Assembly (NCBI GenBank): GCA_963971405.1
Contig: OZ020487.1
Coordinates: 42,753,039 to 42,817,038 of the forward strand
Direction: 5' to 3'
Origin: Psococerastis gibbosa
Taxonomy: Eukaryota > Arthropoda > Insecta > Psocodea > Psocidae
DNA length: 64,000 nt
In this document: positions 1-64,000 of the stretch, piece after piece
Layout of the letters: each line of letters begins with the position of its first letter
Numbering within the stretch: the first letter of the stretch is position 1
Notes under the pieces: model-generated
The model's input: the letters and a program-made list of their open reading frames with translations, nothing else
Told to the model about the DNA's origin: nothing
Database searches by the model: none
Position numbers and translations under genes: made by a program

Positions 1-604
1 GTAAACCCCCTACCCCTCCCCTGTATCCGTCCTTGTGTAAGCCCAACCATTGCCATTAACCTTTCCCAATAGATTATTGTGCAAATGTTACCCGAACAAG
101 AGTCAACTTACAAAAGATATATCGCTATTTCGGAAGGAAAAAGACACAACTCAAAAATTGTCAATTTTGACTTAATAATGCTAAAATATTTTTAAAAATC
201 TGTATTTTGCTGGAAAAACGGCGTAAATGGAGTGTCTATGTATTCCGTGCGAGGGCAGTTGTGTCGTTTTCTATTAGGGCGGGAACTGTCAGGTAAATCA
301 TTATTTAAAAAAAGTAACTTCAATTTCTATAAATTGATAGGATCAGGGTTGTGTCCTTTTTCTTCCGAAGTAGGGATATGAGCCAACGTGCTTTTGGATG
401 TATCATTAATTGTAAGATGACTTTTGACCGCGTAACACTTGCACAAAACTCAGTATGCTTTTATCACCTTACAGTGATTTTTCTGCTGTGACGTATGGCT
501 CTATTTTACTTATACTACTTACTACACTTTTGACTTCACTGTTCAGGTTTGGTAGAGGGAACGTTTCAAAATCTTGTACTTGCACCTTCAGGCTGAGACG
601 TGAT
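1..604. other. No gene seen; A+T-rich spacer
   Basis: I see no coding frame, RNA gene or complete repeat here. The first ~100 bases resemble the outer part of a dispersed repeat also present near 60965 (shared words around CCATTGCCATTAACC), but the match is short. Confidence 0.5.
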
Positions 605-795
605 TTTTTTTTTTTTTTTTTTTTTGAAAAGGTTAATTGCAAACAATTTAAGAATGGATTCGATTGACCTCTTCAGGCGCCTCAGTGAATAAATTAATAC
701 TTGTGCAGAGTGACGACACGTCTCCGATCGCATGGCGCGTAGAGACTCGTGCAAGTACAATCACGCTACCACCTTGCCACCGAAGCCGCGGTGTC
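605..795 (-). repeat. SINE family B copy, minus orientation
   Basis: A T-run at 605-625 is the A-tail of an element lying on the minus strand. Read on that strand, the far end has a tRNA-like start (GGCAAGGTGGTAGCGTG, resembling a pol III A box), then a stretch shared with copies at 4829, 21703, 23271, 27434, 54484 and 55678. The shared core includes CGATCGCATGG and CCTCTTCAG. The tRNA-like head, A-tail and copy number support a SINE. The B box is poorly conserved, so the parent tRNA is not clear. Confidence 0.6.
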
Positions 796-835
796 CCCAC
801 CAATGATGGTTTTGGATAGGTTGTTAGCCTGTTCA

Positions 836-1530
836 TTAAGGCCAAACCGGAGGGGGTCACGTCACTGGCCTGGAAATGTCTTTGCAGGGGGTTCGTACTA
901 TATGTTTTAAACCGCAGGGGTATAGTAAAAATCGATAGAAGGGTATAGTATACGCGTAGACATGCTTACACTATTGACTGAACCAAAAATTACAATTACA
1001 TTAGGTCTAAAATTTGTGAAATGAATGAAAAAAAATGAAGCAATGAAAAACATACATTTTAGAACATTTTTACGTGCCCCACAGGGAAGAAAAACCTCCA
1101 ACTTTTGGAATGAAATGCACTTCAGTCAGAAGCTCAACACTTAATTTGACAGTAAAGCGCCCGAAATATTTAAAACTGCAATTATTTGAAATAATACAAG
1201 TCAAATACGGAACAGGTACATGACGCGGGGCTTTGTTTATAAAATGGATATTAAACCATCCCGTGGCCGGAGACCGCTATCAATATGGCTGCTAGTGTAG
1301 CTTGCACAAGCTAAGTACAGAGTTTTTGACCGGGTCCAGGTATCCGTTTTGCTATGCTGCAATGTGTAAGACTTCGATATTTTTTGCGTTGATACTTATC
1401 TCTGATAGTTGGCTTATGGTTAACGGGTGCCTCGTAAGGCATATTATGGCTCCCGCCGCTCCAATTCTATTATATTTCTATGTATGCAACACTCAACACT
1501 CAAGGTCACAACTCTCCGGCTTGGCCTTAA
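836..1530 (+). mobile_element. TTAA-flanked TIR DNA element, family G copy 1
   Basis: A ~687-bp element (840-1526) lies between TTAA direct repeats at 836-839 and 1527-1530. Its ends are inverted repeats: GGCCAAACCGGAG on the left and, read inward from the right, GGCCAAGCCGGAG. Two more full copies (19514-20171, and 28573-29271 inverted) and a divergent fragment (52370-52640) match along their length. TTAA targets are known for piggyBac and Kolobok superfamilies. No transposase is encoded, so this is a non-autonomous copy. Short frames inside it, including one running past its right end, are incidental. Confidence 0.75.
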
Positions 1531-2049
1531 GACCGGTCTATCTGATGCTTGACCGGTTCCTGGCGGATTCCGGGCTGAAACTACGATCAGCTGACAACAT
1601 GAACCTTGCCATGTACAAGGCAGTAAGAAAAATAAAATCAACCAAAAAACTTGAGTTGATTGCCAAAGAGACGAGAGAAATGGAAGCAAAGAAAGAAAGT
1701 CATAAGAACCTCCTTGCGATTCGTAGCAAATGAAAAGCATTCAGGAGCGCTTTCACTGAAAAAAAAGAACACGCCAGATAAATCTCCACTACCATCTGTG
1801 AGACCATATACACAGAACTTGAGTAAAAAGCTCACGGTTTCAAAGGAAAACACTTCCCCTTTCACAGAAATTGTATTTTTATTTTATGAAAATTGATCAA
1901 TGCATGCTTTCAGATATAGCTTCTGTGTAGAGACAGTCCCATATGACTATGATGAGGTTCAACCTTCAAAAGGTTTCCATATTGAGTCTGCCCCTGAATT
2001 TGTTGGTTGGAACGGAACAGCTACATGATAAACTGTTTTGGTCAATTTA

Positions 2050-3375
2050 CTGGAATTATTATGCCTTCTCCTCGCTATGGTGGAAGAACGGCGCTTCTGG
2101 CCTCGCATTGAAACTCAGTGCACAAAAAATGTCCCCCGACCTGTACTTAGGCGGGGATTCCACCGACGGGCTAGGGCTAGATACAAAAACGGTGACGTGG
2201 TAGCAGACATTCAAGACTTAGGCGGGGTTTCTACCGACATCGCATTGCAGAATGCAAATGACATTGACGGAAATTTGAATTTTTCTTTTTTTAGAAATCT
2301 ATTAAAATGTGTGTACTAAATGACGCCATTTTTTAATTTTAGTTTGTTTGTTTGTGATTTTACTGTATGATCATTGATCAATTTTAACTATGGCAAAGAG
2401 GAAAACAAACATTTCAGTCAATGTCATTTGCATTCTGCAATGCGAGGTCGGTGGAAACCCCGCCTAAGTCATGAATGTCTGCTACCACGTCTCACCTTTT
2501 TTGTATTTAGCCCTAGCCGGTCGGTGGAATCTCCGCCTAAGTTCAACCCGAGGGGCACTATCATACTACCACTAGACTGTTAGCGTGTCCGGTGCGTTGC
2601 CTGGGAATTTCGTGCTGGAGACTTCTTTACTCATTTTAGTCCTCCAGTGTACAAGTATAAGAATAGCTTCTTCTTGGACAGACAGGCAGATGGAATTGGT
2701 GAATTAATAAAATAGCCTATAGGGAAGGAAAATTTAAGTTATTTATGACATGTAGCTTCAGTTGAAGAACGGCGGCGCGTCTAGCCTCACATTGAAACTT
2801 TTGTTCACGGCTCGCAGTTTTGTGCAAAAAATGTTCCAAATTCACACGGAGGGGCATCATACAACTAGCACTGGACTGTTAACGAGTCTACAGTTGTTTA
2901 TTCCGGTGCGTTGCTAGGGGATTTAGTGCCGAGGACTTCTTTACTCTTAGTTGAGTAAGTCCGTCAGTGTATACGAATAGCTGGGGGTGTTTTGGACAGA
3001 TGGGCTGACCAAATTGGTGAAATAAAATTTAGAAATGGAAAATGGAAGCTATTTAGGGCAGTAGCAGTAGCTTCGGTGGAAGAACGACACTTCTGGCCTC
3101 GCATTGAAACTCAGTTCACGGGTCGCGGCTTTGTGCAAAAAATGTCCCCCGACCGGTACTCGAACCAAGTTCACCCGGAGGGGCACGATCATACAACCAC
3201 TGAACTGTTAGCGAGCCCACAGTTGTTTGTTCCATTGCTAGGGGATTTTGTACAGGGGACCTCTTTACTCGTTGTTGAGCAAGTCTACCAGTGTACAAGA
3301 ATAGCTAGGGGTGCTCATGGACAGACAGGTGGAATTGCTGAAATAAAATATAGAGATGGAAAATGAAAGTTATTC
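2050..3375 (+). repeat. ~310-bp tandem repeat, about three to four units
   Basis: Units starting near 2050, 2756 and 3069 share the order: GGAAGAACG, CCTCGCATTGAAACT, GTGCAAAAAATGT, GAGGGGCA, CTTCTTTACTC, GGACAGA. The last two complete units are about 313 bp apart. The first is split by a foldback element at 2150-2537. Sequence identity between units is visibly imperfect. Frames such as 2992-3366 follow the repeat and look non-coding. Confidence 0.7.
2150..2537. mobile_element. Foldback MITE, family F copy 1
   Basis: A near-palindromic element with arms of ~125 bp: the left arm begins GGCGGGGATTCCACCGAC and the right arm ends as its inverse. Internal landmarks (GACGTGGTAGCAGACATT, GCAGAATGCAAATGACATTGAC) also recur inverted. 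It is flanked by TTA on the left and TAA on the right and splits a tandem-repeat unit. Ends and flanks resemble Tourist/Harbinger-type MITEs (TWA target). A smaller relative is at 9795-9935. Confidence 0.7.
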
Positions 3376-4329
3376 AAGACACCTTTTTCCTGGTGTAAGG
3401 AAACTGGCCCCGAAGGCGGAGGAACTCATTTAAGAGTCAACGGCAAAACTATGCAGAAGGCAACAGGAAACCAATGCATTACAATTACCTAGTACAGTCA
3501 TCGTGACTAAATACATTCCATTCTCTACATACTTCACTTCGTAAGGTATCTTTGATAGAAGAGGCATTCGAATCTGACGAAGAAGATAGGCATGGGAACG
3601 ATTTAAGCCGAGACTTGCGTATTCAAAATTAAAAATTAAAAAAAGCGTAAAAATATCAGAATAGAAATCAAAATACATAAGAAATGTATAGAACGTCCCT
3701 TTCATCTATAAACGTATAGACCATATTGCAATATACCGGGCGTATAGAAAAATGAAATATAGGAAGAAACGAGGTTCGGAATTGAGAAATGTTGAAAATA
3801 GAAAATTGACCATCGATAACGAGCAATAACTTCAAACAACGACATTCCCCGATGGTGAAAGGTGAAGGGAAAATTCTTTTAAGGAGGGAAAGAATGACGA
3901 GGAAGGCGGGGAGAGTGGGGGGTTGGAATGATTTATATGGATGACGAATGTTATGACGCACACGGCCAAGTGTTTGAATCGCCACGAAGAAGCGGGAAAA
4001 AGAACATTATCTGTCGGAAAAAAGTAGGGAATGGGATAAAAGCAATAAAATAGATAGGGATCGATTTGCCGAAGACGAATTAGACCTTTGAAATATCGGG
4101 GTTCTTCTGTTAGGAATTTTTTCCCATAGTTTTGCCTATTATCTATAACCGGGTTAGAATGAGGAATATATTTTTTTGAATTTGGTTGAAAACAGTATTA
4201 GCATTGAATATATAACACTAGTGTTAGGCCTATATATTCAATGGTATTAGTCATAGATGTGATTCCGTGTTTTCAGTGTAGATGGTGCTACATGTAAAAG
4301 ACTTGTAGACTCGTATCTGTATTTGGTGA
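3376..4329. other. No gene or recognised repeat
   Basis: The stretch is A+G-rich. Open frames on the minus strand (3430-3705, 3668-3985) lack recognisable motifs and look like consequences of base composition. Confidence 0.4.
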
Positions 4330-4790
4330 AGTCATGCTTTTGCCTGTTTCAATTGCGTCAATAGTGAGATTGTCTCAGCTTGCCCATTATAGCTTGAAGT
4401 CGGTGTAAGTTGACATCGAGGACGTATATAAGTTTGCCAATGGCCAAAAATGAATACGGAAACAATACAAATAATGTCCGAAATCTATGGGGTCGTTGTC
4501 AAGCACGTAGCCAGGGGCTAACTACCAAGGGATCAGGGGGGGGGGTATGGAATACTCCCAGTAAAACGGCGGGTCCACCCCCCCCCCAATTCTTAAGAAT
4601 TTACATGCAAAAACACACAATTTTAGTGTTTTTAAATGGAGAAAAAAATTACAGATGAAACATCAGACTGAACAATGCAATTTTTTTACATTTGGGGGGA
4701 GGGGGGGCTTCAGCCCCACAAAGCCCCCTCCCTGGCTACGTGTTTGGTCGTTGTCATTGGACAAAGAACCAATGGGCCTGTATAAGTGGG
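4330..4790 (-). repeat. Dispersed repeat family D, minus copy, interrupted by a MITE
   Basis: This is the reverse complement of a ~200-bp repeat seen at 7541-7735, 10375-10545 and 27728-27925. Shared words include TGACATCGAGGACGTATA, GCCAATGGCCAAAA and AATTGCGTCAATAGTGAG. The copy is split at 4500-4746 by a hAT-like MITE with a clean 8-bp duplication. Nature unknown; it has no long frame and no obvious terminal repeats. Confidence 0.6.
4492..4754. mobile_element. hAT-like MITE with 8-bp TSD, G/C-run family
   Basis: The element spans 4500-4746 between direct repeats GTCGTTGT (4492-4499 and 4747-4754). Terminal inverted repeats are CAAGCACGTAGCCAGGG on the left and CAAACACGTAGCCAGGG read from the right. 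An 8-bp duplication and CA-starting termini are typical of hAT transposons. The interior holds runs of G and C and no transposase. It is inserted in a family D repeat. Confidence 0.85.
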
Positions 4791-4828
4791 CCTGGGTTCA
4801 TAAACAGTCCTTCGGGACATTATAATTT

Positions 4829-5015
4829 TTATTTTTTTTATTTTTTTTTTTATACATAAAAGATTATTCGCTTACAAGCAATTCAATGAATGTATTCGAA
4901 TAACCTCTTCAGTCGCCTCTGTAGGTAATACCTGTGTTGAGTTACGACAGGTCACCGATCGCATGGTGTGCAGAGACTTGCACAAGTACGAACAAGCTAC
5001 CACAATGCCATCGAG
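4829..5015 (-). repeat. SINE family B copy, minus orientation
   Basis: T-rich start at 4829-4853 followed by the family B core (CAATTCAATGAATGTAT, CCTCTTCAGTCGCCTCTGTAGG, CACCGATCGCATGG) and ending at GCCATCGA. It is the same element and orientation as at 605-795, with a slightly different central segment. Confidence 0.6.
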
Positions 5016-5229
5016 ACACAGACGTAGATTAAGTTAAGTAGATGGTTTATACATGAACTTCCAAAGTTTTCAATTCTCCTCACAATTCAGCAAAAAAATT
5101 AATTAGCGGAAGAAAAATCCCTATGGCGCGTATAAATTATTATTATTGCCGTGAAAGAACTTATGAGAAGATTATTTAACTTCTAGCACACACCATAGTA
5201 GAAAATATATTGTTTTTTCTCCTTCCACA

Positions 5230-5559
5230 GTGTCCTTAGTCCGGAGTATGCAAGTTAATATCTGCGTTGCAGCCAACGCAGAGTATATTGACCAAACAGG
5301 GAGGAATTTTAAAGCGCGCGTCAAGGAACACAAAAGGGACGTGCGGAGGCAGGAGCCTACTTTGGCGTTCGCAGCCCCCATCAGAGCGTTCGGACATTTA
5401 TCTGGTTTTTCTGACTTCAAGATTCTCCATCTGACCAACAAAGGAAGGTTGCTGGACGGCTTGAAGAGCATTGAAATTGGAAAGTCGGTGTTAAGAATCA
5501 ACAAAAATGAAAAACATCTTATAATATGGTGTAAGAAATTTGGCATGAACTTTTTCTAA
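5230..5559 (+). pseudogene. Penelope-like element GIY-YIG endonuclease fragment
   Basis: The 109-residue frame contains AEYIDQTGRNFKARVKEHKRD at about residues 17-37, which matches the YIGQT.R...R..EH core of the GIY-YIG nuclease at the C-terminus of Penelope-like retroelements. The family cuts target DNA to prime reverse transcription. Here the YIG glycine is aspartate (YID). The reverse transcriptase part and an upstream start are missing: the frame opens only at a GTG. The first half of the GIY-YIG signature is poorly preserved (CVAANAEYI). I read it as a decayed, 5'-truncated copy. A host GIY-YIG gene is less likely given the fragment size and repeat-rich setting. Confidence 0.6.
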
Positions 5560-6050
5560 TGCTTCATGAAACTTCCCAAATGCCCATGGTATCGTGAAAC
5601 CCCAATACTATCCCAATACAATAAATAGTACTACAGCTCAAATGTTCATTATAATGAATATTCAAACCATGAAAAGGCACACATAGAAACGGGGGTGAGG
5701 GGCGGATACGGTACAACCATATGGCTCAAAAATGGGGTGGAGGGAAGAGGGGGGGGGGGGTGAGGAAAATTCATTCCGTTGGGGATGATCATTACAGCAT
5801 CCCCTAATCATGGGACAAAGCCATGTAATCGTTGACATACTCACCGTGTGCTTTATATAGAGCTTTAGCGGTGATATGCTGCGGGTAAATATCATATATG
5901 GCGCCATATTGATTACCTACAACGTTCTATATAGAAGAGAGCGGCCATTTGCAAATAGTTTCCCGCGTTTGAATTGGAAATGGACTTTCGACTACAGACA
6001 CTTTAAATGCCCTGGCATGATGAGTGACCAACACCAAGACTTAAGTCTAG

Positions 6051-6698
6051 GAATGGGTTTGTGCACTCGAAACCCATCGCGCCCCCAAACTGGTTCCCAG
6101 TCAGTCCACCGGCGACGTCAGGGATCTAGCTTCTTTTTTAAAGAAAAGAAGAAGCTGGAACGCAGCACGGGATAATCCATCAGCGATTTGCGGACTAGCG
6201 TCGCGCCAACCCCTAACGAGGAAGAACCGAGCGGGGGCCAGCTGGCTCCGGAGGAGGGAGGACACCAAGTGCGATGCGTTGCGACCCAAAACACCAAGAC
6301 AACTAGATCGATGCGCCCTCTTCCCACTATGTACCTGCCTTCTGGACGACTTTTGGGAGCGTAACGACAATGCGCCTCAGGGTGGTATAGAATACTGGGC
6401 TCTGAAATTATGAGCCTCTAACTCGAACACTAAAAAGAAAGTAAGTATACGAAAACGAACTATCCTACTTTCGTTTTCAGATAAGAATCCCCCTGATGAG
6501 CCATCGCTGCGATTGGTCGGGGACAAATTGCTAATGGCTGTCATTTTGGATTCCAATACGAAAGCCGTCCATCACCCTAAATGGCTAAATTTGTTGCATG
6601 AAGCTGACGGTGATTGGTGTCAAAATATAAAATTCAAATATGGCGGGAAGTTCTACGTCTACCTGAAAATGGCCGCTCTCTCCCATGCAGAACTCTGA
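6051..6698 (+). CDS. Possible two-exon coding fragment, unknown product
   Basis: A 120-codon frame is open from 6051 to a TGA at 6411, in a patch clearly richer in G+C than its surroundings. A second frame is open from 6481 to a TGA ending at 6698 (72 codons). An acceptor-like sequence (TTTCGTTTTCAG) ends at 6480. A weak donor after CAGG at 6381 would join the two frames in phase through a 99-base intron. A much stronger donor-like GTAAGTATAC lies at 6441, but using it gives a 40-base intron and the wrong phase. I do not recognise the protein. The outer flanks (about 5930-5985 and 6625-6690) are imperfect inverted repeats, so this could be DNA inside a mobile element. Confidence 0.2.
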
Positions 6699-7043
6699 TT
6701 ACTGCGTAGGGAATCATGCCTCACTGTCATTTCATCCCAATTTAAATTACCGCCATATGCGAGTTTATATTACTAGCTTTGTAATTTCCCCTTATTCGAA
6801 ACTGAAGGAATTAATTTATAAAGTTTATTAGTTGATTTTAGTCAAAGAGAACCTCTAGAATTTAATTTTGGTTATTTGATGCGAATTTGGCGGCAGAATG
6901 CAGGGACGAATCAGGAGGAGATGATCGGGGTAAAAGGTTCGCATACTTTTTTGTAACCTGAGATTGCAAATTGTATATCCTTCTGGCTAATAATGATAAT
7001 ATCTTGGAGGCCGTATTTATGAGCCTACTTATATACATAGGTC
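6699..7043. other. No gene seen
   Basis: A+T-rich spacer without a recognisable repeat. The last bases (from about 7038, TAGGTCCCTTGTCC) are the left piece of a family D repeat interrupted by the next MITE. Confidence 0.4.
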
Positions 7044-7548
7044 CCTTGTCCCAAGGCCGTAGCCAAATGGGGGGGGGAGCTTATTGAGCTGCAGCCCCCC
7101 CCCCCCGAATTTTTTATGAATAAGTATTCCTTTGTAGGCTTTGTCAAATCCATACTTTACTGCTGCTAAAATGCGTAAAACCCCATTATTTTACTCTTAC
7201 ATTTTCAAATTTTTTTCCCCCGGGGGAGACCCCCGGGCCCCCCTCTTCGGGTTAAATGCAACAGTATTTCTATACTTTCTAAACCAATGTAATGATATCA
7301 TTGCATTTTAGTCCGCATATCCGCAAAATGTTATAAGCCTGTGTTCGCACCGAAGCTAAATCCTCCAATAAATTGCCGTTTGATGTGCGAATGCTATCAT
7401 ATATATACGAGTAACACCATAACCTCTAAAGAATATACTAGATACAATTTTGAATTCTCAAGAAATAAATTTACACTAGATAGGATCACAGTTGCCACAG
7501 CCCCCCCCCCCCCCAAAAAAAAAATCCTGCTACGGGCTTGCCTTGTCC
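7044..7548 (+). mobile_element. hAT-like MITE with 8-bp TSD, G/C-run family
   Basis: The element spans 7052-7540 between direct repeats CCTTGTCC (7044-7051, 7541-7548). Ends are CAAGGCCGTAGC on the left and CAAGCCCGTAGC read inward from the right. The interior has G and C runs, GCGTAAAACCCC, and a CCCCCGGGGGAGACCCCCGG motif that recurs at 38938, 39276, 39398 and 43889. A related copy in opposite orientation is at about 42190-42806. It interrupts a family D repeat within ~15 bp of where the 4500-4746 element interrupts another copy. Confidence 0.8.
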
Positions 7549-7735
7549 AATGCCAACGACCCCATTGATTGATTGATTTCAGACCTTATTTACATTGTTT
7601 CCGATGAATTTTGGGCCATTGGCAATCTGTTATACGTCCTCGATGTCAACCTACACCGGCTACAAGCGATAATGGACAAGCTGAGACAGGCTTACCATTG
7701 ACGCAATGAAACAGGTGAAAGCATGACTTATCCAA
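7541..7735 (+). repeat. Dispersed repeat family D, plus copy
   Basis: Continuation of the interrupted copy whose left piece is at 7038-7051. It contains GGGCCATTGGCAA, ACGTCCTCGATGTCAACC, GGCTACAAGCGATAATGGACA and ATTGACGCAATGAAACAGG, shared with the other D copies. Confidence 0.6.
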
Positions 7736-8525
7736 GAACAGTCTAATAATACAATAATAATTTTCTTCTTCTTTCTTTTCCTTGCCCAGTATTCCCTGGA
7801 CAAGGAGCATGTACTCACAAAATACAATACATAGTAATACCATGATGCCCTCATCCCCAAGCTAGCGCTTGACATGAGGGACAAAGGGCTTACACAGTGC
7901 TGCTAAACAAGGCATAATCATATGGCATTTAAATAACATCTTTATAACTTAATAATAATAATAATTTAATAGTGTAATAAATGGTCTAATAAAGCTAATA
8001 CAAACTAATATAATGAACAAAAACTTAATATAAATGTTTGTATAAAGACCTAAAATGGCTATACGAGAAGGATATGAAGGAGGTAAGAGACTCATTATAA
8101 AGTTTTTAAAATAACGCTTTAACTAATTATAACCATGGCATTTAAATAACATCTTTATAACATTTGAAATTTGATATTTTCATCAGTCGAGAATGACTTT
8201 TAGAAACTAATTCTTTTCATGTTTAATTAACTACTTTATTACAGTAATTTTTATGACTTCGCAAGGTGTAATTTTTTTTTAGCTTTTACACAAGTTTTAT
8301 CACTTTATTATTTGTGCCATGTTTGGGTAATTAGAGAAATTTCTGAAAGTGTTATGTAATAAATTGCTGAGAAGGGTTTAAGTAGAAGGTTTTAGTCCTA
8401 TTGCAACTTAACTATAAAGCCAAGCGTAACGCTAAACGTAAGGTTAATTTTTTCAAAATTTACCCAACTTTGTGGAGTGCTCAAAACCTAGTCATATGTC
8501 ATATTATACACTATTCATTTTTTTG
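7736..8525. other. No gene seen; A+T-rich
   Basis: Simple AATAATAAT tracts and a short local duplication (GGCATTTAAATAACATCTTTATAAC at about 7923 and 8138). Nothing coding. Confidence 0.4.
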
Positions 8526-8620
8526 AAGGGGTTTCCGGGACATTATTGGCGTCCCCAATGTCTACCTTCACCGACTACAAGTGAAAATGGACAAGCTCAG
8601 ACATGCTTACCATTGACATT
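8526..8620 (+). repeat. Family D fragment
   Basis: Partial copy: GACATTATTGGCGTCCCCAATGTCT..., then GACTACAAG, AATGGACAAGCTCAGACA and TTACCATTGACATTG. Its centre is deleted compared with the 27728 copy. Confidence 0.5.
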
Positions 8621-8914
8621 GTGTGTGTGTGAGTGTGGCCCAATATTCGCCCGTATGGAAAATAAAGACAATTATCTTTGTAACTGCAAAGACTTTAAGC
8701 CCGGATTCTAATGATTCGTCATAAACAATTTTCTTTCTTTCTTTCGTTGTATCTTTCCACCAATTTTGCAGTCCGAACACCAAAACAAAAGTGTAACTTA
8801 TCCTGGAATGGACTCGTTCCCATACTGGGTTAATCCAGGCTTACATCTGTTACAATGTCAATGGGAAGCATGCCTGAGCTTGCTCGTTGGCACTTGCAGG
8901 TGTGGGTTGGTAAT

Positions 8915-9080
8915 CTATTGGTAAAGATTAATGACAAAGGTGTAGTACTATTTAACAAAGCCCCCTTACCCTGACAATGGGCTCAGCCCTAAGTATTCGA
9001 TGACTATGAGGCCCATGCCTCTAACGACTATTAACACAGCAGTCAATGTAAGTCCAACTAACCCTATGTTAAATAGGTGT
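8915..9080 (+). repeat. Dispersed repeat family H copy
   Basis: The segment matches 60979-61140 in inverse orientation: TATTTAACAAA, CCTGACAATGGGCTC, GAGGCCCATGCCTCTAA, GACTATTAACAC, AAGTCCAACTAACCCT. The frame at 9000-9182 runs through it and is probably not a gene. Confidence 0.5.
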
Positions 9081-9791
9081 GGGTTGACATCGAGCTGTAA
9101 ACCAGTTTGCCTATTGTTAGGAATTCATTCGGATACAATGCCAAGCAAATCTGCGGCGGCGGTGTGGCTAGATCAGCAGTAGTCTATCCAAAGTTCAAAT
9201 TGCCATGATGATCGGCAATCTACGCTAGAAGAGGCATATAAAGTGGTGAAAGAAACCCCCAAATTAATGTAAATTGACCCCTTTGCGTTCCTTGCAAAGA
9301 ATTATATTATAAATTATTATATTTATAAGAGTAGTTAGTTTGTTTAATGTAATGTTTGCACAGCACTTGCTATGTAACGTACCTCCAGTTATTAAACAAT
9401 CCATAGGGAAATCCTCTCTCCGTAAATACAAGGTACCAACATTCAAAAAGTAAACATAGCATCATGACAGCAAATTAGCTTAACTATAAAGTAACTCCCT
9501 CTGGCTATATTAAACTGGATAAACTGGCTTGAGCGAACGGCGACAAAGTTAATTCTATGTATGATAACGACGGCTGCGGTTAAACGACGTCGTTCTTGCA
9601 ATTTCCCCGACTTTGATTAGCCTGATTTGCATAAAAATATTAGCCCAAGTTTATTTTGCAGACTAGTGACTACACTTGCATTGTTTTGTTACGATAACGG
9701 CATGTTTATCCGCAGGCTGCGTTTATTCTGGGCAGCATGACACGCATGAATAAATACGATCCGTCATAAAACGTCAATAAGGAGAGATCTC
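9081..9791. other. No gene seen
   Basis: Spacer with a short word (ATGATGATCGGCAATC near 9204) that recurs inverted near 19425 and 63692, perhaps an old repeat edge. No coding frame of note. Confidence 0.4.
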
Positions 9792-9938
9792 TTAGGCGGG
9801 GTTTCCACATACGTCAATGGTCAATGAGAAATATGATTTTGACGTGGTAGCAGAATTTTTAGTATGTCTTTAATGTCTGCTAAAACGTCAATTTTACATT
9901 TCTCATTGACCATTGACGTATGTGGAAACCCCGCCTTA
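9792..9938. mobile_element. Foldback MITE, family F copy 2, TTA TSD
   Basis: A 141-bp element (9795-9935) between TTA direct repeats (9792-9794, 9936-9938). Arms of ~60 bp are almost perfect inverses: left begins GGCGGGGTTTCCACATACG, right ends with its complement. The arms also share GACGTGGTAGCAGA-type sequence with the larger element at 2150-2537. TTA duplication and size fit a Tourist-type Harbinger MITE. Confidence 0.8.
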
Positions 9939-10374
9939 TAGCCAGCATTTGGCTAACTTCAATGAATGAATGAATGTTTAATTTCTAGGGGCAGTTTTAT
10001 AAATAGGCTGAAGCCTACAGCTGCAAATGTTTGCGGGTGGCAAATTTCCCGAACTAATGCATAAATTTTCAGTTAAGAGTTAATGAAACGTCTTTTTGAA
10101 AAACAAACAATAATTTACTCAAAATGTGATGCTTCGAACATTTCTGGGGCTTTATAATGGCTTACAGGCTAAATTAAACAACATGCTCCTTTGGCGTACT
10201 GTACTATTTTATGTCCCATCCGTTGGACACTTTAAATTTAGGGATAAGGTCTCATCATTACAAGGGGGAAAAATCAGTCCACTGCCAAAAAAATCTCTAA
10301 AACTGCCACTGTTATTTTCCAATCTTTACAAAACCATACACAGTATATGGTCCTGAAGGTCTTTTTATGAACGT

Positions 10375-10545
10375 ACTTACCCCATGGATTTCGGGCGCTA
10401 TTTATATTGTTTCCAGATGGAGTTTCGGCAATTGACAAAAGGTGTACGTCCTCGATGTCACCCTGCACCAGCTACAAGCGATAGTGGACAAGCTCAGACA
10501 AGCTTACCATTGACGCAATGAAACAGGTGACAGCATGAGTTTACA
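10375..10545 (+). repeat. Family D copy
   Basis: Contains TATTTATATTGTTTC, TTCGGCAATTGACAAAAGG, ACGTCCTCGATGTCACCC, GCTACAAGCGATAGTGGACAAGCT and ATTGACGCAATGAAACAGG. Confidence 0.55.
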
Positions 10546-10623
10546 AAGTTGGAAAGGAATTTTAAAAAATGGAAATAAATTTGTCCCATGGCGTATTCAG
10601 ATACGAGTCAGTGCAGTACAGTT

Positions 10624-10740
10624 AGGACATGTAGAGTAGTGGTACAGACTCCGACTTTCACCCGACAGGTTGTTGGTTCGAGTCCCACACTTATTACAGC
10701 TTCAGGCCATGCTTCGGACACGTAAAGAAAGCGTTCCCGG
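10624..10740 (+). repeat. SINE family A, 3'-truncated copy
   Basis: The tRNA-like head GTAGAGTAGTGGTACAG...CTTTCACCC...GGTTCGAGTCCC is present, then the body stops near GGGCCCTGTTCGTC and runs into the sequence that leads the 10741-11914 block. The B box GGTTCGAGTCC is perfect. The anticodon-loop-like CTTTCAC points to a tRNA-Glu ancestor. Confidence 0.65.
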
Positions 10741-10857
10741 GCCCTGTTCGTCATTGTATTTTTCTATAACTTTTTTTTTTAAACTTTTTATAACTATTTT
10801 TTGTTGGTAATAATATAATACTAGTACACACAATATACTCGCAATAAGTAAATAAAG

Positions 10858-11036
10858 GACTCCGACTTTCACCCGAAAGGTTGTTGGTTCGAGTCCCACA
10901 CTTCCTACATTTTCTGGCCAACTTCGGAGGGAATGTAAAGCAGGCGGTCCCGGGTCTTCCTTGTTGAGTGTAAGAGAGGGCTTTATAGCCCCAACTCCGC
11001 TAGGTTGACTTAGTAATATAACAAAAAGTCACTATT
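10858..11036 (+). repeat. SINE family A copy within a composite block
   Basis: The copy begins within the head (ACTCCGACTTTCACCCGAAAGG, GGTTCGAGTCCCACA) and continues through GGGCTTTATAGCCCCAACTCCGCTAGGTTG to a T-rich end. It is preceded by a ~115-bp A+T-rich lead (10741-10857) that also precedes the copy at 57105. Both are followed at once by family E, so lead, SINE and E form one duplicated unit. Confidence 0.65.
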
Positions 11037-11054
11037 TATTAATTTATTTATTTA

Positions 11055-11914
11055 TTGCTTTCCAATTTATACGTAGTATAAAGAAAGCTTTGTGACGGTC
11101 GAAATTTTCGATTCCGAGATTTCAACGGATTTACATGATTTACGCAAGTGGTTTTTTAGAAATGTCTGTCTGTCTGTCGCTCTGTCGCTGTGTCGCTCTG
11201 TCTGTTCATCGATTTCCGGGCAAACTACTCGGTCGATTTAAATAAAATTAGGCAAGTAGGTTTATAAAAATCATATCTCCAGAAAAAAAAAATTATTTTG
11301 GGCTTCCTCAATTTGGGGGGGTTTTATTTTCAAAAAACTCCAAAAAAACGCCTAAAAAAATTTTATTTCTCAAAAACGGCTCCAACGATTTCTTTTAAAT
11401 TCACATATATTCTAGTCGTTATTAATGTTCATAAAGTGCGGGGGGTAGCTTACTCCTTCATAGTTTGCTTCTGGGGGTAAAAAAATAAAAATAACTTAAT
11501 TTTAATGAAAAATGACTAAAAAAAATTTCTGCGAAACCTTTCTATCAATGATTTCTACCTTCAGGCATGTTTTAGGTGTTAAATTGAGTAACAAAACCGG
11601 AAAGTTTGCTTTCCCAAAAAACTATTTGGTTTTGTGCAAAAAAAATGTTTTTGAAAAAAAGAAAGCAAATTCACGCTGAAATGCATTGCGTGCCCTGCCA
11701 TTATTGCTGTGTTGTGGTAATGTGTAGGTCTGACCTATCTAGAATTTAAGTCACCTCCAGTGACGTCAGGTGGACGATGGACGACCCCCCCCCCCCCCCC
11801 GTGATACCCGAAATTTTACCGTAGGAAAATTATTTACCATGAAATCAATCATTTTCTCTCTCTACTAATCGATAAATTGGAAAGCATGTTCGACTAAACT
11901 CGGACCGGTTCTTT
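11055..11914 (+). repeat. Family E element, copy 1
   Basis: Begins GCTTTCCAATTTATACG and ends ATAAATTGGAAAGCATG...CGGACCGGTTC, so the ends carry short inverted repeats (GCTTTCCAATTTA). Inside are a CTGTCTGTCTG microsatellite, CCGGGCAAACTACTCGGTCG, a G-rich CTTCTGGGGGTAAAAA, GCATGTTTTAGGTGTTAAATTGAG and a C-run after GTGACGTCAGGTGGAC. Copies are at 36029 and 57251, with partial copies at 40575 (inverted) and 56776. No coding capacity is visible. Confidence 0.65.
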
Positions 11915-13639
11915 ATTTATATGGTAGATAAAGAACAGTTTTGCCTTATCTTGCACTCGCACAAGTACAAGCAGGTTTCCCCTACCTTACCAACGAATAC
12001 GATTTTATTCTTTATTATCGTACAAATAAAAATAAAAAAATTCTGGTAGCAGGACAAAAGCTGGGAGCCCCAAACCACCTCGTATAATGCTACATTCATA
12101 ATGGCTAGTGGTCAACGCAACGCTCGGCAGAGTGCGGTCTTCCCATTTACAGCTTAACGACCCGTAAACATTGCTCAAACTAGGCTGAATTTAACGGCAT
12201 AAACCCCTTTGACAATGCTTTAGACTTTCTACTGTTGACAATACTAATATTTAGACCAAATGTTAATAGTACCAGGGTTAGAGTCCTAGAGATGACACAT
12301 CTGCTTCCCGCCAATTTTTTTTTTTTAATTTCTTAGGCCACTTGCTACTCGCCTAAATAGAGCTCATTCCACGGCCGTATACAGGAAAAAGACAGTGCTA
12401 TGAAGAAATTGAACTGGGGGTGTTTGAAACAAATTAAAAGGACCCAGGGCAGAAACTGTACACTACCTATACATTACAATAAAAACATAACTAAGCAGTT
12501 TCGCACTGAGTCTATAGACAACCAGAGTTTTCATATCTTGGTAAGAAAACTACCATTATGAACTATGGGCTATGAGCCATAGCACAGTTTCGAGATAAGC
12601 CCGATAGTAAGACGTGAAATCCCAACTTAAACGTGTAAAAGCAGTCCATGTTCCCTCCAAGTCATGACGAAGAAGTAGAATCCGGGATGATAGGCCGTGG
12701 TCGTTCTAAAAAAAGTACTTCCAAACGTTTCGTCAACGTCTGCGGTCGACATCATCGACTGCGTAGACTTCTACGATTGTACCTCAGAGGCTCAGCCGCA
12801 ACTGGGCCTTTCATCCCGGATTCATCTGCTTGGTCACGTAACTCCGCCTGTGAAAGCCTTTTCCAATTATATTAAATCGTAAGTCGTGCAAAAAATTAAA
12901 CCATTTAAAGTTGCCATAGATATTAAATTTGGTCAAGTTCTTTGACCTATTGATGTTGCTGGCCATAGAAGTTGTGCAAGTTTTTTTTGCCTATGAAAGG
13001 TGTGGGATAGGAAATCGAGCCAAGTTCTTTATTAGACTACAAACATCTTCGACGTGGCCAACTCCAGATCGAACTCAGGTTTTAATAATATGGCTTTTGT
13101 AATACAGCCATATACAGCTTTAAGATAAATCCAATAGAAATTGCAATAAAACTGAAATTAGCGAACAAATAACATGTTGCAGACAATTCGAGAAGAGCTT
13201 TGGAGAGGTTTGGAGAAAACCTCCAGAGTGTTTCTGGGGCAATTGGTATTCCCGGGTCCCTAATACAATTCCAGCTTACCAGGATCGTCCAGACAACAAC
13301 TAGAATCAAATTATAATGGCATTAACCTTGGACCACAATTTGTTTCATATTTTTAGAAATAAAGCAAGCGGCGAGAGACAATTGCATCCCCTACGTCCAC
13401 CCAAACCTAACGATGATACATTGCATTATTTTATTTGTATATTATCATGTAACAAGAATTTGAGGTAAAGAGAACCTATCATCAAAACTTTTAGGATGCT
13501 TCTATAGGTAGGATAATTAGGGAATGGAAGATGAAGTGACTTGCTGTAATATGCTACTAATTTGTAAGTTTAGTTATACTACTAGGAGCTAGTAGTAGTA
13601 GTAGTAGTGTTCCTCGGGTTAATAACGACTTAGGTCTCT
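11915..13639. other. Mostly unannotated; Penelope-type motif segment at ~12660-12890
   Basis: No gene seen. At 12718-12734 the minus strand reads GACGAAACGTTTGGAAG. A second copy lies at 15951-15967, and CCGGGATGATAGGCCGTGG (12682) recurs inverted near 16036. These words resemble 3' regions of Penelope-like elements, which often carry hammerhead-like sequence ending GAAAC. Both copies are too decayed to assign firmly. Confidence 0.35.
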
Positions 13640-13885
13640 AATTTGGGCCCATATAGCGACCCCGACTTGACTGTCCTATGCCAGCCCATAGGACAGTGGA
13701 CCTCCTGATTATAGTGGATTCCGAACCACTTGGGAAACACAGTGAAGTCACACGATTAGTTCGGAGGTGACCAGAACAAGTCCTATCATGTTTCCCTACC
13801 GGCACTGTGCACACAACCAAGTCATCTGCAGCTTTGAACCTGCTCTGGTCCGCTGGATTCAACTTGGTTTGGCGGCCGGCTTACT
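13640..13885 (+). repeat. Dispersed repeat family C copy
   Basis: Starts after a (GTA)n tract and contains GGACCTCCTGATTATAGTGG, TTCCGAACCACTTGGGAA, GTTCGGAGGTGACCAG, TGTTTCCCTACCGGCACTGTG and GGATTCAACTTGG. Shared with 14840, 21950, 24365, 24765, 62757 and 63140. Class unknown, possibly a SINE or MITE. Short frames in it are artefacts. Confidence 0.6.
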
Positions 13886-14157
13886 AGGAGCTAGGTATCT
13901 TTATTAATTTTTTTATATATTAGGGCAGGAAAAATTGTTATAATTTCTCGTATGCGTCTACCTAGGGCGACCGTACAATTATTGTGTATTTGTTTACTTA
14001 ATAAGTCAATGCACGTTTTCTTACTTACTTGATACTGAAACCAAATTGTGATGGAGCCCATGAGAGTGGAGACGTACCAGCCAGGAAGTTCTGAATATCA
14101 GAAGTGAAGGGACTATATAGCTGATTAATTCTGATGATCAGGATATTTGAGGTGAAG

Positions 14158-14366
14158 TGGGTATGTAGAGTAGTGGTGCGGGCTCGGACTTTCACCCGAA
14201 AAGTTGCTGGTTTGAATCTTACACTTGTTACGTTTTCTGGCAATGCTTCGGATGGCATGTAAAGCAGGCGATCCCGGGCATTCCTATTTGTGTGTAAGAG
14301 AAGGCTTTATAGCCCTAACTCCACTAGGTTAATTTAGTAACAGAAGAAAGTCATTATTTATTTATT
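14158..14366 (+). repeat. SINE family A copy
   Basis: Head GTAGAGTAGTGGTGCGGG...CTTTCACCCGAAAAG, degenerate B box (GGTTTGAATCTT), body GGCATGTAAAGCAGGCGATCCCGGG, GGCTTTATAGCCCTAACTCC, and a tail of TATTTATTTA. Confidence 0.65.
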
Positions 14367-14839
14367 TACATGATGGGGAAATGTAAATAAGTAAATAAAA
14401 AGTAAGCAAGTAGACAAAATTTCCGTTAATTAATGTTTGCCTATTAAGCTATGCAGAAAATTAGCACCCCAAAACGTGTTGTTTTTATTGACTTTTTATT
14501 TTTTATTTTTTATTAACAAATCAAGTTATTAAAGATTTGGCTCATGTAAGTTGTAGAAGGCTATTTCATGCATCATCATGCGAAATTTTATATTAAATTT
14601 TTGATTCCCTAGTTCTTTCATAAAAACTATAAAATAGAATTTTTGGAAAAACGAGAATATAAAAATAGGTACCCGATTATATGATACACGAAGTAATCTT
14701 TTACAACCTAAATGAACCAAATTTTTAATAACTTACTTTGTAAATTAAATAAAAAATATAAAGTGTTTAATTTGTCAGGATATGTAGTAGTAGTAGTGTT
14801 CGTCTGGTTAATAACGATTAAGGCCTCATATTTGGGCCC

Positions 14840-15072
14840 ATAGAGCGACCCCGACTTGAATGTCCTATGCCCCAGCCCATAGGACAGTGGACCTCCTGAT
14901 TATAGTGGATTCCGAACCACTTGGGAAACACAATGAAGTCACAAGATTAGTTCGGTGGTGACCAGGACAAGTCCTACCATGTTTCCCTACCGGCACTGTG
15001 CACACGACCAAGTTATCTGCAGCTTTGAACCTGCTCTGGTTCGCTGGATTCAACTTGGTATGGCGGCCGGCT
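14840..15072 (+). repeat. Family C copy abutting a SINE
   Basis: Nearly identical to 13640-13885 (GGACCTCCTGATTATAGTGG, CCGGCACTGTGCACACGACC, TGGCGGCCGGCTA) and again preceded by GTAGTAGTAG. A family A SINE starts within 10 bp of its end. Confidence 0.6.
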
Positions 15073-15076
15073 ATCA

Positions 15077-15285
15077 GGATATGTAGAGTAGTGGTACAGA
15101 TTCCGAATTTCACCCGAAACGTTGTTGGTTCGAGTCCCACACTTGCTATATTTTCTGGCCATGCTTCAGAGGGCTTGTAAAGCAGGCGGCCCCGGGTCTT
15201 CCTAGTTGAGTGTAAGAGAGGGCTTTATAGCCCTAACTTCGCTAGGTTGGCTTAGTAATAGAACAAAGAAAGTCAATTATGGGGT
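15077..15285 (+). repeat. SINE family A copy
   Basis: Complete head with intact B box GGTTCGAGTCC and A-box-like GTAGTGGTACAG. Body GGGCTTGTAAAGCAGGCGG, GAGAGGGCTTTATAGCCC. It ends near AAAGTCAATTA. Confidence 0.7.
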
Positions 15286-17819
15286 GCCAATTTTCTGCGT
15301 TGCAAATCCTCTTAACTTCTTTATTTCTACTGTCCTTGCTTTTCCCAATTTACTAGAAGGCCGTGACCCCTGGGGCAAAGATACAGTGATAAGTTATTGC
15401 ATGATAGGGTTTTTGTACAAAAGGCCCACGTATAACTGCCCCCTATAGCTGACAACCCCAGCAGATTTCAGCTGCCATTCTTGATGCAGGTCATTTGTCC
15501 AGGCCGCTGTTTTTGCGCTTGCCTCCCCATCCTTCATCTCCGACGAAAGAAAACCCTAATAGATTTTTTTTCAAGCCCTCACCACAAACTTGATGTGTTT
15601 CATTAATTTAGAGAGCATCTGCGGAATAGGCGGAGTTTCTCTTCATGAATTTCAATTCTGCAATTTCTTTGCCAGTTTCTTCATTTAAACTTGGGAGAAG
15701 CGTTTTTGTTTACTCGCTATTAAAATATTTTCCTACCATAGGGCTGATGCGAGCATTCGCGGAATTTTACAGCGGCTGTGTACATGAAGGTTAAGTTTTA
15801 AGAACGATGTAATTAAAACTGAAGCATTTGAATAGGCCGTTTTTGGCGTATTTCTAGTGTTCTATAAAAAGTGTTGATCTCCCTTATGTGTAATTTGACC
15901 TTATCTTGAGAAAAAAAAACTCACAGTGGCCTAGCCGTATTGAAAGCGTCCTTCCAAACGTTTCGTCTACAGTGAAACTGCTTAGACATCTAAGATTGTA
16001 TCTCGTAGTCTCAGCAGCAGGTGATTTCAGAACGACCACGGCCTATCATTCCGGTATCTATAGCTTCATCACGTAACTGAAAACCTTTGTTATTATAATT
16101 TCATGAGTTAATCACAGATCACTTTGAGTCTAAGAAACTAAGGTCATCAGCTAGGAGGAGATCCATTTTTTTCTTTTTCTTTCAATTTTTTCATGTCTTC
16201 CATTCTCTACTGCCATCATTTGTAGAGGCTCTCTACTGATTAATCTGTTGTTGGCATATTAAACGATATTTATTTCATTATTATTTATTATTATTTATTT
16301 ATCATTTAGCTAATTATTACAGTTATTGTTAGGTTGATGCGCCACCCTCCCATGCTTTGGCTTTGAGGGGGCACTGCGTTGTAATTTTATCTTGTACCTA
16401 CTTTTGATTAATGCATGGATTTTCTATCAATCTATCACTTAGGAAGGACAGATTTGCTTCATGACATGACTTGAGATTAGAAAGCGAAACTCAAAGATCT
16501 CTAACAAAGTTCAATGTCTGTTGTAGGATGCACTACTGTCGGTAAACTATACCAAAAGTCAAAAACCCAAAACAAATGAAATCCAGTAACACATACATAA
16601 TAAATAGTCAAGTCACGCGTCGTCTTTCAACCTCATTATGATTTCTAATCTGACATTCTAAGATCGACTCCGAAGAAAACTTCGATCCATCTTATTAAGT
16701 AAAATCCCCTTACCAATGTTTATTCTCTCCCTACGCTAATCAACTTCAGCCCTTATTTCTTTTCTCTTCGAGCCCCCCCCCCTCCCCTACCCTCGTTCCT
16801 TGTTGCCTCCATTGCCTTCTTTACTTGCAGATTAAATTTGAAACCCCAATGAGCCTCATCCGAAATCTTATATTCGCAACCCCCCCCCCCCAAGCATCTG
16901 GCGCGCAGCTCTTATACCCGTTTGTCTTCGGTAATGGTTCAAGTACAGAAATTGAGAAGTTTTGTTGCTTTATTTACTTTGCGGATTTCAGTAAACTTGG
17001 TTGTAAATTCAGCATTCTTACTAAGATATATTGTATGAGCTGGCCCCTATTTTGTAGTGTTAACTACTACTGGAACTGGGTTATGAAAACATGCATATCT
17101 TCTATATTTCGAGATTATTTTAGTCTTGCTTTTAGAAACTGCTTGCAAAGTTGAAGGAAAGCTTTATGCCATCTGTTAACTCTCTATGAAGGGAATTTAT
17201 TCTAACTTATTCCAGTTCCGTAAGTTTAACTGATGACGCGGAAATTAGCATTTTCGTAATGGGAAAAAAACATGCTGAGCCCTGGAGCTAAATACAGTAT
17301 ATAACTTTGAGAACTTGACTTAGGATGAGTCCTACACTAATTTGTCTCGGTAAGGAATGTCTTGTAGCGTCTTTTGCAGACAAAGACTAATATGGCATTA
17401 GCTCTGGTTTCCTGATAAATATTTCTGCTTCCAGGCGACAATATTTTTATATATAATTGGGAACTTTTTCCTTCTTTATATGCCCTATAACGCATTCAGA
17501 TAGATTATCAGCAGATTTGGGATTATTATAATACCGGGGTTTATTCAATTGTTTTAAACAAATGAGTACTGAATGCGCGGGAAATTCGAATTGATAAAGT
17601 ATTATTTTTTTTTTTAGTTTTTAATGTTTTCTCCCTTAGATGTAGACACAATAATTAAAATTCTTAAGCTATTATATTTCATAATTCGACTTGTGCATTT
17701 TAATGTTTATTTAGTATTTCCTTCAGTAATAAAACAATGCAACCATTCTCTTGTATTCCAATAATTTATTAATTTCAATTTCCCTGGTATTATAATAACC
17801 CCAAATTGCCATTATCGGA
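15286..17819. other. No gene seen; Penelope-like motif segment at ~15925-16100
   Basis: The 15925-16100 part carries the minus-strand GACGAAACGTTTGGAAGG word followed by GACGCTTTCAATACGGC, probably a Penelope-type remnant. C-runs occur at 16772 and 16881. The 16825-17154 frame is interrupted by no motif I recognise and is treated as chance. Confidence 0.35.
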
Positions 17820-18389
17820 CTGCAGCAGCCTGATCGAGGCGATTATAATACCGAGGTTAAGGCTGAGTGTTCAAAATGTTTTGTAAACAAGAAATTGTGC
17901 TGATTTTTTGACGAAAATAATTTATTGCTCATTCCACAGATACAAAGATAACAAAGTGAACAGATAAAAAACTCATAAAAAATCCAAGTTATCGCAGGAA
18001 GTTTATATTTTCTGAACTGAAATATTATTACCTTAAAAAAATTGGATAAGGAGTCTTAAACCCATTCTGTAGCACAGTTGTAAATCTGTAAGGGAAATAG
18101 ACAGCTTTCACAGAAAGCTCTTATTTTTTAAGATTTTTTCATCTGTTCCCTTTTATATCTTTGTGGCGGTGGAACGAGCAATTAATTATTTTCGTCCAAA
18201 AAGTACGATAATTTCTTGTTTACAAAACATTTTGAACACTCAGCCTTAAATAAATACCCTAGCATTATAACTGTAAACAAACAAATTTTGAATAGCACTT
18301 TCCATTATAAAATTATCTTGTTTACATTTTTAATACCAGGGGAGTAAATAAATACCGGTACTATAATCGCCTCGATCAGGCTGCAGCAG
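17820..18389. mobile_element. Foldback element with long inverted arms
   Basis: The left end CTGCAGCAGCCTGATCGAGG is mirrored by CCTCGATCAGGCTGCAGCAG at 18370-18389. Inner arms also pair: GCTGAGTGTTCAAAATGTTTTG (about 17862) with its inverse near 18222-18243, and TTATTGCTCATTCCAC with GGAACGAGCAATTAA. The right arm has an extra ~95 bp, perhaps a later insertion. No clear target duplication is seen. Confidence 0.6.
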
Positions 18390-18474
18390 CACTATTATAG
18401 TGATTTGGGATTGACGTAACACCGGTGGTTTATACTATAATACCGGCTTTATTTTTTAATAGCGCAGTACAGTA

Positions 18475-18695
18475 GTCGGGACATTTAGAGCAGTGGTACG
18501 GTCTCTGACTTTCACCCGAAAGGTTGTTGGTTCGTGTCCCACATTGGCTATATTTTCTCGCCATGCTTCGGAGGGCATGTAAAGCAGGTGGTCTCGGGTC
18601 TTTCTAGTTGAGTGGAAGAGAGGGCTTTATAGCCCTAACTCCGCTAGGTTGGCTTAGTAATAGAACAAAAAAAGTACTTATTTATTTATTTATAG
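18475..18695 (+). repeat. SINE family A copy
   Basis: Head TTAGAGCAGTGGTACGG, CTTTCACCCGAAAGGTTG, B box GGTTCGTGTCC (one change), body to GGCTTTATAGCCCTAACTCCGC and a TTTATTTATTTA tail. Confidence 0.65.
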
Positions 18696-19509
18696 TAAGG
18701 TGTCAAGTGACGGTGTTAAAATATGCTTTATAAATAATTAATAAATATTGTTTTATAATTGAAGAAAACACTATTAACACATTATGGTGCATGATTAGGG
18801 ATTAACATAATACCCTGGTTTTTTTTAAATACGGCCTCATGTGACGGTGTTATAATTTATTGGAATACAAAAGAATGGTTGCATTGTTTGCATGGTGCAT
18901 GTCTTGAAAGAGAATACACCTTTTACTATAATAAATAATAATGCATCTTAGTACTTAATAAGTATTAATATGCAATGAAACATAAGACAACAATTTATAA
19001 CTATTAGAAAGTCTCTGAATAGGAAAGGTACTCAAGGAAATATCAGTGGAAAAGACGCTTTTGATTGGTTAGAAATGCATGCAACAACATTAACACGTGG
19101 AGTTATAGGCAATAGAAAAGCGTTAAACGTGAAAACGAATATTTAAGTTGGAACTGTCATAAATCTGGTCGGCCGACCGAGAAACCGTTTACGAGGTTTA
19201 CAATATTCAAGACCCCGGCACTCTCCCTGGGGGACTCCCATCTCATATTCAAATATTCGCGCTTTATATGAGACTTTCAATGTCGATATTGCAGCACGGA
19301 CCGGGTTCTAACAATGGCTTCAACGCTGTTACGTAAACTTTTGTATATTCGACAATATAGACGAGCTATATAAAAATGCTAAGGGACGTATTCTTCTTCA
19401 CATTTTAATGCCTCTTTTAACGAAGATTGGCGATCATCATGGCGAAATTGGTACCCTATCAGTTCGGTTGCCACTAAGCACTTTCATCTTCCCCACGACG
19501 ATGCTCATA
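18696..19509. other. No gene seen
   Basis: A+T-rich spacer with recurring ATAATACC-type words shared with 17520-18440. No coding frame of interest. Confidence 0.4.
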
Positions 19510-20175
19510 TTAAGGCCAAATCGGAGGGGGTCACTAACTGGCCTGGAAATGTCTTTGCAGGGGGTTCGTAATATAAGTTTTAAACCGCAGGGGCATAGTA
19601 AAAATCGATAGAAGGGTATAGTATACGCGTAGACATGCTTACACTATTGACTGACCAACATTAGGTCTAAAATGTGTGCATGAAGCAATTAAAAACATAC
19701 CTTTTAGAACATTTTTACGTGCCACACAGGGAAGAAAAACCTCCAACTTTTGAAATGAAATGCACTTCAGTCAGAAGCTCAACACTTAATTAGACAGTAA
19801 AGTGCCAGAAATAGGTAAAACTGCAATTATTTGAAATAATACAAGTCAAATACGGAACAGGTACATGACGCGGGGCTTTGTTTATAAAATGTATATTAAA
19901 CCATCCCGTGGCTGGAGACAGCTATCAATATGGCTGCTAGTGCAGCCTGCACAAGCTAAGTATAGAGTTTTTGACCGAGTCCAGGTATCCGCTTTGCTAT
20001 GCTGCAATGTGTAAGACTTCTATATTTTTTGCGTTGGTACTTATCTCTGATAGTTGGCTTGTGGTTAACGGGTGCCTCGTAAGGCATATTATGGCTCCCG
20101 CCGCTCCAGTTCTATTATATTTCTATGTATTCAACACTCAACGCTCAAGGTCACAACTCTCCGGCTCTGCCTTAA
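19510..20175 (+). mobile_element. TTAA-flanked TIR element, family G copy 2
   Basis: 658-bp element (19514-20171) between TTAA at 19510-19513 and 20172-20175. Same TIR and body as 840-1526, with a short internal deletion near the AATTTTTGGTTCAG region. Non-coding. Confidence 0.75.
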
Positions 20176-20214
20176 GGATTTTTGTGTCATCGTCTCTGAA
20201 ACCATAATGCAATA

Positions 20215-20405
20215 CTCAGAAGCAAGGCCGTGCCCAGGTTTTGATTTTGGGGGGGGGGGTCCAACAATTTTTTTAACATAATTTATTACTGAATTGATGG
20301 ATAAATTAATTCTTCAAACCATACAGGTTTACATACAAATATTTATTGGGGGGGGGGGGTCCGGACCCCATGGACCACCCCCCTGAGCACGGCCATACTC
20401 AGAAG
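20215..20405. mobile_element. hAT-like MITE with 8-bp TSD, G/C-run family
   Basis: Element 20223-20397 between CTCAGAAG direct repeats (20215-20222, 20398-20405). Ends CAAGGCCGTGCCCAGG and, inverted, TATGGCCGTGCTCAGG. A G-run sits inside each end. It is close kin of 61217-61388. Confidence 0.8.
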
Positions 20406-21108
20406 CTCAACTAATTTGAAGTGAATAAATAAACTAATCACGTCTTAACATACGGTACTTTTTAAAATACTAAACTGAATTGCTATTAAAATGGTATGGG
20501 AGAGCTGGAAAATTTAGAGACTATTTACTATTCAAGCGAGTGTCTCATTGAAAGGGCTTAGATATATATATATATAATATTTGACCCAAGATGAAAGGAA
20601 GCGTGAAGTATAATCAGCAAAAAATAAAACCTAGCAAAAGAAATTTAAAAAGCTTGCAACACTGCATCATTAAGTGCATTGAATATATACACCTGCATTT
20701 AGCTCAATGGGAAATTTTTTGAAAAGAAAATCCCTGCATTTTATGTATGGAAAGGTTTCCCAGGGGTTTGTTTACCACAGCTGCAGCCACCCCTGTACCC
20801 CCCCCCCCCCGCCGCGCCCCACCCCCTGCAGAACTTCTAACCCCAAACAACTCTATACCCGGTTAATCCAGAAAACAAAATAACTAATCCGATCCAGTTG
20901 TCGCCATCAATTCAGCAAGTTTGGACTTTGGGTTAAATTAAACAAAGCCTTGTTGAAAATTAGGGGAAACAGGTGTAAGAGTTGTTGTGTTCATGTCTTC
21001 CACCTAATCTGTTTGCATTTAGGTTCGTTAATTATTTGGCCCTACAAATAGAGGTTTATTGATTTAGTTGTATCCTCTGACTTGTTTACGACTTGTGTAT
21101 TCTCAATT
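20406..21108. other. No gene seen
   Basis: Spacer containing a short AT microsatellite near 20562 and a C-run at 20799-20811. Confidence 0.4.
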
Positions 21109-21423
21109 TCGTCCCAGCTGCTTTTGAAATGGCTGAACAGCCGGGAGAGCGCTGTGGCAGCGTTCCGAATGGCCACAGGACATGACTACTTCCAGAGCCA
21201 CCTGCACAGAGTAGGTATCGCTGAGACATCCGAATGCCCCCTCTGCTTCCAAGGGGAGGGGAATGCCGATCACCTATTCACTGGCATCGAGGTAGAAAAC
21301 CGAACTGAGACACAGGAGGGATTGGCTCAGCTCTATTACGCGGCACGGCGTCAAATGGCCTACCGGCCAAGGACGGGCGTTGGCCGAAGAAGAAGAAGAA
21401 GACCTAATTCGCAGTGGTCATGA
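21109..21423 (+). pseudogene. LINE ORF2 C-terminal fragment
   Basis: The frame reads SRESAVAAFRMATGHDYFQ then HLHRVGI..SECPLCFQGEGNADHLF. The pattern RM.TGH..F..HL..., C-P-x-C and a following H-x-x-x is the C-terminal cysteine/histidine region of many non-LTR retrotransposon ORF2 proteins. The reverse transcriptase domain is absent upstream and the frame ends in low-complexity arginine codons. It is a truncated, dead copy. Confidence 0.6.
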
Positions 21424-21702
21424 GGGAGTATCCACTACCTGTGCTCAGGCCTACACCTTATTGGGCTGTAATAAGAGATAAGTACCTAAGTAGGTTTAGA
21501 GCCAATAACTCCAAATCAGGTAATTGGATGAACCTTCAGTATTACTGACAGTATGCGCGTTGTAAGCTTAGGTAGGTACTACACAATAGAAAAATGAAGA
21601 AATAGTACTACAGTATGCACCTATTCTTTAAAAAATTCAACTTCGTTCTGTTAGTCTGCTTAAAATTCCAAATCTGGTCCTTGCAAGCACGTTCAGTATT
21701 AC

Positions 21703-21860
21703 AATTTTTTTTTTCAATTATATAAAAAGATTATTCGCATGCAAACAATTCAATAAATGTATCTGTAGATAATACCTGTGTTGAGTTTCAATAGGTCACA
21801 GATGGCTTGATGTGTAGAGACTCACCCAAGTACGAAGAAGCTACCACTATGCCATCGAAC
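21703..21860 (-). repeat. SINE family B copy, internally shortened
   Basis: T-run, then AAAGATTATTCGCATGCAAACAATTCAATAAATGTATC, a gap where other copies have CCTCTTCAG, then AATACCTGTGTTGAGT and GTGTAGAGACTC, ending GCCATCGA. Confidence 0.55.
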
Positions 21861-21949
21861 AGTATGCCCGTTGCTAGCAAGTATCGTACAATAGTAAGAA
21901 GAAGGAATGAAACTACAATATTCACTTATTATTTAAAATATTCAACATC

Positions 21950-22240
21950 CAAGTTCCAAACTGCAGCAAACTATGGTAGTGTGCAAATAGGAACATAACG
22001 CGCAGTAACAATCTCGAGTCCTGATCACCTACGAATTAATCGTGGAACTTTACTATGTTCCCCAAGTGGTTCGGAATACACTATAATCAGGAGTTCCACC
22101 CTGTCAGTCAACTCCACTTCACCCTGAGGGGTAGGAGTCGGCCTTTAGGGTGCCTCAAGTTAAGAAACAGACTCAATCCCCCTACCAGGCTGACAGGGTT
22201 GCTTAATGCAGAAATGCTGAAAGCAGACGTTGGAAAACAA
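21950..22240 (-). repeat. Family C copy, minus orientation
   Basis: Reverse of the family C core: CCCAAGTGGTTCGGAATACACTATAATCAGGAG, then CTGTCAGTCAACTCC, AGACTCAATCC and CAGGCTGACAGGGTTGCTTAA. It has the longer distal segment also present at 24365-24712 and 62757-63101. Confidence 0.6.
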
Positions 22241-23270
22241 ACCCACAACAAACTTAGTTCTGTAAGTCTGCTTAAAAACGCCAAATCTATGCCAAACCTG
22301 CTCCTGGCATGCACATTCAGGAATACAGACGCTTCTTATGTGCGTTGCTAGCCTATAAGAACAATAAATACCATCAGAGCTTTGGGATTTCGCTTTATGG
22401 CAAAATGTTGCGAAAGGAAATTGTAAGAAATACGACCAAAGTACAAGGTGCAAACGCTCAAGGTTTACTTTAATTAACTTGGGTAAATACCAATGCTATA
22501 AGGTATTTTTGCATTTTGATTGGCGCACCCCAAAGCTTGGCGCCCTGGGCAAAAGCTCAGTCTGCCCATATTTTATCGAACAGGGTCTGAGTACCATAAT
22601 AGAAAAAAGAAGAAAGAATACTACAGTATGCATTTATTCTTTAAAATATTCAACTTCGATCTGTTAGTCTGTTTAAAAATGACGCTAAGGGCCCCTCAGC
22701 GTTTTATTCTCTCTCTTTTATCCATCTAAAACGATTTTGGAGTGGGTGCACTTCCATTGAGAAACGTCGTGTTTCCTTAAGATGGCTGTCATCAACTTGA
22801 ATGATAGTAGGTTTCTGTTCTAAATTAAAAGCTCCTGCAGCCATAGCACTAATGTAATAAATAAATTATCTTGGAATAAGTGTAAACTATCGTAAATAAA
22901 CCCCAGGGATTGTAATTTGTTTACCGGGAATTACTGCAGATACAGTAGAACGCCGATTATCCGAACGCCAATTAACCGAATCATCAATTATCCGATTCTG
23001 TCCTAAGCGTAATATTAAGCTTGAGAATGTTGTCTTTACGAGGTTTCTGCAGCAACGATCTATTGGGCAACCGATTTCAGGACCGACTTTAGGTGAAAAG
23101 GCGCGAATGAGTATTATTGTAGAACTGTGTTTGTTAAATACATGTTAATAAAGTTTATTCTATGCGTGACAGTTAATTTTTCTTTATTATCAGTCTATAT
23201 CCGATTATCCGAATTTCGGATTATCCGAATCTACTCCAGTCCCAATCACTTTGGATAGTCGGTGTTCAAC
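22241..23270. other. Unclassified; short local repeats
   Basis: Words such as TTCTGTTAGTCTGCTTAAA recur at 21648, 22258 and 22659. CCGATTATCCGAA-type words cluster at 22953-23230 (GCCGATTATCCGAAC, GGATTATCCGAATC), reminiscent of decayed pogo/Tigger-like ends, but no element boundary is clear. No gene. Confidence 0.35.
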
Positions 23271-23447
23271 TTTTTTTTTTAATAAAATATTAATCGCATA
23301 CAAACAATTTAATAAAAGTATCCGATTAACCTCTTCAGTCGCCTCTGTAGGTTAATACCCGTGTTGAGTTACGACATGTGTCCGATCGCATGGTGTGTAA
23401 AGACTCGCACAAGTACAAGCACGTTACCACTTGGCCATCGAATAAGA
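23271..23447 (-). repeat. SINE family B copy
   Basis: T-run at 23271, then AATCGCATACAAACAATTTAATAAAAGTATCCGATTAACCTCTTCAGTCGCCTCTGTAGG, GTCCGATCGCATGG and TTGGCCATCGAA at the tRNA-like end. Confidence 0.6.
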
Positions 23448-23664
23448 CAAATTGCTTGTCAACAGAAATTTACTGCTGTCTATTGTTGCATTTGCTAGAC
23501 GCAGGTGGAACATTTTTTCGGAGCTCTACTATCTATTAATTATTCATACAAGTAAGCTATAGCAGAGGTGTGGTCCGTGGACCCGGCGCACCTATTCTAG
23601 CACTAAATAGAATTACATTATTTATTCACGTAATTTTTATGATTTTAGTAGGTACTTAGTACTT

Positions 23665-24114
23665 TTAGTAATTTTTCAATGTTACAAATGCCGACAAACA
23701 AGTTTTTATTTCAAGATCTATTGTTGATGTTCCCATACTTTTTTTGCATGAAGAGGAGGGGTGTAGACTAAAAAGGTTTCGGGGGTTTAGGTTTACCATT
23801 GAGACAATGTAACAGGCGAAAACATGACTTAACCAAGTACCGAGTCTTTCAACGGCCTTACGAAATATCCATCTATTGCTGAAAGTTTTGTAAGAAATAA
23901 AATTAATTCTACCAATCATCCAATAGAAAGAATTAAATAATGTTTCCCAATAAATTTCAACGGCAAGACCAAACAAAGCAGGCCGTAAATGATCAAAGTG
24001 ATTTCTCATTGTGTCGATTGATATAGGGTAGGCACAGAGGCCATTGTGGTATCGGGCATTTTGGATTAGTCTTAATTGATCAATGGCTGCCCTGTTTGAT
24101 AAATAGTTCCGCAC
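23665..24114 (-). CDS. Hypothetical 149-residue frame, doubtful
   Basis: It is the longest unclaimed frame outside the retroelement. I recognise no domain. Its middle overlaps a family D fragment (GTTTACCATTGAGACAATG at about 23790), which argues against a conserved gene. No convincing splice sites, start context or polyadenylation signal was seen. Confidence 0.12.
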   Translation of the reverse strand: MRNYLSNRAAIDQLRLIQNARYHNGLCAYPISIDTMRNHFDHLRPALFGLAVEIYWETLFNSFYWMIGRINFISYKTFSNRWIFRKAVERLGTWLSHVFACYIVSMVNLNPRNLFSLHPSSSCKKSMGTSTIDLEIKTCLSAFVTLKNY

Positions 24115-24364
24115 TTTACGGTGAACCTTTATTGATTTTGGCAGCCTAGCTCCTATTCACGTGCTTGGCAAAGAGAGCGAGTTATTTAAATCCTACGGGT
24201 GCACGGCTGAGTCTTTCATCACTCTTTTATTCGCCGTCCACCGAACCTTAAAGGGCAATTTTCAAGGCCTTACTGGGCAAATATAAATCAATTCTGCGTC
24301 TATTATAGATTGTACAAGCAGCTTTGCAGATTTTAAATAGTACCAACGGCCTTACCATGTTGAT

Positions 24365-24712
24365 TCCATGAGAGCAGAACATGTTTCAAACTGCGGCAAA
24401 CTTGGCAGTGTGCACAGCGATGGCAGGGGAACATGGTGGGACATGATAATGTGATAATGCACTGAGACTATACCAGTCAGTCTGAGTGCGTGTCGAGTCC
24501 TGGTCACCTCCGACGTAATCGCGTGACTTTACCATGTTCTCCAAGTGGTTCAAACTCCACTATAATCAGAAGGTCCACCCTGTCAGTCAACTCCCCTTTC
24601 CCCCCGAGGTGAAGGAATCTGCCCTTATGGTGCTTCAAGTTAACAAGCAGACTCACTCCCCCCGCCAGGCTGACGGGGTTGCTTAAACAGAAATGCTGAA
24701 AGCAGGCGTTGG
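24365..24712 (-). repeat. Family C copy, minus orientation
   Basis: Contains CTGGTCACCTCCGACGTAATCG, CCAAGTGGTTCAAACTCC and GTCAGTCAACTCCCC, and ends CTGAAAGCAGGCGTTGG. It lies head to head with the plus-oriented copy at 24765-25030, giving a ~670-bp inverted pair. Confidence 0.6.
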
Positions 24713-24764
24713 AAACAACAAACAAAAGATTTTAAATTGTAACTTAACTTAACGCACCCTAGGG

Positions 24765-25030
24765 GCAGGCTCCTTCACCTCGGGGAGAAGGGGAGTTGTG
24801 GGTGGACCTCCTGATTATAGTGCATTCCGAACCAGTTGGGGAACATAGTAAAGTCACACGATTAATTCGGAGGTGACCAGGGCTTGACACGCACTCAGAC
24901 TAGCATGTGTAGTGTCATCAGGCTATAATATCCCTCCATGTTCCCCTGCCTACGCTGTGTACACTGCCAAGTTTGCCGCAGTTTTGAACAGGCGCTGTCC
25001 TCGAGGATTCAACTTGATATGGCCGTTGAC
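24765..25030 (+). repeat. Family C copy, plus orientation
   Basis: Carries GGCTCCTTCACCTCGGGGAG, GGACCTCCTGATTATAGTGC, GGAGGTGACCAGG, CACACTGCC...TGCCGCAGTTTTGAAC and GAGGATTCAACTTG. It is the inverted partner of 24365-24712. Confidence 0.6.
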
Positions 25031-25089
25031 AGCTATTTCATAATCTCATATAAATATGCAGTTTAAAAACCGTCTAATGAGGAAGCTTA

Positions 25090-25836
25090 ATAATAATAAT
25101 GCGTGTATTTATCAAAAAAACATAACAAATTATACTGAACCGGTGCCACAAAGCCAAAAAGGCGCGTTGGGATCACCACACAATTTTTTACTGTAGTAGG
25201 TTATTTACTAGTTCGTCACACTAACAATATATTTTTTCAAACTGTATCTGTGAGTAGACTTACAATATAGTTCTTAATGATAGACAAGGTAATATTTTCA
25301 TTGTATCCGGCCCTAATCATTTCATTATAGTAACTCAAACCTCTATAGTTGACAGAATTTCTGCTGTGTGTTAATTTGTAATTAGGAACCGTGAGGAATC
25401 CACGTCCTGTTCGCCTAGTACTTATGTTATTAGCTGAAATTCTGTCAACTTGGAAGTTACTCAAGTTACTTACAACCATTGTCAGTAAATTTTTTTTGTA
25501 TAATAGCTCAAATGGCAAAATTCCTAACTTCTTAAATATTACCCTCGTACTAACATTGTAATCTGTTTTATTGAGCATCCTCATGGCAAATTTTTGGCAA
25601 GTAACAATATTTTTAGTTTTTGTAACTCCAGCACCACCCCAAAAACCGATTCCATATTGCAATATACATTGATAAAAAGCATAATAAATAGGTACCATGT
25701 TTTTTGTAGACATGAATTTTCCTAAGTTGTAAAAAAGTAAATTTATAGGTCTTAGCTTTTTATATACGTTATTAACATGTTGATCCCAAGATAATCCATG
25801 TTTTAGTTTTTGACTCCGTTTTGGAGGGACCAACAC
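25090..25836 (-). pseudogene. LINE 3' end: reverse transcriptase C-terminus plus 3'UTR
   Basis: The minus frame 25836-25237 (199 residues) opens with LKHGLSWDQHVNNVYKKL, then YYAFYQCILQYGIGFWGG, then TCQKFAMRML. These are the hallmarks of the region following the YADD palm in non-LTR reverse transcriptases (...W..H......K......L..Y......YG...W). The palm itself is missing, so the copy is 5'-truncated, as usual for LINEs. Downstream (25236-25090) is a 3'UTR with GGTGATCCCAACGCGCC and an ATT-type tail; a second copy of this tail is at 41084-41265. The frame is still open, suggesting moderate age. Confidence 0.7.
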
Positions 25837-27431
25837 CGGAATGACCGTCCTATTTATTATAATGTTTACATAAAGACGACGAAGTCTATTCTCACCAACA
25901 AACTGTTAATTTTCGCAGTGTTTTGTGATGTTCAAGTTGTTTTTTGAGGCGGCCATTAACGTCTGAGGTCTGTTTGGTTAATCAGCCCGGCCCGCAGCGA
26001 CCCTTTCCAACATAAACGTAGGTAACCCTTCAAATACAAGAAGCAGCAAAGAGCGGCGGCTAGAAGGGTTGTAAAATTTTATGCCTTTAATGGCTGGTTC
26101 ACACGTGACTTCCCACCAGAGGTTCCTTCTGCCGTTTGTTTAATAGTATTTTAGGGTGAACTTATCTCTTCAAACCTTCGAGGATAACATGGGCCCGGCA
26201 TTAAGCGAATGAACCGTATTAAAAGATCATAGAAGCAACTAATTCTCTTTGTCCTCGTTGCACTCTCAGAAAACGGAGAAATACGGTAGCCTGGGCATGG
26301 CTAGATGTTGCCATCTTGTCGTTCTCCATTCATTTTGCTAAATTTTGATTTTGCAGACGAGAACTTTATTAACAAATCTGGAAACAGGGGCACCGGGGTC
26401 TCCCCGTGAGAATTTTTTAGAATACATATCAGAAAAATTTGCTTATTCTTTGATAAATCTGTGGGGGGGGGGCAGACCCAGCGAACTCCCCCCCCCCCCG
26501 CGCTTGGCTACGCCACTGATGTAGAGTGTTCAAATTATTGTTCACTTTGACCAGTTGCTGCAAGCTTCCAACATGAAACACTGTGTTTCCACAAGCTATG
26601 CCAATACTCGTAAAATACAAAAGGATAGAATACGGTACGTGTACTTGCATAATATACTGTACATAAAATTGTAGCGTCTTAGAAGACTGCATAACGAATT
26701 CCCCTTTATTTTCGTCTGGGGTAATCGTACATTGCTGGTTTGAAATGCACTTCCGTATACAGACAGAAATTTTTCTATTTGTACGAATAAGAAGGTATCA
26801 AATTGAATTCTCAAGTTGTAGCTTTTGGAATCTTCATAACTTCCAGCACGTTCGAAAAACCCTGTTGGTATACATCGGATAGTTTCCAGGGAACTTTATT
26901 GCATTGCTGAGGAGTCTGCAGCCGGGAAATTGATTTTGGCCGTCCTAAATATTAAAAAAAAACATGGCACACATTAAAGATTTCGCGCTGAAAACTATTA
27001 AAGAACCCTAATTTCTTGATTAATACCCAATTTAAGTTGTTGTGTTTAGCAAAGTAGACGCCATTAGAGATTCTTAAAAAAAAAAAAAAAAATGGACGAC
27101 TGCCCATATCATCGCTTGAGAAGTATCAGTAAAAAATGCATTAAATACAACGACTGTGTTGATTGTACCCGAACCTTTCCGTAAAGAATCATAAGCTACA
27201 TATTAAAGGTCTTAGGTAAGAGATTTCATTTGATGTGTAACTTGACTTATATTTGCATTTGAAAATTTCGAGATATCAACTATGACCCCCAAAAAACCTA
27301 ATTTCCGGCCCCCTGAAAAAATTTAATTTGATCAAAAGATAGTTCAACCCCAACTTACTGTAGTTATTAAGTTTTTTACCCAATCTAAAAATTCCCCATA
27401 ATAACCGAAATTTAGGTTATGGACGGGGGTG

Positions 27432-27433
<2 letters not shown>
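25837..27433. other. No gene seen; G/C-run MITE remnant at ~26460-26520
   Basis: The end CGCTTGGCTACGCCACTG at about 26501-26518 matches the TIR type of the G/C-run MITEs, next to a G-run and C-run, but I could not define its other end. The rest is spacer with an A-run at 27078. Confidence 0.4.
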
Positions 27434-27467
<34 letters not shown>

Positions 27468-27632
27468 GTTAATCCCATACAAACAATTCAATGAATGTAT
27501 CCGATTGACCTCTTCAGTCGCCTCACTAAGTTACCTAATAGGTACTTGTGTCGAATAACGACACGTCTCCGATCCCATGGCGTGTAGAGACTCGCGTATG
27601 TACAAGCACGCTACCACCTGGCCATCGAAGTC
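27434..27632 (-). repeat. SINE family B copy, long T-run
   Basis: T-run of about 28 bases, AAAGGTTAATCCCATACAAACAATTCAATGAATGTATCC, CCTCTTCAGTCGCCTCACTAAG, GTCTCCGATCCCATGGCGTGTAGAGACTC, GGCCATCGAAGTCG. The long homopolymer suggests a fairly recent copy. Confidence 0.65.
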
Positions 27633-27727
27633 GATTACTTTGTACTTAGAATTAAATATTTATATATATAACTATAATAATAATGTCTTGAAGAACTATC
27701 TATGGACCTAGGCCCAATTATAGTGGT

Positions 27728-27925
27728 CCATAGGTCCCTTGTCCACTGCCAACGTCCCCATGAATTTCGGACATTATTTATATTGTTTCTGTATGAATTT
27801 TTGGCCATTGGCAAACTGGTATACGTCCTTAATGTCAACCTACACTGGCTACAAGCGATAATGGAGGACAAGCTGAGACAAGCTTACTATTGACGCAATA
27901 GAAACAGGTGACAGCATGACTAAAC
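27728..27925 (+). repeat. Family D copy, uninterrupted
   Basis: Runs from ATAGGTCCCTTGTCCACTGCCAACGTCCCC through GGCCATTGGCAAACTGG, CTACAAGCGATAATGG and GACGCAATAGAAACAGG. It serves as the intact reference for the copies at 4330 and 7038 that were split by MITEs. Confidence 0.6.
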
Positions 27926-28029
27926 TATGTTCAGATACGAGTCTCTATATTACTATACTGCGAGATCAAAATGTGGAGGATAATTTCGTCCAAGGATGAG
28001 ACGTAATTGATTGCTCAGCGATTGATGTA

Positions 28030-28365
28030 TACTGTATATAAAATTTGAATTTTGAGGGCGTCAGCCCCCCCCCCCCCCCTTAGTAGCCTACCAGGGATGG
28101 ATCCAGCCCAATTTAGTTGTAGGGTCCAAATAGAACATATATTTAACTGGAGCGAAATAAATTAGCTTTCAATAGATTTACTAAATTTTGGGGCAGCTAC
28201 CCCCTGTCCAATTGGGAGTGGGGGTAGTTGTGGGTCAAAATAGAACAAACATTGGAAGCATCGATTAAATTGGAGCGTAATATATTAACATACCATAGAC
28301 ATACTGAATTGGGGGGGGGGGGGGTTATCAACTCCCCTGCCCGCCCCCCCCCCCCCGTATCCGTG
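28030..28365. repeat. G/C homopolymer-rich segment
   Basis: C-runs at 28065 and 28346 and a G-run at 28311-28324 sit among A+T-rich DNA with duplicated words (GGTCCAAATAGAACATATATT, GGTCAAAATAGAACAAACATT). It resembles interiors of the G/C-run MITEs, but no TIR or TSD was found. Confidence 0.4.
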
Positions 28366-28568
28366 CATGTAGTCTACCGTAAAATAGTGGATAATCAATC
28401 CCACAGTGAAGAATGCGTGTCGGCGTCTGAATTTTTGATTATAAGCTCCTACATTATTCTTCGTTTGAATGTAATTACGTCATACTGTATCATTGAAATC
28501 TTACCTGAAAATAAAAAGAAATAGGCATAAGCTGTGTGTATATGGTAAATTTTGAGTACTCCACAACG

Positions 28569-29275
28569 TTAAGGCCAAGCCGGAGAGTTGTGACCTTGAG
28601 CGTTGGGTGTTGAATACATAGAAATATAATAGAACTGGAGCGGTGGCAGCCATAATATGCCTTATGAGGCACCCGTTAACCATAAGCCAACTATCAGAGA
28701 TAAGTACCAACGCAAAGAATATCGAAGTCTTACACAATGCAGCATAGCAAAGTGAATACCTGGACTCGGTCAAAAACTCTGTACTTAGCTTGTGCAGGCT
28801 ACACTGGCAGCCATATTGATAGCGGTCTCCAGCCACGGGATGGTTTAATATCCATTTTATAAACAAAGCCCCGCGTCACGTATACCTGTTCCGTATTTGA
28901 CTTGTATTATTTCAAATAATTGCAGTTTTACCAATTTCTGGCGCTTTACTGTCTAATTTAGTGTTGAGCTTCTGACTGAAGTGCATTTCATTACAAAAGT
29001 TGGAGGTTTTTCTTCCCTGTGGGGCACGTAAAAATGTTCTAAAAGGTATGTTTTTAATTGCTTCATGCACACATTTTAGACCTAATGTACAATTAATATA
29101 TAATAATATGTAATATAATAATTTTTGGTTCAGTCAATAGTGTAAACATGTCTACGCGTATACTATACCCTTCTATCGATTTATACTATGCCCTTGCGGT
29201 TTGAAACATATATTACGAACCCCCTGCAAAGACATTTCCAGGCCAGTTACGTGACCCCCTTCGGTTTGGCCTTAA
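28569..29275 (-). mobile_element. TTAA-flanked TIR element, family G copy 3, inverted
   Basis: 699-bp element (28573-29271) between TTAA at 28569-28572 and 29272-29275. It is the reverse complement of the copy at 840-1526 along its full length. It lies 370 bp upstream of the BEL/Pao element. Confidence 0.75.
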
Positions 29276-29646
29276 CCGAACCACGGGTACCACGGGTGAA
29301 TATGATTCCAATTCTACCCCTGACATCAGACTGGTATAACCTTGAAATTTTAAAATTAGGCCAACAGGGAGACTGCCAGCCACTTTGTTGTTAAAACCAC
29401 GTTGTGGGCTGGTGTGGACGAACCCTGTGATTTCCGGTTTGCAAATTCCCGCGCATAAATCTTGCATTTCCGGTATGAGGGCCAGTGCCTGCATGCATTT
29501 CATTCATTAGGTCATCACTGCCGGACGCAGCGAGCGCCCCCAATCAATATTTCACTGCTGTTGCCCACAGCGGTAATGGAACTCCGACAGCAGTGAACCC
29601 TTAACGTTATCCGTATCGGAATTTCACAAGAGCAAATGGTTAAGTT

Positions 29647-29961
29647 TAGACAAGTCTATGCATGCGGTAGGCGAGCAGACACCAGATACACAAGTTTAGT
29701 TGCAAACTGTCTATCAGAGCACTCGGCAGTGATTTCGGTTTTCTTACCTATAACTTTATTTCATCATCGTATTTAATATCATAATCCGTACCCGTACCTA
29801 GTGACTAACGTAATCACAGACACAAGATAAGAAGCACACAAGGAGCGGCAGAGCACAGAGAGGCCTCTCATCGTCAATAGCCGACCACAAGGGTGAGTGT
29901 TGCAATAGTGTTACAGGCGTCGCCAGGTACGGTCACCTTATTCCTATAGTAATCATTACTA
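29647..29961 (+). repeat. BEL/Pao 5' LTR
   Basis: 315 bp from TAGACAAGTC to AATCATTACTA, identical to the 3' LTR except for G at 29660. The boundaries are fixed by where identity with the other LTR ends and by the AAGTT duplication. It should hold the element's promoter; I cannot place a TATA box or start site with confidence. Confidence 0.95.
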
Positions 29962-29966
29962 TAAGT

Positions 29967-29982
29967 TGGTCCTTCATTAAAT
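29967..29982 (+). promoter_or_regulatory. Candidate primer binding site
   Basis: TGGTCCTTCATTAAAT begins 5 bases after the 5' LTR. A primer site starting TGG here would pair with the CCA end of a tRNA. I cannot say which tRNA matches. Confidence 0.4.
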
Positions 29983-30066
29983 TACGCGTTTTACAGTCTA
30001 TTTACGTTTTATATCAAAAATTTCCGTTTCTTTTTCTGGTGTCTAGCTCGCAGCTGTTTACATGCT

Positions 30067-30342
30067 ATGGCTCTCTCTGCTCAAGACTTGTTAGCGATTC
30101 AGAAGGCCGAGCTAGATGATTTGTCGTTGAGGCTCACAACGGTTAGGGACGCTGTTGTGAACTACTCCCGAGTCAAAGTGGCACTAATTAAAGCGAAACT
30201 GGACCTTGCTTACAATTTGCGGGGGGAACTGACGCAAATTCAAAGAGATATACGTGTCATTAATGCTTCTGTACCAGACCCTGATGACCGCCTTGACATT
30301 ATCAAAAGTGTAAAGGATTTTGACTCCATGATTGAGACAATA
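30067..30342 (+). pseudogene. gag-pol 5' part, interrupted by insertion
   Basis: The ATG at 30067 is 105 bases after the LTR and opens a frame of 92 codons up to the insertion. The peptide is rich in heptad-like leucine, lysine and glutamate patterns (KAELDDLSLRL, KAKLDLAYNL, GELTQIQRDI), consistent with the coiled N-terminus of BEL/Pao Gag. Inside the insert two more codons are read before TAG at 30349-30351, so this allele would make a short truncated Gag. The codon at 30340-30342 is in phase with GAA at 46835, where the frame resumes. Confidence 0.85.
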
Positions 30343-30775
30343 CCCGTATAGCACAGATTGGCTCGAAACACGATCGTGATGCGCTCGGACCTGGAGCGTA
30401 ATGTGATCGGAATGAGAGCGCAAGCAGCTCGCGATCACTATCAAATTAGGAGTTATGACCGCTTTGTGCGCAGTTTCGCTCCTGTGCGGCCGAACCAGTT
30501 CCGCACCTCCGAGCCGATCGCGAGACGATTTCGCTCCTATCCTGATCACCTCCCGCTGCTGCATAATGTTACTGCGCTCCTATTGCGATCGTCTCATGCT
30601 TCTCTTCCGCGCCTTCTTTGATCATATTATGCTTCTATTATGAGTGACTCGCGATGCTATTTTAATCTTATTATGCTGCTATTATGAGCGACTTGCGATG
30701 CTATTTTAATCATATTATGCTGCTATTATGAGCGACTCTCGATGCTATTTTAATCATATTATGCTGCTATAGTAT
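30343..30775. repeat. Left end of the giant insert: TIR, subterminal motifs and 44-bp tandem repeats
   Basis: After the TIR the sequence is rich in GATCG, GCGCTC and TTTCGCTCCT words to about 30610. From 30621 a 44-bp unit (TTATGCTGCTATTATGAGCG / ACTTGCGATGCTATTTTAATC) repeats about 3.5 times to 30775. Base composition is markedly more G+C-rich than the interior up to ~30620. Frames at 30358-30643 follow these repeats and are not genes. Confidence 0.75.
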
Positions 30776-30839
30776 GACCCTCTCATGACTGTAATGTGCA
30801 CCTATTCTAATCGCTTTCCGAGCCTGCCTTAATCTTGTC

Positions 30840-32447
30840 ATGCAGATGGTAGGATTTTTAATTACTACAAAAAACTTTTATTGTAGAAAAATAGTTTTTA
30901 TTACGGTATGCAATAAGAAAGAAACAGATTACATAGCACTTTAATATTCAATACATACAAATAAATAGAACCCACTGAAATACTGAAATAAATCGTACTT
31001 ACAGTACAAGTTCTTACTTAGCAGGCACGAGAAATACGCATGCCACAACAAATATTTCCGTAAATTTTTTTCTAACTTATTTTTTGACAATTAAATGTAT
31101 ACCAGTGACGGTAAAACATAGGATCTAAATGAAAATGACACATGTTATACTTAAAACGTAAGGCTAAGGCTACTGACAGTGATTCTCCCACTTCCAAATT
31201 TTCATTTTAGCCTATTTCAATTTAAATATTATTTGATTGGAAATATCAGCCCAGAGTGGAAATGAAATCATATTGAGCTTATTTGCTTTTTGAGTTCTAT
31301 TTGAACTACCGATTGAGATATCCACGTCATCATAGTGATGATAATATACTGTACAGTAGTCAGTAATATCATACAGTGCACTTAATATCAGAATAGTCTA
31401 CTTGACAGTTCTTTCATTTCTTTATTACTATTTATAAAAGGTTAAATCGAGTACAAACAATTTAATGAATGTAGACCTATCATTGGTATATTGTAATATT
31501 TAAACATAAAATGTGCTTTACAAGCCAGCTTAATATTTCTTTTTCTTGTTTAGTATAATTAAGGCTGCATTGAAGAAAAAAAATGTAGATACAGTGAGCC
31601 TATGAGCTATGAGCCTATGGCCCTCTCTTACACCCAACTATACATATCAACGACAGTTTAATTGCAATGTAGGTTAACAATAATAACAGGCCTACAATAA
31701 GTTTGTATTGTACATTTTACTGTCATTTTTCACCCATTTTAACCATCAAATTTAAATTCATGGGAACAAATCTTTCTTTTCCCTACTACTAAAAATGACG
31801 TTTTTATGAAAAAAATAATTTTAAGGGGGATAAAATAAATCTGATAGGTAATGTTTTAAAATAGATTTTCTAACATTGTCAAGTAGCCTCTTTGTTAACA
31901 CTACCCTTACTACTACTGTTTTTCTAATCATAAATATTCTTAAACTCCCCTTGTTTGCCATATATACTGTAAATAGTGCAAATATATATATATTCTTATA
32001 ATTCTGCGGTATGTATATTGTAACCTAAAAAAATACTGAGCATAATCAAGGATAACAAGATATATATATGATATCATATATGCAGTATATCATCAGGCAA
32101 AGGTTGGTAGAAAGCATATCATACACCTTACAAAATTACACTCGTTCTGTGGCGGCTGCATAAAAGTCTGACACGATTGCAAAGTCAATTTTTTTCAGGA
32201 GACGTGATAGGGTACCCAAAAACAGTCAACATTACATGTTAAAGAAAATGACATAGATTATACTGTTGGCTAAACATTATTAAAAACATTACTACAGCAA
32301 AAACTAGATTTACCTAGGCCTATTCTACCGTGCTAAGCTTAACCTAACACCAACCATAAAAACGAATAAAACGTTTTTGTTAATCTGAATCATGGATTTG
32401 ACACTACTTGAGGACTATTGGTTGGTAGAAATAGTTAGTTAGGGCAC
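30840..32447. other. Insert interior, no gene seen
   Basis: A+T-rich. A short SINE B fragment (AAAGGTTAAATCGAGTACAAACAATTTAATGAATG) lies at 31437-31472, and AT microsatellites occur near 31981 and 32061. No frame resembles a transposase. Confidence 0.4.
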
Positions 32448-32825
32448 TTAAAGGGCCAGCCGGAGTCGGCCATATTCCATTTTTGGTTCAAACTTCAATT
32501 TATCATGAACTATGGAATGCAGAACAATGAAAAAATGCAGAATCGCAAGAAGAATTTTTTCTCCTAATTTTGATATATAGTATGTGGCCCCCAATTCGCC
32601 ACAGTTAATGAACTCCTTCAACTTGAACTCCTGAGTGACCGTTATTTTTTGCGTATCAAGTTCACTAACTATAGCCGATCGGTATTGATAATTGCAACAT
32701 ACTATGTATCAAAATTAGGAGAAAAAATTCTTCTTGTGTTTTTGTTTTTTGTTTGCGTTCCATATTACATGAGAAATTGAAGTTTGCACAGAAATGGAAT
32801 ATCGGTGACTTCGGTTTGCTCTTAA
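32448..32825. mobile_element. TTAA-flanked foldback MITE inside the giant insert
   Basis: 370-bp element (32452-32821) between TTAA at 32448-32451 and 32822-32825. Arms of ~125 bp are inverses: left AGGGCCAGCCGGAGTCGGCC, with AGAATTTTTTCTCCTAATTTTGATA near 32552 mirrored near 32707. The GGCCAGCCGGAG end resembles the family G end (GGCCAAGCCGGAG), suggesting the same transposase class. The minus frame 32665-32871 overlaps it and is incidental. Confidence 0.75.
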
Positions 32826-35800
32826 ATGAATTTTGTAAAATTTCCAGCTGTGAGACATGGACTGAACTCACTAACTTCCGATATTACCAATGATTTTTTA
32901 ATGCAATGCCGAAGTAGAAGAGAATGCGCCAACTCAACGATAACCACGCTAAATGAGAAAAAAGCTCCTTGCATTAGTCATAATATCATTTTTATATTAA
33001 TTAATAAAAGTTTTATTGGCAGGAGTTGGGTTTTAAATTACGATTGCTTCAATAATAATAAGCGGATTTACTTAATGGCTCAATTTTAAAACGCGAATGT
33101 ACTCCCGGTCTCAAACAAAAGGTGTCTCAGCGTTGTTTTTGATTCATAGCGTATTCTTTCAACATTAACATAATCTGATACTCAAGTTAGGGCCAACAAA
33201 AATTGTCAAATGTGTCAGGAAATAAATTTATTTATGGCCTTCGGTTGCGCTATGGAAAAATGTGTCTACCCCATCGGAATAGGAAAATGCCAAAATATAA
33301 TTTCGAAAATATGTCTTTTAGCTTAGCACGGCAGTATTGGTCAGCTCTTACGTTATTGCGTTCACCTAATACACAAAGTAGACTATGCCGTTTTAGAAAG
33401 AAATAAAATTGTCTTTGATTTCATTATGAGCTCATTTTGGTCCTTTCCGCCCACTCTTACAATTAACCGATTTTAATGCATAATGTATGATATTATCATG
33501 ATGCCATAGCATACAGTTATAAGCATGATCCACTGAACCATCACTGTGTAAAATTTATCAGTTTAAGACAAAAAAAAAAAAGTTCTAAACCTTAATAATT
33601 TGACCCACTTATTAACATAGAAAAAAAAGTACCTAGCAGGAAGATAAGTGAACTGTTTTAGATGGCCCAGTGCGCTACGGATAACAGTTTGTTCAAAATA
33701 AATTAGAGTAAACAGGTTACACAAAGAAATGGTGATGGCTGTATGTCCTCATTCCTCTTTAAAAAAAAACGTACAAAAATATTTCAGGCCAATTTGATCA
33801 AACAATTTCTCCAGGGGGCACCATTGGGCCCTCGTGTTTGCAGTTTTACGAATCTTGAATTTTTAGAAATTAAACCTAACGTTACTGCTTCAAAATGATT
33901 AAAAATCAGGTTTAACATGTGTATTAGTTACTTATACTTGGAACCTGACTACATGGGCTATAATTTTTTTTTCGTATAAGTACCTATTGTACTATTGACA
34001 GATCCCCCATTCAAAATTCCTGGGCAAGGCATTGAATGTCTGCTTAATTGTATTCTACGGGGTAGTGGCTAGTTTATTCTAAGCTACTCAGAAGTCTCAT
34101 ACAATAATACTAAACTTGTTAAAAGTTAATACACCCTTCGGGTAATTGTTCATGGCTCAAATTTTATAGTTTCATTATATTATGCATTCGTTTACCGCAT
34201 TGGGTCATAACAATAATATTTTTTACAATTTCAGTAGTCCTATCCAATATTTTACTCAAAACTTTGGTCTTATGGTTTCTAAAATAAAATAGAAATAGCC
34301 GCAACTGAAATCTTTTGACGGTCCTATTCCACTTCGTCTCTCCACAGGTCCCATGGTGTTCCTTGCCGACTGAAGTTCTCCATTCTCGCTCTAAAATGAC
34401 AATCGAAGTATCTGAAACAAATGCAATTCCAGCATTATCAATGTCAGTATAGCCTATTCCAATGGCCGTAAGCATTATACATAATAGCAAAGTTTCAAAA
34501 AGTTCACCTTAATTGTTAGCGGCGTCATTATGATGTAGACCTATTTATAAGGTTGCAATAAAATTAGATAAATCAAATTTCACTCCTTTTTTACACTCAT
34601 AGCAAAAATACACTAGCCTAGAGAATTTCACCTTTTTCGAAGTACAGTACTGTTCGTTGTGAAAAAAAAGTAAGACAGCGTCTATGGAAATGGCATACTA
34701 GCCAATACTTTTTAATGTAATGACAATAAATACAGCCTTATTGGGATAATAGGGTGAGAGTAAGAATTTTGAATGTGTAAGCTTCTAAGCTATTATATCA
34801 ATGAAAATGCTAACATCGAAAATAGAACAAAATAATGGTGTAAGCAATTTATGAAGTTATACATAATAGCCACCTTATTAACTTTATGAAACTTAAATGT
34901 CACTCTTTTTATTTTGAAATACCTACTTTGGGCGGCCTATCTGAGGACTTGTTAATGCTACGCTCATCACTTACCCAGTAATGAATTCACTCTCTCGCTG
35001 GCAAGGTGGGGGCTCGGCTGTTAGAATTCCAATCTGGTCCCAAATTTTTCATAACTTCATTTCCCTAAATAACTTGTTTGTATGTTCGTAAGCTATCGCC
35101 CGAATAGGTAGTATTAATTCCTTCTGGTGATTCCTGCAAGGAAAAGATAAATAAATTAGGTATACCGAGCAGTTTTATTTAATAGTCTTTGTACAATAAT
35201 GTGCTTGATAATAATTATGATTACAATAATCAAATTAATTACGGTATTTACAATTAATAAACACGATCCCCCCCCCCCTAAAAATTGACGAGTTAAGTGT
35301 TAACACTAGATAGAATTATTAGGTTTCTTTGATGAATTTGCCCAAAATAAGAAAGTGCACGGAATTTCAACTAGATAAAATGAATAAGATTTTATTGATC
35401 AGTATATTCCAAAACATTTCAAATAACCCCTTGAAAACCAATCGATTTAAATGAACTTTTGCACCAATCATTCTGGAACCAATCCCAGCTTCGCCCATAC
35501 CTATCGATGCTTTCTTACTTCAGCCCATGTTTAAGGTGCTAAATAAAATAACAAAAGAGAACCGGGTGCTTTCCAATGCAAGGTTCTGGTTTTGATGAAA
35601 AAATAATTTGTTGAAGAAATTATGGATAATTCATCCCCACGTGACAGCCTACCCTGCCATTTTCATCACTGTGTATTACCATTACGTATTATTATATTGA
35701 TCTGCTCGTCTATGTAATATCGTGACTCAGTGATTTAGGGAAACGGAAAAATCGAGGCCACCGAAATTTATTGCAAATGCAACATTATTTAGCCTACCAT

Positions 35801-36028
35801 GGAACTACTCAAATTATTTATTACATTTACGGTACCGGCAGTATACTAATTGATGTATAAGAAAGCATGTACAGGTTCACTCGAACTTGTTCTAAGTGCA
35901 GAATGAAAAAAATGCCCGAAAGGGACTCGAAGTCTCGTTCTGGTAAGTAACCATGCAGCATGCGCATAATTATTACGAATGAACTAATCGGTCAGTCGAC
36001 CCCATGTTTACAGTTCCCAAACTTTTTT
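32826..36028. other. Insert interior, no convincing gene
   Basis: Frames of 60-110 residues (32826-33089, 33203-33406, 34164-34490 minus) show no domain I recognise. A partial, decayed family E segment may lie at about 35490-35700 (TATCGATGCTTTCTTACTTC, CATGTTTAAGGTGCTAAAT). A C-run sits at 35271. Confidence 0.35.
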
Positions 36029-36851
36029 GCTTTCCAATTTATACGGTAGTATAAGGAAAGCTTTGTGATGGTCGAAATTTTCGATTCCGAGATTTCAACG
36101 GATTTACACGTTTTGAGGTCCCAGGAACCCAAAACGGTGGTTTTTACGAAATGTTTGTCTGTCACTCTGTCTGTCTGTCTGTCTGTATGTCTGTTCATCG
36201 ATTTCCGGGCAAACGACTCAGTCGATTTTGATTAAATTTGGTATGTAGGTTTACAAAAATCATACCTCAGGACCATTTTTTTTATTTTGGGCCAACTCAA
36301 TTTCGGGGGGTTTTATTCTCAAAAAACTAAAAAAAAACGTCTAAAAACATTATTTCTCCAAAACGCTCCAACGATTTCTTTTAAATTCACATATGTTGTA
36401 GTCGTTAGTAATATTGACAAAATGCGGGGGGTCGCTTGCCCCTTGGTAGGTTGCTTCTGGGGGTAAAAAAATAAAAATAACTAAATTTTAATGAAAAATG
36501 ACTAAAAAATAATTTTCTGCGAAACCTTTCTATCGATGACTTCTACCTTCAGGCATGTTTTAGGTGTTAAATTGAGTAACGGAACCGGACAGGTTGCTTT
36601 CCCAAAAAACTATTTGGTTTTGTGCAAAAAATTATTTTTTTGAAAAAAATGAAAATTCGCGCTCAAATGCATTGCGTGTCCTGCCATTATTGCTCCTCCA
36701 GTGACGTCAGGTGGACAATGCCCCCCCCCCCCCCCGAGATATCGGAAATCTGACCATAGGTAAATTTTTTACCATGAAATTACTCATTTTCTCGATCTAC
36801 TAATGTTGTAAATTGGAAAGCATGTTCGAGTAAACTCGGACCGGTTCTTTT
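36029..36851 (+). repeat. Family E element, copy 2
   Basis: Begins GCTTTCCAATTTATACGG and ends TAAATTGGAAAGCATGTTCG...CGGACCGGTTC. It contains the CTGTCTGTCTG tract, GGGGGTCGCTTGCCCCTTGG, GCATGTTTTAGGTGTTAAATTGAG and a C-run after GTGACGTCAGGTGGAC. Unlike copies 1 and 3 it has no SINE immediately upstream. Confidence 0.65.
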
Positions 36852-37460
36852 AGGAAGCAATACTCCAGATTTCCCCTGATTTTGCAGTAATACACTGCTA
36901 TTGACTGCTTTACATCAAAATTTCCCCAGTTCCTTTATTGTAGTAGGGCCCTACAAAACTTGTTGTTATAAATGCTTTGAGCCCAATAATTTCGTACGGT
37001 AGTCAAAATGTTTCATACCGGTACCTGCTTGTATTTTTCTAACGATGGGATTTAGGAGGGTTCTGGGAGTTTATACCCCCCCCCCCCCAAAAAAAATGCG
37101 GCATAGATATAATTTACAAATAATTCATACATTCATACGAAAAATTAGTGCTTCTGGGCAATGTAAAATATAAATTTGTCTGCTACACAAAATTACGCAA
37201 ATCCCCACTACGGCATTGTTTTAAATCCCCCAGAGGAGACCCCCCCCCCCCCCCCGAGCTTTATGAATACGATTAGTCTGTAGAATCTAAAAGTGTTTTG
37301 TTCTCAAAATACCTATGCCTCATTATTTCACACTTACATTTTTAAATAAAAGCCCCTATTTAGAACATTTTAATAAGTCTTCATCTGTAAAATCTAAACT
37401 TCAAATGTGCAAACGAACTGTTCTGCTTCAGGACTATTATATACACATATATATATATAT

Positions 37461-37560
37461 TTTTTTTTTTTACAAAAAGGTTAAATCGCGTACAAAAAAT
37501 TTAATGAATGTATCCGATTAACCTCTTCAATCGTCTAAGTCACCTGAAGCCACCGAAGTC
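37461..37560 (-). repeat. SINE family B, internally deleted copy
   Basis: T-run, AAAGGTTAAATCGCGTACAAAAAATTTAATGAATGTATCCGATTAACCTCTTCAATCG, then a jump to GCCACCGAAGTCG. C-rich MITE-like runs precede it (37073-37090, 37242-37256). Confidence 0.5.
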
Positions 37561-38671
37561 GCTTATTATAACATTGTTTTATCATAACCCTTCGTCACTC
37601 AAATCTAAACTGCTCTCAAAATGTGTTAGCTCCCACTATTTCAGGTCTATTTTAAAAAAGTCAGCATCTGAAATACCCCACTGTTCCAATGTTCCATATA
37701 GTAATAATATATTTAGCAAACAAATCACAGGGGCGTACCCTGGACTCCGTGCTTGGAGTCATTTCTATAAGACTTTTCATGGAATGTTCATTTTTCAACT
37801 TGTGTAGGTGCGCCTATACACACAATTGTATGTTGGGGGGTGCCTTAATAGGAAATTACACTCACCGTCACCCCCGTCTTACCGAGCTGATAACCTCCCC
37901 TGAAAAATTTTCTCTGGACCCCGTCCCCCGTTCCAACGAGCCTTAATGGTGCCCTTGCCCCTAGCCTGAGAACTGTCTACACCCTTGACGTCTCGGACTC
38001 CCCCGTGCGCCTGGTCCCTCCTCTGAATCAGCTATTTAGTTATTAGTTTATAACTTGCCTACGGTTCCTTGATCTGTAAAAACGGTCCTTGCTCAAAAGA
38101 AGGTGGGTAGTGGACACTAATTTGGTCTATGGGTCTGGGGTGTGTGCGAAATATATATTTTCGGTTCTACACGCCTTCGGCTTCCCCCCCCCCCCCAATG
38201 GAGCTGGGGCAAGTTGGACCGTGCCCCCCCCCTATTAACGCCCCTGCTACTGCTACTACACGCCATTTCAACAAACATAATTTCAAATTTCGATAAAGGC
38301 TGGGACAGTACTACGAACTACGATATATTATAGTGTAGAAACGAAGAAGCCTGAAACAAGGGCCAAGGTGACCCTCCTTTTTGTCAAACACCCCTGGTAG
38401 TGGTATATACAATCTTGTCTACTTGTACTGCTGTGTTGCCAAGCTGGATAACGGTAAACAATTAGTACAATGGTCTTGACCTGCGTTGCGGCGTTGCCAC
38501 GCTTCCAAATTTCATTTACCTACCAAGTACCAACTACCAACATCAGTTTCTAGTTTCAACTTTTGGATTTTGAACCGAAATGAATTTGTTAAACGTGGTT
38601 CATAACATTTCTCAAATGGAAATGCAATTACATATTATATTGCAGTATTAAATGGTGTATTATAACACTGA
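37561..38671. other. Insert interior, C-rich and A+T-rich patches, no gene
   Basis: Words such as CAGGGGCGTACCCTGGACTCC (37728) and a C-run at 38184 suggest further G/C-run MITE remnants without definable ends. No coding evidence. Confidence 0.35.
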
Positions 38672-39549
38672 CATTAAACCATTGGCGTAAATAGGGGGTC
38701 CTGGGGGGGGGCTTAGCCCCCCCAGGTCCACCCGTAGCCCCCCCCCCCCGGATTTCTGGTGGCAAAGACTTTATGGAGGCTAAAGGTATAGTATCCACAA
38801 TAATGAAAGGGAAATTAATTCTTAATATGCTTATTTTAAATGAAAAAAATCAACATATTGACCAAGTACTTTCACAAAAAATATATTACTCAAAATGCTT
38901 AAAACCCCACTATTTCAGAGCTATTTTTTCCAAATTTTTTCTGCGAGGGAGACCCCCGGGCCCCCCATAATGGTAGGTTTATTCGTCGTTATAATAGCTT
39001 AATAATATTGCTTGCAAACATTGGCGTAAATAGGGGGTCCTGGGCTAAGCCCCCCCCCCCACTTCCCAGGATTTCTGGTGACAAAGACGTCATGGGGGTG
39101 AAAGGCCAATACAACCCACAATAACAATTGGGAAATTAATTCTTGGTACCATATGCTTATTTCACAAAGACGTCATGAAAAAAATCAACATATTGACCAA
39201 GTACTTTCAAAATAATATATTACTCAAAATGCTTAAAACCCCAATTTTTCAGACCAATTTTTCAAACTTCTTCTTCGGGGGAGACGCCCAGGCCCCCCTC
39301 AGTGGTAGGTTTATTCGTCTGCAAAATTTCAACTGTACTGCTTGCAAAATGCGTAAAACCTCCCTAATTTGGGCCTATTCATCAATTTTTTTTTCTCCGG
39401 GGGAGACCCCCGGGCTCCCCTTCCTCCAGGATAGAATATGCGTAAAACCTCACTAATATGGGCCCATTTATCGATTTTTTTCTCCGGTCTTGGGGTCCTA
39501 AAGCCCCCCCCCCCCAGAAATTTTGGGAATTTACGCCAATGCATTAAAT
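38672..39549. mobile_element. hAT-like MITE with nested internal copy
   Basis: Element 38680-39541 has ends CATTGGCGTAAATAGGGGG and, inverted, CATTGGCGTAAATTCCC. Flanks CATTAAAC (38672-38679) and CATTAAAT (39542-39549) are an 8-bp duplication with one change. A second left-end-like sequence (CATTGGCGTAAATAGGGGGTCCTGG) starts at 39019, so copies are nested or partly duplicated. The interior repeats AATGCGTAAAACC and CCGGGGGAGACCCCCGGG. An unoccupied homologous site is at 62455-62505. Confidence 0.75.
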
Positions 39550-39689
39550 TAACTTTGGTTGAAGAGGAAACCGTTATTTATTTATTTTATTTATTTAACC
39601 TCCACGTAATAACGGAACTGCTATTAAATTGGAAGGTGTAAATTAAACAACCTTACTTTTTAACCGCCTAATAAATACAATAGGTACTA

Positions 39690-40130
39690 AAAGACCGTAG
39701 GCAGGGTGGGGGGGGGGCTTATGGGGCTGCAGCCACCGTAGGAGACACCACCACCCCCATTTACAGCAATATAAATATATAAGCATTCCCTTTTTAGCTT
39801 TGAGCTTTGTAAAATCTAGAGCTATACTTTACTGTTATTAAAAAAAAAAAAACACTATGTTGCAATTATACGTATTTTCCCTATTTTTCAAAAAAAATCT
39901 CTATATATTCATAATATATTCATTGCCTGTAAAATATAAAACGTATTGCTCTCAATTGCGTAAAACCCCAAAATGTTTCAGACGGGGGAGAGACCCGCCT
40001 CCCCCCCCCCCCCCCTCCTGTTCGCAATTACGTATATTATTTGCCTGCAATATCTCAAAGTTACTGCCATCACAATGCGTAAAATCAAAATATTTCTGTT
40101 CTGCACCGCCCCCGTTTTATGAGGTCTGGG
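39690..40130. repeat. G/C-run MITE relative, ends unclear
   Basis: GACCGTAGGCAGGG next to a G-run, GGGGCTGCAGCC, then TGCGTAAAACCCC and a C-run at 40001: the same interior order as 7052-7540. No target duplication found. Confidence 0.5.
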
Positions 40131-40574
40131 ACTACCTCTGCTGAAATAGGCTCATAAATCCCATTAAAATTTGTTAAAATTAAAATGGTTTGTATGTAAG
40201 CCCAAGTCCATCATATATCGAGGCGTTACGAGTATTTAGGACAGGTAAGAAAAGGTAGGGTCGGTTGGATTTGTTCTTATGTAGACCTAAATGCTGTACG
40301 ATGCTGAATATGAAATGAATGGATTCGGGCCATGCTGGGCACCGCCTATTAAATCCCTTTTGAAAAAGGGCACCGGCTCCAAAAAAATCTTGAGAACCAC
40401 TGCTATAGTATGTAGTGAAATGTCGCACATTTGGAAAGTTGAATCCTATCTGGCTTATGTACCGTACAACAAACAAATTTGGGGGGGGGGGGGGATGGGA
40501 CGATTGCATATTCTAGAGCGGGTAGATCAATACATTAAAACACAATAATAATGGCAGGGTATGCCATGTATTAA

Positions 40575-40935
40575 GGCATAAATTATCATTTTCTTCGAAA
40601 AATAATTTTTGTACAAAACCAAATCATTGTGAAAGCTATTTTGGGGTTTATTACCCTATAACTATAACTATAACAATAACATAAAACATACCTGAAGTAA
40701 GAAAGCATCGACAGAAAGGTTCCATAGAAAGGTTATTTTTTAGTACTATTTCGTAAAAATTGAGTCTTTCTTTTTTTACCCCCAGAACCAAGCTATCAAG
40801 GGGAAAGCAAACTTTTGCCTTTTGTTACCATAAATGACGACTAGGCTACAATATAATTTTGTGAATTTATAGAAAATCGTTGGAGCCGTTTTCGAGAAAA
40901 CAATTTTTAGCCGTTTTTTTTTTTTTAGTTTTTTG
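40575..40935 (-). repeat. Family E fragment, inverted
   Basis: On the minus strand it reads family E landmarks in order: AAAACGGCT-type sequence, ACGATTTTCTATAAATTCAC, GGGGGTAAAAAAAG, ACCTTTCTATGGAACC, CTTACTTCAGGTATG, then TTTGGTTTTGTAC. It is more divergent than the three full copies. Confidence 0.5.
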
Positions 40936-41083
40936 AGAGTGACACCCCCAAAATAACCGGTACGTGTTGATTAAGTTTGATTGTATAATTTAACAGAAAT
41001 ACACGTTTATTTATTTAGATTAATTAATAATTAATGGGACAATTTTCGTAGATATTCTTATGATTACAATTGTTTAATGACCT

Positions 41084-41265
41084 CTTGGATAACTTATAAT
41101 AATAATAATTTATGTATGCATTTATCAAAAGGCATTACAAATTATACTGAAACCAAAGCCAAAAAGACGCGTTGGGATCACCACACAATTTACTGTAGGC
41201 CAAGTAGATTTATTTGTTCGTGCCACTTACATTACTTTTATACTGTACCTTTGAGTAGACTTCAT
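41084..41265 (-). repeat. LINE 3' tail copy
   Basis: Matches 25090-25260: AATTATACTGAA, AAAGCCAAAAAG, GCGTTGGGATCACCACACAATTT, TGAGTAGACTT, with a TAATAATAAT microsatellite at the 3' terminus. It is almost wholly non-coding and heavily 5'-truncated. Confidence 0.6.
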
Positions 41266-41771
41266 GGCCGTGCCCATTAAGTAAAATTAATAAATTAAGT
41301 AAAAAAAATTTAGAACCCCCCCCCCCCACCGAAATGTAATGGCTTGATACTAGATAGAATCGGATTATGAGAGGAAAAATAAAAACTACTATGTAATATC
41401 CAATAGCCCCCCCCCCCCCCCCCGAAACAAATCCTCGCTACGGCCTTGTGGACAAGTAACAGTTTCTTAAACTGATGACAAGTTGTAATGTGGAAATGTA
41501 GTGTTTATATGCAAGATTTTCCTGTTTTTTCAAGTGGCGTTGGCTGAAAAAGAAGATTTTTTAAATTTTTCCAACTACATAGGGCGCATACCCGAAAATT
41601 AAGCTGGAGTTGCAGTTTGTACTTATTTCTGAAGGACTAGATGTAGGCTAATAAATGTACCAACCACGTTTGTTAGTATTTTTTTATTGGCGTTTTTTTC
41701 CATTTGGCGGTGGTTTGTTCTCAGAGATGTAAATAAAAATATTATGACTAAATAAATAAATAAGTAAATAA

Positions 41772-41974
41772 TGCCTTTTTTTTCTATAACTAAGCCAACC
41801 TAGTGGAGTTAGGGCTTTTATAAAGCCCTCTCTTACACCCAACTAGGGAAGCCCGGGACCGCCTGCTTTACATGCCCTCCAAAGCATGGCCAGAAAATGT
41901 AGCCAGTGTAGGACTCGAACCAACAACCTTTCGGGTGAAAGCCAGAGTCCGTTCCACTACTCTACATGTCCTAA
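41772..41974 (-). repeat. SINE family A copy, minus orientation
   Basis: Reverse of family A: GGGCTTTTATAAAGCCC, GGGACCGCCTGCTTTACATGCCCTCC, GGACTCGAACCAACAACCTTTCGGGTGAAAG and ACTACTCTACATGTCC. Translated frames through it spell GLEPTTFRVK, a known artefact of tRNA-like SINE heads. Confidence 0.7.
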
Positions 41975-42179
41975 ATGGGGTTGGAGGCCATTTTCAAAGG
42001 ATTTATGGGACTTTTTGCTATCAAACTAAATTGACCCCTCCTTATCAAACAAGACAGCGTTAGCATCAATACCATTCTAATTGCGCAATCGGGGGCCACA
42101 ATCATTTGTCTTTAAAACTTAAAATCTGACCTGGTGACGGACAGATTAGGAATCGACAGGGTCGGATTAGTAAAAAACA

Positions 42180-42806
42180 CAAGACAAAGACATAAGAAAG
42201 TGAGGGGAAAGGGGGGGGGGGGCTGTGATGACTACAATCCTATCTAGTGTAAAATGGTCTTTTGGTATCCAATGTATTCTCTATATAAAGTTTATTATGG
42301 TGTTACTCCAATATATTGCATAATAGCGGAGGCACATCAAACGTCAATTTATTGACGGACTTAGCTTTGGTGCAGACACAGGCAGATAATATTTTGTGGA
42401 TATGCGGACTAAATCGTTGTGTTATTACTACGACGGTTTAGATTGTATATAGAAATACTATTGAATTTAACCCCCGGGGGAAAAATTGGAAACTATAAGC
42501 TAGTGCAAAATAGTGGGGTTTTACGCATTTTAACAGTAGTAGAGTATACGAGTAGATTTTAAAAAGCTTACGAAGGAATGGTTATTCATATTGATGCAGA
42601 CAGAGGGGCCAGGGGGTCCACCCAGGGGGAAATATTTTGAAAAATAGGTTCGAAATATTGAGATTTTACGATTTTAACAGTAGTAAGCTTATAATTTGCA
42701 GAGGAAGACATATTCATATCACTGTAGGCCTACTAGATTTATTTAATTCTCAACTTTTAATTTCGGAAAGGGGGGGCTGCAGCCTGCCCCCTTGCCTACG
42801 GCCTTG
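42180..42806 (-). mobile_element. G/C-run MITE, inverted relative of 7052-7540
   Basis: On the minus strand the right edge reads CAAGGCCGTAGGCAAGGGGG, and the interior mirrors 7140-7500 (GGTGTTACTC, CATCAAACG, TAGCTTTGGTGC, GCGGACTAAA, CCCCCGGGGG, GTTTTACGCA). The left limit and target duplication were not found. The element contains extra material near 42600. Confidence 0.55.
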
Positions 42807-43770
42807 GTGTAGTCAATCGTTTGGATACAAAGGCAACATATTTCTGGGAACATGGGGAAATTCAAATGCTCCAGCTGGTTCCTTTTTCATGTTTCTATAT
42901 ATTCACATACCGTATGTACCATGCGTAATGAATAATGAAAATGTGAATGTGACCCACAGACCAAAGTACGGTACCTTATATCGTATTTGGCAAGCATCCA
43001 TGTATTTGTATTAATTAATATAAAGTTATATTTCAATCAATAAAGAAATTATGGGCGGCCCATTGGCTTTATTTTATCTAGTTTGACCACTGCATGGTCT
43101 GCAACCTGCATGACAGGTGTGTATTATATGAGTTCTTACTTCTTTGGTCAAGACTCAAGGCTTACCTATGGTGGGTGGCCTACAGGGCTACAGAAGACAA
43201 ATAAAAGAAAATTTCGTAGCTATCCTTGTTCGTCCGTGGGACTGTGACTATACAGAGTTTTACTGTGACTACAGAATTTTACTGTGACTGTGACTACGTA
43301 TTTTACGTGTAGTATGTAGAACAGGATATTTATAATAAAAAAATGATCAAAAACTTACCTTTATTTATGCCAACGAAGAACGAACAACTTTCCCATTATA
43401 TCCATAGCGTAATAATTGTCCTGAAAGAACACATCACACACTCACGGCTATAGATAATCGTTAGACGTTAATAATAATACTATAAAAATAAATGCGATGC
43501 GAAATTGCGGACTGTGAAGGTGGCGCGTCTTGAAAAGTTGAAAATCAGCCATCAGGCATCAGGAGGGTAAAATTAGAGCCTGGAGGCTGGAGGGAATAGG
43601 GATTGCCGCATTCCTAAGCTCAAGGCTAAGCCAACACCCTATAATGGAAACAATATACCCCTAGTTTTTACTTTTTACCTGAATTGGCTGGTGCGTGCCT
43701 GCGTGGTGGGTTTGCACTTTGCACCGTATGTGTATAGGCCTACGCTTAATTAACGCTATGGCCTACGTGA
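42807..43770. other. Insert interior, no gene seen
   Basis: A+T-rich, with a short local repeat ACTGTGACTA(C)AGA at 43246-43296. No frame with a recognisable motif. Confidence 0.4.
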
Positions 43771-44077
43771 CATAGCATCAGGCGCGGATCTACGGGGGGG
43801 GGGGCTATGGGGGCTATTGCCCCCCCCATTAGGGTCCTCAAAATGCGTAAAACTTCACTATTTCAGTCCTATTTTTCCCCAATTTTCTCCCGGGGGAGAC
43901 CCCCCGGCCCCCCTTGTGCCCTATTGTATTAATTACCTATAATATAGAACCCTCATTGCTCTGAAAATGCGTTAAACCCCAACATTTCAGCCCTATTTTC
44001 CAAAAACAAATTCGAAATTTAATCTCACTTCTCAGCCCCCTCCTTGGTCTCATTCTAGATCCGCGCCTGCATAGCAT
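43771..44077. mobile_element. hAT-like MITE with perfect 8-bp TSD
   Basis: Element 43779-44069 between CATAGCAT direct repeats (43771-43778, 44070-44077). Ends are CAGGCGCGGATCTA and its exact inverse TAGATCCGCGCCTG. The interior has G and C runs, AATGCGTAAAAC and CCCGGGGGAGACCCCCCGG. Perfect flanks and ends suggest a recent insertion. Confidence 0.88.
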
Positions 44078-46439
44078 TGCATATAATATTATGTAGGCTA
44101 ACTAGACGAGTTGGCGGAGCTGCCCATAAAAATTTAGTCATTTTTACAGGAGCCATCATATTATTATATTGTCAGTTTAACTGTCTAGTCTTAAATTATA
44201 TTTGCCAATTCTGGCATAAAGACTAAATTTATAGCGTATTCAATTTAATTATGGTGTAATTAACACTGTAGGTTCACACAAAAAACAACCCAATGGGGAC
44301 TGCGACTGATCCCTCATGACCACTGCCTTATTGGGGATGTTGCAGTCAGCAACATGACCAACCGCCGCGTTCTTCCCCTGACTACCAATGAACCCAATTT
44401 AAAGTTCGCTGGACTCAGGCTGGGCAAGTTTTGACCTTTGACCTTCCGTATCATAGAGCTAGTCATCCACTCATCCAATTCTCTGGCAAATGGATTACTC
44501 CTGACCAGGCAATCGAACGGTGCTACAATATAGGTCAATAGAATGGATTGCTAAAAGCAAATTTTCATTATATTTCCTGTTGACATGACAAAAGAGAATA
44601 CTACATGACGTATTAAAGTCGGTCCATACTGTACATAAAAGCCTGACGATCAGGGTTGATGTTCAGGCCTATCATTACCACGACAGATTCAAATTGAGGC
44701 CAGCCCTTGACTGCTGTAGGCCAAACCTCGAAACTAACAAAAACTTGTATATGCAAAATGATAACATACTCTCTTATGGCATATTGTACTAGGCCTAAGA
44801 AAAGCGTCGGGAACCTTTAATGAAACAATCTGCACACGGCTTACACCCAAAAGTCCAAGAATTTATTGATTTTGACTAATCACTTTTAAGGCTTAGCTAA
44901 TCCAAAAGAAATTGGCTATGCTGCGTGCCCAAGCTAGAAATCAAAACATGGAAGAATTAGCCGAAATGCAATAATAATGTTATTTTCTAGTGTAGTTTTA
45001 ACTATTTTACTCATTTCAATTTCCTGTACTTACATAGTTCTCTTTAAAGAGTTTCACGATGTTTAATATTTATGTGATTATTTTAAAGGGATTAAATCAA
45101 ATTAACTAGTACCATTTAAATGAGCGCAAGCAAAATTTAAAAAGGGCGCGATTCTGGGAAATCATAATGCGCATGCTCCGTGATAGAAATGCCTGTGACA
45201 CTTGTACATTGCTTGCAGAACCATAATTTTGCAGTATTACCTTACACAGGCAATTATAACTCCTGGAGAAGTCGAGTTATATATTCATGTTGAACTTGGC
45301 TTTACTTTTGCAATGTTATTATAGTTTATAGGTTATGATTATTAACCTCGTATTGATGTTAAGCGAAACCTTAAAATTATCGGTGCATTTAGGACAATAT
45401 TATTACCATAATTTTATACTCCAACGAACAATTTGACCTAATCTGACAGCAATGTGTTCACTGTGTTCGACCGATTTCGATCGATTGCGCGAAAGTCTGG
45501 GTAGGCTATATTATTGTTAAAAACTCTTAAGATATTATGCTCATAAAATATATTTTTACTTTACTTTACTATGAAATTATTATACTTATTACTTACCGGG
45601 TTACCTACCTATATATTTTATGTAGTTCAATGCAATGAGCCAACTTCAATGGGTCAATAACACCGCCCAATAGGAACGGTATTTTTTAACAGCCTATTTA
45701 TTAATAAGTAGGCCTAATTATTTAAAAATGTATGTCTCCAATCAAGCTTGATGATGTATCGGAAATGTGCGATATACTCAATTAATGAGTTGATTAATAT
45801 TCTAAGTCTCATCTTAAAAGTAGTCCATATAATAGGCTATATGCTATACAGTATGCATACTGTATGTATATAATATGTTGTAGACTAAATATTTCATTTC
45901 TTTTAATGAAAGTGTACTAGAAGGTTGCATGCGTTTTATATTACTTTACGGCTCATATTGTACCCCCCCCCCCCCTATTACACACTCGAATGTGGTTCTG
46001 CAATAAATTAATCTAATAATAAACACGAGTCTAAAAAACATTGGAAAAAATTGGAAAGAAATACTGCACCATATACATTCAGATGTACATCATATGTATG
46101 CTGTAAATGCCTCAACATAAACAGTCCTAACATGGTTCGAATATAAATATTATAGAGTGTGTAATCAGGGCATATACAACCTTTTTATTTGTCACTAAAA
46201 ATTAGCTTATTACCTGCAGCAATAGGCTAAAATATGTAATTGAAAATCCAATTATGATGATAGGCTAGTAATTTATATTAAAGAAATTTACTTCAACCTG
46301 GAACAGAACCTTTGACTCACTGGTCCATGCACATAACTCGGTTCTCTACCGATTGGACTAGGTACTGGTAAAAATTGACAGTTACAGATGACAGCATGAG
46401 AGCGTTTTGCTATGATCAAAATAGGTTCCTTTAAAGCCA
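44078..46439. other. Insert interior, no gene seen
   Basis: A+T-rich with scattered TAGGCCTA words and a C-run at 45963-45975. The minus frame 44314-44538 and others show no motif. No transposase candidate. Confidence 0.4.
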
Positions 46440-46466
46440 GAGGAAAGTTAAAAATAATCTGAAAAC

Positions 46467-46832
46467 AAGATTTAGATGCCATCGCGAGAGGAGCGAAACA
46501 AGAGCGCGCTCCGAATATGCGCCTGTAAAGCAAGGATCTCAAAAAAAGATTTTGATGACATCGTGAGAGGAGCGAAACAAGAGCGCGCTCCGAATATGCA
46601 CCTGTAAAGCGAGGAGCTCAAAACATGACCGGGAGAGGCTCAAAATCGAAGCGTTCTAAAAGGTGCTTTATGCGATCGTATCGGTGTTTAGATGACATCG
46701 CGAGAGGAGCGAAACAAGAGCGCGCTCCTAATATGCGCCTGAAAAGCGAGGTGCTCAAAACATGAGCGGGAGAGGCTCAAAATCGTAGCGCTCTGAAAGC
46801 TACCTTTTGCGATCGTCTCGGTGCTATACGGG
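46467..46832. repeat. Right end of the giant insert: three subterminal repeat units and TIR
   Basis: Three units carry GAGAGGAGCGAAACAAGAGC then GCGCTCC, ATATGCGCCTG and AAAGCGAGG (centred near 46500, 46580 and 46720). The last two end with a terminal-like word: TGCGATCGTATCGGTGTTTAG at 46671 and TGCGATCGTCTCGGTGCTATACGGG at the true end. So the terminus has been duplicated internally. This layout is typical of transposase-binding subterminal arrays. The minus frame 46288-46542 is incidental. Confidence 0.75.
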
Positions 46833-46834
46833 TA

Positions 46835-49800
46835 GAAGTCAAGTATTACGAGTCATTGGATCTGTCCCGTGCAAGTCGCAACGCTGCACCGAGCACACCG
46901 ATACCTGCACAGCAGCAAAGCTCTGGCATTAAGTTGCCTAATATTCAAGTTCCAGTCTTTTCAGGGAATATAAAAGAATTTAGCCGATTTATAAAATTAT
47001 TTGATGCCGTTTATGACAAACATCCTAATCTTACAGGCTCTGAAAAATTCTTTTATTTACAGTCATCCCTGTCTGGTGATGCGTTGGCCTTAGTTGGTAA
47101 TTATCCGCTAAGCGATACGGGTTACGTTAGTGCCGTCCGGGCGCTAAAGGACGCTTATGATTGTCCCAGAACTCTCGCATCTACTTATGCACATGAACTT
47201 TTGAATTTCGTACCGGCCAAAAAAGCCACTACTGATACTTTAAAAAGTTTCTTAACCGTACATCAAGACTATGTCACGGCCTTGAAAGGTCTTAGTTCTG
47301 TTACGGACTTAGCCGATTTTCTGTTGCTGACCATAGCGTCAAAAAATCTTGATCCTTTAACACGTAAGCTGTTCGAACAACATGTTGCTTCGGGTAGCAT
47401 TCCACAGTTTAATGACTTAATTTCTTTTGCCACTAAGCAAGTTAATACACATCAGCTCCTTGAGTCTGAAAAAAGTACATCAGCATCTTCGGTGCCTACA
47501 CCTGAAGGTCACAAGTTTCAACATGTCAAGCCTTTCTCTCATGCAAGGGCTCTTCATGCTAAGCCTGCTAATTCCAAGCCGGCCAATTGTAAACAGCAAT
47601 TCGTCGTCAATTGTGTTTATTGCTCCTCTGATGGGCATAAAATTTCCAGATGTTCTGCATTCTTGTCTATGGACGTGCAGCAACGTACCGACTGGGTTCT
47701 CACCTCTAAAAGGTGCCCAGCTTGCATGTCTACCTCACATTGTGACGTCACTTTATGTAAAAGTAAGCGTCAATGCTTTTTTTGTGCATCAGTCACACAT
47801 AATTCTTTACTCTGTCCGCAAAGGTACGGTACTCAAACAGTAGAGAATAAGAAGCCTATTCAAAACAACCTTACGCTCTTAACCTGTCAATCTGACAGTG
47901 CTAAGGTCCTAGGTACGATATCAGCTTTTGTTACTGATAAATCAGGTTACACTCACACTGTAACTTGTGCAATAGATACTGGTTCTACAGAAGATATAAT
48001 TTCTTTAAGTTGTGCTAACAAATTGGGCTTATTTATTTCCCGTAGGAATAAGTTGTCAATTGCGGGTATTGGTAATATTCAACAACAATCTATTGGTAAT
48101 GTCAATCTTAACCTGCAATCTCGAGTCAGTCCAACTGCATTCCTGCAGATTTCTGCTTATGTTGTCCAGAAAATAACGGATACTTTACCTAATGTACAGG
48201 TTCAACCAGACTTTGTTCGGTACATCAGCAACTTACCGTTAGCCGATCCGCAACCGTTCGTTGAAAAACGGATAGAGGTACTCTTGGGCGGGGAATCCAC
48301 CCTTGCCATACTGCAAGGTATGCAGGTCCTACCTTTTAAGTCAAAATTCTCTGATATCAATCCACGTGCCCTGCAAACACGTTTTGGGTTGGTAATTCTA
48401 GGGAGCATTCCCACTATACCAAAGCAAACTAATAATCCTCTGTCACTTTTAGCACACACTAACTCTCTTGAACAATCAATGGAAAGATTTTTTGAGCAGG
48501 AATGTGTTCCTGACTCTAAAAATGAGTGCCAAATACCGAATCCTGATGATGTATTCGCTGAAAACCATTTTCTACAAACACACTCTCGTGATCTAGATGG
48601 TAGGTTTATAGTTGCTTTACCTATAAAAACGCCTACAGAAACACTAGCCTGCAACCGTGCACGTGTCATGGCCAGTTTTCACTCAATGGAAAAACGTATC
48701 TTAAAGTCGCCTAAAGACTACTCTACTTATCAGTCTGCCCTACAAGATTATCTGAATAAAAATCAAATATCGTTCAGTAACCAGTCTAATAATTTTCTGT
48801 TTTCGCAAATCGTTAAATACAATAGCGCTGGAAAAGCTAAATTAGTTTTCGATGGAACTCTAAAAGCTAACAAAGATAGCTCTAACTTTAATTCAGTACT
48901 GTATAGTGGTCCAAAGTTACAAAGAGACTTAAACTATATTATACTAGCTACCCGTGTATTTCCTGTATGTTTTTCAGCAGATATTGAGACCTTTTTCAGA
49001 AATATTAAAATTACACATGAAGACTCTGAAAAAATACACATATTAGCTCGACTAGAACTCGCTTGCGGTTCTCCGCGAGCGTCGCCTGAAGGGAAAATAA
49101 CAGAGTGCAAATTAAATCACTTACCTTATGGTCTGAAGTGTAGTCCATTTATTGCCCTCAGATGTACTAAACAATTAGCGATCGAAAATAATCTTTCACA
49201 TCCAAATGCTTCACAAGCTATATTACAGTATGCCTACTGTGATGACTTCTTTATTGGTTCAAAGTCTATTCAGTCAGCTATTTCGCTACGACACGAACTG
49301 TCAGAGCTACTTTCTTTAGGGGCCTTCCCTCTTGGTAAGTTTGTAAGCAATTGCCCGGAGGTGTTAGAAGGTCTGCCCTCTGAACGACTGGGCAACCCAG
49401 TGCACTCCTTAGATTCTGACTCTGGTTATCTTAATACTAGTCAAGAAACAGCTGTATTAGGACTACAATGGCAAACAGTCTCAGATAATTTCTGTTTCAA
49501 AATTTATAATTTTTCTGGTGACGTCACTAGACGCACTTGCCTAAGCTATATAGCCAAGACATTTGACAGCTCGGGTTTACTTCAGCCAGTGGTCTTCTGG
49601 TTAAAAACATTTGTACAAAACTTATGGCACCATCACTCTGACTTAGGTTGGGACTGTACTCTACCTGAGCACCTTAAGTCAAAATGGCTGAACTTCACGT
49701 CTAAAATGCACCTACTGTCTAATATTCGAATTCCTCGATACATAACGTTTACCAATGCCACTCATTGGCTAGTATTATTCGCAGATGCCTCCATTCTGGG

Positions 49801-51832
49801 GTATTCTACCTGTGCTTATTTAGTTTCTCGTGATGAGATTACACAAAACTATCAAAGCAATATACTCTATGCCAAAAGTAAACTAAGTCCAAAACGTATA
49901 AATCGAACTATACCTCAACTAGAATTAGCATCCATTGAACTTGCTTGTAGAGTTCTGAAATGGTTTGTTAGTGGTCAACTACCGTACAATATACAGTCAT
50001 ATTTTATTATGTCCGATTCTACCATAGCATTAGCCTACCTGAAAATTCCCCCTCATAAACTGAAAACTTATGCAGGTAATCGCGTGTCCAATATTCTGGA
50101 GTTATGCCGGGATATTACTGTTTCATTTCTGCATTGCTCTTCATCAGAAAATAGTGCTGATGCGATAACACGTGGTCTAGACCCGGAAAGCCTAATAAAC
50201 AATCAACTCTGGTTCAATGGGCCAACAATTTTGCGTTCTAGTCTATTTCCGGAGAATTTAAAAATAAACGCCAATGTTTCTGATAATAGTGATTTATCAG
50301 AAATAAAGCGTGACATTCACGTACTAACGGCAACATGTAATACAGTACAACCGTTCTTCTGCTCAGTGATAGAACGATTTTCTTCCTTTTCAAAATTATG
50401 CCGCACTGTTGCGTATGTTTTACGTTTCATTGCTATCTGTCGCAAGCAGACTTCCCTCTATTCACCCAACGTAGGTGAAATTACGGCAGCAACTATTGTA
50501 TTAGTAAAAGCACAGCAACAATATAGCTTTCGTGAAGACATATGCAAGTTGAAGAGAGGTCAAATTTCTAAACAGTTATTGACACTTACGCCTTTCTTAG
50601 ACGCCGACGGTGTTATGAGGGTGGGGGGTCGCTTGCCTCTAACTTCTGATATTGCATTCATTGTTGCACATCCCATTATTCTACCTAAAAAATGTCATCT
50701 GTCTACGTTGATCTGCAGATACTACCATAACTTGTCTATACATTCAGGGCCTTCATTAAGCCTAGGCCTCAGCAGGCAGAAATTCTGGATTATTTCGGGA
50801 CGTTCTTTAATGCGTTCTATAATTCATTCTTGCCTAACCTGTGCGAAATACAATCCTGTGTTTCCGTCTCCTATTCAAGGCACACTCCCCAGTTCTAGGG
50901 TCACCCCTTGCCATCCTTTTAGGGATGAAGTTGGAGTCGATGCGTTCGGTTGGTATCCTATGAAAGTGTCCATCCGGCGAAATTCTGCTACCACTAAAAT
51001 ATGGGCTTTGATCTTTGTGTGTATGGCCACTCGTTGCTGTCACATAGAGCCAATCACTAGCATGTCTACAAAAGATTATTTAGCCGCTCTGGATCGTTTT
51101 GTGGCACGTAGAGGGTTGCCTCGGAAGATTGTTTCTGATAACGGGGGTAACTTTGTCAAAGGTGGCAAACTGTTGCAGGAATACGCCTGTTTTCTTGAAG
51201 AGAACAAAAATGAAATACTTTCTGAATTGTGCACGAGAGGTATACAGGTATCCCACATCGTACCATATGGAGCTTGGCTCGGGGGTTGGGAACCGATGTG
51301 CAAAATGGCGAAAGCTACCCTTAAAAAGTTGTTGACTAGCAATATGCTATATGAACAATACCTCACTCTGTTCATTAAGGTGGAAAGCCTTCTGAATTCT
51401 AAGCCTTACTTAGGGCCTTATAGTACTTCTGATCCGAATCCCGAAAGCTTGATCAGTCCATCCAGTTTCATATGCGGTGGACCAATGGCGTCAGCTCCGT
51501 TCATCGTAACTGAAGAGTTACGTACACCTACCGAGAGATGGGATCGGTTACGATCTATCTACTTGCGTTTCTGGCGTGTGTGGCACCAGCAAGTGTTACA
51601 TTCCTTAGCACAGAGGAATAAGTGGCCACAAGCCACTAAAAACAATTTAAAAATCGGTCAGTTGGTTTGGATTCGAGATGCTGCTACGGTGCCTGGCACC
51701 TGGCCACTGGGTGTGGTCGTAAAAACGCTGCCTGACTTGATAGGAAATGTTAGGCTTGTAGAGGTGCGCTCCATTAATGGCACGGTGGTCAAGAGGGCTT
51801 CGCGAAATCTGGCGATAGTTCCCTCTGTCTAG
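46835..51832 (+). CDS. BEL/Pao gag-pol polyprotein, 3' part
   Basis: An unbroken frame continues gag after the insert (residues here count from the TTG at 46856; the frame itself is open further upstream). Order: Gag (DUF1759-like) about 30-190; CCHC knuckle at 253-266 (CX2CX4HX4C); aspartic protease with DTGS at 374-377; reverse transcriptase with D709 (SADIETFF) and YCDD at 794-797; RNase H with D977, E1023, D1054 and D1102; integrase zinc finger H1291, H1296, C1326, C1329; integrase triad D1362, D1428, E1479; DUF5641-like C-terminal domain about 1595-1655 (VWIRD...WPLGVV). All catalytic residues are present. The polyprotein acts in cytoplasmic particles to copy RNA into DNA and integrate it. 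Severed from its start by the insert, it is probably not made from this copy. Confidence 0.95.
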   Translation, partial: EVKYYESLDLSRASRNAAPSTPIPAQQQSSGIKLPNIQVPVFSGNIKEFSRFIKLFDAVYDKHPNLTGSEKFFYLQSSLSGDALALVGNYPLSDTGYVSAVRALKDAYDCPRTLASTYAHELLNFVPAKKATTDTLKSFLTVHQDYVTALKGLSSVTDLADFLLLTIASKNLDPLTRKLFEQHVASGSIPQFNDLISFATKQVNTHQLLESEKSTSASSVPTPEGHKFQHVKPFSHARALHAKPANSKPANCKQQFVVNCVYCSSDGHKISRCSAFLSMDVQQRTDWVLTSKRCPACMSTSHCDVTLCKSKRQCFFCASVTHNSLLCPQRYGTQTVENKKPIQNNLTLLTCQSDSAKVLGTISAFVTDKSGYTHTVTCAIDTGSTEDIISLSCANKLGLFISRRNKLSIAGIGNIQQQSIGNVNLNLQSRVSPTAFLQISAYVVQKITDTLPNVQVQPDFVRYISNLPLADPQPFVEKRIEVLLGGESTLAILQGMQVLPFKSKFSDINPRALQTRFGLVILGSIPTIPKQTNNPLSLLAHTNSLEQSMERFFEQECVPDSKNECQIPNPDDVFAENHFLQTHSRDLDGRFIVALPIKTPTETLACNRARVMASFHSMEKRILKSPKDYSTYQSALQDYLNKNQISFSNQSNNFLFSQIVKYNSAGKAKLVFDGTLKANKDSSNFNSVLYSGPKLQRDLNYIILATRVFPVCFSADIETFFRNIKITHEDSEKIHILARLELACGSPRASPEGKITECKLNHLPYGLKCSPFIALRCTKQLAIENNLSHPNASQAILQYAYCDDFFIGSKSIQSAISLRHELSELLSLGAFPLGKFVSNCPEVLEGLPSERLGNPVHSLDSDSGYLNTSQETAVLGLQWQTVSDNFCFKIYNFSGDVTRRTCLSYIAKTFDSSGLLQPVVFWLKTFVQNLWHHHSDLGWDCTLPEHLKSKWLNFTSKMHLLSNIRIPRYITFTNATHWLVLFADASILGYSTCAYLVSRDEITQNYQSNILYAKSKLSPKRINRTIPQLELASIELACRVLKWFVSGQLPYNIQSYFIMSDSTIALAYLKIPPHKLKTYAGNRVSNILELCRDITVSFLHCSSSENSADAITRGLDPESLINNQLWFNGPTILRSSLFPENLKINANVSDNSDLSEIKRDIHVLTATCNTVQPFFCSVIERFSSFSKLCRTVAYVLRFIAICRKQTSLYSPNVGEITAATIVLVKAQQQYSFREDICKLKRGQISKQLLTLTPFLDADGVMRVGGRLPLTSDIAFIVAHPIILPKKCHLSTLICRYYHNLSIHSGPSLSLGLSRQKFWIISGRSLMRSIIHSCLTCAKYNPVFPSPIQGTLPSSRVTPCHPFRDEVGVDAFGWYPMKVSIRRNSATTKIWALIFVCMATRCCHIEPITSMSTKDYLAALDRFVARRGLPRKIVSDNGGNFVKGGKLLQEYACFLEENKNEILSELCTRGIQVSHIVPYGAWLGGWEPMCKMAKATLKKLLTSNMLYEQYLTLFIKVESLLNSKPYLGPYSTSDPNPESLISPSSFICGGPMASAPFIVTEELRTPTERWDRLRSIYLRFWRVWHQQVLHSLAQRNKWPQATKNNLKIGQLVWIRDAATVPGTWPLGVVVKTLPDLIGNVRLVEVRSINGTVVKRASRNLAIVPSV

Positions 51833-51993
51833 TATATAATTGTATGGACTTGAATTTAAGATCATATTATTTTTTTTTAATTTTCATATATTGTTGAGAA
51901 GAATTTATTATTGCATATATATATTGTGTCATACTGTATGATCGGAGTAGTTCATAACAGTTTCTCTGTCTGGTGTGTACATCCCTTTTCGCT

Positions 51994-52000
51994 GGGGGAG
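51994..52000 (+). promoter_or_regulatory. Candidate polypurine tract
   Basis: GGGGGAG ends two bases before the 3' LTR, the expected place for the primer of plus-strand DNA synthesis. A second purine run (GAGAAGAA, about 51896) is farther away and less likely. Confidence 0.55.
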
Positions 52001-52002
52001 CA

Positions 52003-52317
52003 TAGACAAGTCTATACATGCGGTAGGCGAGCAGACACCAGATACACAAGTTTAGTTGCAAACTGTCTATCAGAGCACTCGGCAGTGATTTCGGTTTTCT
52101 TACCTATAACTTTATTTCATCATCGTATTTAATATCATAATCCGTACCCGTACCTAGTGACTAACGTAATCACAGACACAAGATAAGAAGCACACAAGGA
52201 GCGGCAGAGCACAGAGAGGCCTCTCATCGTCAATAGCCGACCACAAGGGTGAGTGTTGCAATAGTGTTACAGGCGTCGCCAGGTACGGTCACCTTATTCC
52301 TATAGTAATCATTACTA
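52003..52317 (+). repeat. BEL/Pao 3' LTR
   Basis: 315 bp, TAGACAAGTC to AATCATTACTA, with A at 52016 as the sole difference from the 5' LTR. AAGTT follows. Confidence 0.95.
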
Positions 52318-52369
52318 AAGTTAGCCATTCGCATAGCTCGTAAAAACGCAATGCTTCTTGTTGGTTGCA

Positions 52370-52640
52370 ACCAACGTGGGACAGTTATCAACATGGCGGC
52401 TAGTGGGACTACACAAGATAGGTACGCAATATCGCTGGTTGAAAGGCCTGCAAAGGCTAGTACAGAGTTTTGACCGGATCCGGGTTTCCATTCTGCTATG
52501 CCACAATCTTTAAGACTTCAATATTTTTTTACATTGGTAGGCTTGTAGGCTACTTATCTCTGATAGTTGGGTTATGGTTAACATAAATCCCGTATGGGAT
52601 ATTATAGATTCTGCCATTCTAGTTAATGTATATTCCTATA
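52370..52640 (+). repeat. Divergent family G fragment at the retroelement's 3' flank
   Basis: Matches the middle of family G (CAACATGGCGGCTAGTG, TACAGAGTTTTGACCGG, CTGCTATGCCACAAT, TACTTATCTCTGATAGTTGG, ATGGTTAACA) but with many changes and no TTAA end. It is older than the three full copies. Confidence 0.6.
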
Positions 52641-52952
52641 GTTACAATAACTTGCGGTCCGAGCAATATGAACTGTGTACTCAAAATATACAGTAGCCCT
52701 AGCACTTCCTCGATTTCATCCGATTTCTTAATGGACATACTGTATTTCAAAATATTTTGCTGCTGGCGGCAAGGATTGGCCCTATATGCTTGACGATATT
52801 AATTAATTAATAATTCCACAGTGACAAAGATATGAAGTTGGACATATTATGAAAAATTCATAGAATGTTCAAGCTTTCTCAAACAACAATCTATTTCCCC
52901 GACTGATAACAACTATTCTTTAAAATCGTTTTAATGCACTGAATCAGGTTTT

Positions 52953-53140
52953 TCAAAAGTAATAATATTTCAGCGGGCCTATTATGGCGATTATGGCACC
53001 TAAAGTTTCACCATTCATAGTCCAAGGTCTAATCCCAGATTCCGACAACGAAGTACCGTACTTACGGCATTTTGATAGAGACATTTCGAGCTTGTTCAAT
53101 GCGACTGCGAATTTCTTTATCCACCTCCCACTCACTGTTT
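52953..53140 (-). pseudogene. Decayed LINE reverse transcriptase fragment
   Basis: On the minus strand from about 53133, one frame reads SEWEVDKEIRSRIEQARNVSIKM, the common LINE sequence after the palm (E..RRI..AR.....K...). After a frameshift the neighbouring frame gives RNLGLDLGL, as in the following LINE segment. In-frame stops and the frameshift show decay. The plus frame 52984-53292 is a shadow. Confidence 0.5.
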
Positions 53141-54483
53141 ACAATGCATCGGAGGTAATGTTATTGTTTACATTATACTTCAGACGCACCGCACCGTCCA
53201 AAACAATATTCAGATTTATCTCTGCCAGTGGCGGTGGTGGGATAGTAAGTGTAAAAAGTGTCATGCTTGCAAGTATTTATTTATGTCGTTAAAGTTTAAG
53301 AAGAAAAGAAAACACGCATCATTTTCTATCTTCATAAAAAGTAAAAATTTGAAGAAAAAAAAAACCTTTGAATTCAAACGTGAAGAGATTATTAATTTTC
53401 TTAGACTGCGTTGATAACACTATGCTCATATAATCTTATTTCAACGAAGCTCTTAATACATTCTAAGGATTTGTTGAGGGTAATGCGGCATTACACGCCT
53501 TGCATGCACGCTCCGCCACTGATTTCCGCCCTCTTGCAGACAGTCTTTACCTTCCAATTGGACTAAACCACGACTTTAGAGATTATTGTGTCAATTAAAA
53601 CTCTTAACCACTATAAAGCTTACGAAGACTGAGTGCTCAAATTTGAACAGGGCAAAGGGAATACTTGAAAAGACTTACAAATTCATCTCAAACATCTTAA
53701 GAGCTTGAACTCCATGTTCCCAAATTAAACATGATAGCGACGTGTAGAACGGCTTGTCCAAAGAGAAGTTAAGTAAATCCCGTCATCGGTGTGTAGAAAA
53801 GGCAGTTTTCGCTTTACAGAGAACGGACGGAATTTCAGTTGCCAGCTATGTAATTGAAGAGTTAACTTTAATTAAACTTCTACCCATTTGCTTATCAGTC
53901 TCTGCTGGAGAAACTTTAACTAGCGTACAGTATGTTTATTTATTCGGGCAGTTGTTAACTACTCTAAGTTAACTTTAATGTTGATACATCGATAATGATT
54001 TTCGACAGAACACAGAAACTTGGTTTATCAACGGGAAATAATCGATCTACGCTTCATGCACTGTATTCATTTTCGTAAATTACTAAATCCGTCTGGTTTG
54101 GGACGATTTTTGCATAATTTGTCTATTAAAAACCAGTCAGCATAATCTCTGGCATCCTCATTTAAAAAATAGCCCCGAGATATGAATTTTGTGAGCATGT
54201 ATGCTAAATTTCATGAAAATCCACCGAGTAGTTTGCCCACAAGTAGACGTAGAAGACGTAAAAGTAGATGGACAGAGACTTCGTAAAAACTTGTAAATCC
54301 ACTGAAATCTCGAACGAAAATATCAGCCACCACAATGCTTTTCTTATTCTACTGAATGGTAGGAAAGCCAAAAACCCAGAGTAGAACCAAGAAAGAAGCT
54401 GTCATATGATCATCTCTTTTATAAACCTATCAGTCCAATCAGTGCGGCCAAAACACCATGCACTGCAAGTTTGGAGCAAATAG
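53141..54483. other. No gene seen; possible family E remnant at ~54195-54350
   Basis: GTAGTTTGCCCACAAG, ACTTCGTAAAAACTTGTAAATCC and ACTGAAATCTCG near 54230-54315 look like inverted, decayed family E 5' sequence. The frame 53754-53972 has no recognisable motif. Confidence 0.35.
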
Positions 54484-54668
54484 TTTTTATTATTATTTAT
54501 TATTTAAAATGTTAATTGCATAAAAACAATGTAATGAATGTATCTGATTAACCTCTTAAGTCACCTCACTAAGTAACGTAATAGGTACTTGAATTGAGTT
54601 ACGACACGTAATCGCAATGTGTGTTGAGACTCGTACAAGTACAAGCACGCCACCACCTTGCCACCGAT
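54484..54668 (-). repeat. SINE family B copy
   Basis: TTATTATTTA tail, AATGTTAATTGCATAAAAACAATGTAATGAATGTATCTGATTAACCTCTTAAGTC, GTTACGACACG, then CACCACCTTGCCACCGATG. Confidence 0.6.
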
Positions 54669-55677
54669 GTCACTAAATACTGCAAACAGCAGACGACTCC
54701 TTCTTCTGGCACTGCAGCCCTTGATGAACTATGGCCTGCTCAACGACACTTCTCTGGTCATCTCGGTTTTGTACGACCCTCCACCAGCTACGGACTCCCA
54801 ACTTGGAGGTCGGTTTCCAGTTGATCCACCCAGCGGTTTCGTAGATGTTCCTTAAGCCTTCTTCCCAAAACATTGGACTTCAGAAAGAAAGAACTGTTTT
54901 AAATAATAAGCAAATGAAGGAATAACAAAATAGTGAGCATCATAAATTCTTAGTAGTACAATATTCTTGGCATGAAATGTTAATTTCCGAGATAGAAATC
55001 GCAAATATCTGTAGGATTGGGACATGCGTACGGGTTATGATAATGCGACGACGAACAAAGGGCTTTTATCTATTACATTGAACAAAAGGAAAGCTTTTGA
55101 ATTAGCAGCAAATGGGGCACGATACCCATCTTCCCAAGCTTCCTTTTCAAAAGCGCTTGCGCACAATAATGGGGCTTTGTACTGTATTATTAGAAGCTGA
55201 ACTTATTGTCGAATATCTCCTTTCTATAATTTAAATTGAAGTAGGTGGCTGAATTGGTTAGAAATAATAGAATATACAGCATATTTACAGCCTGTATACT
55301 TTATATCGTATAGTTTGCTCAATTTGTAGCCAAGAGAACATAGCATATACACACACAATGAGGCTGTACAGAATTCTGTAGCCTAACCTTGAAGGACTGA
55401 AGTAGTATGTATAATCAGCCAAATGGTATTATTTAGCATGTACGTGTCCCTTCAGTCTCCGTGTTGAGTTACTTTCTTACTTACTTATTTAATTACTTAA
55501 CGTGTCCGGGCCTAGGACACGTTGATCCAAAACGTTGCGACTTGCGGCCTGGATGGCCTTGTCGTTGACGCCTAGAAGATCTGTCTGGGACACAGCTTCT
55601 CCTAGTCTTCGAGAAATCAGAAGGTGCCCGTCGTCTTGTAGTTGCCCACATTCGTAAGTCGGGTCTTCGGCCAGTCC
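54669..55677. other. No gene seen
   Basis: Overlapping frames at 54621-54873 on both strands start in the SINE and have no recognised motif. The segment 55490-55677 (GTGTCCGGGCCTAGGACACG and following) is G+C-richer and unclassified. Confidence 0.35.
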
Positions 55678-55785
55678 CCACATAACCGTGTTGAGTTGAG
55701 ACACGTCCCCGATCGTATGGCGTGTGTAAACTCACACAAGAATACAAACACGCTACCCACCTTGCCATCGACGTCAATTTTGTAG
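55678..55785 (-). repeat. SINE family B, head-side fragment
   Basis: GTTGAGTTGAGACACGTCCCCGATCGTATGGCGTGTG, ACACGCTACCCACCTTGCCATCGACG: the tRNA-like half only. Confidence 0.5.
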
Positions 55786-56775
55786 CTCAATTCTTTCAAT
55801 ATAATCCAAAATGGTGGGCCTCTCTCTCATTGGTTGCTGGCCCGTGATCTGATTGATTGAATGGCATTTTTCCGATGCGAAAGTTGTCCATTCATAACTT
55901 TGTTAATTTTCAATTTTTACCTTTGGTGTTTCTGTCTTCCTCATGAAAGTGAAAAATGAACGTTAAAACTTGAAGTTGCAACCACAAAACTCTGCCCACA
56001 TCACGAACTACGAAGTGAAAAGTTAACCATATGTTTCGAAAATAATGTATCCCACGCTGGGGCATTTTGACTTTGACGGTATACGGACAGAGTAATGAAA
56101 TTGTAGCGTCAAGAAAGAACCATTTTTATTTTAACCTTCGCTAAGGGCCACGTCAAAGGGAAGCTAAGAACTAAGCATCTCTATTTTGGTAATGAAAGGA
56201 ACTAAATAGAATTCTGTCAGCTGTGAAGAGGCTATTTTCAAGCCATTTATCTCCGCCAATGGCCTCACAATGTCATTACTTCTTACTTCAAAATAGGTTG
56301 GTACACAAGCTGACGGTAGAATTAATTTATAAAATTGTAGGAAACCCATATTGTTCAACATAAAAAAAAAGAAAATCATTTCACAAAGTTAGAGGAACTA
56401 GTGGCAAATGTATTAAAGTTGCCGTTATTGCGCACCATATAATATATATCGTATGTTGTATATTGTATAAATACTGTATATATGTATACATATAATGCCA
56501 TATAGTATATAATACCTCATAAAAACCTACTATATATATATAATATACAATATATCGCAGTCGGTTATGGAGAAATTGTATGCTCCGAGTTTCCAAGACA
56601 GTTGGTCGAATCGGTCATTTAACATGCTGGAGATTTTGGATCATAAGTAGGTACCACATCAAAAATATTTTATAATAATATACACTTTATTAATTACTAT
56701 AATTGCCGACATTGCAAATTTTACAAAACTGCAACAAACTGACATACTTCAGTTCTGATAATTTCATATTATTAT
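55786..56775. other. No gene seen
   Basis: Contains an A+T-rich alternating tract at 56440-56555. Frames here follow it. Confidence 0.4.
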
Positions 56776-56935
56776 TGCTTTCCTAATTATGTACGTTAGT
56801 ATAAGGATGTGATGTTCAAAATTTCGGATTTACACGTTTTGAGGTCCCAGAAACACAAAAAATTATTTTTTACGAAATGTCTATCTGTCGGTCTGTCTAT
56901 CAGTCAGTCTGTTTGTCGATTAGTGGTTCGCACGT
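56776..56935 (+). repeat. Family E, truncated copy
   Basis: GCTTTCCTAATTATGTACG, AAATTTCGGATTTACACGTTTTGAGGTCCCAG, ACGAAATGTCTATCTGTCGG. Only the first ~160 bp of the family remain. Confidence 0.55.
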
Positions 56936-57007
56936 CTTGGTTCTTTTTATGCTTTTTTTAATGCTTAGGTAACAAACCAACGTTAAACGTAACACGGGCC
57001 GATGCCT

Positions 57008-57245
57008 TGCTGTTGGTCATTGTATTTTTTTATAACTTGTATTTTTTGTTGGCAATAATATAATACTAGTACACACAATATACTCGCAATAAGTAAATAA
57101 AAAACTCCGACTTTCACCCGAAAGGTTGCTGGTTCGAGTCCCACAATTGCTACATTTTCTGGCCATACTATAGTTGAGTGTAGAAAAGGGCTTTATAGTC
57201 TTAACTCCGCTAGATTGGCTTAGTAATAGAACAAAAAGTCAATAT
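57008..57245 (+). repeat. SINE family A with A+T-rich lead, composite block
   Basis: The lead ATTTTTTGTTGGCAATAATATAATACTAGTACACAC and CAATAAGTAAATAAA joins the SINE head at ACTCCGACTTTCACCCGAAAGG exactly as at 10741-10858. The SINE body is shortened in the middle and runs directly into family E copy 3. Confidence 0.65.
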
Positions 57246-57250
57246 TTATT

Positions 57251-58363
57251 GCTTTCCAATTTATACGTAGTATAAGGAAAGCTTTGTGATGGTCGAAATT
57301 TTCGATTCCGAGATTTCAACGCATTTATACGTTTTGAGGTCCCAGGAACCCAAAAAAATGTTTTTTTACGAAATGTCTGTCTGTCGCTCTGTCGCTCTGT
57401 CTGTGGGACGATTTCCGGGCAAACTACTCGGTTGTTTTTGATTAAATTCGGCATGTAGGTTCACAAAAATCATACCTCCAGACAATTTTTTTTTATTTTG
57501 GGCTATCTCAATTTGGGGAGGTTTTATTTTCAAAAAACTAAAAAAAAACGGCTCCAACGATTTCTTTTAAATTCACATGTATTGTAATCGTTGTTTATAA
57601 TGTCGACAAAATGCGGGGGGTCGCTTGCCCCTTGATAGTTTGCTTCTGGGGGTAAAAATATAAAAATAACTAAATTTTAATGAAAAATTACTAAAAAATA
57701 ATCTTTCTGTTTCTGTTTTCCATCGATGATTTCTACCTTCGGGCATGTTTTAGGTGTTAAATTGAGTAACGAAACCGGACAGGTTGCTTTCCCAGAAAAG
57801 TATTTGGTTTTGTACAAAAAAATGTTTTTTTTTTTTTTAATGATAGAAAATTCACGCTCAAAAGCATTGCGTGCCTTGCCAGTATTGCTGTGTGGTAATG
57901 TGTTGGTCTGACCTATTTATAGAATTTACCTCACCTCCAAGTACGTCAGGTGGACAACCCCTCCCACTCCCGAGATATCGGAAATTTAATCACAGGAAAA
58001 TTATTTGCCATGAAATTACTCATTTTCTCCTTGTGAGAGTTTCCTTGGTGACTTCGTGGAACTTGGAGAACATCATGAGTAGAGGAAGAAGAACGCAATG
58101 ATCCACAATAAAATACTTTAATAGTGACCGGTTTATGTACTCAACCCTCGCCTCCACCTCCCACTCCCATCCCGTAGTATATAAGCTGGCGTTCTTTCAT
58201 GTGTTGTTAGTCTGATGATAGATTTTATCCGAAACCGGTCACTATTAAAGTATTTTACTGTGGATCATTGCGTTCTTCTTCCTCTACCCATGACTCATTT
58301 TCTCTATCTACTAATTTTGATAAATTGGAAAGCATGTTCGAGTAAACTCGGACCGGTTCCTTA
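57251..58363 (+). repeat. Family E element, copy 3, interrupted
   Basis: GCTTTCCAATTTATACG...AAATTGGAAAGCATG...CGGACCGGTTCC, with the same internal landmarks as copies 1 and 2. A 263-bp element is inserted at 58030-58292. Confidence 0.65.
58018..58304. mobile_element. Penelope-like short insertion with long inverted arms
   Basis: Insertion 58030-58292 is flanked by the 12-bp direct repeat ACTCATTTTCTC (58018-58029, 58293-58304). Arms at 58076-58134 and 58232-58289 are inverses (AGAGGAAGAAGAACGCAATG / CATTGCGTTCTTCTTCCTCT; AGTGACCGGTTT / AAACCGGTCACT). Between them are a TATATAAG box (58182) and CTGATGAT...CCGAAACCGG (58212-58238), resembling a hammerhead-type core as found in Penelope-like elements. 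The 10-base segment next to the core does not form the standard stem II, so ribozyme activity is doubtful. Confidence 0.5.
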
Positions 58364-58887
58364 AATAGAGATTATATTAGACAGTAGATGAGCTACAGGA
58401 AAAATACGGCTGAGATTAATTAATTTGGTCGTGCTAGAGTTGTAGGAGAAAACAATGTTAAACATGAATAGGCCTTATAAAAGTATTGTATATTGTTGAT
58501 TCCAAGTTCGACCCTATACTTAAAAGATAATTGCGCACAAACCTACACATACACGCGTCGATTTAATTTGTGTAGTATCCTACAGAAAGCCCATTATTAC
58601 TTGGGTGTTGGCCACTTGTATCAAAACACATGAACAGCAAAGCAGGCTGTGTGACTGGAAAAAGCTTGCAAATTGATATTAATGCTCAACCGGAAAAACA
58701 TATCTCTTTGGAGTCACGAAATGGGATACTTTAATCTAACTTTCTGAGAGATTACATCGCTAAATCGTTTGCTTATACCTTGCCTGTATCTCAATTCTCA
58801 GATGACGTACGAATCTTGTAAGAATTTTTGTTATATTAGAGCCTACTTTAATAACGAGTGCCTACTCAATGATGTTACATTGGATTA
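58364..58887. other. No gene seen
   Basis: A+T-rich spacer. The plus frame 58769-59110 overlaps the candidate exon on the other strand and is judged a shadow. Confidence 0.35.
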
Positions 58888-59159
58888 TCAATTTATCATT
58901 TTCAGGGTTATTGATTTGCGCAGTTTCACCAGGGGAACATCTTGGAGCTTGGACTCTTCAACATTGTTTGGTAGAGGCTCTTGCTTGACCACGGCTATAT
59001 TTGGTATGTTATGGTCAGCAACATTCCCGACACCCGCGTTTCTCCTATCGATGACGGTAAGGTCATTAAGTTTGGTCGGATCCATAGGTTTTCCTTTTGT
59101 CGTGTTTTGAACCTCAACTTTCCGTTTCTTATTTCTTTTCCGGTCTACATTGTTCACAG
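58888..59159 (-). CDS. Candidate host exon, lysine-rich product, unknown
   Basis: On the minus strand an acceptor-like TTTATTTTACAG ends at 59160 and a frame is open from 59159 to a TGA at 58888. Features: a basic cluster KRNKKRKVEV that could be a nuclear localisation signal; VVKQEP, fitting the SUMO consensus (hydrophobic-K-x-E); and many polar residues. A donor-like CTG/GTGAAA at 58929 could end the exon earlier. No family recognised. It could be a terminal exon of a nuclear protein, a fragment of a LINE ORF1, or chance. Confidence 0.3.
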
Positions 59160-59167
59160 CTGTAAAA

Positions 59168-60482
59168 TAAATGTATTTATGTATTTCAGATATTTATTCA
59201 TTTATTTACTTAACCCCGACTTCCACTACAGCTATATTTTCACTGTTGCTCTGATGAGGTGCCGCTTAATACATTATTCAGCAAGTCCCAAGTTATTATT
59301 TGTTTTCTCTTTTGGACAAACTCAACACAAGTCAGCGGTTTGCCCGAGGCCGACGCCAACGTGGACCTCAAATGAATTATTCATATCACAATCTGAATCA
59401 ATTCTCTCATGCCAAAATGTTACATATACTGTACAATACAGTTCACATATCAGTTCTCTGGGTAGGACTGGTAGGAGAGATGGACCATTTGCCCCCGCAA
59501 AGGATTTTTATTTTTATTTTTTTAGAGTCAACTTCTTCTTCTTCTTCTAATGTCAATTGTATCAAAAAATTTGGAATAGAGAATATGTCAGGTGTTCCAG
59601 GCACCTGTCTGTGGGCACCGTATATTACGCGATGCTAATTCAGCACACTTCAAGCACAGACCGTTGAAAGGCTGTTCATGTGACGCAGCCAGGCAAGGTT
59701 ATACATATGAGTAGGGACCGAAAGTGCGGGGCTCTCAGAGGTTCCTAGACGTGAGACCCAACCAACCCTGCAGATCTTGTCGTTTTTTGTACAAGAGCTC
59801 GAGTGTACATAATGTAAATCGGTGAATGTCTTAATATATGTATTGTATATAATGTAAATCTAAAAGCACAATTACTACAGCAGCCCCCGTCCTTGCGAAG
59901 GTTTGGTGTGCCCCCACACTAGACTCTTGGTACCCGGGGTTAAATAGTATGCATATAAATAATTAGATTACTCGTGACTTCGTGGTATTTCATATTAATA
60001 AACCAAAAATAACAAAAACTTAGAGTTTTAGAAAAACTTGTTATAACAACCCGAATTAGTAAAACCCAAATAATCGTTAAGAAATTAACTTTGTCTAAGA
60101 AACCCACTTGTGTTAGTATATAACCCTGAGCGCTTTCGGCAAGAACTGCCATCTACAGAGGGAAACCCACTAGCGCAGTTACACCTTATCTGCGATTTGA
60201 GACTTGCTCAACTCGAGGAGATGATGCAAATGTGACTAGAGAGAGGAAACCTTGGTTTATATAGTATATAGTAGGTATATTAATGGTCAATTATAGGAGC
60301 CAGCGGCCTAGGAATTTCTTCACCTAACAAATAAGGAATTGTAATGCAGTTGTCTTCTGCTTTCTTATGCCGTTGACCCTTCATTGAGTTCCTCCTTCGG
60401 GGCCAGCTTCCCAACCCCAGGACAAAGGAGAGTACTGCCCAGAAAAGACTGTGTTTTTCGCTTATCCCAGCTCAATCTAGGC
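59168..60482. other. No convincing gene
   Basis: The plus frame 58981-59550 (189 residues) is low in motifs, ends in a poly-F tract encoded by T-runs, and overlaps the exon candidate; I treat it as chance. A TTC microsatellite lies near 59531. Confidence 0.35.
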
Positions 60483-60657
60483 CCCCTATCCAAGGCCGTA
60501 GCCAGAGGGAGGTCCAAGAGGTCCGGACCCCCCCCCCCCAAGAAAATATTTGCCAGATAGAATTGAGTTTCAAATATATTGAGGTAGTCTCACCTCCGAT
60601 GACGTCAGTTGGACCCCCCCCCCCAAAAAAAAATCTACCTACGACCCTGCCCCTATC
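60483..60657. mobile_element. hAT-like MITE with 8-bp TSD, G/C-run family
   Basis: Element 60491-60649 between CCCCTATC repeats (60483-60490, 60650-60657). The left end is CAAGGCCGTAGCCAGAGGG; the right end CTACGACCCTG is a decayed inverse. Internal C-runs, and GATGACGTCAGTTGGAC next to the second. Confidence 0.75.
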
Positions 60658-60978
60658 TGTTCAGTCTCCATCTTCACCACGAGGACATGCAGATTAGGGA
60701 TTTTCACGGCTTCCCCTCTGAAAACATAAGTGCATCACTCAGAAGCTAAGATACTTTCAAGTAGTACAAAAGCAATAATAATGCACTATAAGTCATGCTT
60801 TGTACCTTTCTTTGTTTCCAAATGCAGATCCCATGATCAATTTAATAGTCTGTAAGGAATACTATTGTTTTATATGGTAGGAATGGGATATTCACACCCG
60901 ACAAGAATTTTTTCGGGCATTTCCGCTGTTACGAAGGGGTTTCTAAGTCATACACGGTCACACTACTTGTTTATCTAC

Positions 60979-61140
60979 TTGTAAAGGTTAATGGCAATGG
61001 TGTAATACTACAAAGGGTTAGTTGGACTTGCAATGTCTGTTGTGTTAATAGTCATTAGAGGCATGGGCCTCATGGTCATCGAACAATTAGGGTGGAGCCC
61101 ATTGTCAGGGGAAGGGGGCGACGTTTGTTAAATAGCATTA
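60979..61140 (-). repeat. Dispersed repeat family H, inverted copy
   Basis: Reverse complement of 8930-9077 (GGGTTAGTTGGACTTGCA, GTGTTAATAGTCATTAGAGG, CATGGGCCTCATGGTCATCG, GAGCCCATTGTCAGGGG, GTTAAATAG). The outer words GGTGTAATACTAC and GTTGTAATGC face each other and may be terminal inverted repeats. Confidence 0.5.
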
Positions 61141-61208
61141 CAACTTGTTTGTAGATGCGGCTCTTCAGTTTTTTGGCATTATCCTGTTTTTCAGTATCTA
61201 CACCATTT

Positions 61209-61396
61209 CTCACCATCAAGGCCGTGCCCAGGGGGGTGGTCCATGGGGTCCGGACCCCCCCCCCCCCGAAATAAATTTTTGTACGTAAAACCGTACGGTT
61301 TGAAGAATTTATTCATTAATTCATCAATAAATTACGTGAAAAAATTTTTTTGGACCCCCTCGGAAATCAAAACCTGGGCACGGCCATGCTCGCCAT
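61209..61396. mobile_element. hAT-like MITE, sibling of 20223-20397
   Basis: Element 61217-61388 with ends CAAGGCCGTGCCCAGGGGGG and, inverted, CATGGCCGTGCCCAGG. Flanks CTCACCAT and CTCGCCAT are an 8-bp duplication with one change. Interior GTACGTAAAACCGTACGG and AATTTATTCATTAATTC parallel 20290-20340 inverted. Confidence 0.75.
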
Positions 61397-61564
61397 GTTA
61401 TCCGTGTTCTGAAGTCGTCTGACGTCACCCGTCTTCCTCGTGTAATGTTGCTCCCAGGTATTAGACGGAAAAGGTTTAACTCCATCATCTACCTATTTTC
61501 CATTTTTTTTTAATGCACGGTAGGCTAGGTATTTGACAAAAAACTACTACTACTAATTTTTGGT

Positions 61565-61871
61565 CTGCTCTGCCTGCGCGGTCCTGCATTCTCCTTCACC
61601 AGTCATCAACGCCAAGGGTCGTCAGATCTACCTCGACGTCGTCCAGCCATCGCATCCGTGTTCGTCCGACTCGTCTTCTCCCTGGGGGAACCTTGTATAT
61701 GGCTGCTCTTGTTGCCCTATTGTCTGGCATTCGTTCCACGTGCCCTAGCCACCTGATGCGGGCTCTCTTGATTTCGGGTACTATCGTAGGTTCTCGGTAT
61801 ATCACGTAGAGCTCATCATTTCTACGGACACGCCACTGTCTCTGTCCCTCTCTCTCACCCTGATTTTGCAC
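61565..61871 (-). pseudogene. LINE ORF2 C-terminal fragment
   Basis: Minus frame 61871-61596 reads IKRARIRWLGHVERMPDNR...GRRRVGRTRMRWLDDVEVDLTTLGV: the RWLGH..RM and GRP..RW.DD...DL..LG blocks of the C-terminal part of many LINE ORF2 proteins. After GVDDW a TGA interrupts the frame, and the next codons (RRMQDRAG) still fit the family, so the stop is a mutation in a dead copy. Confidence 0.65.
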
Positions 61872-62454
61872 CTTTCAAAGTATCTTTGACAAAAAAGGTT
61901 AAATCTATTTTTTAGCTGTTTTCAATTTTTGAAAAATGCACGGTACCTAGAGTACTCTTAAAGTAACGACAACATAAACGAAATCTCTACTTTTTAGAAT
62001 GCAATAAATGCAATGTGCGATAAAATGCTATAGCATATCCCCCGTCACAACATCAACCATGCATAACACTTGCACGTCATGCATAGCTGTACTCACTTGA
62101 ATTTTTACGGTTCTTTGAGATTTTCAATTTAGATTCAATTTAATTCAATCGATCAATACACCCGGAGCTTTTGCTGACGTTTCCCCTCTTTTTAGGCGCG
62201 GAAAGTCAGCAGTAATGGCATAGGGTGAAGATTAGCCAAAGGGGATTTAGATTCCGTGAGTTTCGAGAGAACAGGCATTATATATTTTAAAGGTCAGTCT
62301 CCAGTGGATCTACCATTGGCAAAGTTTGTGGGGTCACAGCAGGGCCACAGCCCCCCCCCCCCCCGAAATTTCTTCTATTTATATGAGATAGAATTAAACT
62401 TACCAGACGTGCGACAATTCACTGCTTACTACTATATACCGTATATTGCAGTAT
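61872..62454. other. No gene seen
   Basis: A+T-rich spacer with a C-run at 62351-62364 next to GGGCCACAGCC, perhaps a MITE remnant. Confidence 0.35.
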
Positions 62455-62505
62455 TATTTGGTATATAACACTGACATTAAACTAGCTTCGGTTGAAGAGG
62501 TAATT
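62455..62505 (+). other. Unoccupied homologue of the 38672 MITE site
   Basis: AACACTGACATTAAACTAGC and TTCGGTTGAAGAGG are continuous here. At 38664-38679 and 39542-39568 the same sequence is split by the MITE, with CATTAAA(C/T) present twice. Confidence 0.65.
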
Positions 62506-62555
62506 TCCTCGTTATAACCGAAATTAGAGGATTTAGAAAAAAATTTATTTATAGC

Positions 62556-62634
62556 GGAATTCGAATGGTCCAGCGGTTAAGACGATGCCCTGGATAGAAG
62601 TAGATTGTGGGTTCGAATTCAGTTCAGGTATTCC
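62556..62634 (+). pseudogene. tRNA-like sequence, degenerate
   Basis: 79 bases with A-box-like TGGTCCAGCGGTTAAGAC and B-box-like GGGTTCGAATTC. The first five bases GGAAT can pair with ATTCC at the end. The anticodon arm and T stem do not fold well, so it is more likely a tRNA pseudogene or a SINE head than a working tRNA. No SINE body is evident after it. Confidence 0.4.
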
Positions 62635-62756
62635 TCTAATTTTGGACATACTACCCCCTCCCCCGGAGAAAATATCCTATTTAACGGGACTGCTTGTGAA
62701 CGATTTCCTCCAAACATGTTGGGAACAGCTCTTACGGGAAAGTTTTTTTTATCTAA

Positions 62757-63101
62757 CGCCTGCCTTCAGCATTTCTACTTTAAGCAACCCTGTCAGCCTG
62801 GCGGGGGGAGTGAGTCTGTTTATTAACTTGAGACACCCTAAGGGCAGACTCCTCCACCTCGGGGAGATGGGGAGTTGACTGACAGGGTGGACCTCCTGAT
62901 TATAGTGGATTCCGAACCACTTGGGGAACATAGTAATGTGACGATTAATTCGGAGGTGACCAGGACTCGGCAAGCAAGTAGACTGACTGGGATAGTCTCA
63001 GCACGTTATCATGTCCCACCATGTCACCCTGCCAACTCTGTAGACACTATCAAGTTTTCAGCAGTTTGAAGTACGCTCTGCTCTTGAGGATTCAACTTGG
63101 T
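62757..63101 (+). repeat. Family C, longest copy
   Basis: ~345 bp: CTTTAAGCAACCCTGTCAGCCTGGCGGGG, ACACCCTAAGGGCAGACTCC, CACCTCGGGGAGATGGGG, GGACCTCCTGATTATAGTGG, GGAGGTGACCAGGACTCGG, GAGGATTCAACTTGG. It contains both the distal and core parts seen separately elsewhere. Confidence 0.6.
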
Positions 63102-63139
63102 AGTAGTAGTAGTATGGTTGGACACAGTCCCAGGCCACG

Positions 63140-63350
63140 GTGTGGGCCCATAGGACTCCAGTGGACCTCCTGATTATAGTGGATTCCGAACCACTTGGGA
63201 AACACAGTGAAGTCACACGATTAGTTCGGAGGTGACCAGGACAAGTCCTACCATGTTTCCCTACCGGCACTGTGCACACGATCAATTTATCTGCAGCTTT
63301 GAACCTGCTCTGGTCCGCTGGATTCAACTTGGTATGGCGGCCGGCTATTC
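63140..63350 (+). repeat. Family C, short-form copy
   Basis: Core only, as at 13640 and 14840 (GGACCTCCTGATTATAGTGG, CCGGCACTGTGCACACG, TGGCGGCCGGCTA). It follows the long copy directly after a GTAGTAGTAG tract. Confidence 0.6.
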
Positions 63351-64000
63351 AACTTGGTAAGGCCACTGGCTCTTAAAGGAAAGCGAAAGTAGCAGGCGAT
63401 GGATAACCATAACGATTGCCATACCATACGAATTTCAAAAAAATAAAAAAAAATAAGGCACCTTTAAAGGTAATGTGACTGTTTCATCCCACAGGCAAAC
63501 CTTTCCCCTCAGAGCAAAACCATTTGTAGAGCCCATTTACACTTATGGTTCATACTGCAAACTGTTTTCTTTGCCAAGTAAATGAGAAAACTGTCATATT
63601 CCACTATGCTGGGGAACACCTCATTTTCTTTTAAACTGTAAAGGAGGGGTTTATGTTTTCTACTGTCTTCTGCTCCTTCTGTCAAACTTTGGCGATCATC
63701 ATGGCAATTATAGTCATGATGAATTTAATAGGGAATTGTAATGCAGTGGTTTATTTAAATCAACTTAATGATTGTCTCTCTGTCCTCTAATTAAAAAAAA
63801 ATGCAGTTGGGGGAGGTAAACATTTTTTTTAGAAGAACAAAGTTTTCTTATCTGTGCGTGTAACTTACTTTCTCGCAATAGCTCCTATAAAAAGTATGCA
63901 AAATAAATTGTTTTAGAATAAGTCTTCCCCTCGCTTGAAGCAGAAGCGTCTTTTCAATATTTTTCAGGGGGGAGGCAATTAGGCACATTTTTAAAAAGGT
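63351..64000. other. No gene seen
   Basis: A+T-rich spacer. GGCGATCATCATGGC at 63692 recurs near 19430. Nothing coding is recognised. Confidence 0.4.

What the first reader, a model, noticed from the sequence alone, without database searches (positions are those of the whole stretch)
30343..46832. Giant (16.5-kb) TIR element with TA duplication, no visible transposase, inside a BEL/Pao gag gene
Seen: perfect 12-bp inverted termini, TA on both sides, shared subterminal words at both ends, and a host frame that is in register across the gap. Known: TA duplication is typical of Tc1/mariner-type elements, which are usually 1-5 kb. Inference: this is an unusually large mobile unit, possibly a new non-autonomous family or one that picks up genomic DNA between two end sequences.
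Basis: partly seen in the sequence, partly recalled or inferred. Interest (0 to 1): 0.88.

Follow-up and report, generated by a model that had tools for sequence, protein, structure and literature searches.

The report
Giant noncoding transposon family, recently active
A 16.5-kb piece of DNA in which no gene could be recognised has recently jumped, nearly always whole, to about two dozen places in what looks like an animal genome, which is much longer than gene-less jumping DNA usually is.

Summary
The unit (30343-46832) has perfect 12-bp inverted ends and splits a young BEL/Pao gag that relatives show uninterrupted. The same genome holds 22 paired copies plus five single ends. Nineteen copies compared over ~9.7 kb differ by 0.23%, so this is a family that moved recently, not a one-off capture. 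All 17 machine-read copies and the window have identical flanking dinucleotides, but only 7 of 18 are TA, which rules out Tc1/mariner. The ends (CCC start, short inverted repeat, 2-bp duplication, clustered subterminal motifs) work like animal CACTA-related (TRC/EnSpm) elements; membership is unproven because no transposase was found. No Pfam domain or clear coding constraint appeared in the parts tested. Unexpectedly, a second family with unrelated ends (long inverted repeats, 8-9-bp duplications, Mutator-like; about 20 kb in the copy read) carries the same core, colinear at 82% over 10 kb. Remnants of the first family's subterminal motifs lie inside it, as if it had captured an older relative. 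A long noncoding DNA moved by two machineries would be a new variant of non-autonomous transposon. The transposases remain the main gap.

The parts
29647..29961 (+). 5' LTR of the host BEL/Pao retrotransposon (TSD AAGTT at 29642-29646)
52003..52317 (+). 3' LTR of the host BEL/Pao element, 1 substitution in 315 bp against the 5' LTR (TSD AAGTT at 52318-52322)
30067..30340 (+). N-terminal part of the BEL gag, left of the insertion
46835..51829 (+). rest of the BEL gag-pol frame, right of the insertion, open as it stands; DUF1759, Peptidase_A17, RVT_1, rve, DUF5641
30341..30342 (.). target-site duplication TA, left copy
46833..46834 (.). target-site duplication TA, right copy
30343..30354 (+). 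left terminal inverted repeat CCCGTATAGCAC
46821..46832 (-). right terminal inverted repeat CCCGTATAGCAC
30355..30860 (+). left subterminal region with TCGCGA/GAGCGA/CGATCG words and a 44-bp tandem repeat (30617-30770)
46457..46820 (+). right subterminal region: 79-bp and 137-bp tandem units with GAGGAGCGAAACAAGAGCG words
30861..46456 (.). noncoding core; first ~9.7 kb of the unit colinear in 18 of 20 copies read, core probe in all 22 pairs
30632..46794 (+). outer limits of the blocks shared with the second family (F2); 10.0 kb in 26 collinear blocks at 82%; F2 lacks the outermost ~290 bp and ~40 bp
36023..36850 (.). nested repeat inside the core, relatives at 11051-11914 and 57245-58029; F2 lacks it and looks like the empty site

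Best explanation
The unit is one copy of a young family (called F1 here) of very large, non-autonomous cut-and-paste DNA transposons. A transposase supplied in trans recognises the 12-bp inverted ends plus arrays of short subterminal sites, excises the whole ~16.4 kb and inserts it with a staggered cut that duplicates 2 bp. The interior is a passenger: noncoding DNA that has accumulated nested repeats and travels because it lies between the ends. The ends work like animal CACTA-related (TRC/EnSpm) elements. Shown: clean insertion, 2-bp duplications, high copy number, near-identity, no known domain and no clear coding constraint in the parts tested. Inferred: cut-and-paste mechanism, trans-mobilisation, CACTA-type transposase.
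For: clean empty site in gag relatives; 20 of 20 left ends fetched start exactly at the terminus, in different flanking DNA; 17 of 17 copies with both ends machine-readable have an identical 2-bp duplication; in one, inside an AT repeat, four bases match; tally TA 7, TC 4, AT 2, AA, TT, TG, AG, CA one each, of 18; 15 of 20 measured pairs are 16.1-16.5 kb; 22 pairs counting one with a 1-mismatch end, 5 single ends, 0 in control; 18 of 20 copies colinear over ~9.7 kb, two of them in two pieces; mean pairwise substitution 0.23%; second half of one copy colinear at 99.2%; 801-bp core probe in all 22 pairs; subterminal clustering; 23-25 with control 29, and 75 (no clear coding signal). Passages of PMC1636069: animal TRC elements start with CCC and make 2-bp duplications; its Tribolium TIR CCCTAGTAGCACCGA... 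matches this right end at 12 of 15 positions.
Against: No transposase with these ends was found: every paired exact-end element has the core, and PF02992 gave 0 matches in the genome (its controls also gave 0, so inconclusive). The Tribolium comparison has 3 mismatches in the first 11 bases, which fails the Repbase rule of at most 1 (rule seen in passages of PMC4455052). CGATCG, GAGCGA and GCGAGA also occur a few times in the middle of the unit. Five of 20 measured pairs are longer (17.9-26.8 kb; the extra DNA was not read) and two of 20 sampled copies (C13:2.80, C19:22.89) are rearranged.
Confidence: 0.78

Rival explanations
1. Autonomous giant element: the 16 kb hides a transposase gene of a kind absent from Pfam or split into many small exons.
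For: The animal TRC SmTRC1 makes spliced transcripts (PMC1636069 passages). Family searches only see described domains. No other source of transposase was found. About 6 kb of the unit has no F2 counterpart in the constraint test.
Against: No Pfam hit in six frames of 30900-45901 at E<=1 (control 29). Against the 82% identical F2 core, of 7 shared open stretches of 40 or more codons six have dN/dS 0.73-1.5 (the longest, 94 codons, 0.8); one of 40 codons has 0.3.
Confidence: 0.13
2. Tc1/mariner-type giant.
For: TA on both sides in the window copy; TA is the commonest duplication (7 of 18).
Against: 11 of 18 copies have another dinucleotide, each duplicated exactly. The ends do not start with the CAGT-like bases usual for Tc1 (recalled).
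Confidence: 0.02
3. Segmental duplication or misassembly joining two retroelement halves.
For: The unit is long and the window alone cannot exclude it.
Against: The boundary is identical at 20 of 20 left ends fetched, in unrelated flanks, with matched 2-bp duplications and an uninterrupted gag in protein relatives.
Confidence: 0.01
4. One-off capture or composite: two small end elements mobilised the genomic DNA between them at this locus.
For: The interior contains repeats also found elsewhere in the window.
Against: No internal copy of the inverted repeat with fewer than 3 mismatches. The core probe lies in all 22 pairs.
Confidence: 0.04

Closest known systems
TRC (Transposon Related to CACTA) / animal EnSpm elements: SmTRC1, the Tribolium and Aedes TRCs (PMC1636069 passages), Spongebob (PMC4298943 passages)
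   Same: Termini begin CCC; inverted repeats of 10-54 bp; 2-bp duplication; 12 of 15 terminal bases shared between the Tribolium TIR and the right end here.
   Different: The full-length ones are 4.5-9.2 kb and mostly carry a transposase; this is 16.4 kb with no detectable gene; 3 mismatches in the first 11 bases.
Large coding CACTA: plant Rim elements (14.1 kb on average, PMC1636069 passage); En/Spm of Chondrus crispus (16-20 kb, 4-5 ORFs; as cited in PMC6431247)
   Same: Size range and proposed superfamily.
   Different: Those are described as coding; here no gene was found.
Pack-MULEs and large retrotransposon derivatives (as described in PMC6431247 passages)
   Same: Non-coding or captured DNA moved in trans between transposon ends.
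   Different: The review says none of the first reported Pack-MULEs exceeded 7 kb and LTR-borne loads rarely exceed 10 kb; here a 16.4-kb unit multiplied, and two unrelated end types share one core.
ESTA and ISL2EU (PMC12730594, PMC4482050)
   Same: 2-bp duplications.
   Different: ESTA duplicates TA; ISL2EU duplicates AT within AATT and usually starts GG; here the dinucleotide varies and ends start CCC.

Membership tests
TRC/CACTA (animal EnSpm) | Termini start with CCC | tested here: met
   definition from passages of PMC1636069
TRC/CACTA (animal EnSpm) | 2-bp target-site duplication | tested here: met
   17 of 17 machine-read copies, plus the window
TRC/CACTA (animal EnSpm) | Transposase_21 transposase in the element or an autonomous relative | tested here: inconclusive
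   None in 30900-45901. Genome search with PF02992: 0 matches, but controls also 0
TRC/CACTA (animal EnSpm) | Repbase rule: same duplication length and at most 1 mismatch in terminal positions 1-11, tested against the one published TIR chosen (Tribolium) | tested here: not met
   3 mismatches, positions 4-6; rule in PMC4455052 passages. So described as working like a TRC, not filed as a member
TRC/CACTA (animal EnSpm) | Subterminal repeat arrays (recalled for CACTA) | tested here: met
   TCGCGA 5 of 5, GAGCGA 7 of 8, CGATCG 5 of 7 sites in the outer regions; tandem 44-, 79- and 137-bp units
Tc1/mariner | TA duplication in all copies | tested here: not met
   TA in 7 of 18
MITE | Short length (under about 1 kb, recalled) | tested here: not met
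   15 of 20 measured pairs 16.1-16.5 kb; the shortest paired copy is ~5.7 kb
Polinton/Maverick | DNA polymerase B, integrase and capsid genes | tested here: not met
   No Pfam family in six frames of 30900-45901
Mutator-like (for the second family F2) | Long inverted repeats and 8-9-bp duplication (recalled for Mutator) | tested here: met
   In one copy the first 331 bp of the two ends differ at 4 sites; 4 of 5 copies with both ends read have 8-9 identical flanking bases, C2:20.68 does not
Mutator-like (for the second family F2) | MULE transposase | not tested
   The search with the F2 end did not complete by the server

The most novel reading that the evidence does not exclude
A long noncoding DNA core (16-20 kb) is itself the persistent selfish unit: it has been propagated by at least two unrelated transposition systems, first with CACTA-like ends and then, after capture of an older relative, with Mutator-like ends, so that cargo outlives its vehicles.
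Probability: 0.5. Interest if true: 0.85.

Novelty: new variant of a known kind. Interest (0 to 1): 0.74.

Why it matters
Non-autonomous DNA transposons are usually short (recalled). [quoted passage not shown] A 16.4-kb unit without a recognisable gene, in 22 paired and mostly near-identical copies, shows that such loads can multiply naturally. A core shared by two families with unrelated ends makes transfer of cargo between transposition systems testable. The many young insertions make excision, empty alleles and the identity of the trans-acting enzyme accessible to experiment.

Tried and rejected
Rejected: Tc1/mariner (varied dinucleotides); misassembly and segmental duplication; composite of two small elements; ISL2EU, Pangu and Nuwa on duplication grounds (PMC4482050), Spy likewise from recall. 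Led nowhere: the 14-mer in viral contigs gave 56 stretches with one match each, i.e. no paired ends (contents not examined); phage collection no match; Rfam and tRNA scans of the window empty; PF02992 in the genome 0 with silent controls; Pfam on the F2-only stretch L137:3859-10000 none in six frames at E<=0.1 (the rest of F2 was not scanned); C1:6.13, a core copy at 87%, showed neither F1 nor F2 similarity in the 1.4 kb where the F2 left end was expected.

My first reading of the LTR age (98.5% identity) included bases outside the LTR; the corrected value is 1 substitution in 315 bp. So the BEL copy is itself very young.

Literature searches. I saw titles and abstract openings of the listed papers only (0-15 per search, of up to 468), plus passages of PMC4482050 (and its section 5), PMC4298943, PMC12730594, PMC4455052, PMC1636069 and PMC6431247. 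None of what I saw describes a gene-less animal element of this size; these are word searches of an open-access library and do not prove absence from print.
Full report
The finding. The exact 14-mer TACCCGTATAGCAC is at 30341-30354 and, inverted, at 46821-46834, with no other exact match in the window. The element is 30343-46832.

The host gene. The BEL element spans 29647-52317 with 315-bp LTRs differing at 1 base and a 5-bp duplication AAGTT. Its frame right of the insertion is open. Of 13 related proteins found, four (P0001-P0004) match both the left and the right gag piece, at adjoining positions: in P0004 residues 12-98, then 102 onward, where three residues of this gag fall on three of P0004. 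The other nine match the right piece or neither. The short empty-site join is in frame if one TA is kept. This is a clean insertion with a 2-bp duplication.

Copies in the genome. The window lies in a 409-Mb, 68-contig genome. The left 520 bp has 41 matches (60 candidates, 40 scored): the window, 23 others over all or nearly all of the query at 91-100%, two over its first 250-350 bp, 14 over query 385-518 only, and one second piece. The right 380 bp also has 41 matches (54 candidates, 40 scored): 23 long ones including the window, two in a C19 array, and 16 over query 233-340 only. An exact 15-mer terminus pattern has 48 matches and 0 in the reversed control: 26 left and 22 right ends, forming 21 exact inward pairs. 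A 22nd pair (C3:0.757) has one mismatch in its right end. Five ends are single: C12:5.19, C13:2.80, C19:22.89, C21:0.25 (left) and C3:44.64 (right). Of 20 pairs measured, 15 are 16.1-16.5 kb and five are 17.9-26.8 kb; the first ~9.7 kb of those five is colinear, so the extra DNA lies further in and was not read. The two pairs not in that list are on C21: one is a ~5.7-kb internal deletion at 97.5-98.6%, the other spans about 27 kb and was not read.

Ends and duplications. All 20 left ends fetched start exactly at CCCGTATAGCAC, in different flanks. Of 20 right ends fetched, 17 had a left flank and an exact right end, and 17 of 17 show the same dinucleotide on both sides. Of the other three, one left flank was not fetched, one is a single end, and one has the mismatch; that one reads TA on both sides by eye. 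The ~5.7-kb copy reads AA on both sides by eye. With the window the tally is TA 7, TC 4, AT 2, and one each of AA, TT, TG, AG, CA.

Age and interior. Of 20 copies read for the first ~9.7 kb, 16 align in one piece at 99.0-99.4%, two in two pieces, and two are rearranged. Among 19 sequences (window plus 18) mean pairwise substitution is 0.23%, range 0.05-0.35%. The window copy differs from the majority at 17 of 9,684 positions. One copy was also read through its second half: 99.2%. An 801-bp core probe (33800-34600) was found in all 22 pairs and one single-ended copy at 99-100%, and at 85-87% in 17 further places; 149 first-look candidates, 40 scored, so the core is likely more numerous than counted here.

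No gene found. Six-frame translations of 30900-45901 gave no Pfam family at E<=1, while the same treatment of 40000-55000 found six BEL families in one of the two frames tried.

The second family. Parts of both ends matched at 94-95% and about 80% in other places, spaced 19-44 kb by my subtraction. One such locus, C3:3342800-3363500, was read. It is colinear with this core in 26 blocks covering 10.0 kb at 82% but lacks the outermost ~290 bp and ~40 bp. Instead it has its own long inverted repeat starting GAGAC. In another copy (C13) the two ends differ at 4 of the first 331 positions. Four of five copies with both ends read show identical 8-9-bp flanks; C2:20.68 does not. The C3 right end is a truncated repeat joined to an inverted one, and the C21:4.24 left end is not intact. 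A further core copy, C20:5.68, has the F2 left end; C1:6.13 showed neither end where expected. Of five F1 subterminal motifs tested, the three GAGCGACTCGCGATG, GAGCGAAACAAGAGCG and GACATCGCGAGAGGAGCGAAAC occur once each inside F2 (near 633 and 19770) and three times each near the F1 ends; the other two are absent from F2 (up to 1 mismatch). I infer that F2 captured an F1-type element rather than the reverse; a tree would test this. At one point F2 looks like the pre-insertion site of the 0.8-kb repeat nested in F1 at 36023-36850, so F1 probably gained load after the split.

Coding constraint. Between F1 and F2 cores, 7 shared open stretches of at least 40 codons exist; dN/dS is 0.3 in one of 40 codons and 0.73-1.5 in the other six, the longest being 94 codons at 0.8. 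A conserved gene in the shared blocks is unlikely; about 6 kb of F1 is not covered by these blocks.

Mechanism. Shown: precise ends, 2-bp duplication, many young copies, and motifs concentrated near the ends (TCGCGA 5 of 5, GAGCGA 7 of 8, CGATCG 5 of 7, GCGAGA 3 of 5). Inferred: a trans-acting transposase binds these ends and moves the unit by cut and paste. Animal TRC elements have CCC starts and 2-bp duplications (PMC1636069, passages; PMC4298943, passages), and the Tribolium TIR matches the right end at 12 of 15 bases, with 3 mismatches in the first 11. The likeness is suggestive but falls short of the Repbase rule (PMC4455052, passages). PF02992 found nothing in the genome, but the controls were silent too.

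Novelty. A review (PMC6431247, passages) says transposition efficacy drops above 6 kb of cargo, that the first reported Pack-MULEs did not exceed 7 kb, and that 100-200 kb loads were mobilised in artificial constructs; it cites 16-20 kb En/Spm with 4-5 ORFs in a red alga. The word searches listed in Tried and rejected showed no gene-less animal case of this size.

Noticed in passing
L137, L138, L127 (C3:3342800-3363500) and L125-L134, L139-L147, L152: Second giant family (F2, about 20 kb in the copy read) with long GAGAC... inverted repeats and 8-9-bp duplications that contains a diverged copy of the same core.
   Followed up: partly
L150 (C19:30857900-30859400): A tandem array of sequences like the right subterminal repeat (about 70-90% identity), with no exact F1 end listed near it; satellite-like.
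   Followed up: no
L148 (C21:989500-995300): A ~5.7-kb internally deleted, older copy (97.5-98.6%) with AA duplication; short derivatives exist but the full-length form is the one that expanded.
   Followed up: partly
window 835-1531, 19509-20176, 28569-29275: A ~700-bp repeat in three copies at about 90-91% identity, one inverted.
   Followed up: no
window 13595-13881, 14784-15072, 63146-63346: Repeat pieces at 93-96% identity, related to further copies near 22-25 kb.
   Followed up: no
window 2142-2545, 9794-9936, 14491-14764, 17857-18249, 32448-32826, 58073-58293: Self-inverted (foldback-like) stretches of about 140-400 bp.
   Followed up: no
G000 C21:782241-809400: A pair of exact ends 27 kb apart, carrying the core probe at 99%, perhaps with nested insertions; not read.
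   Followed up: no
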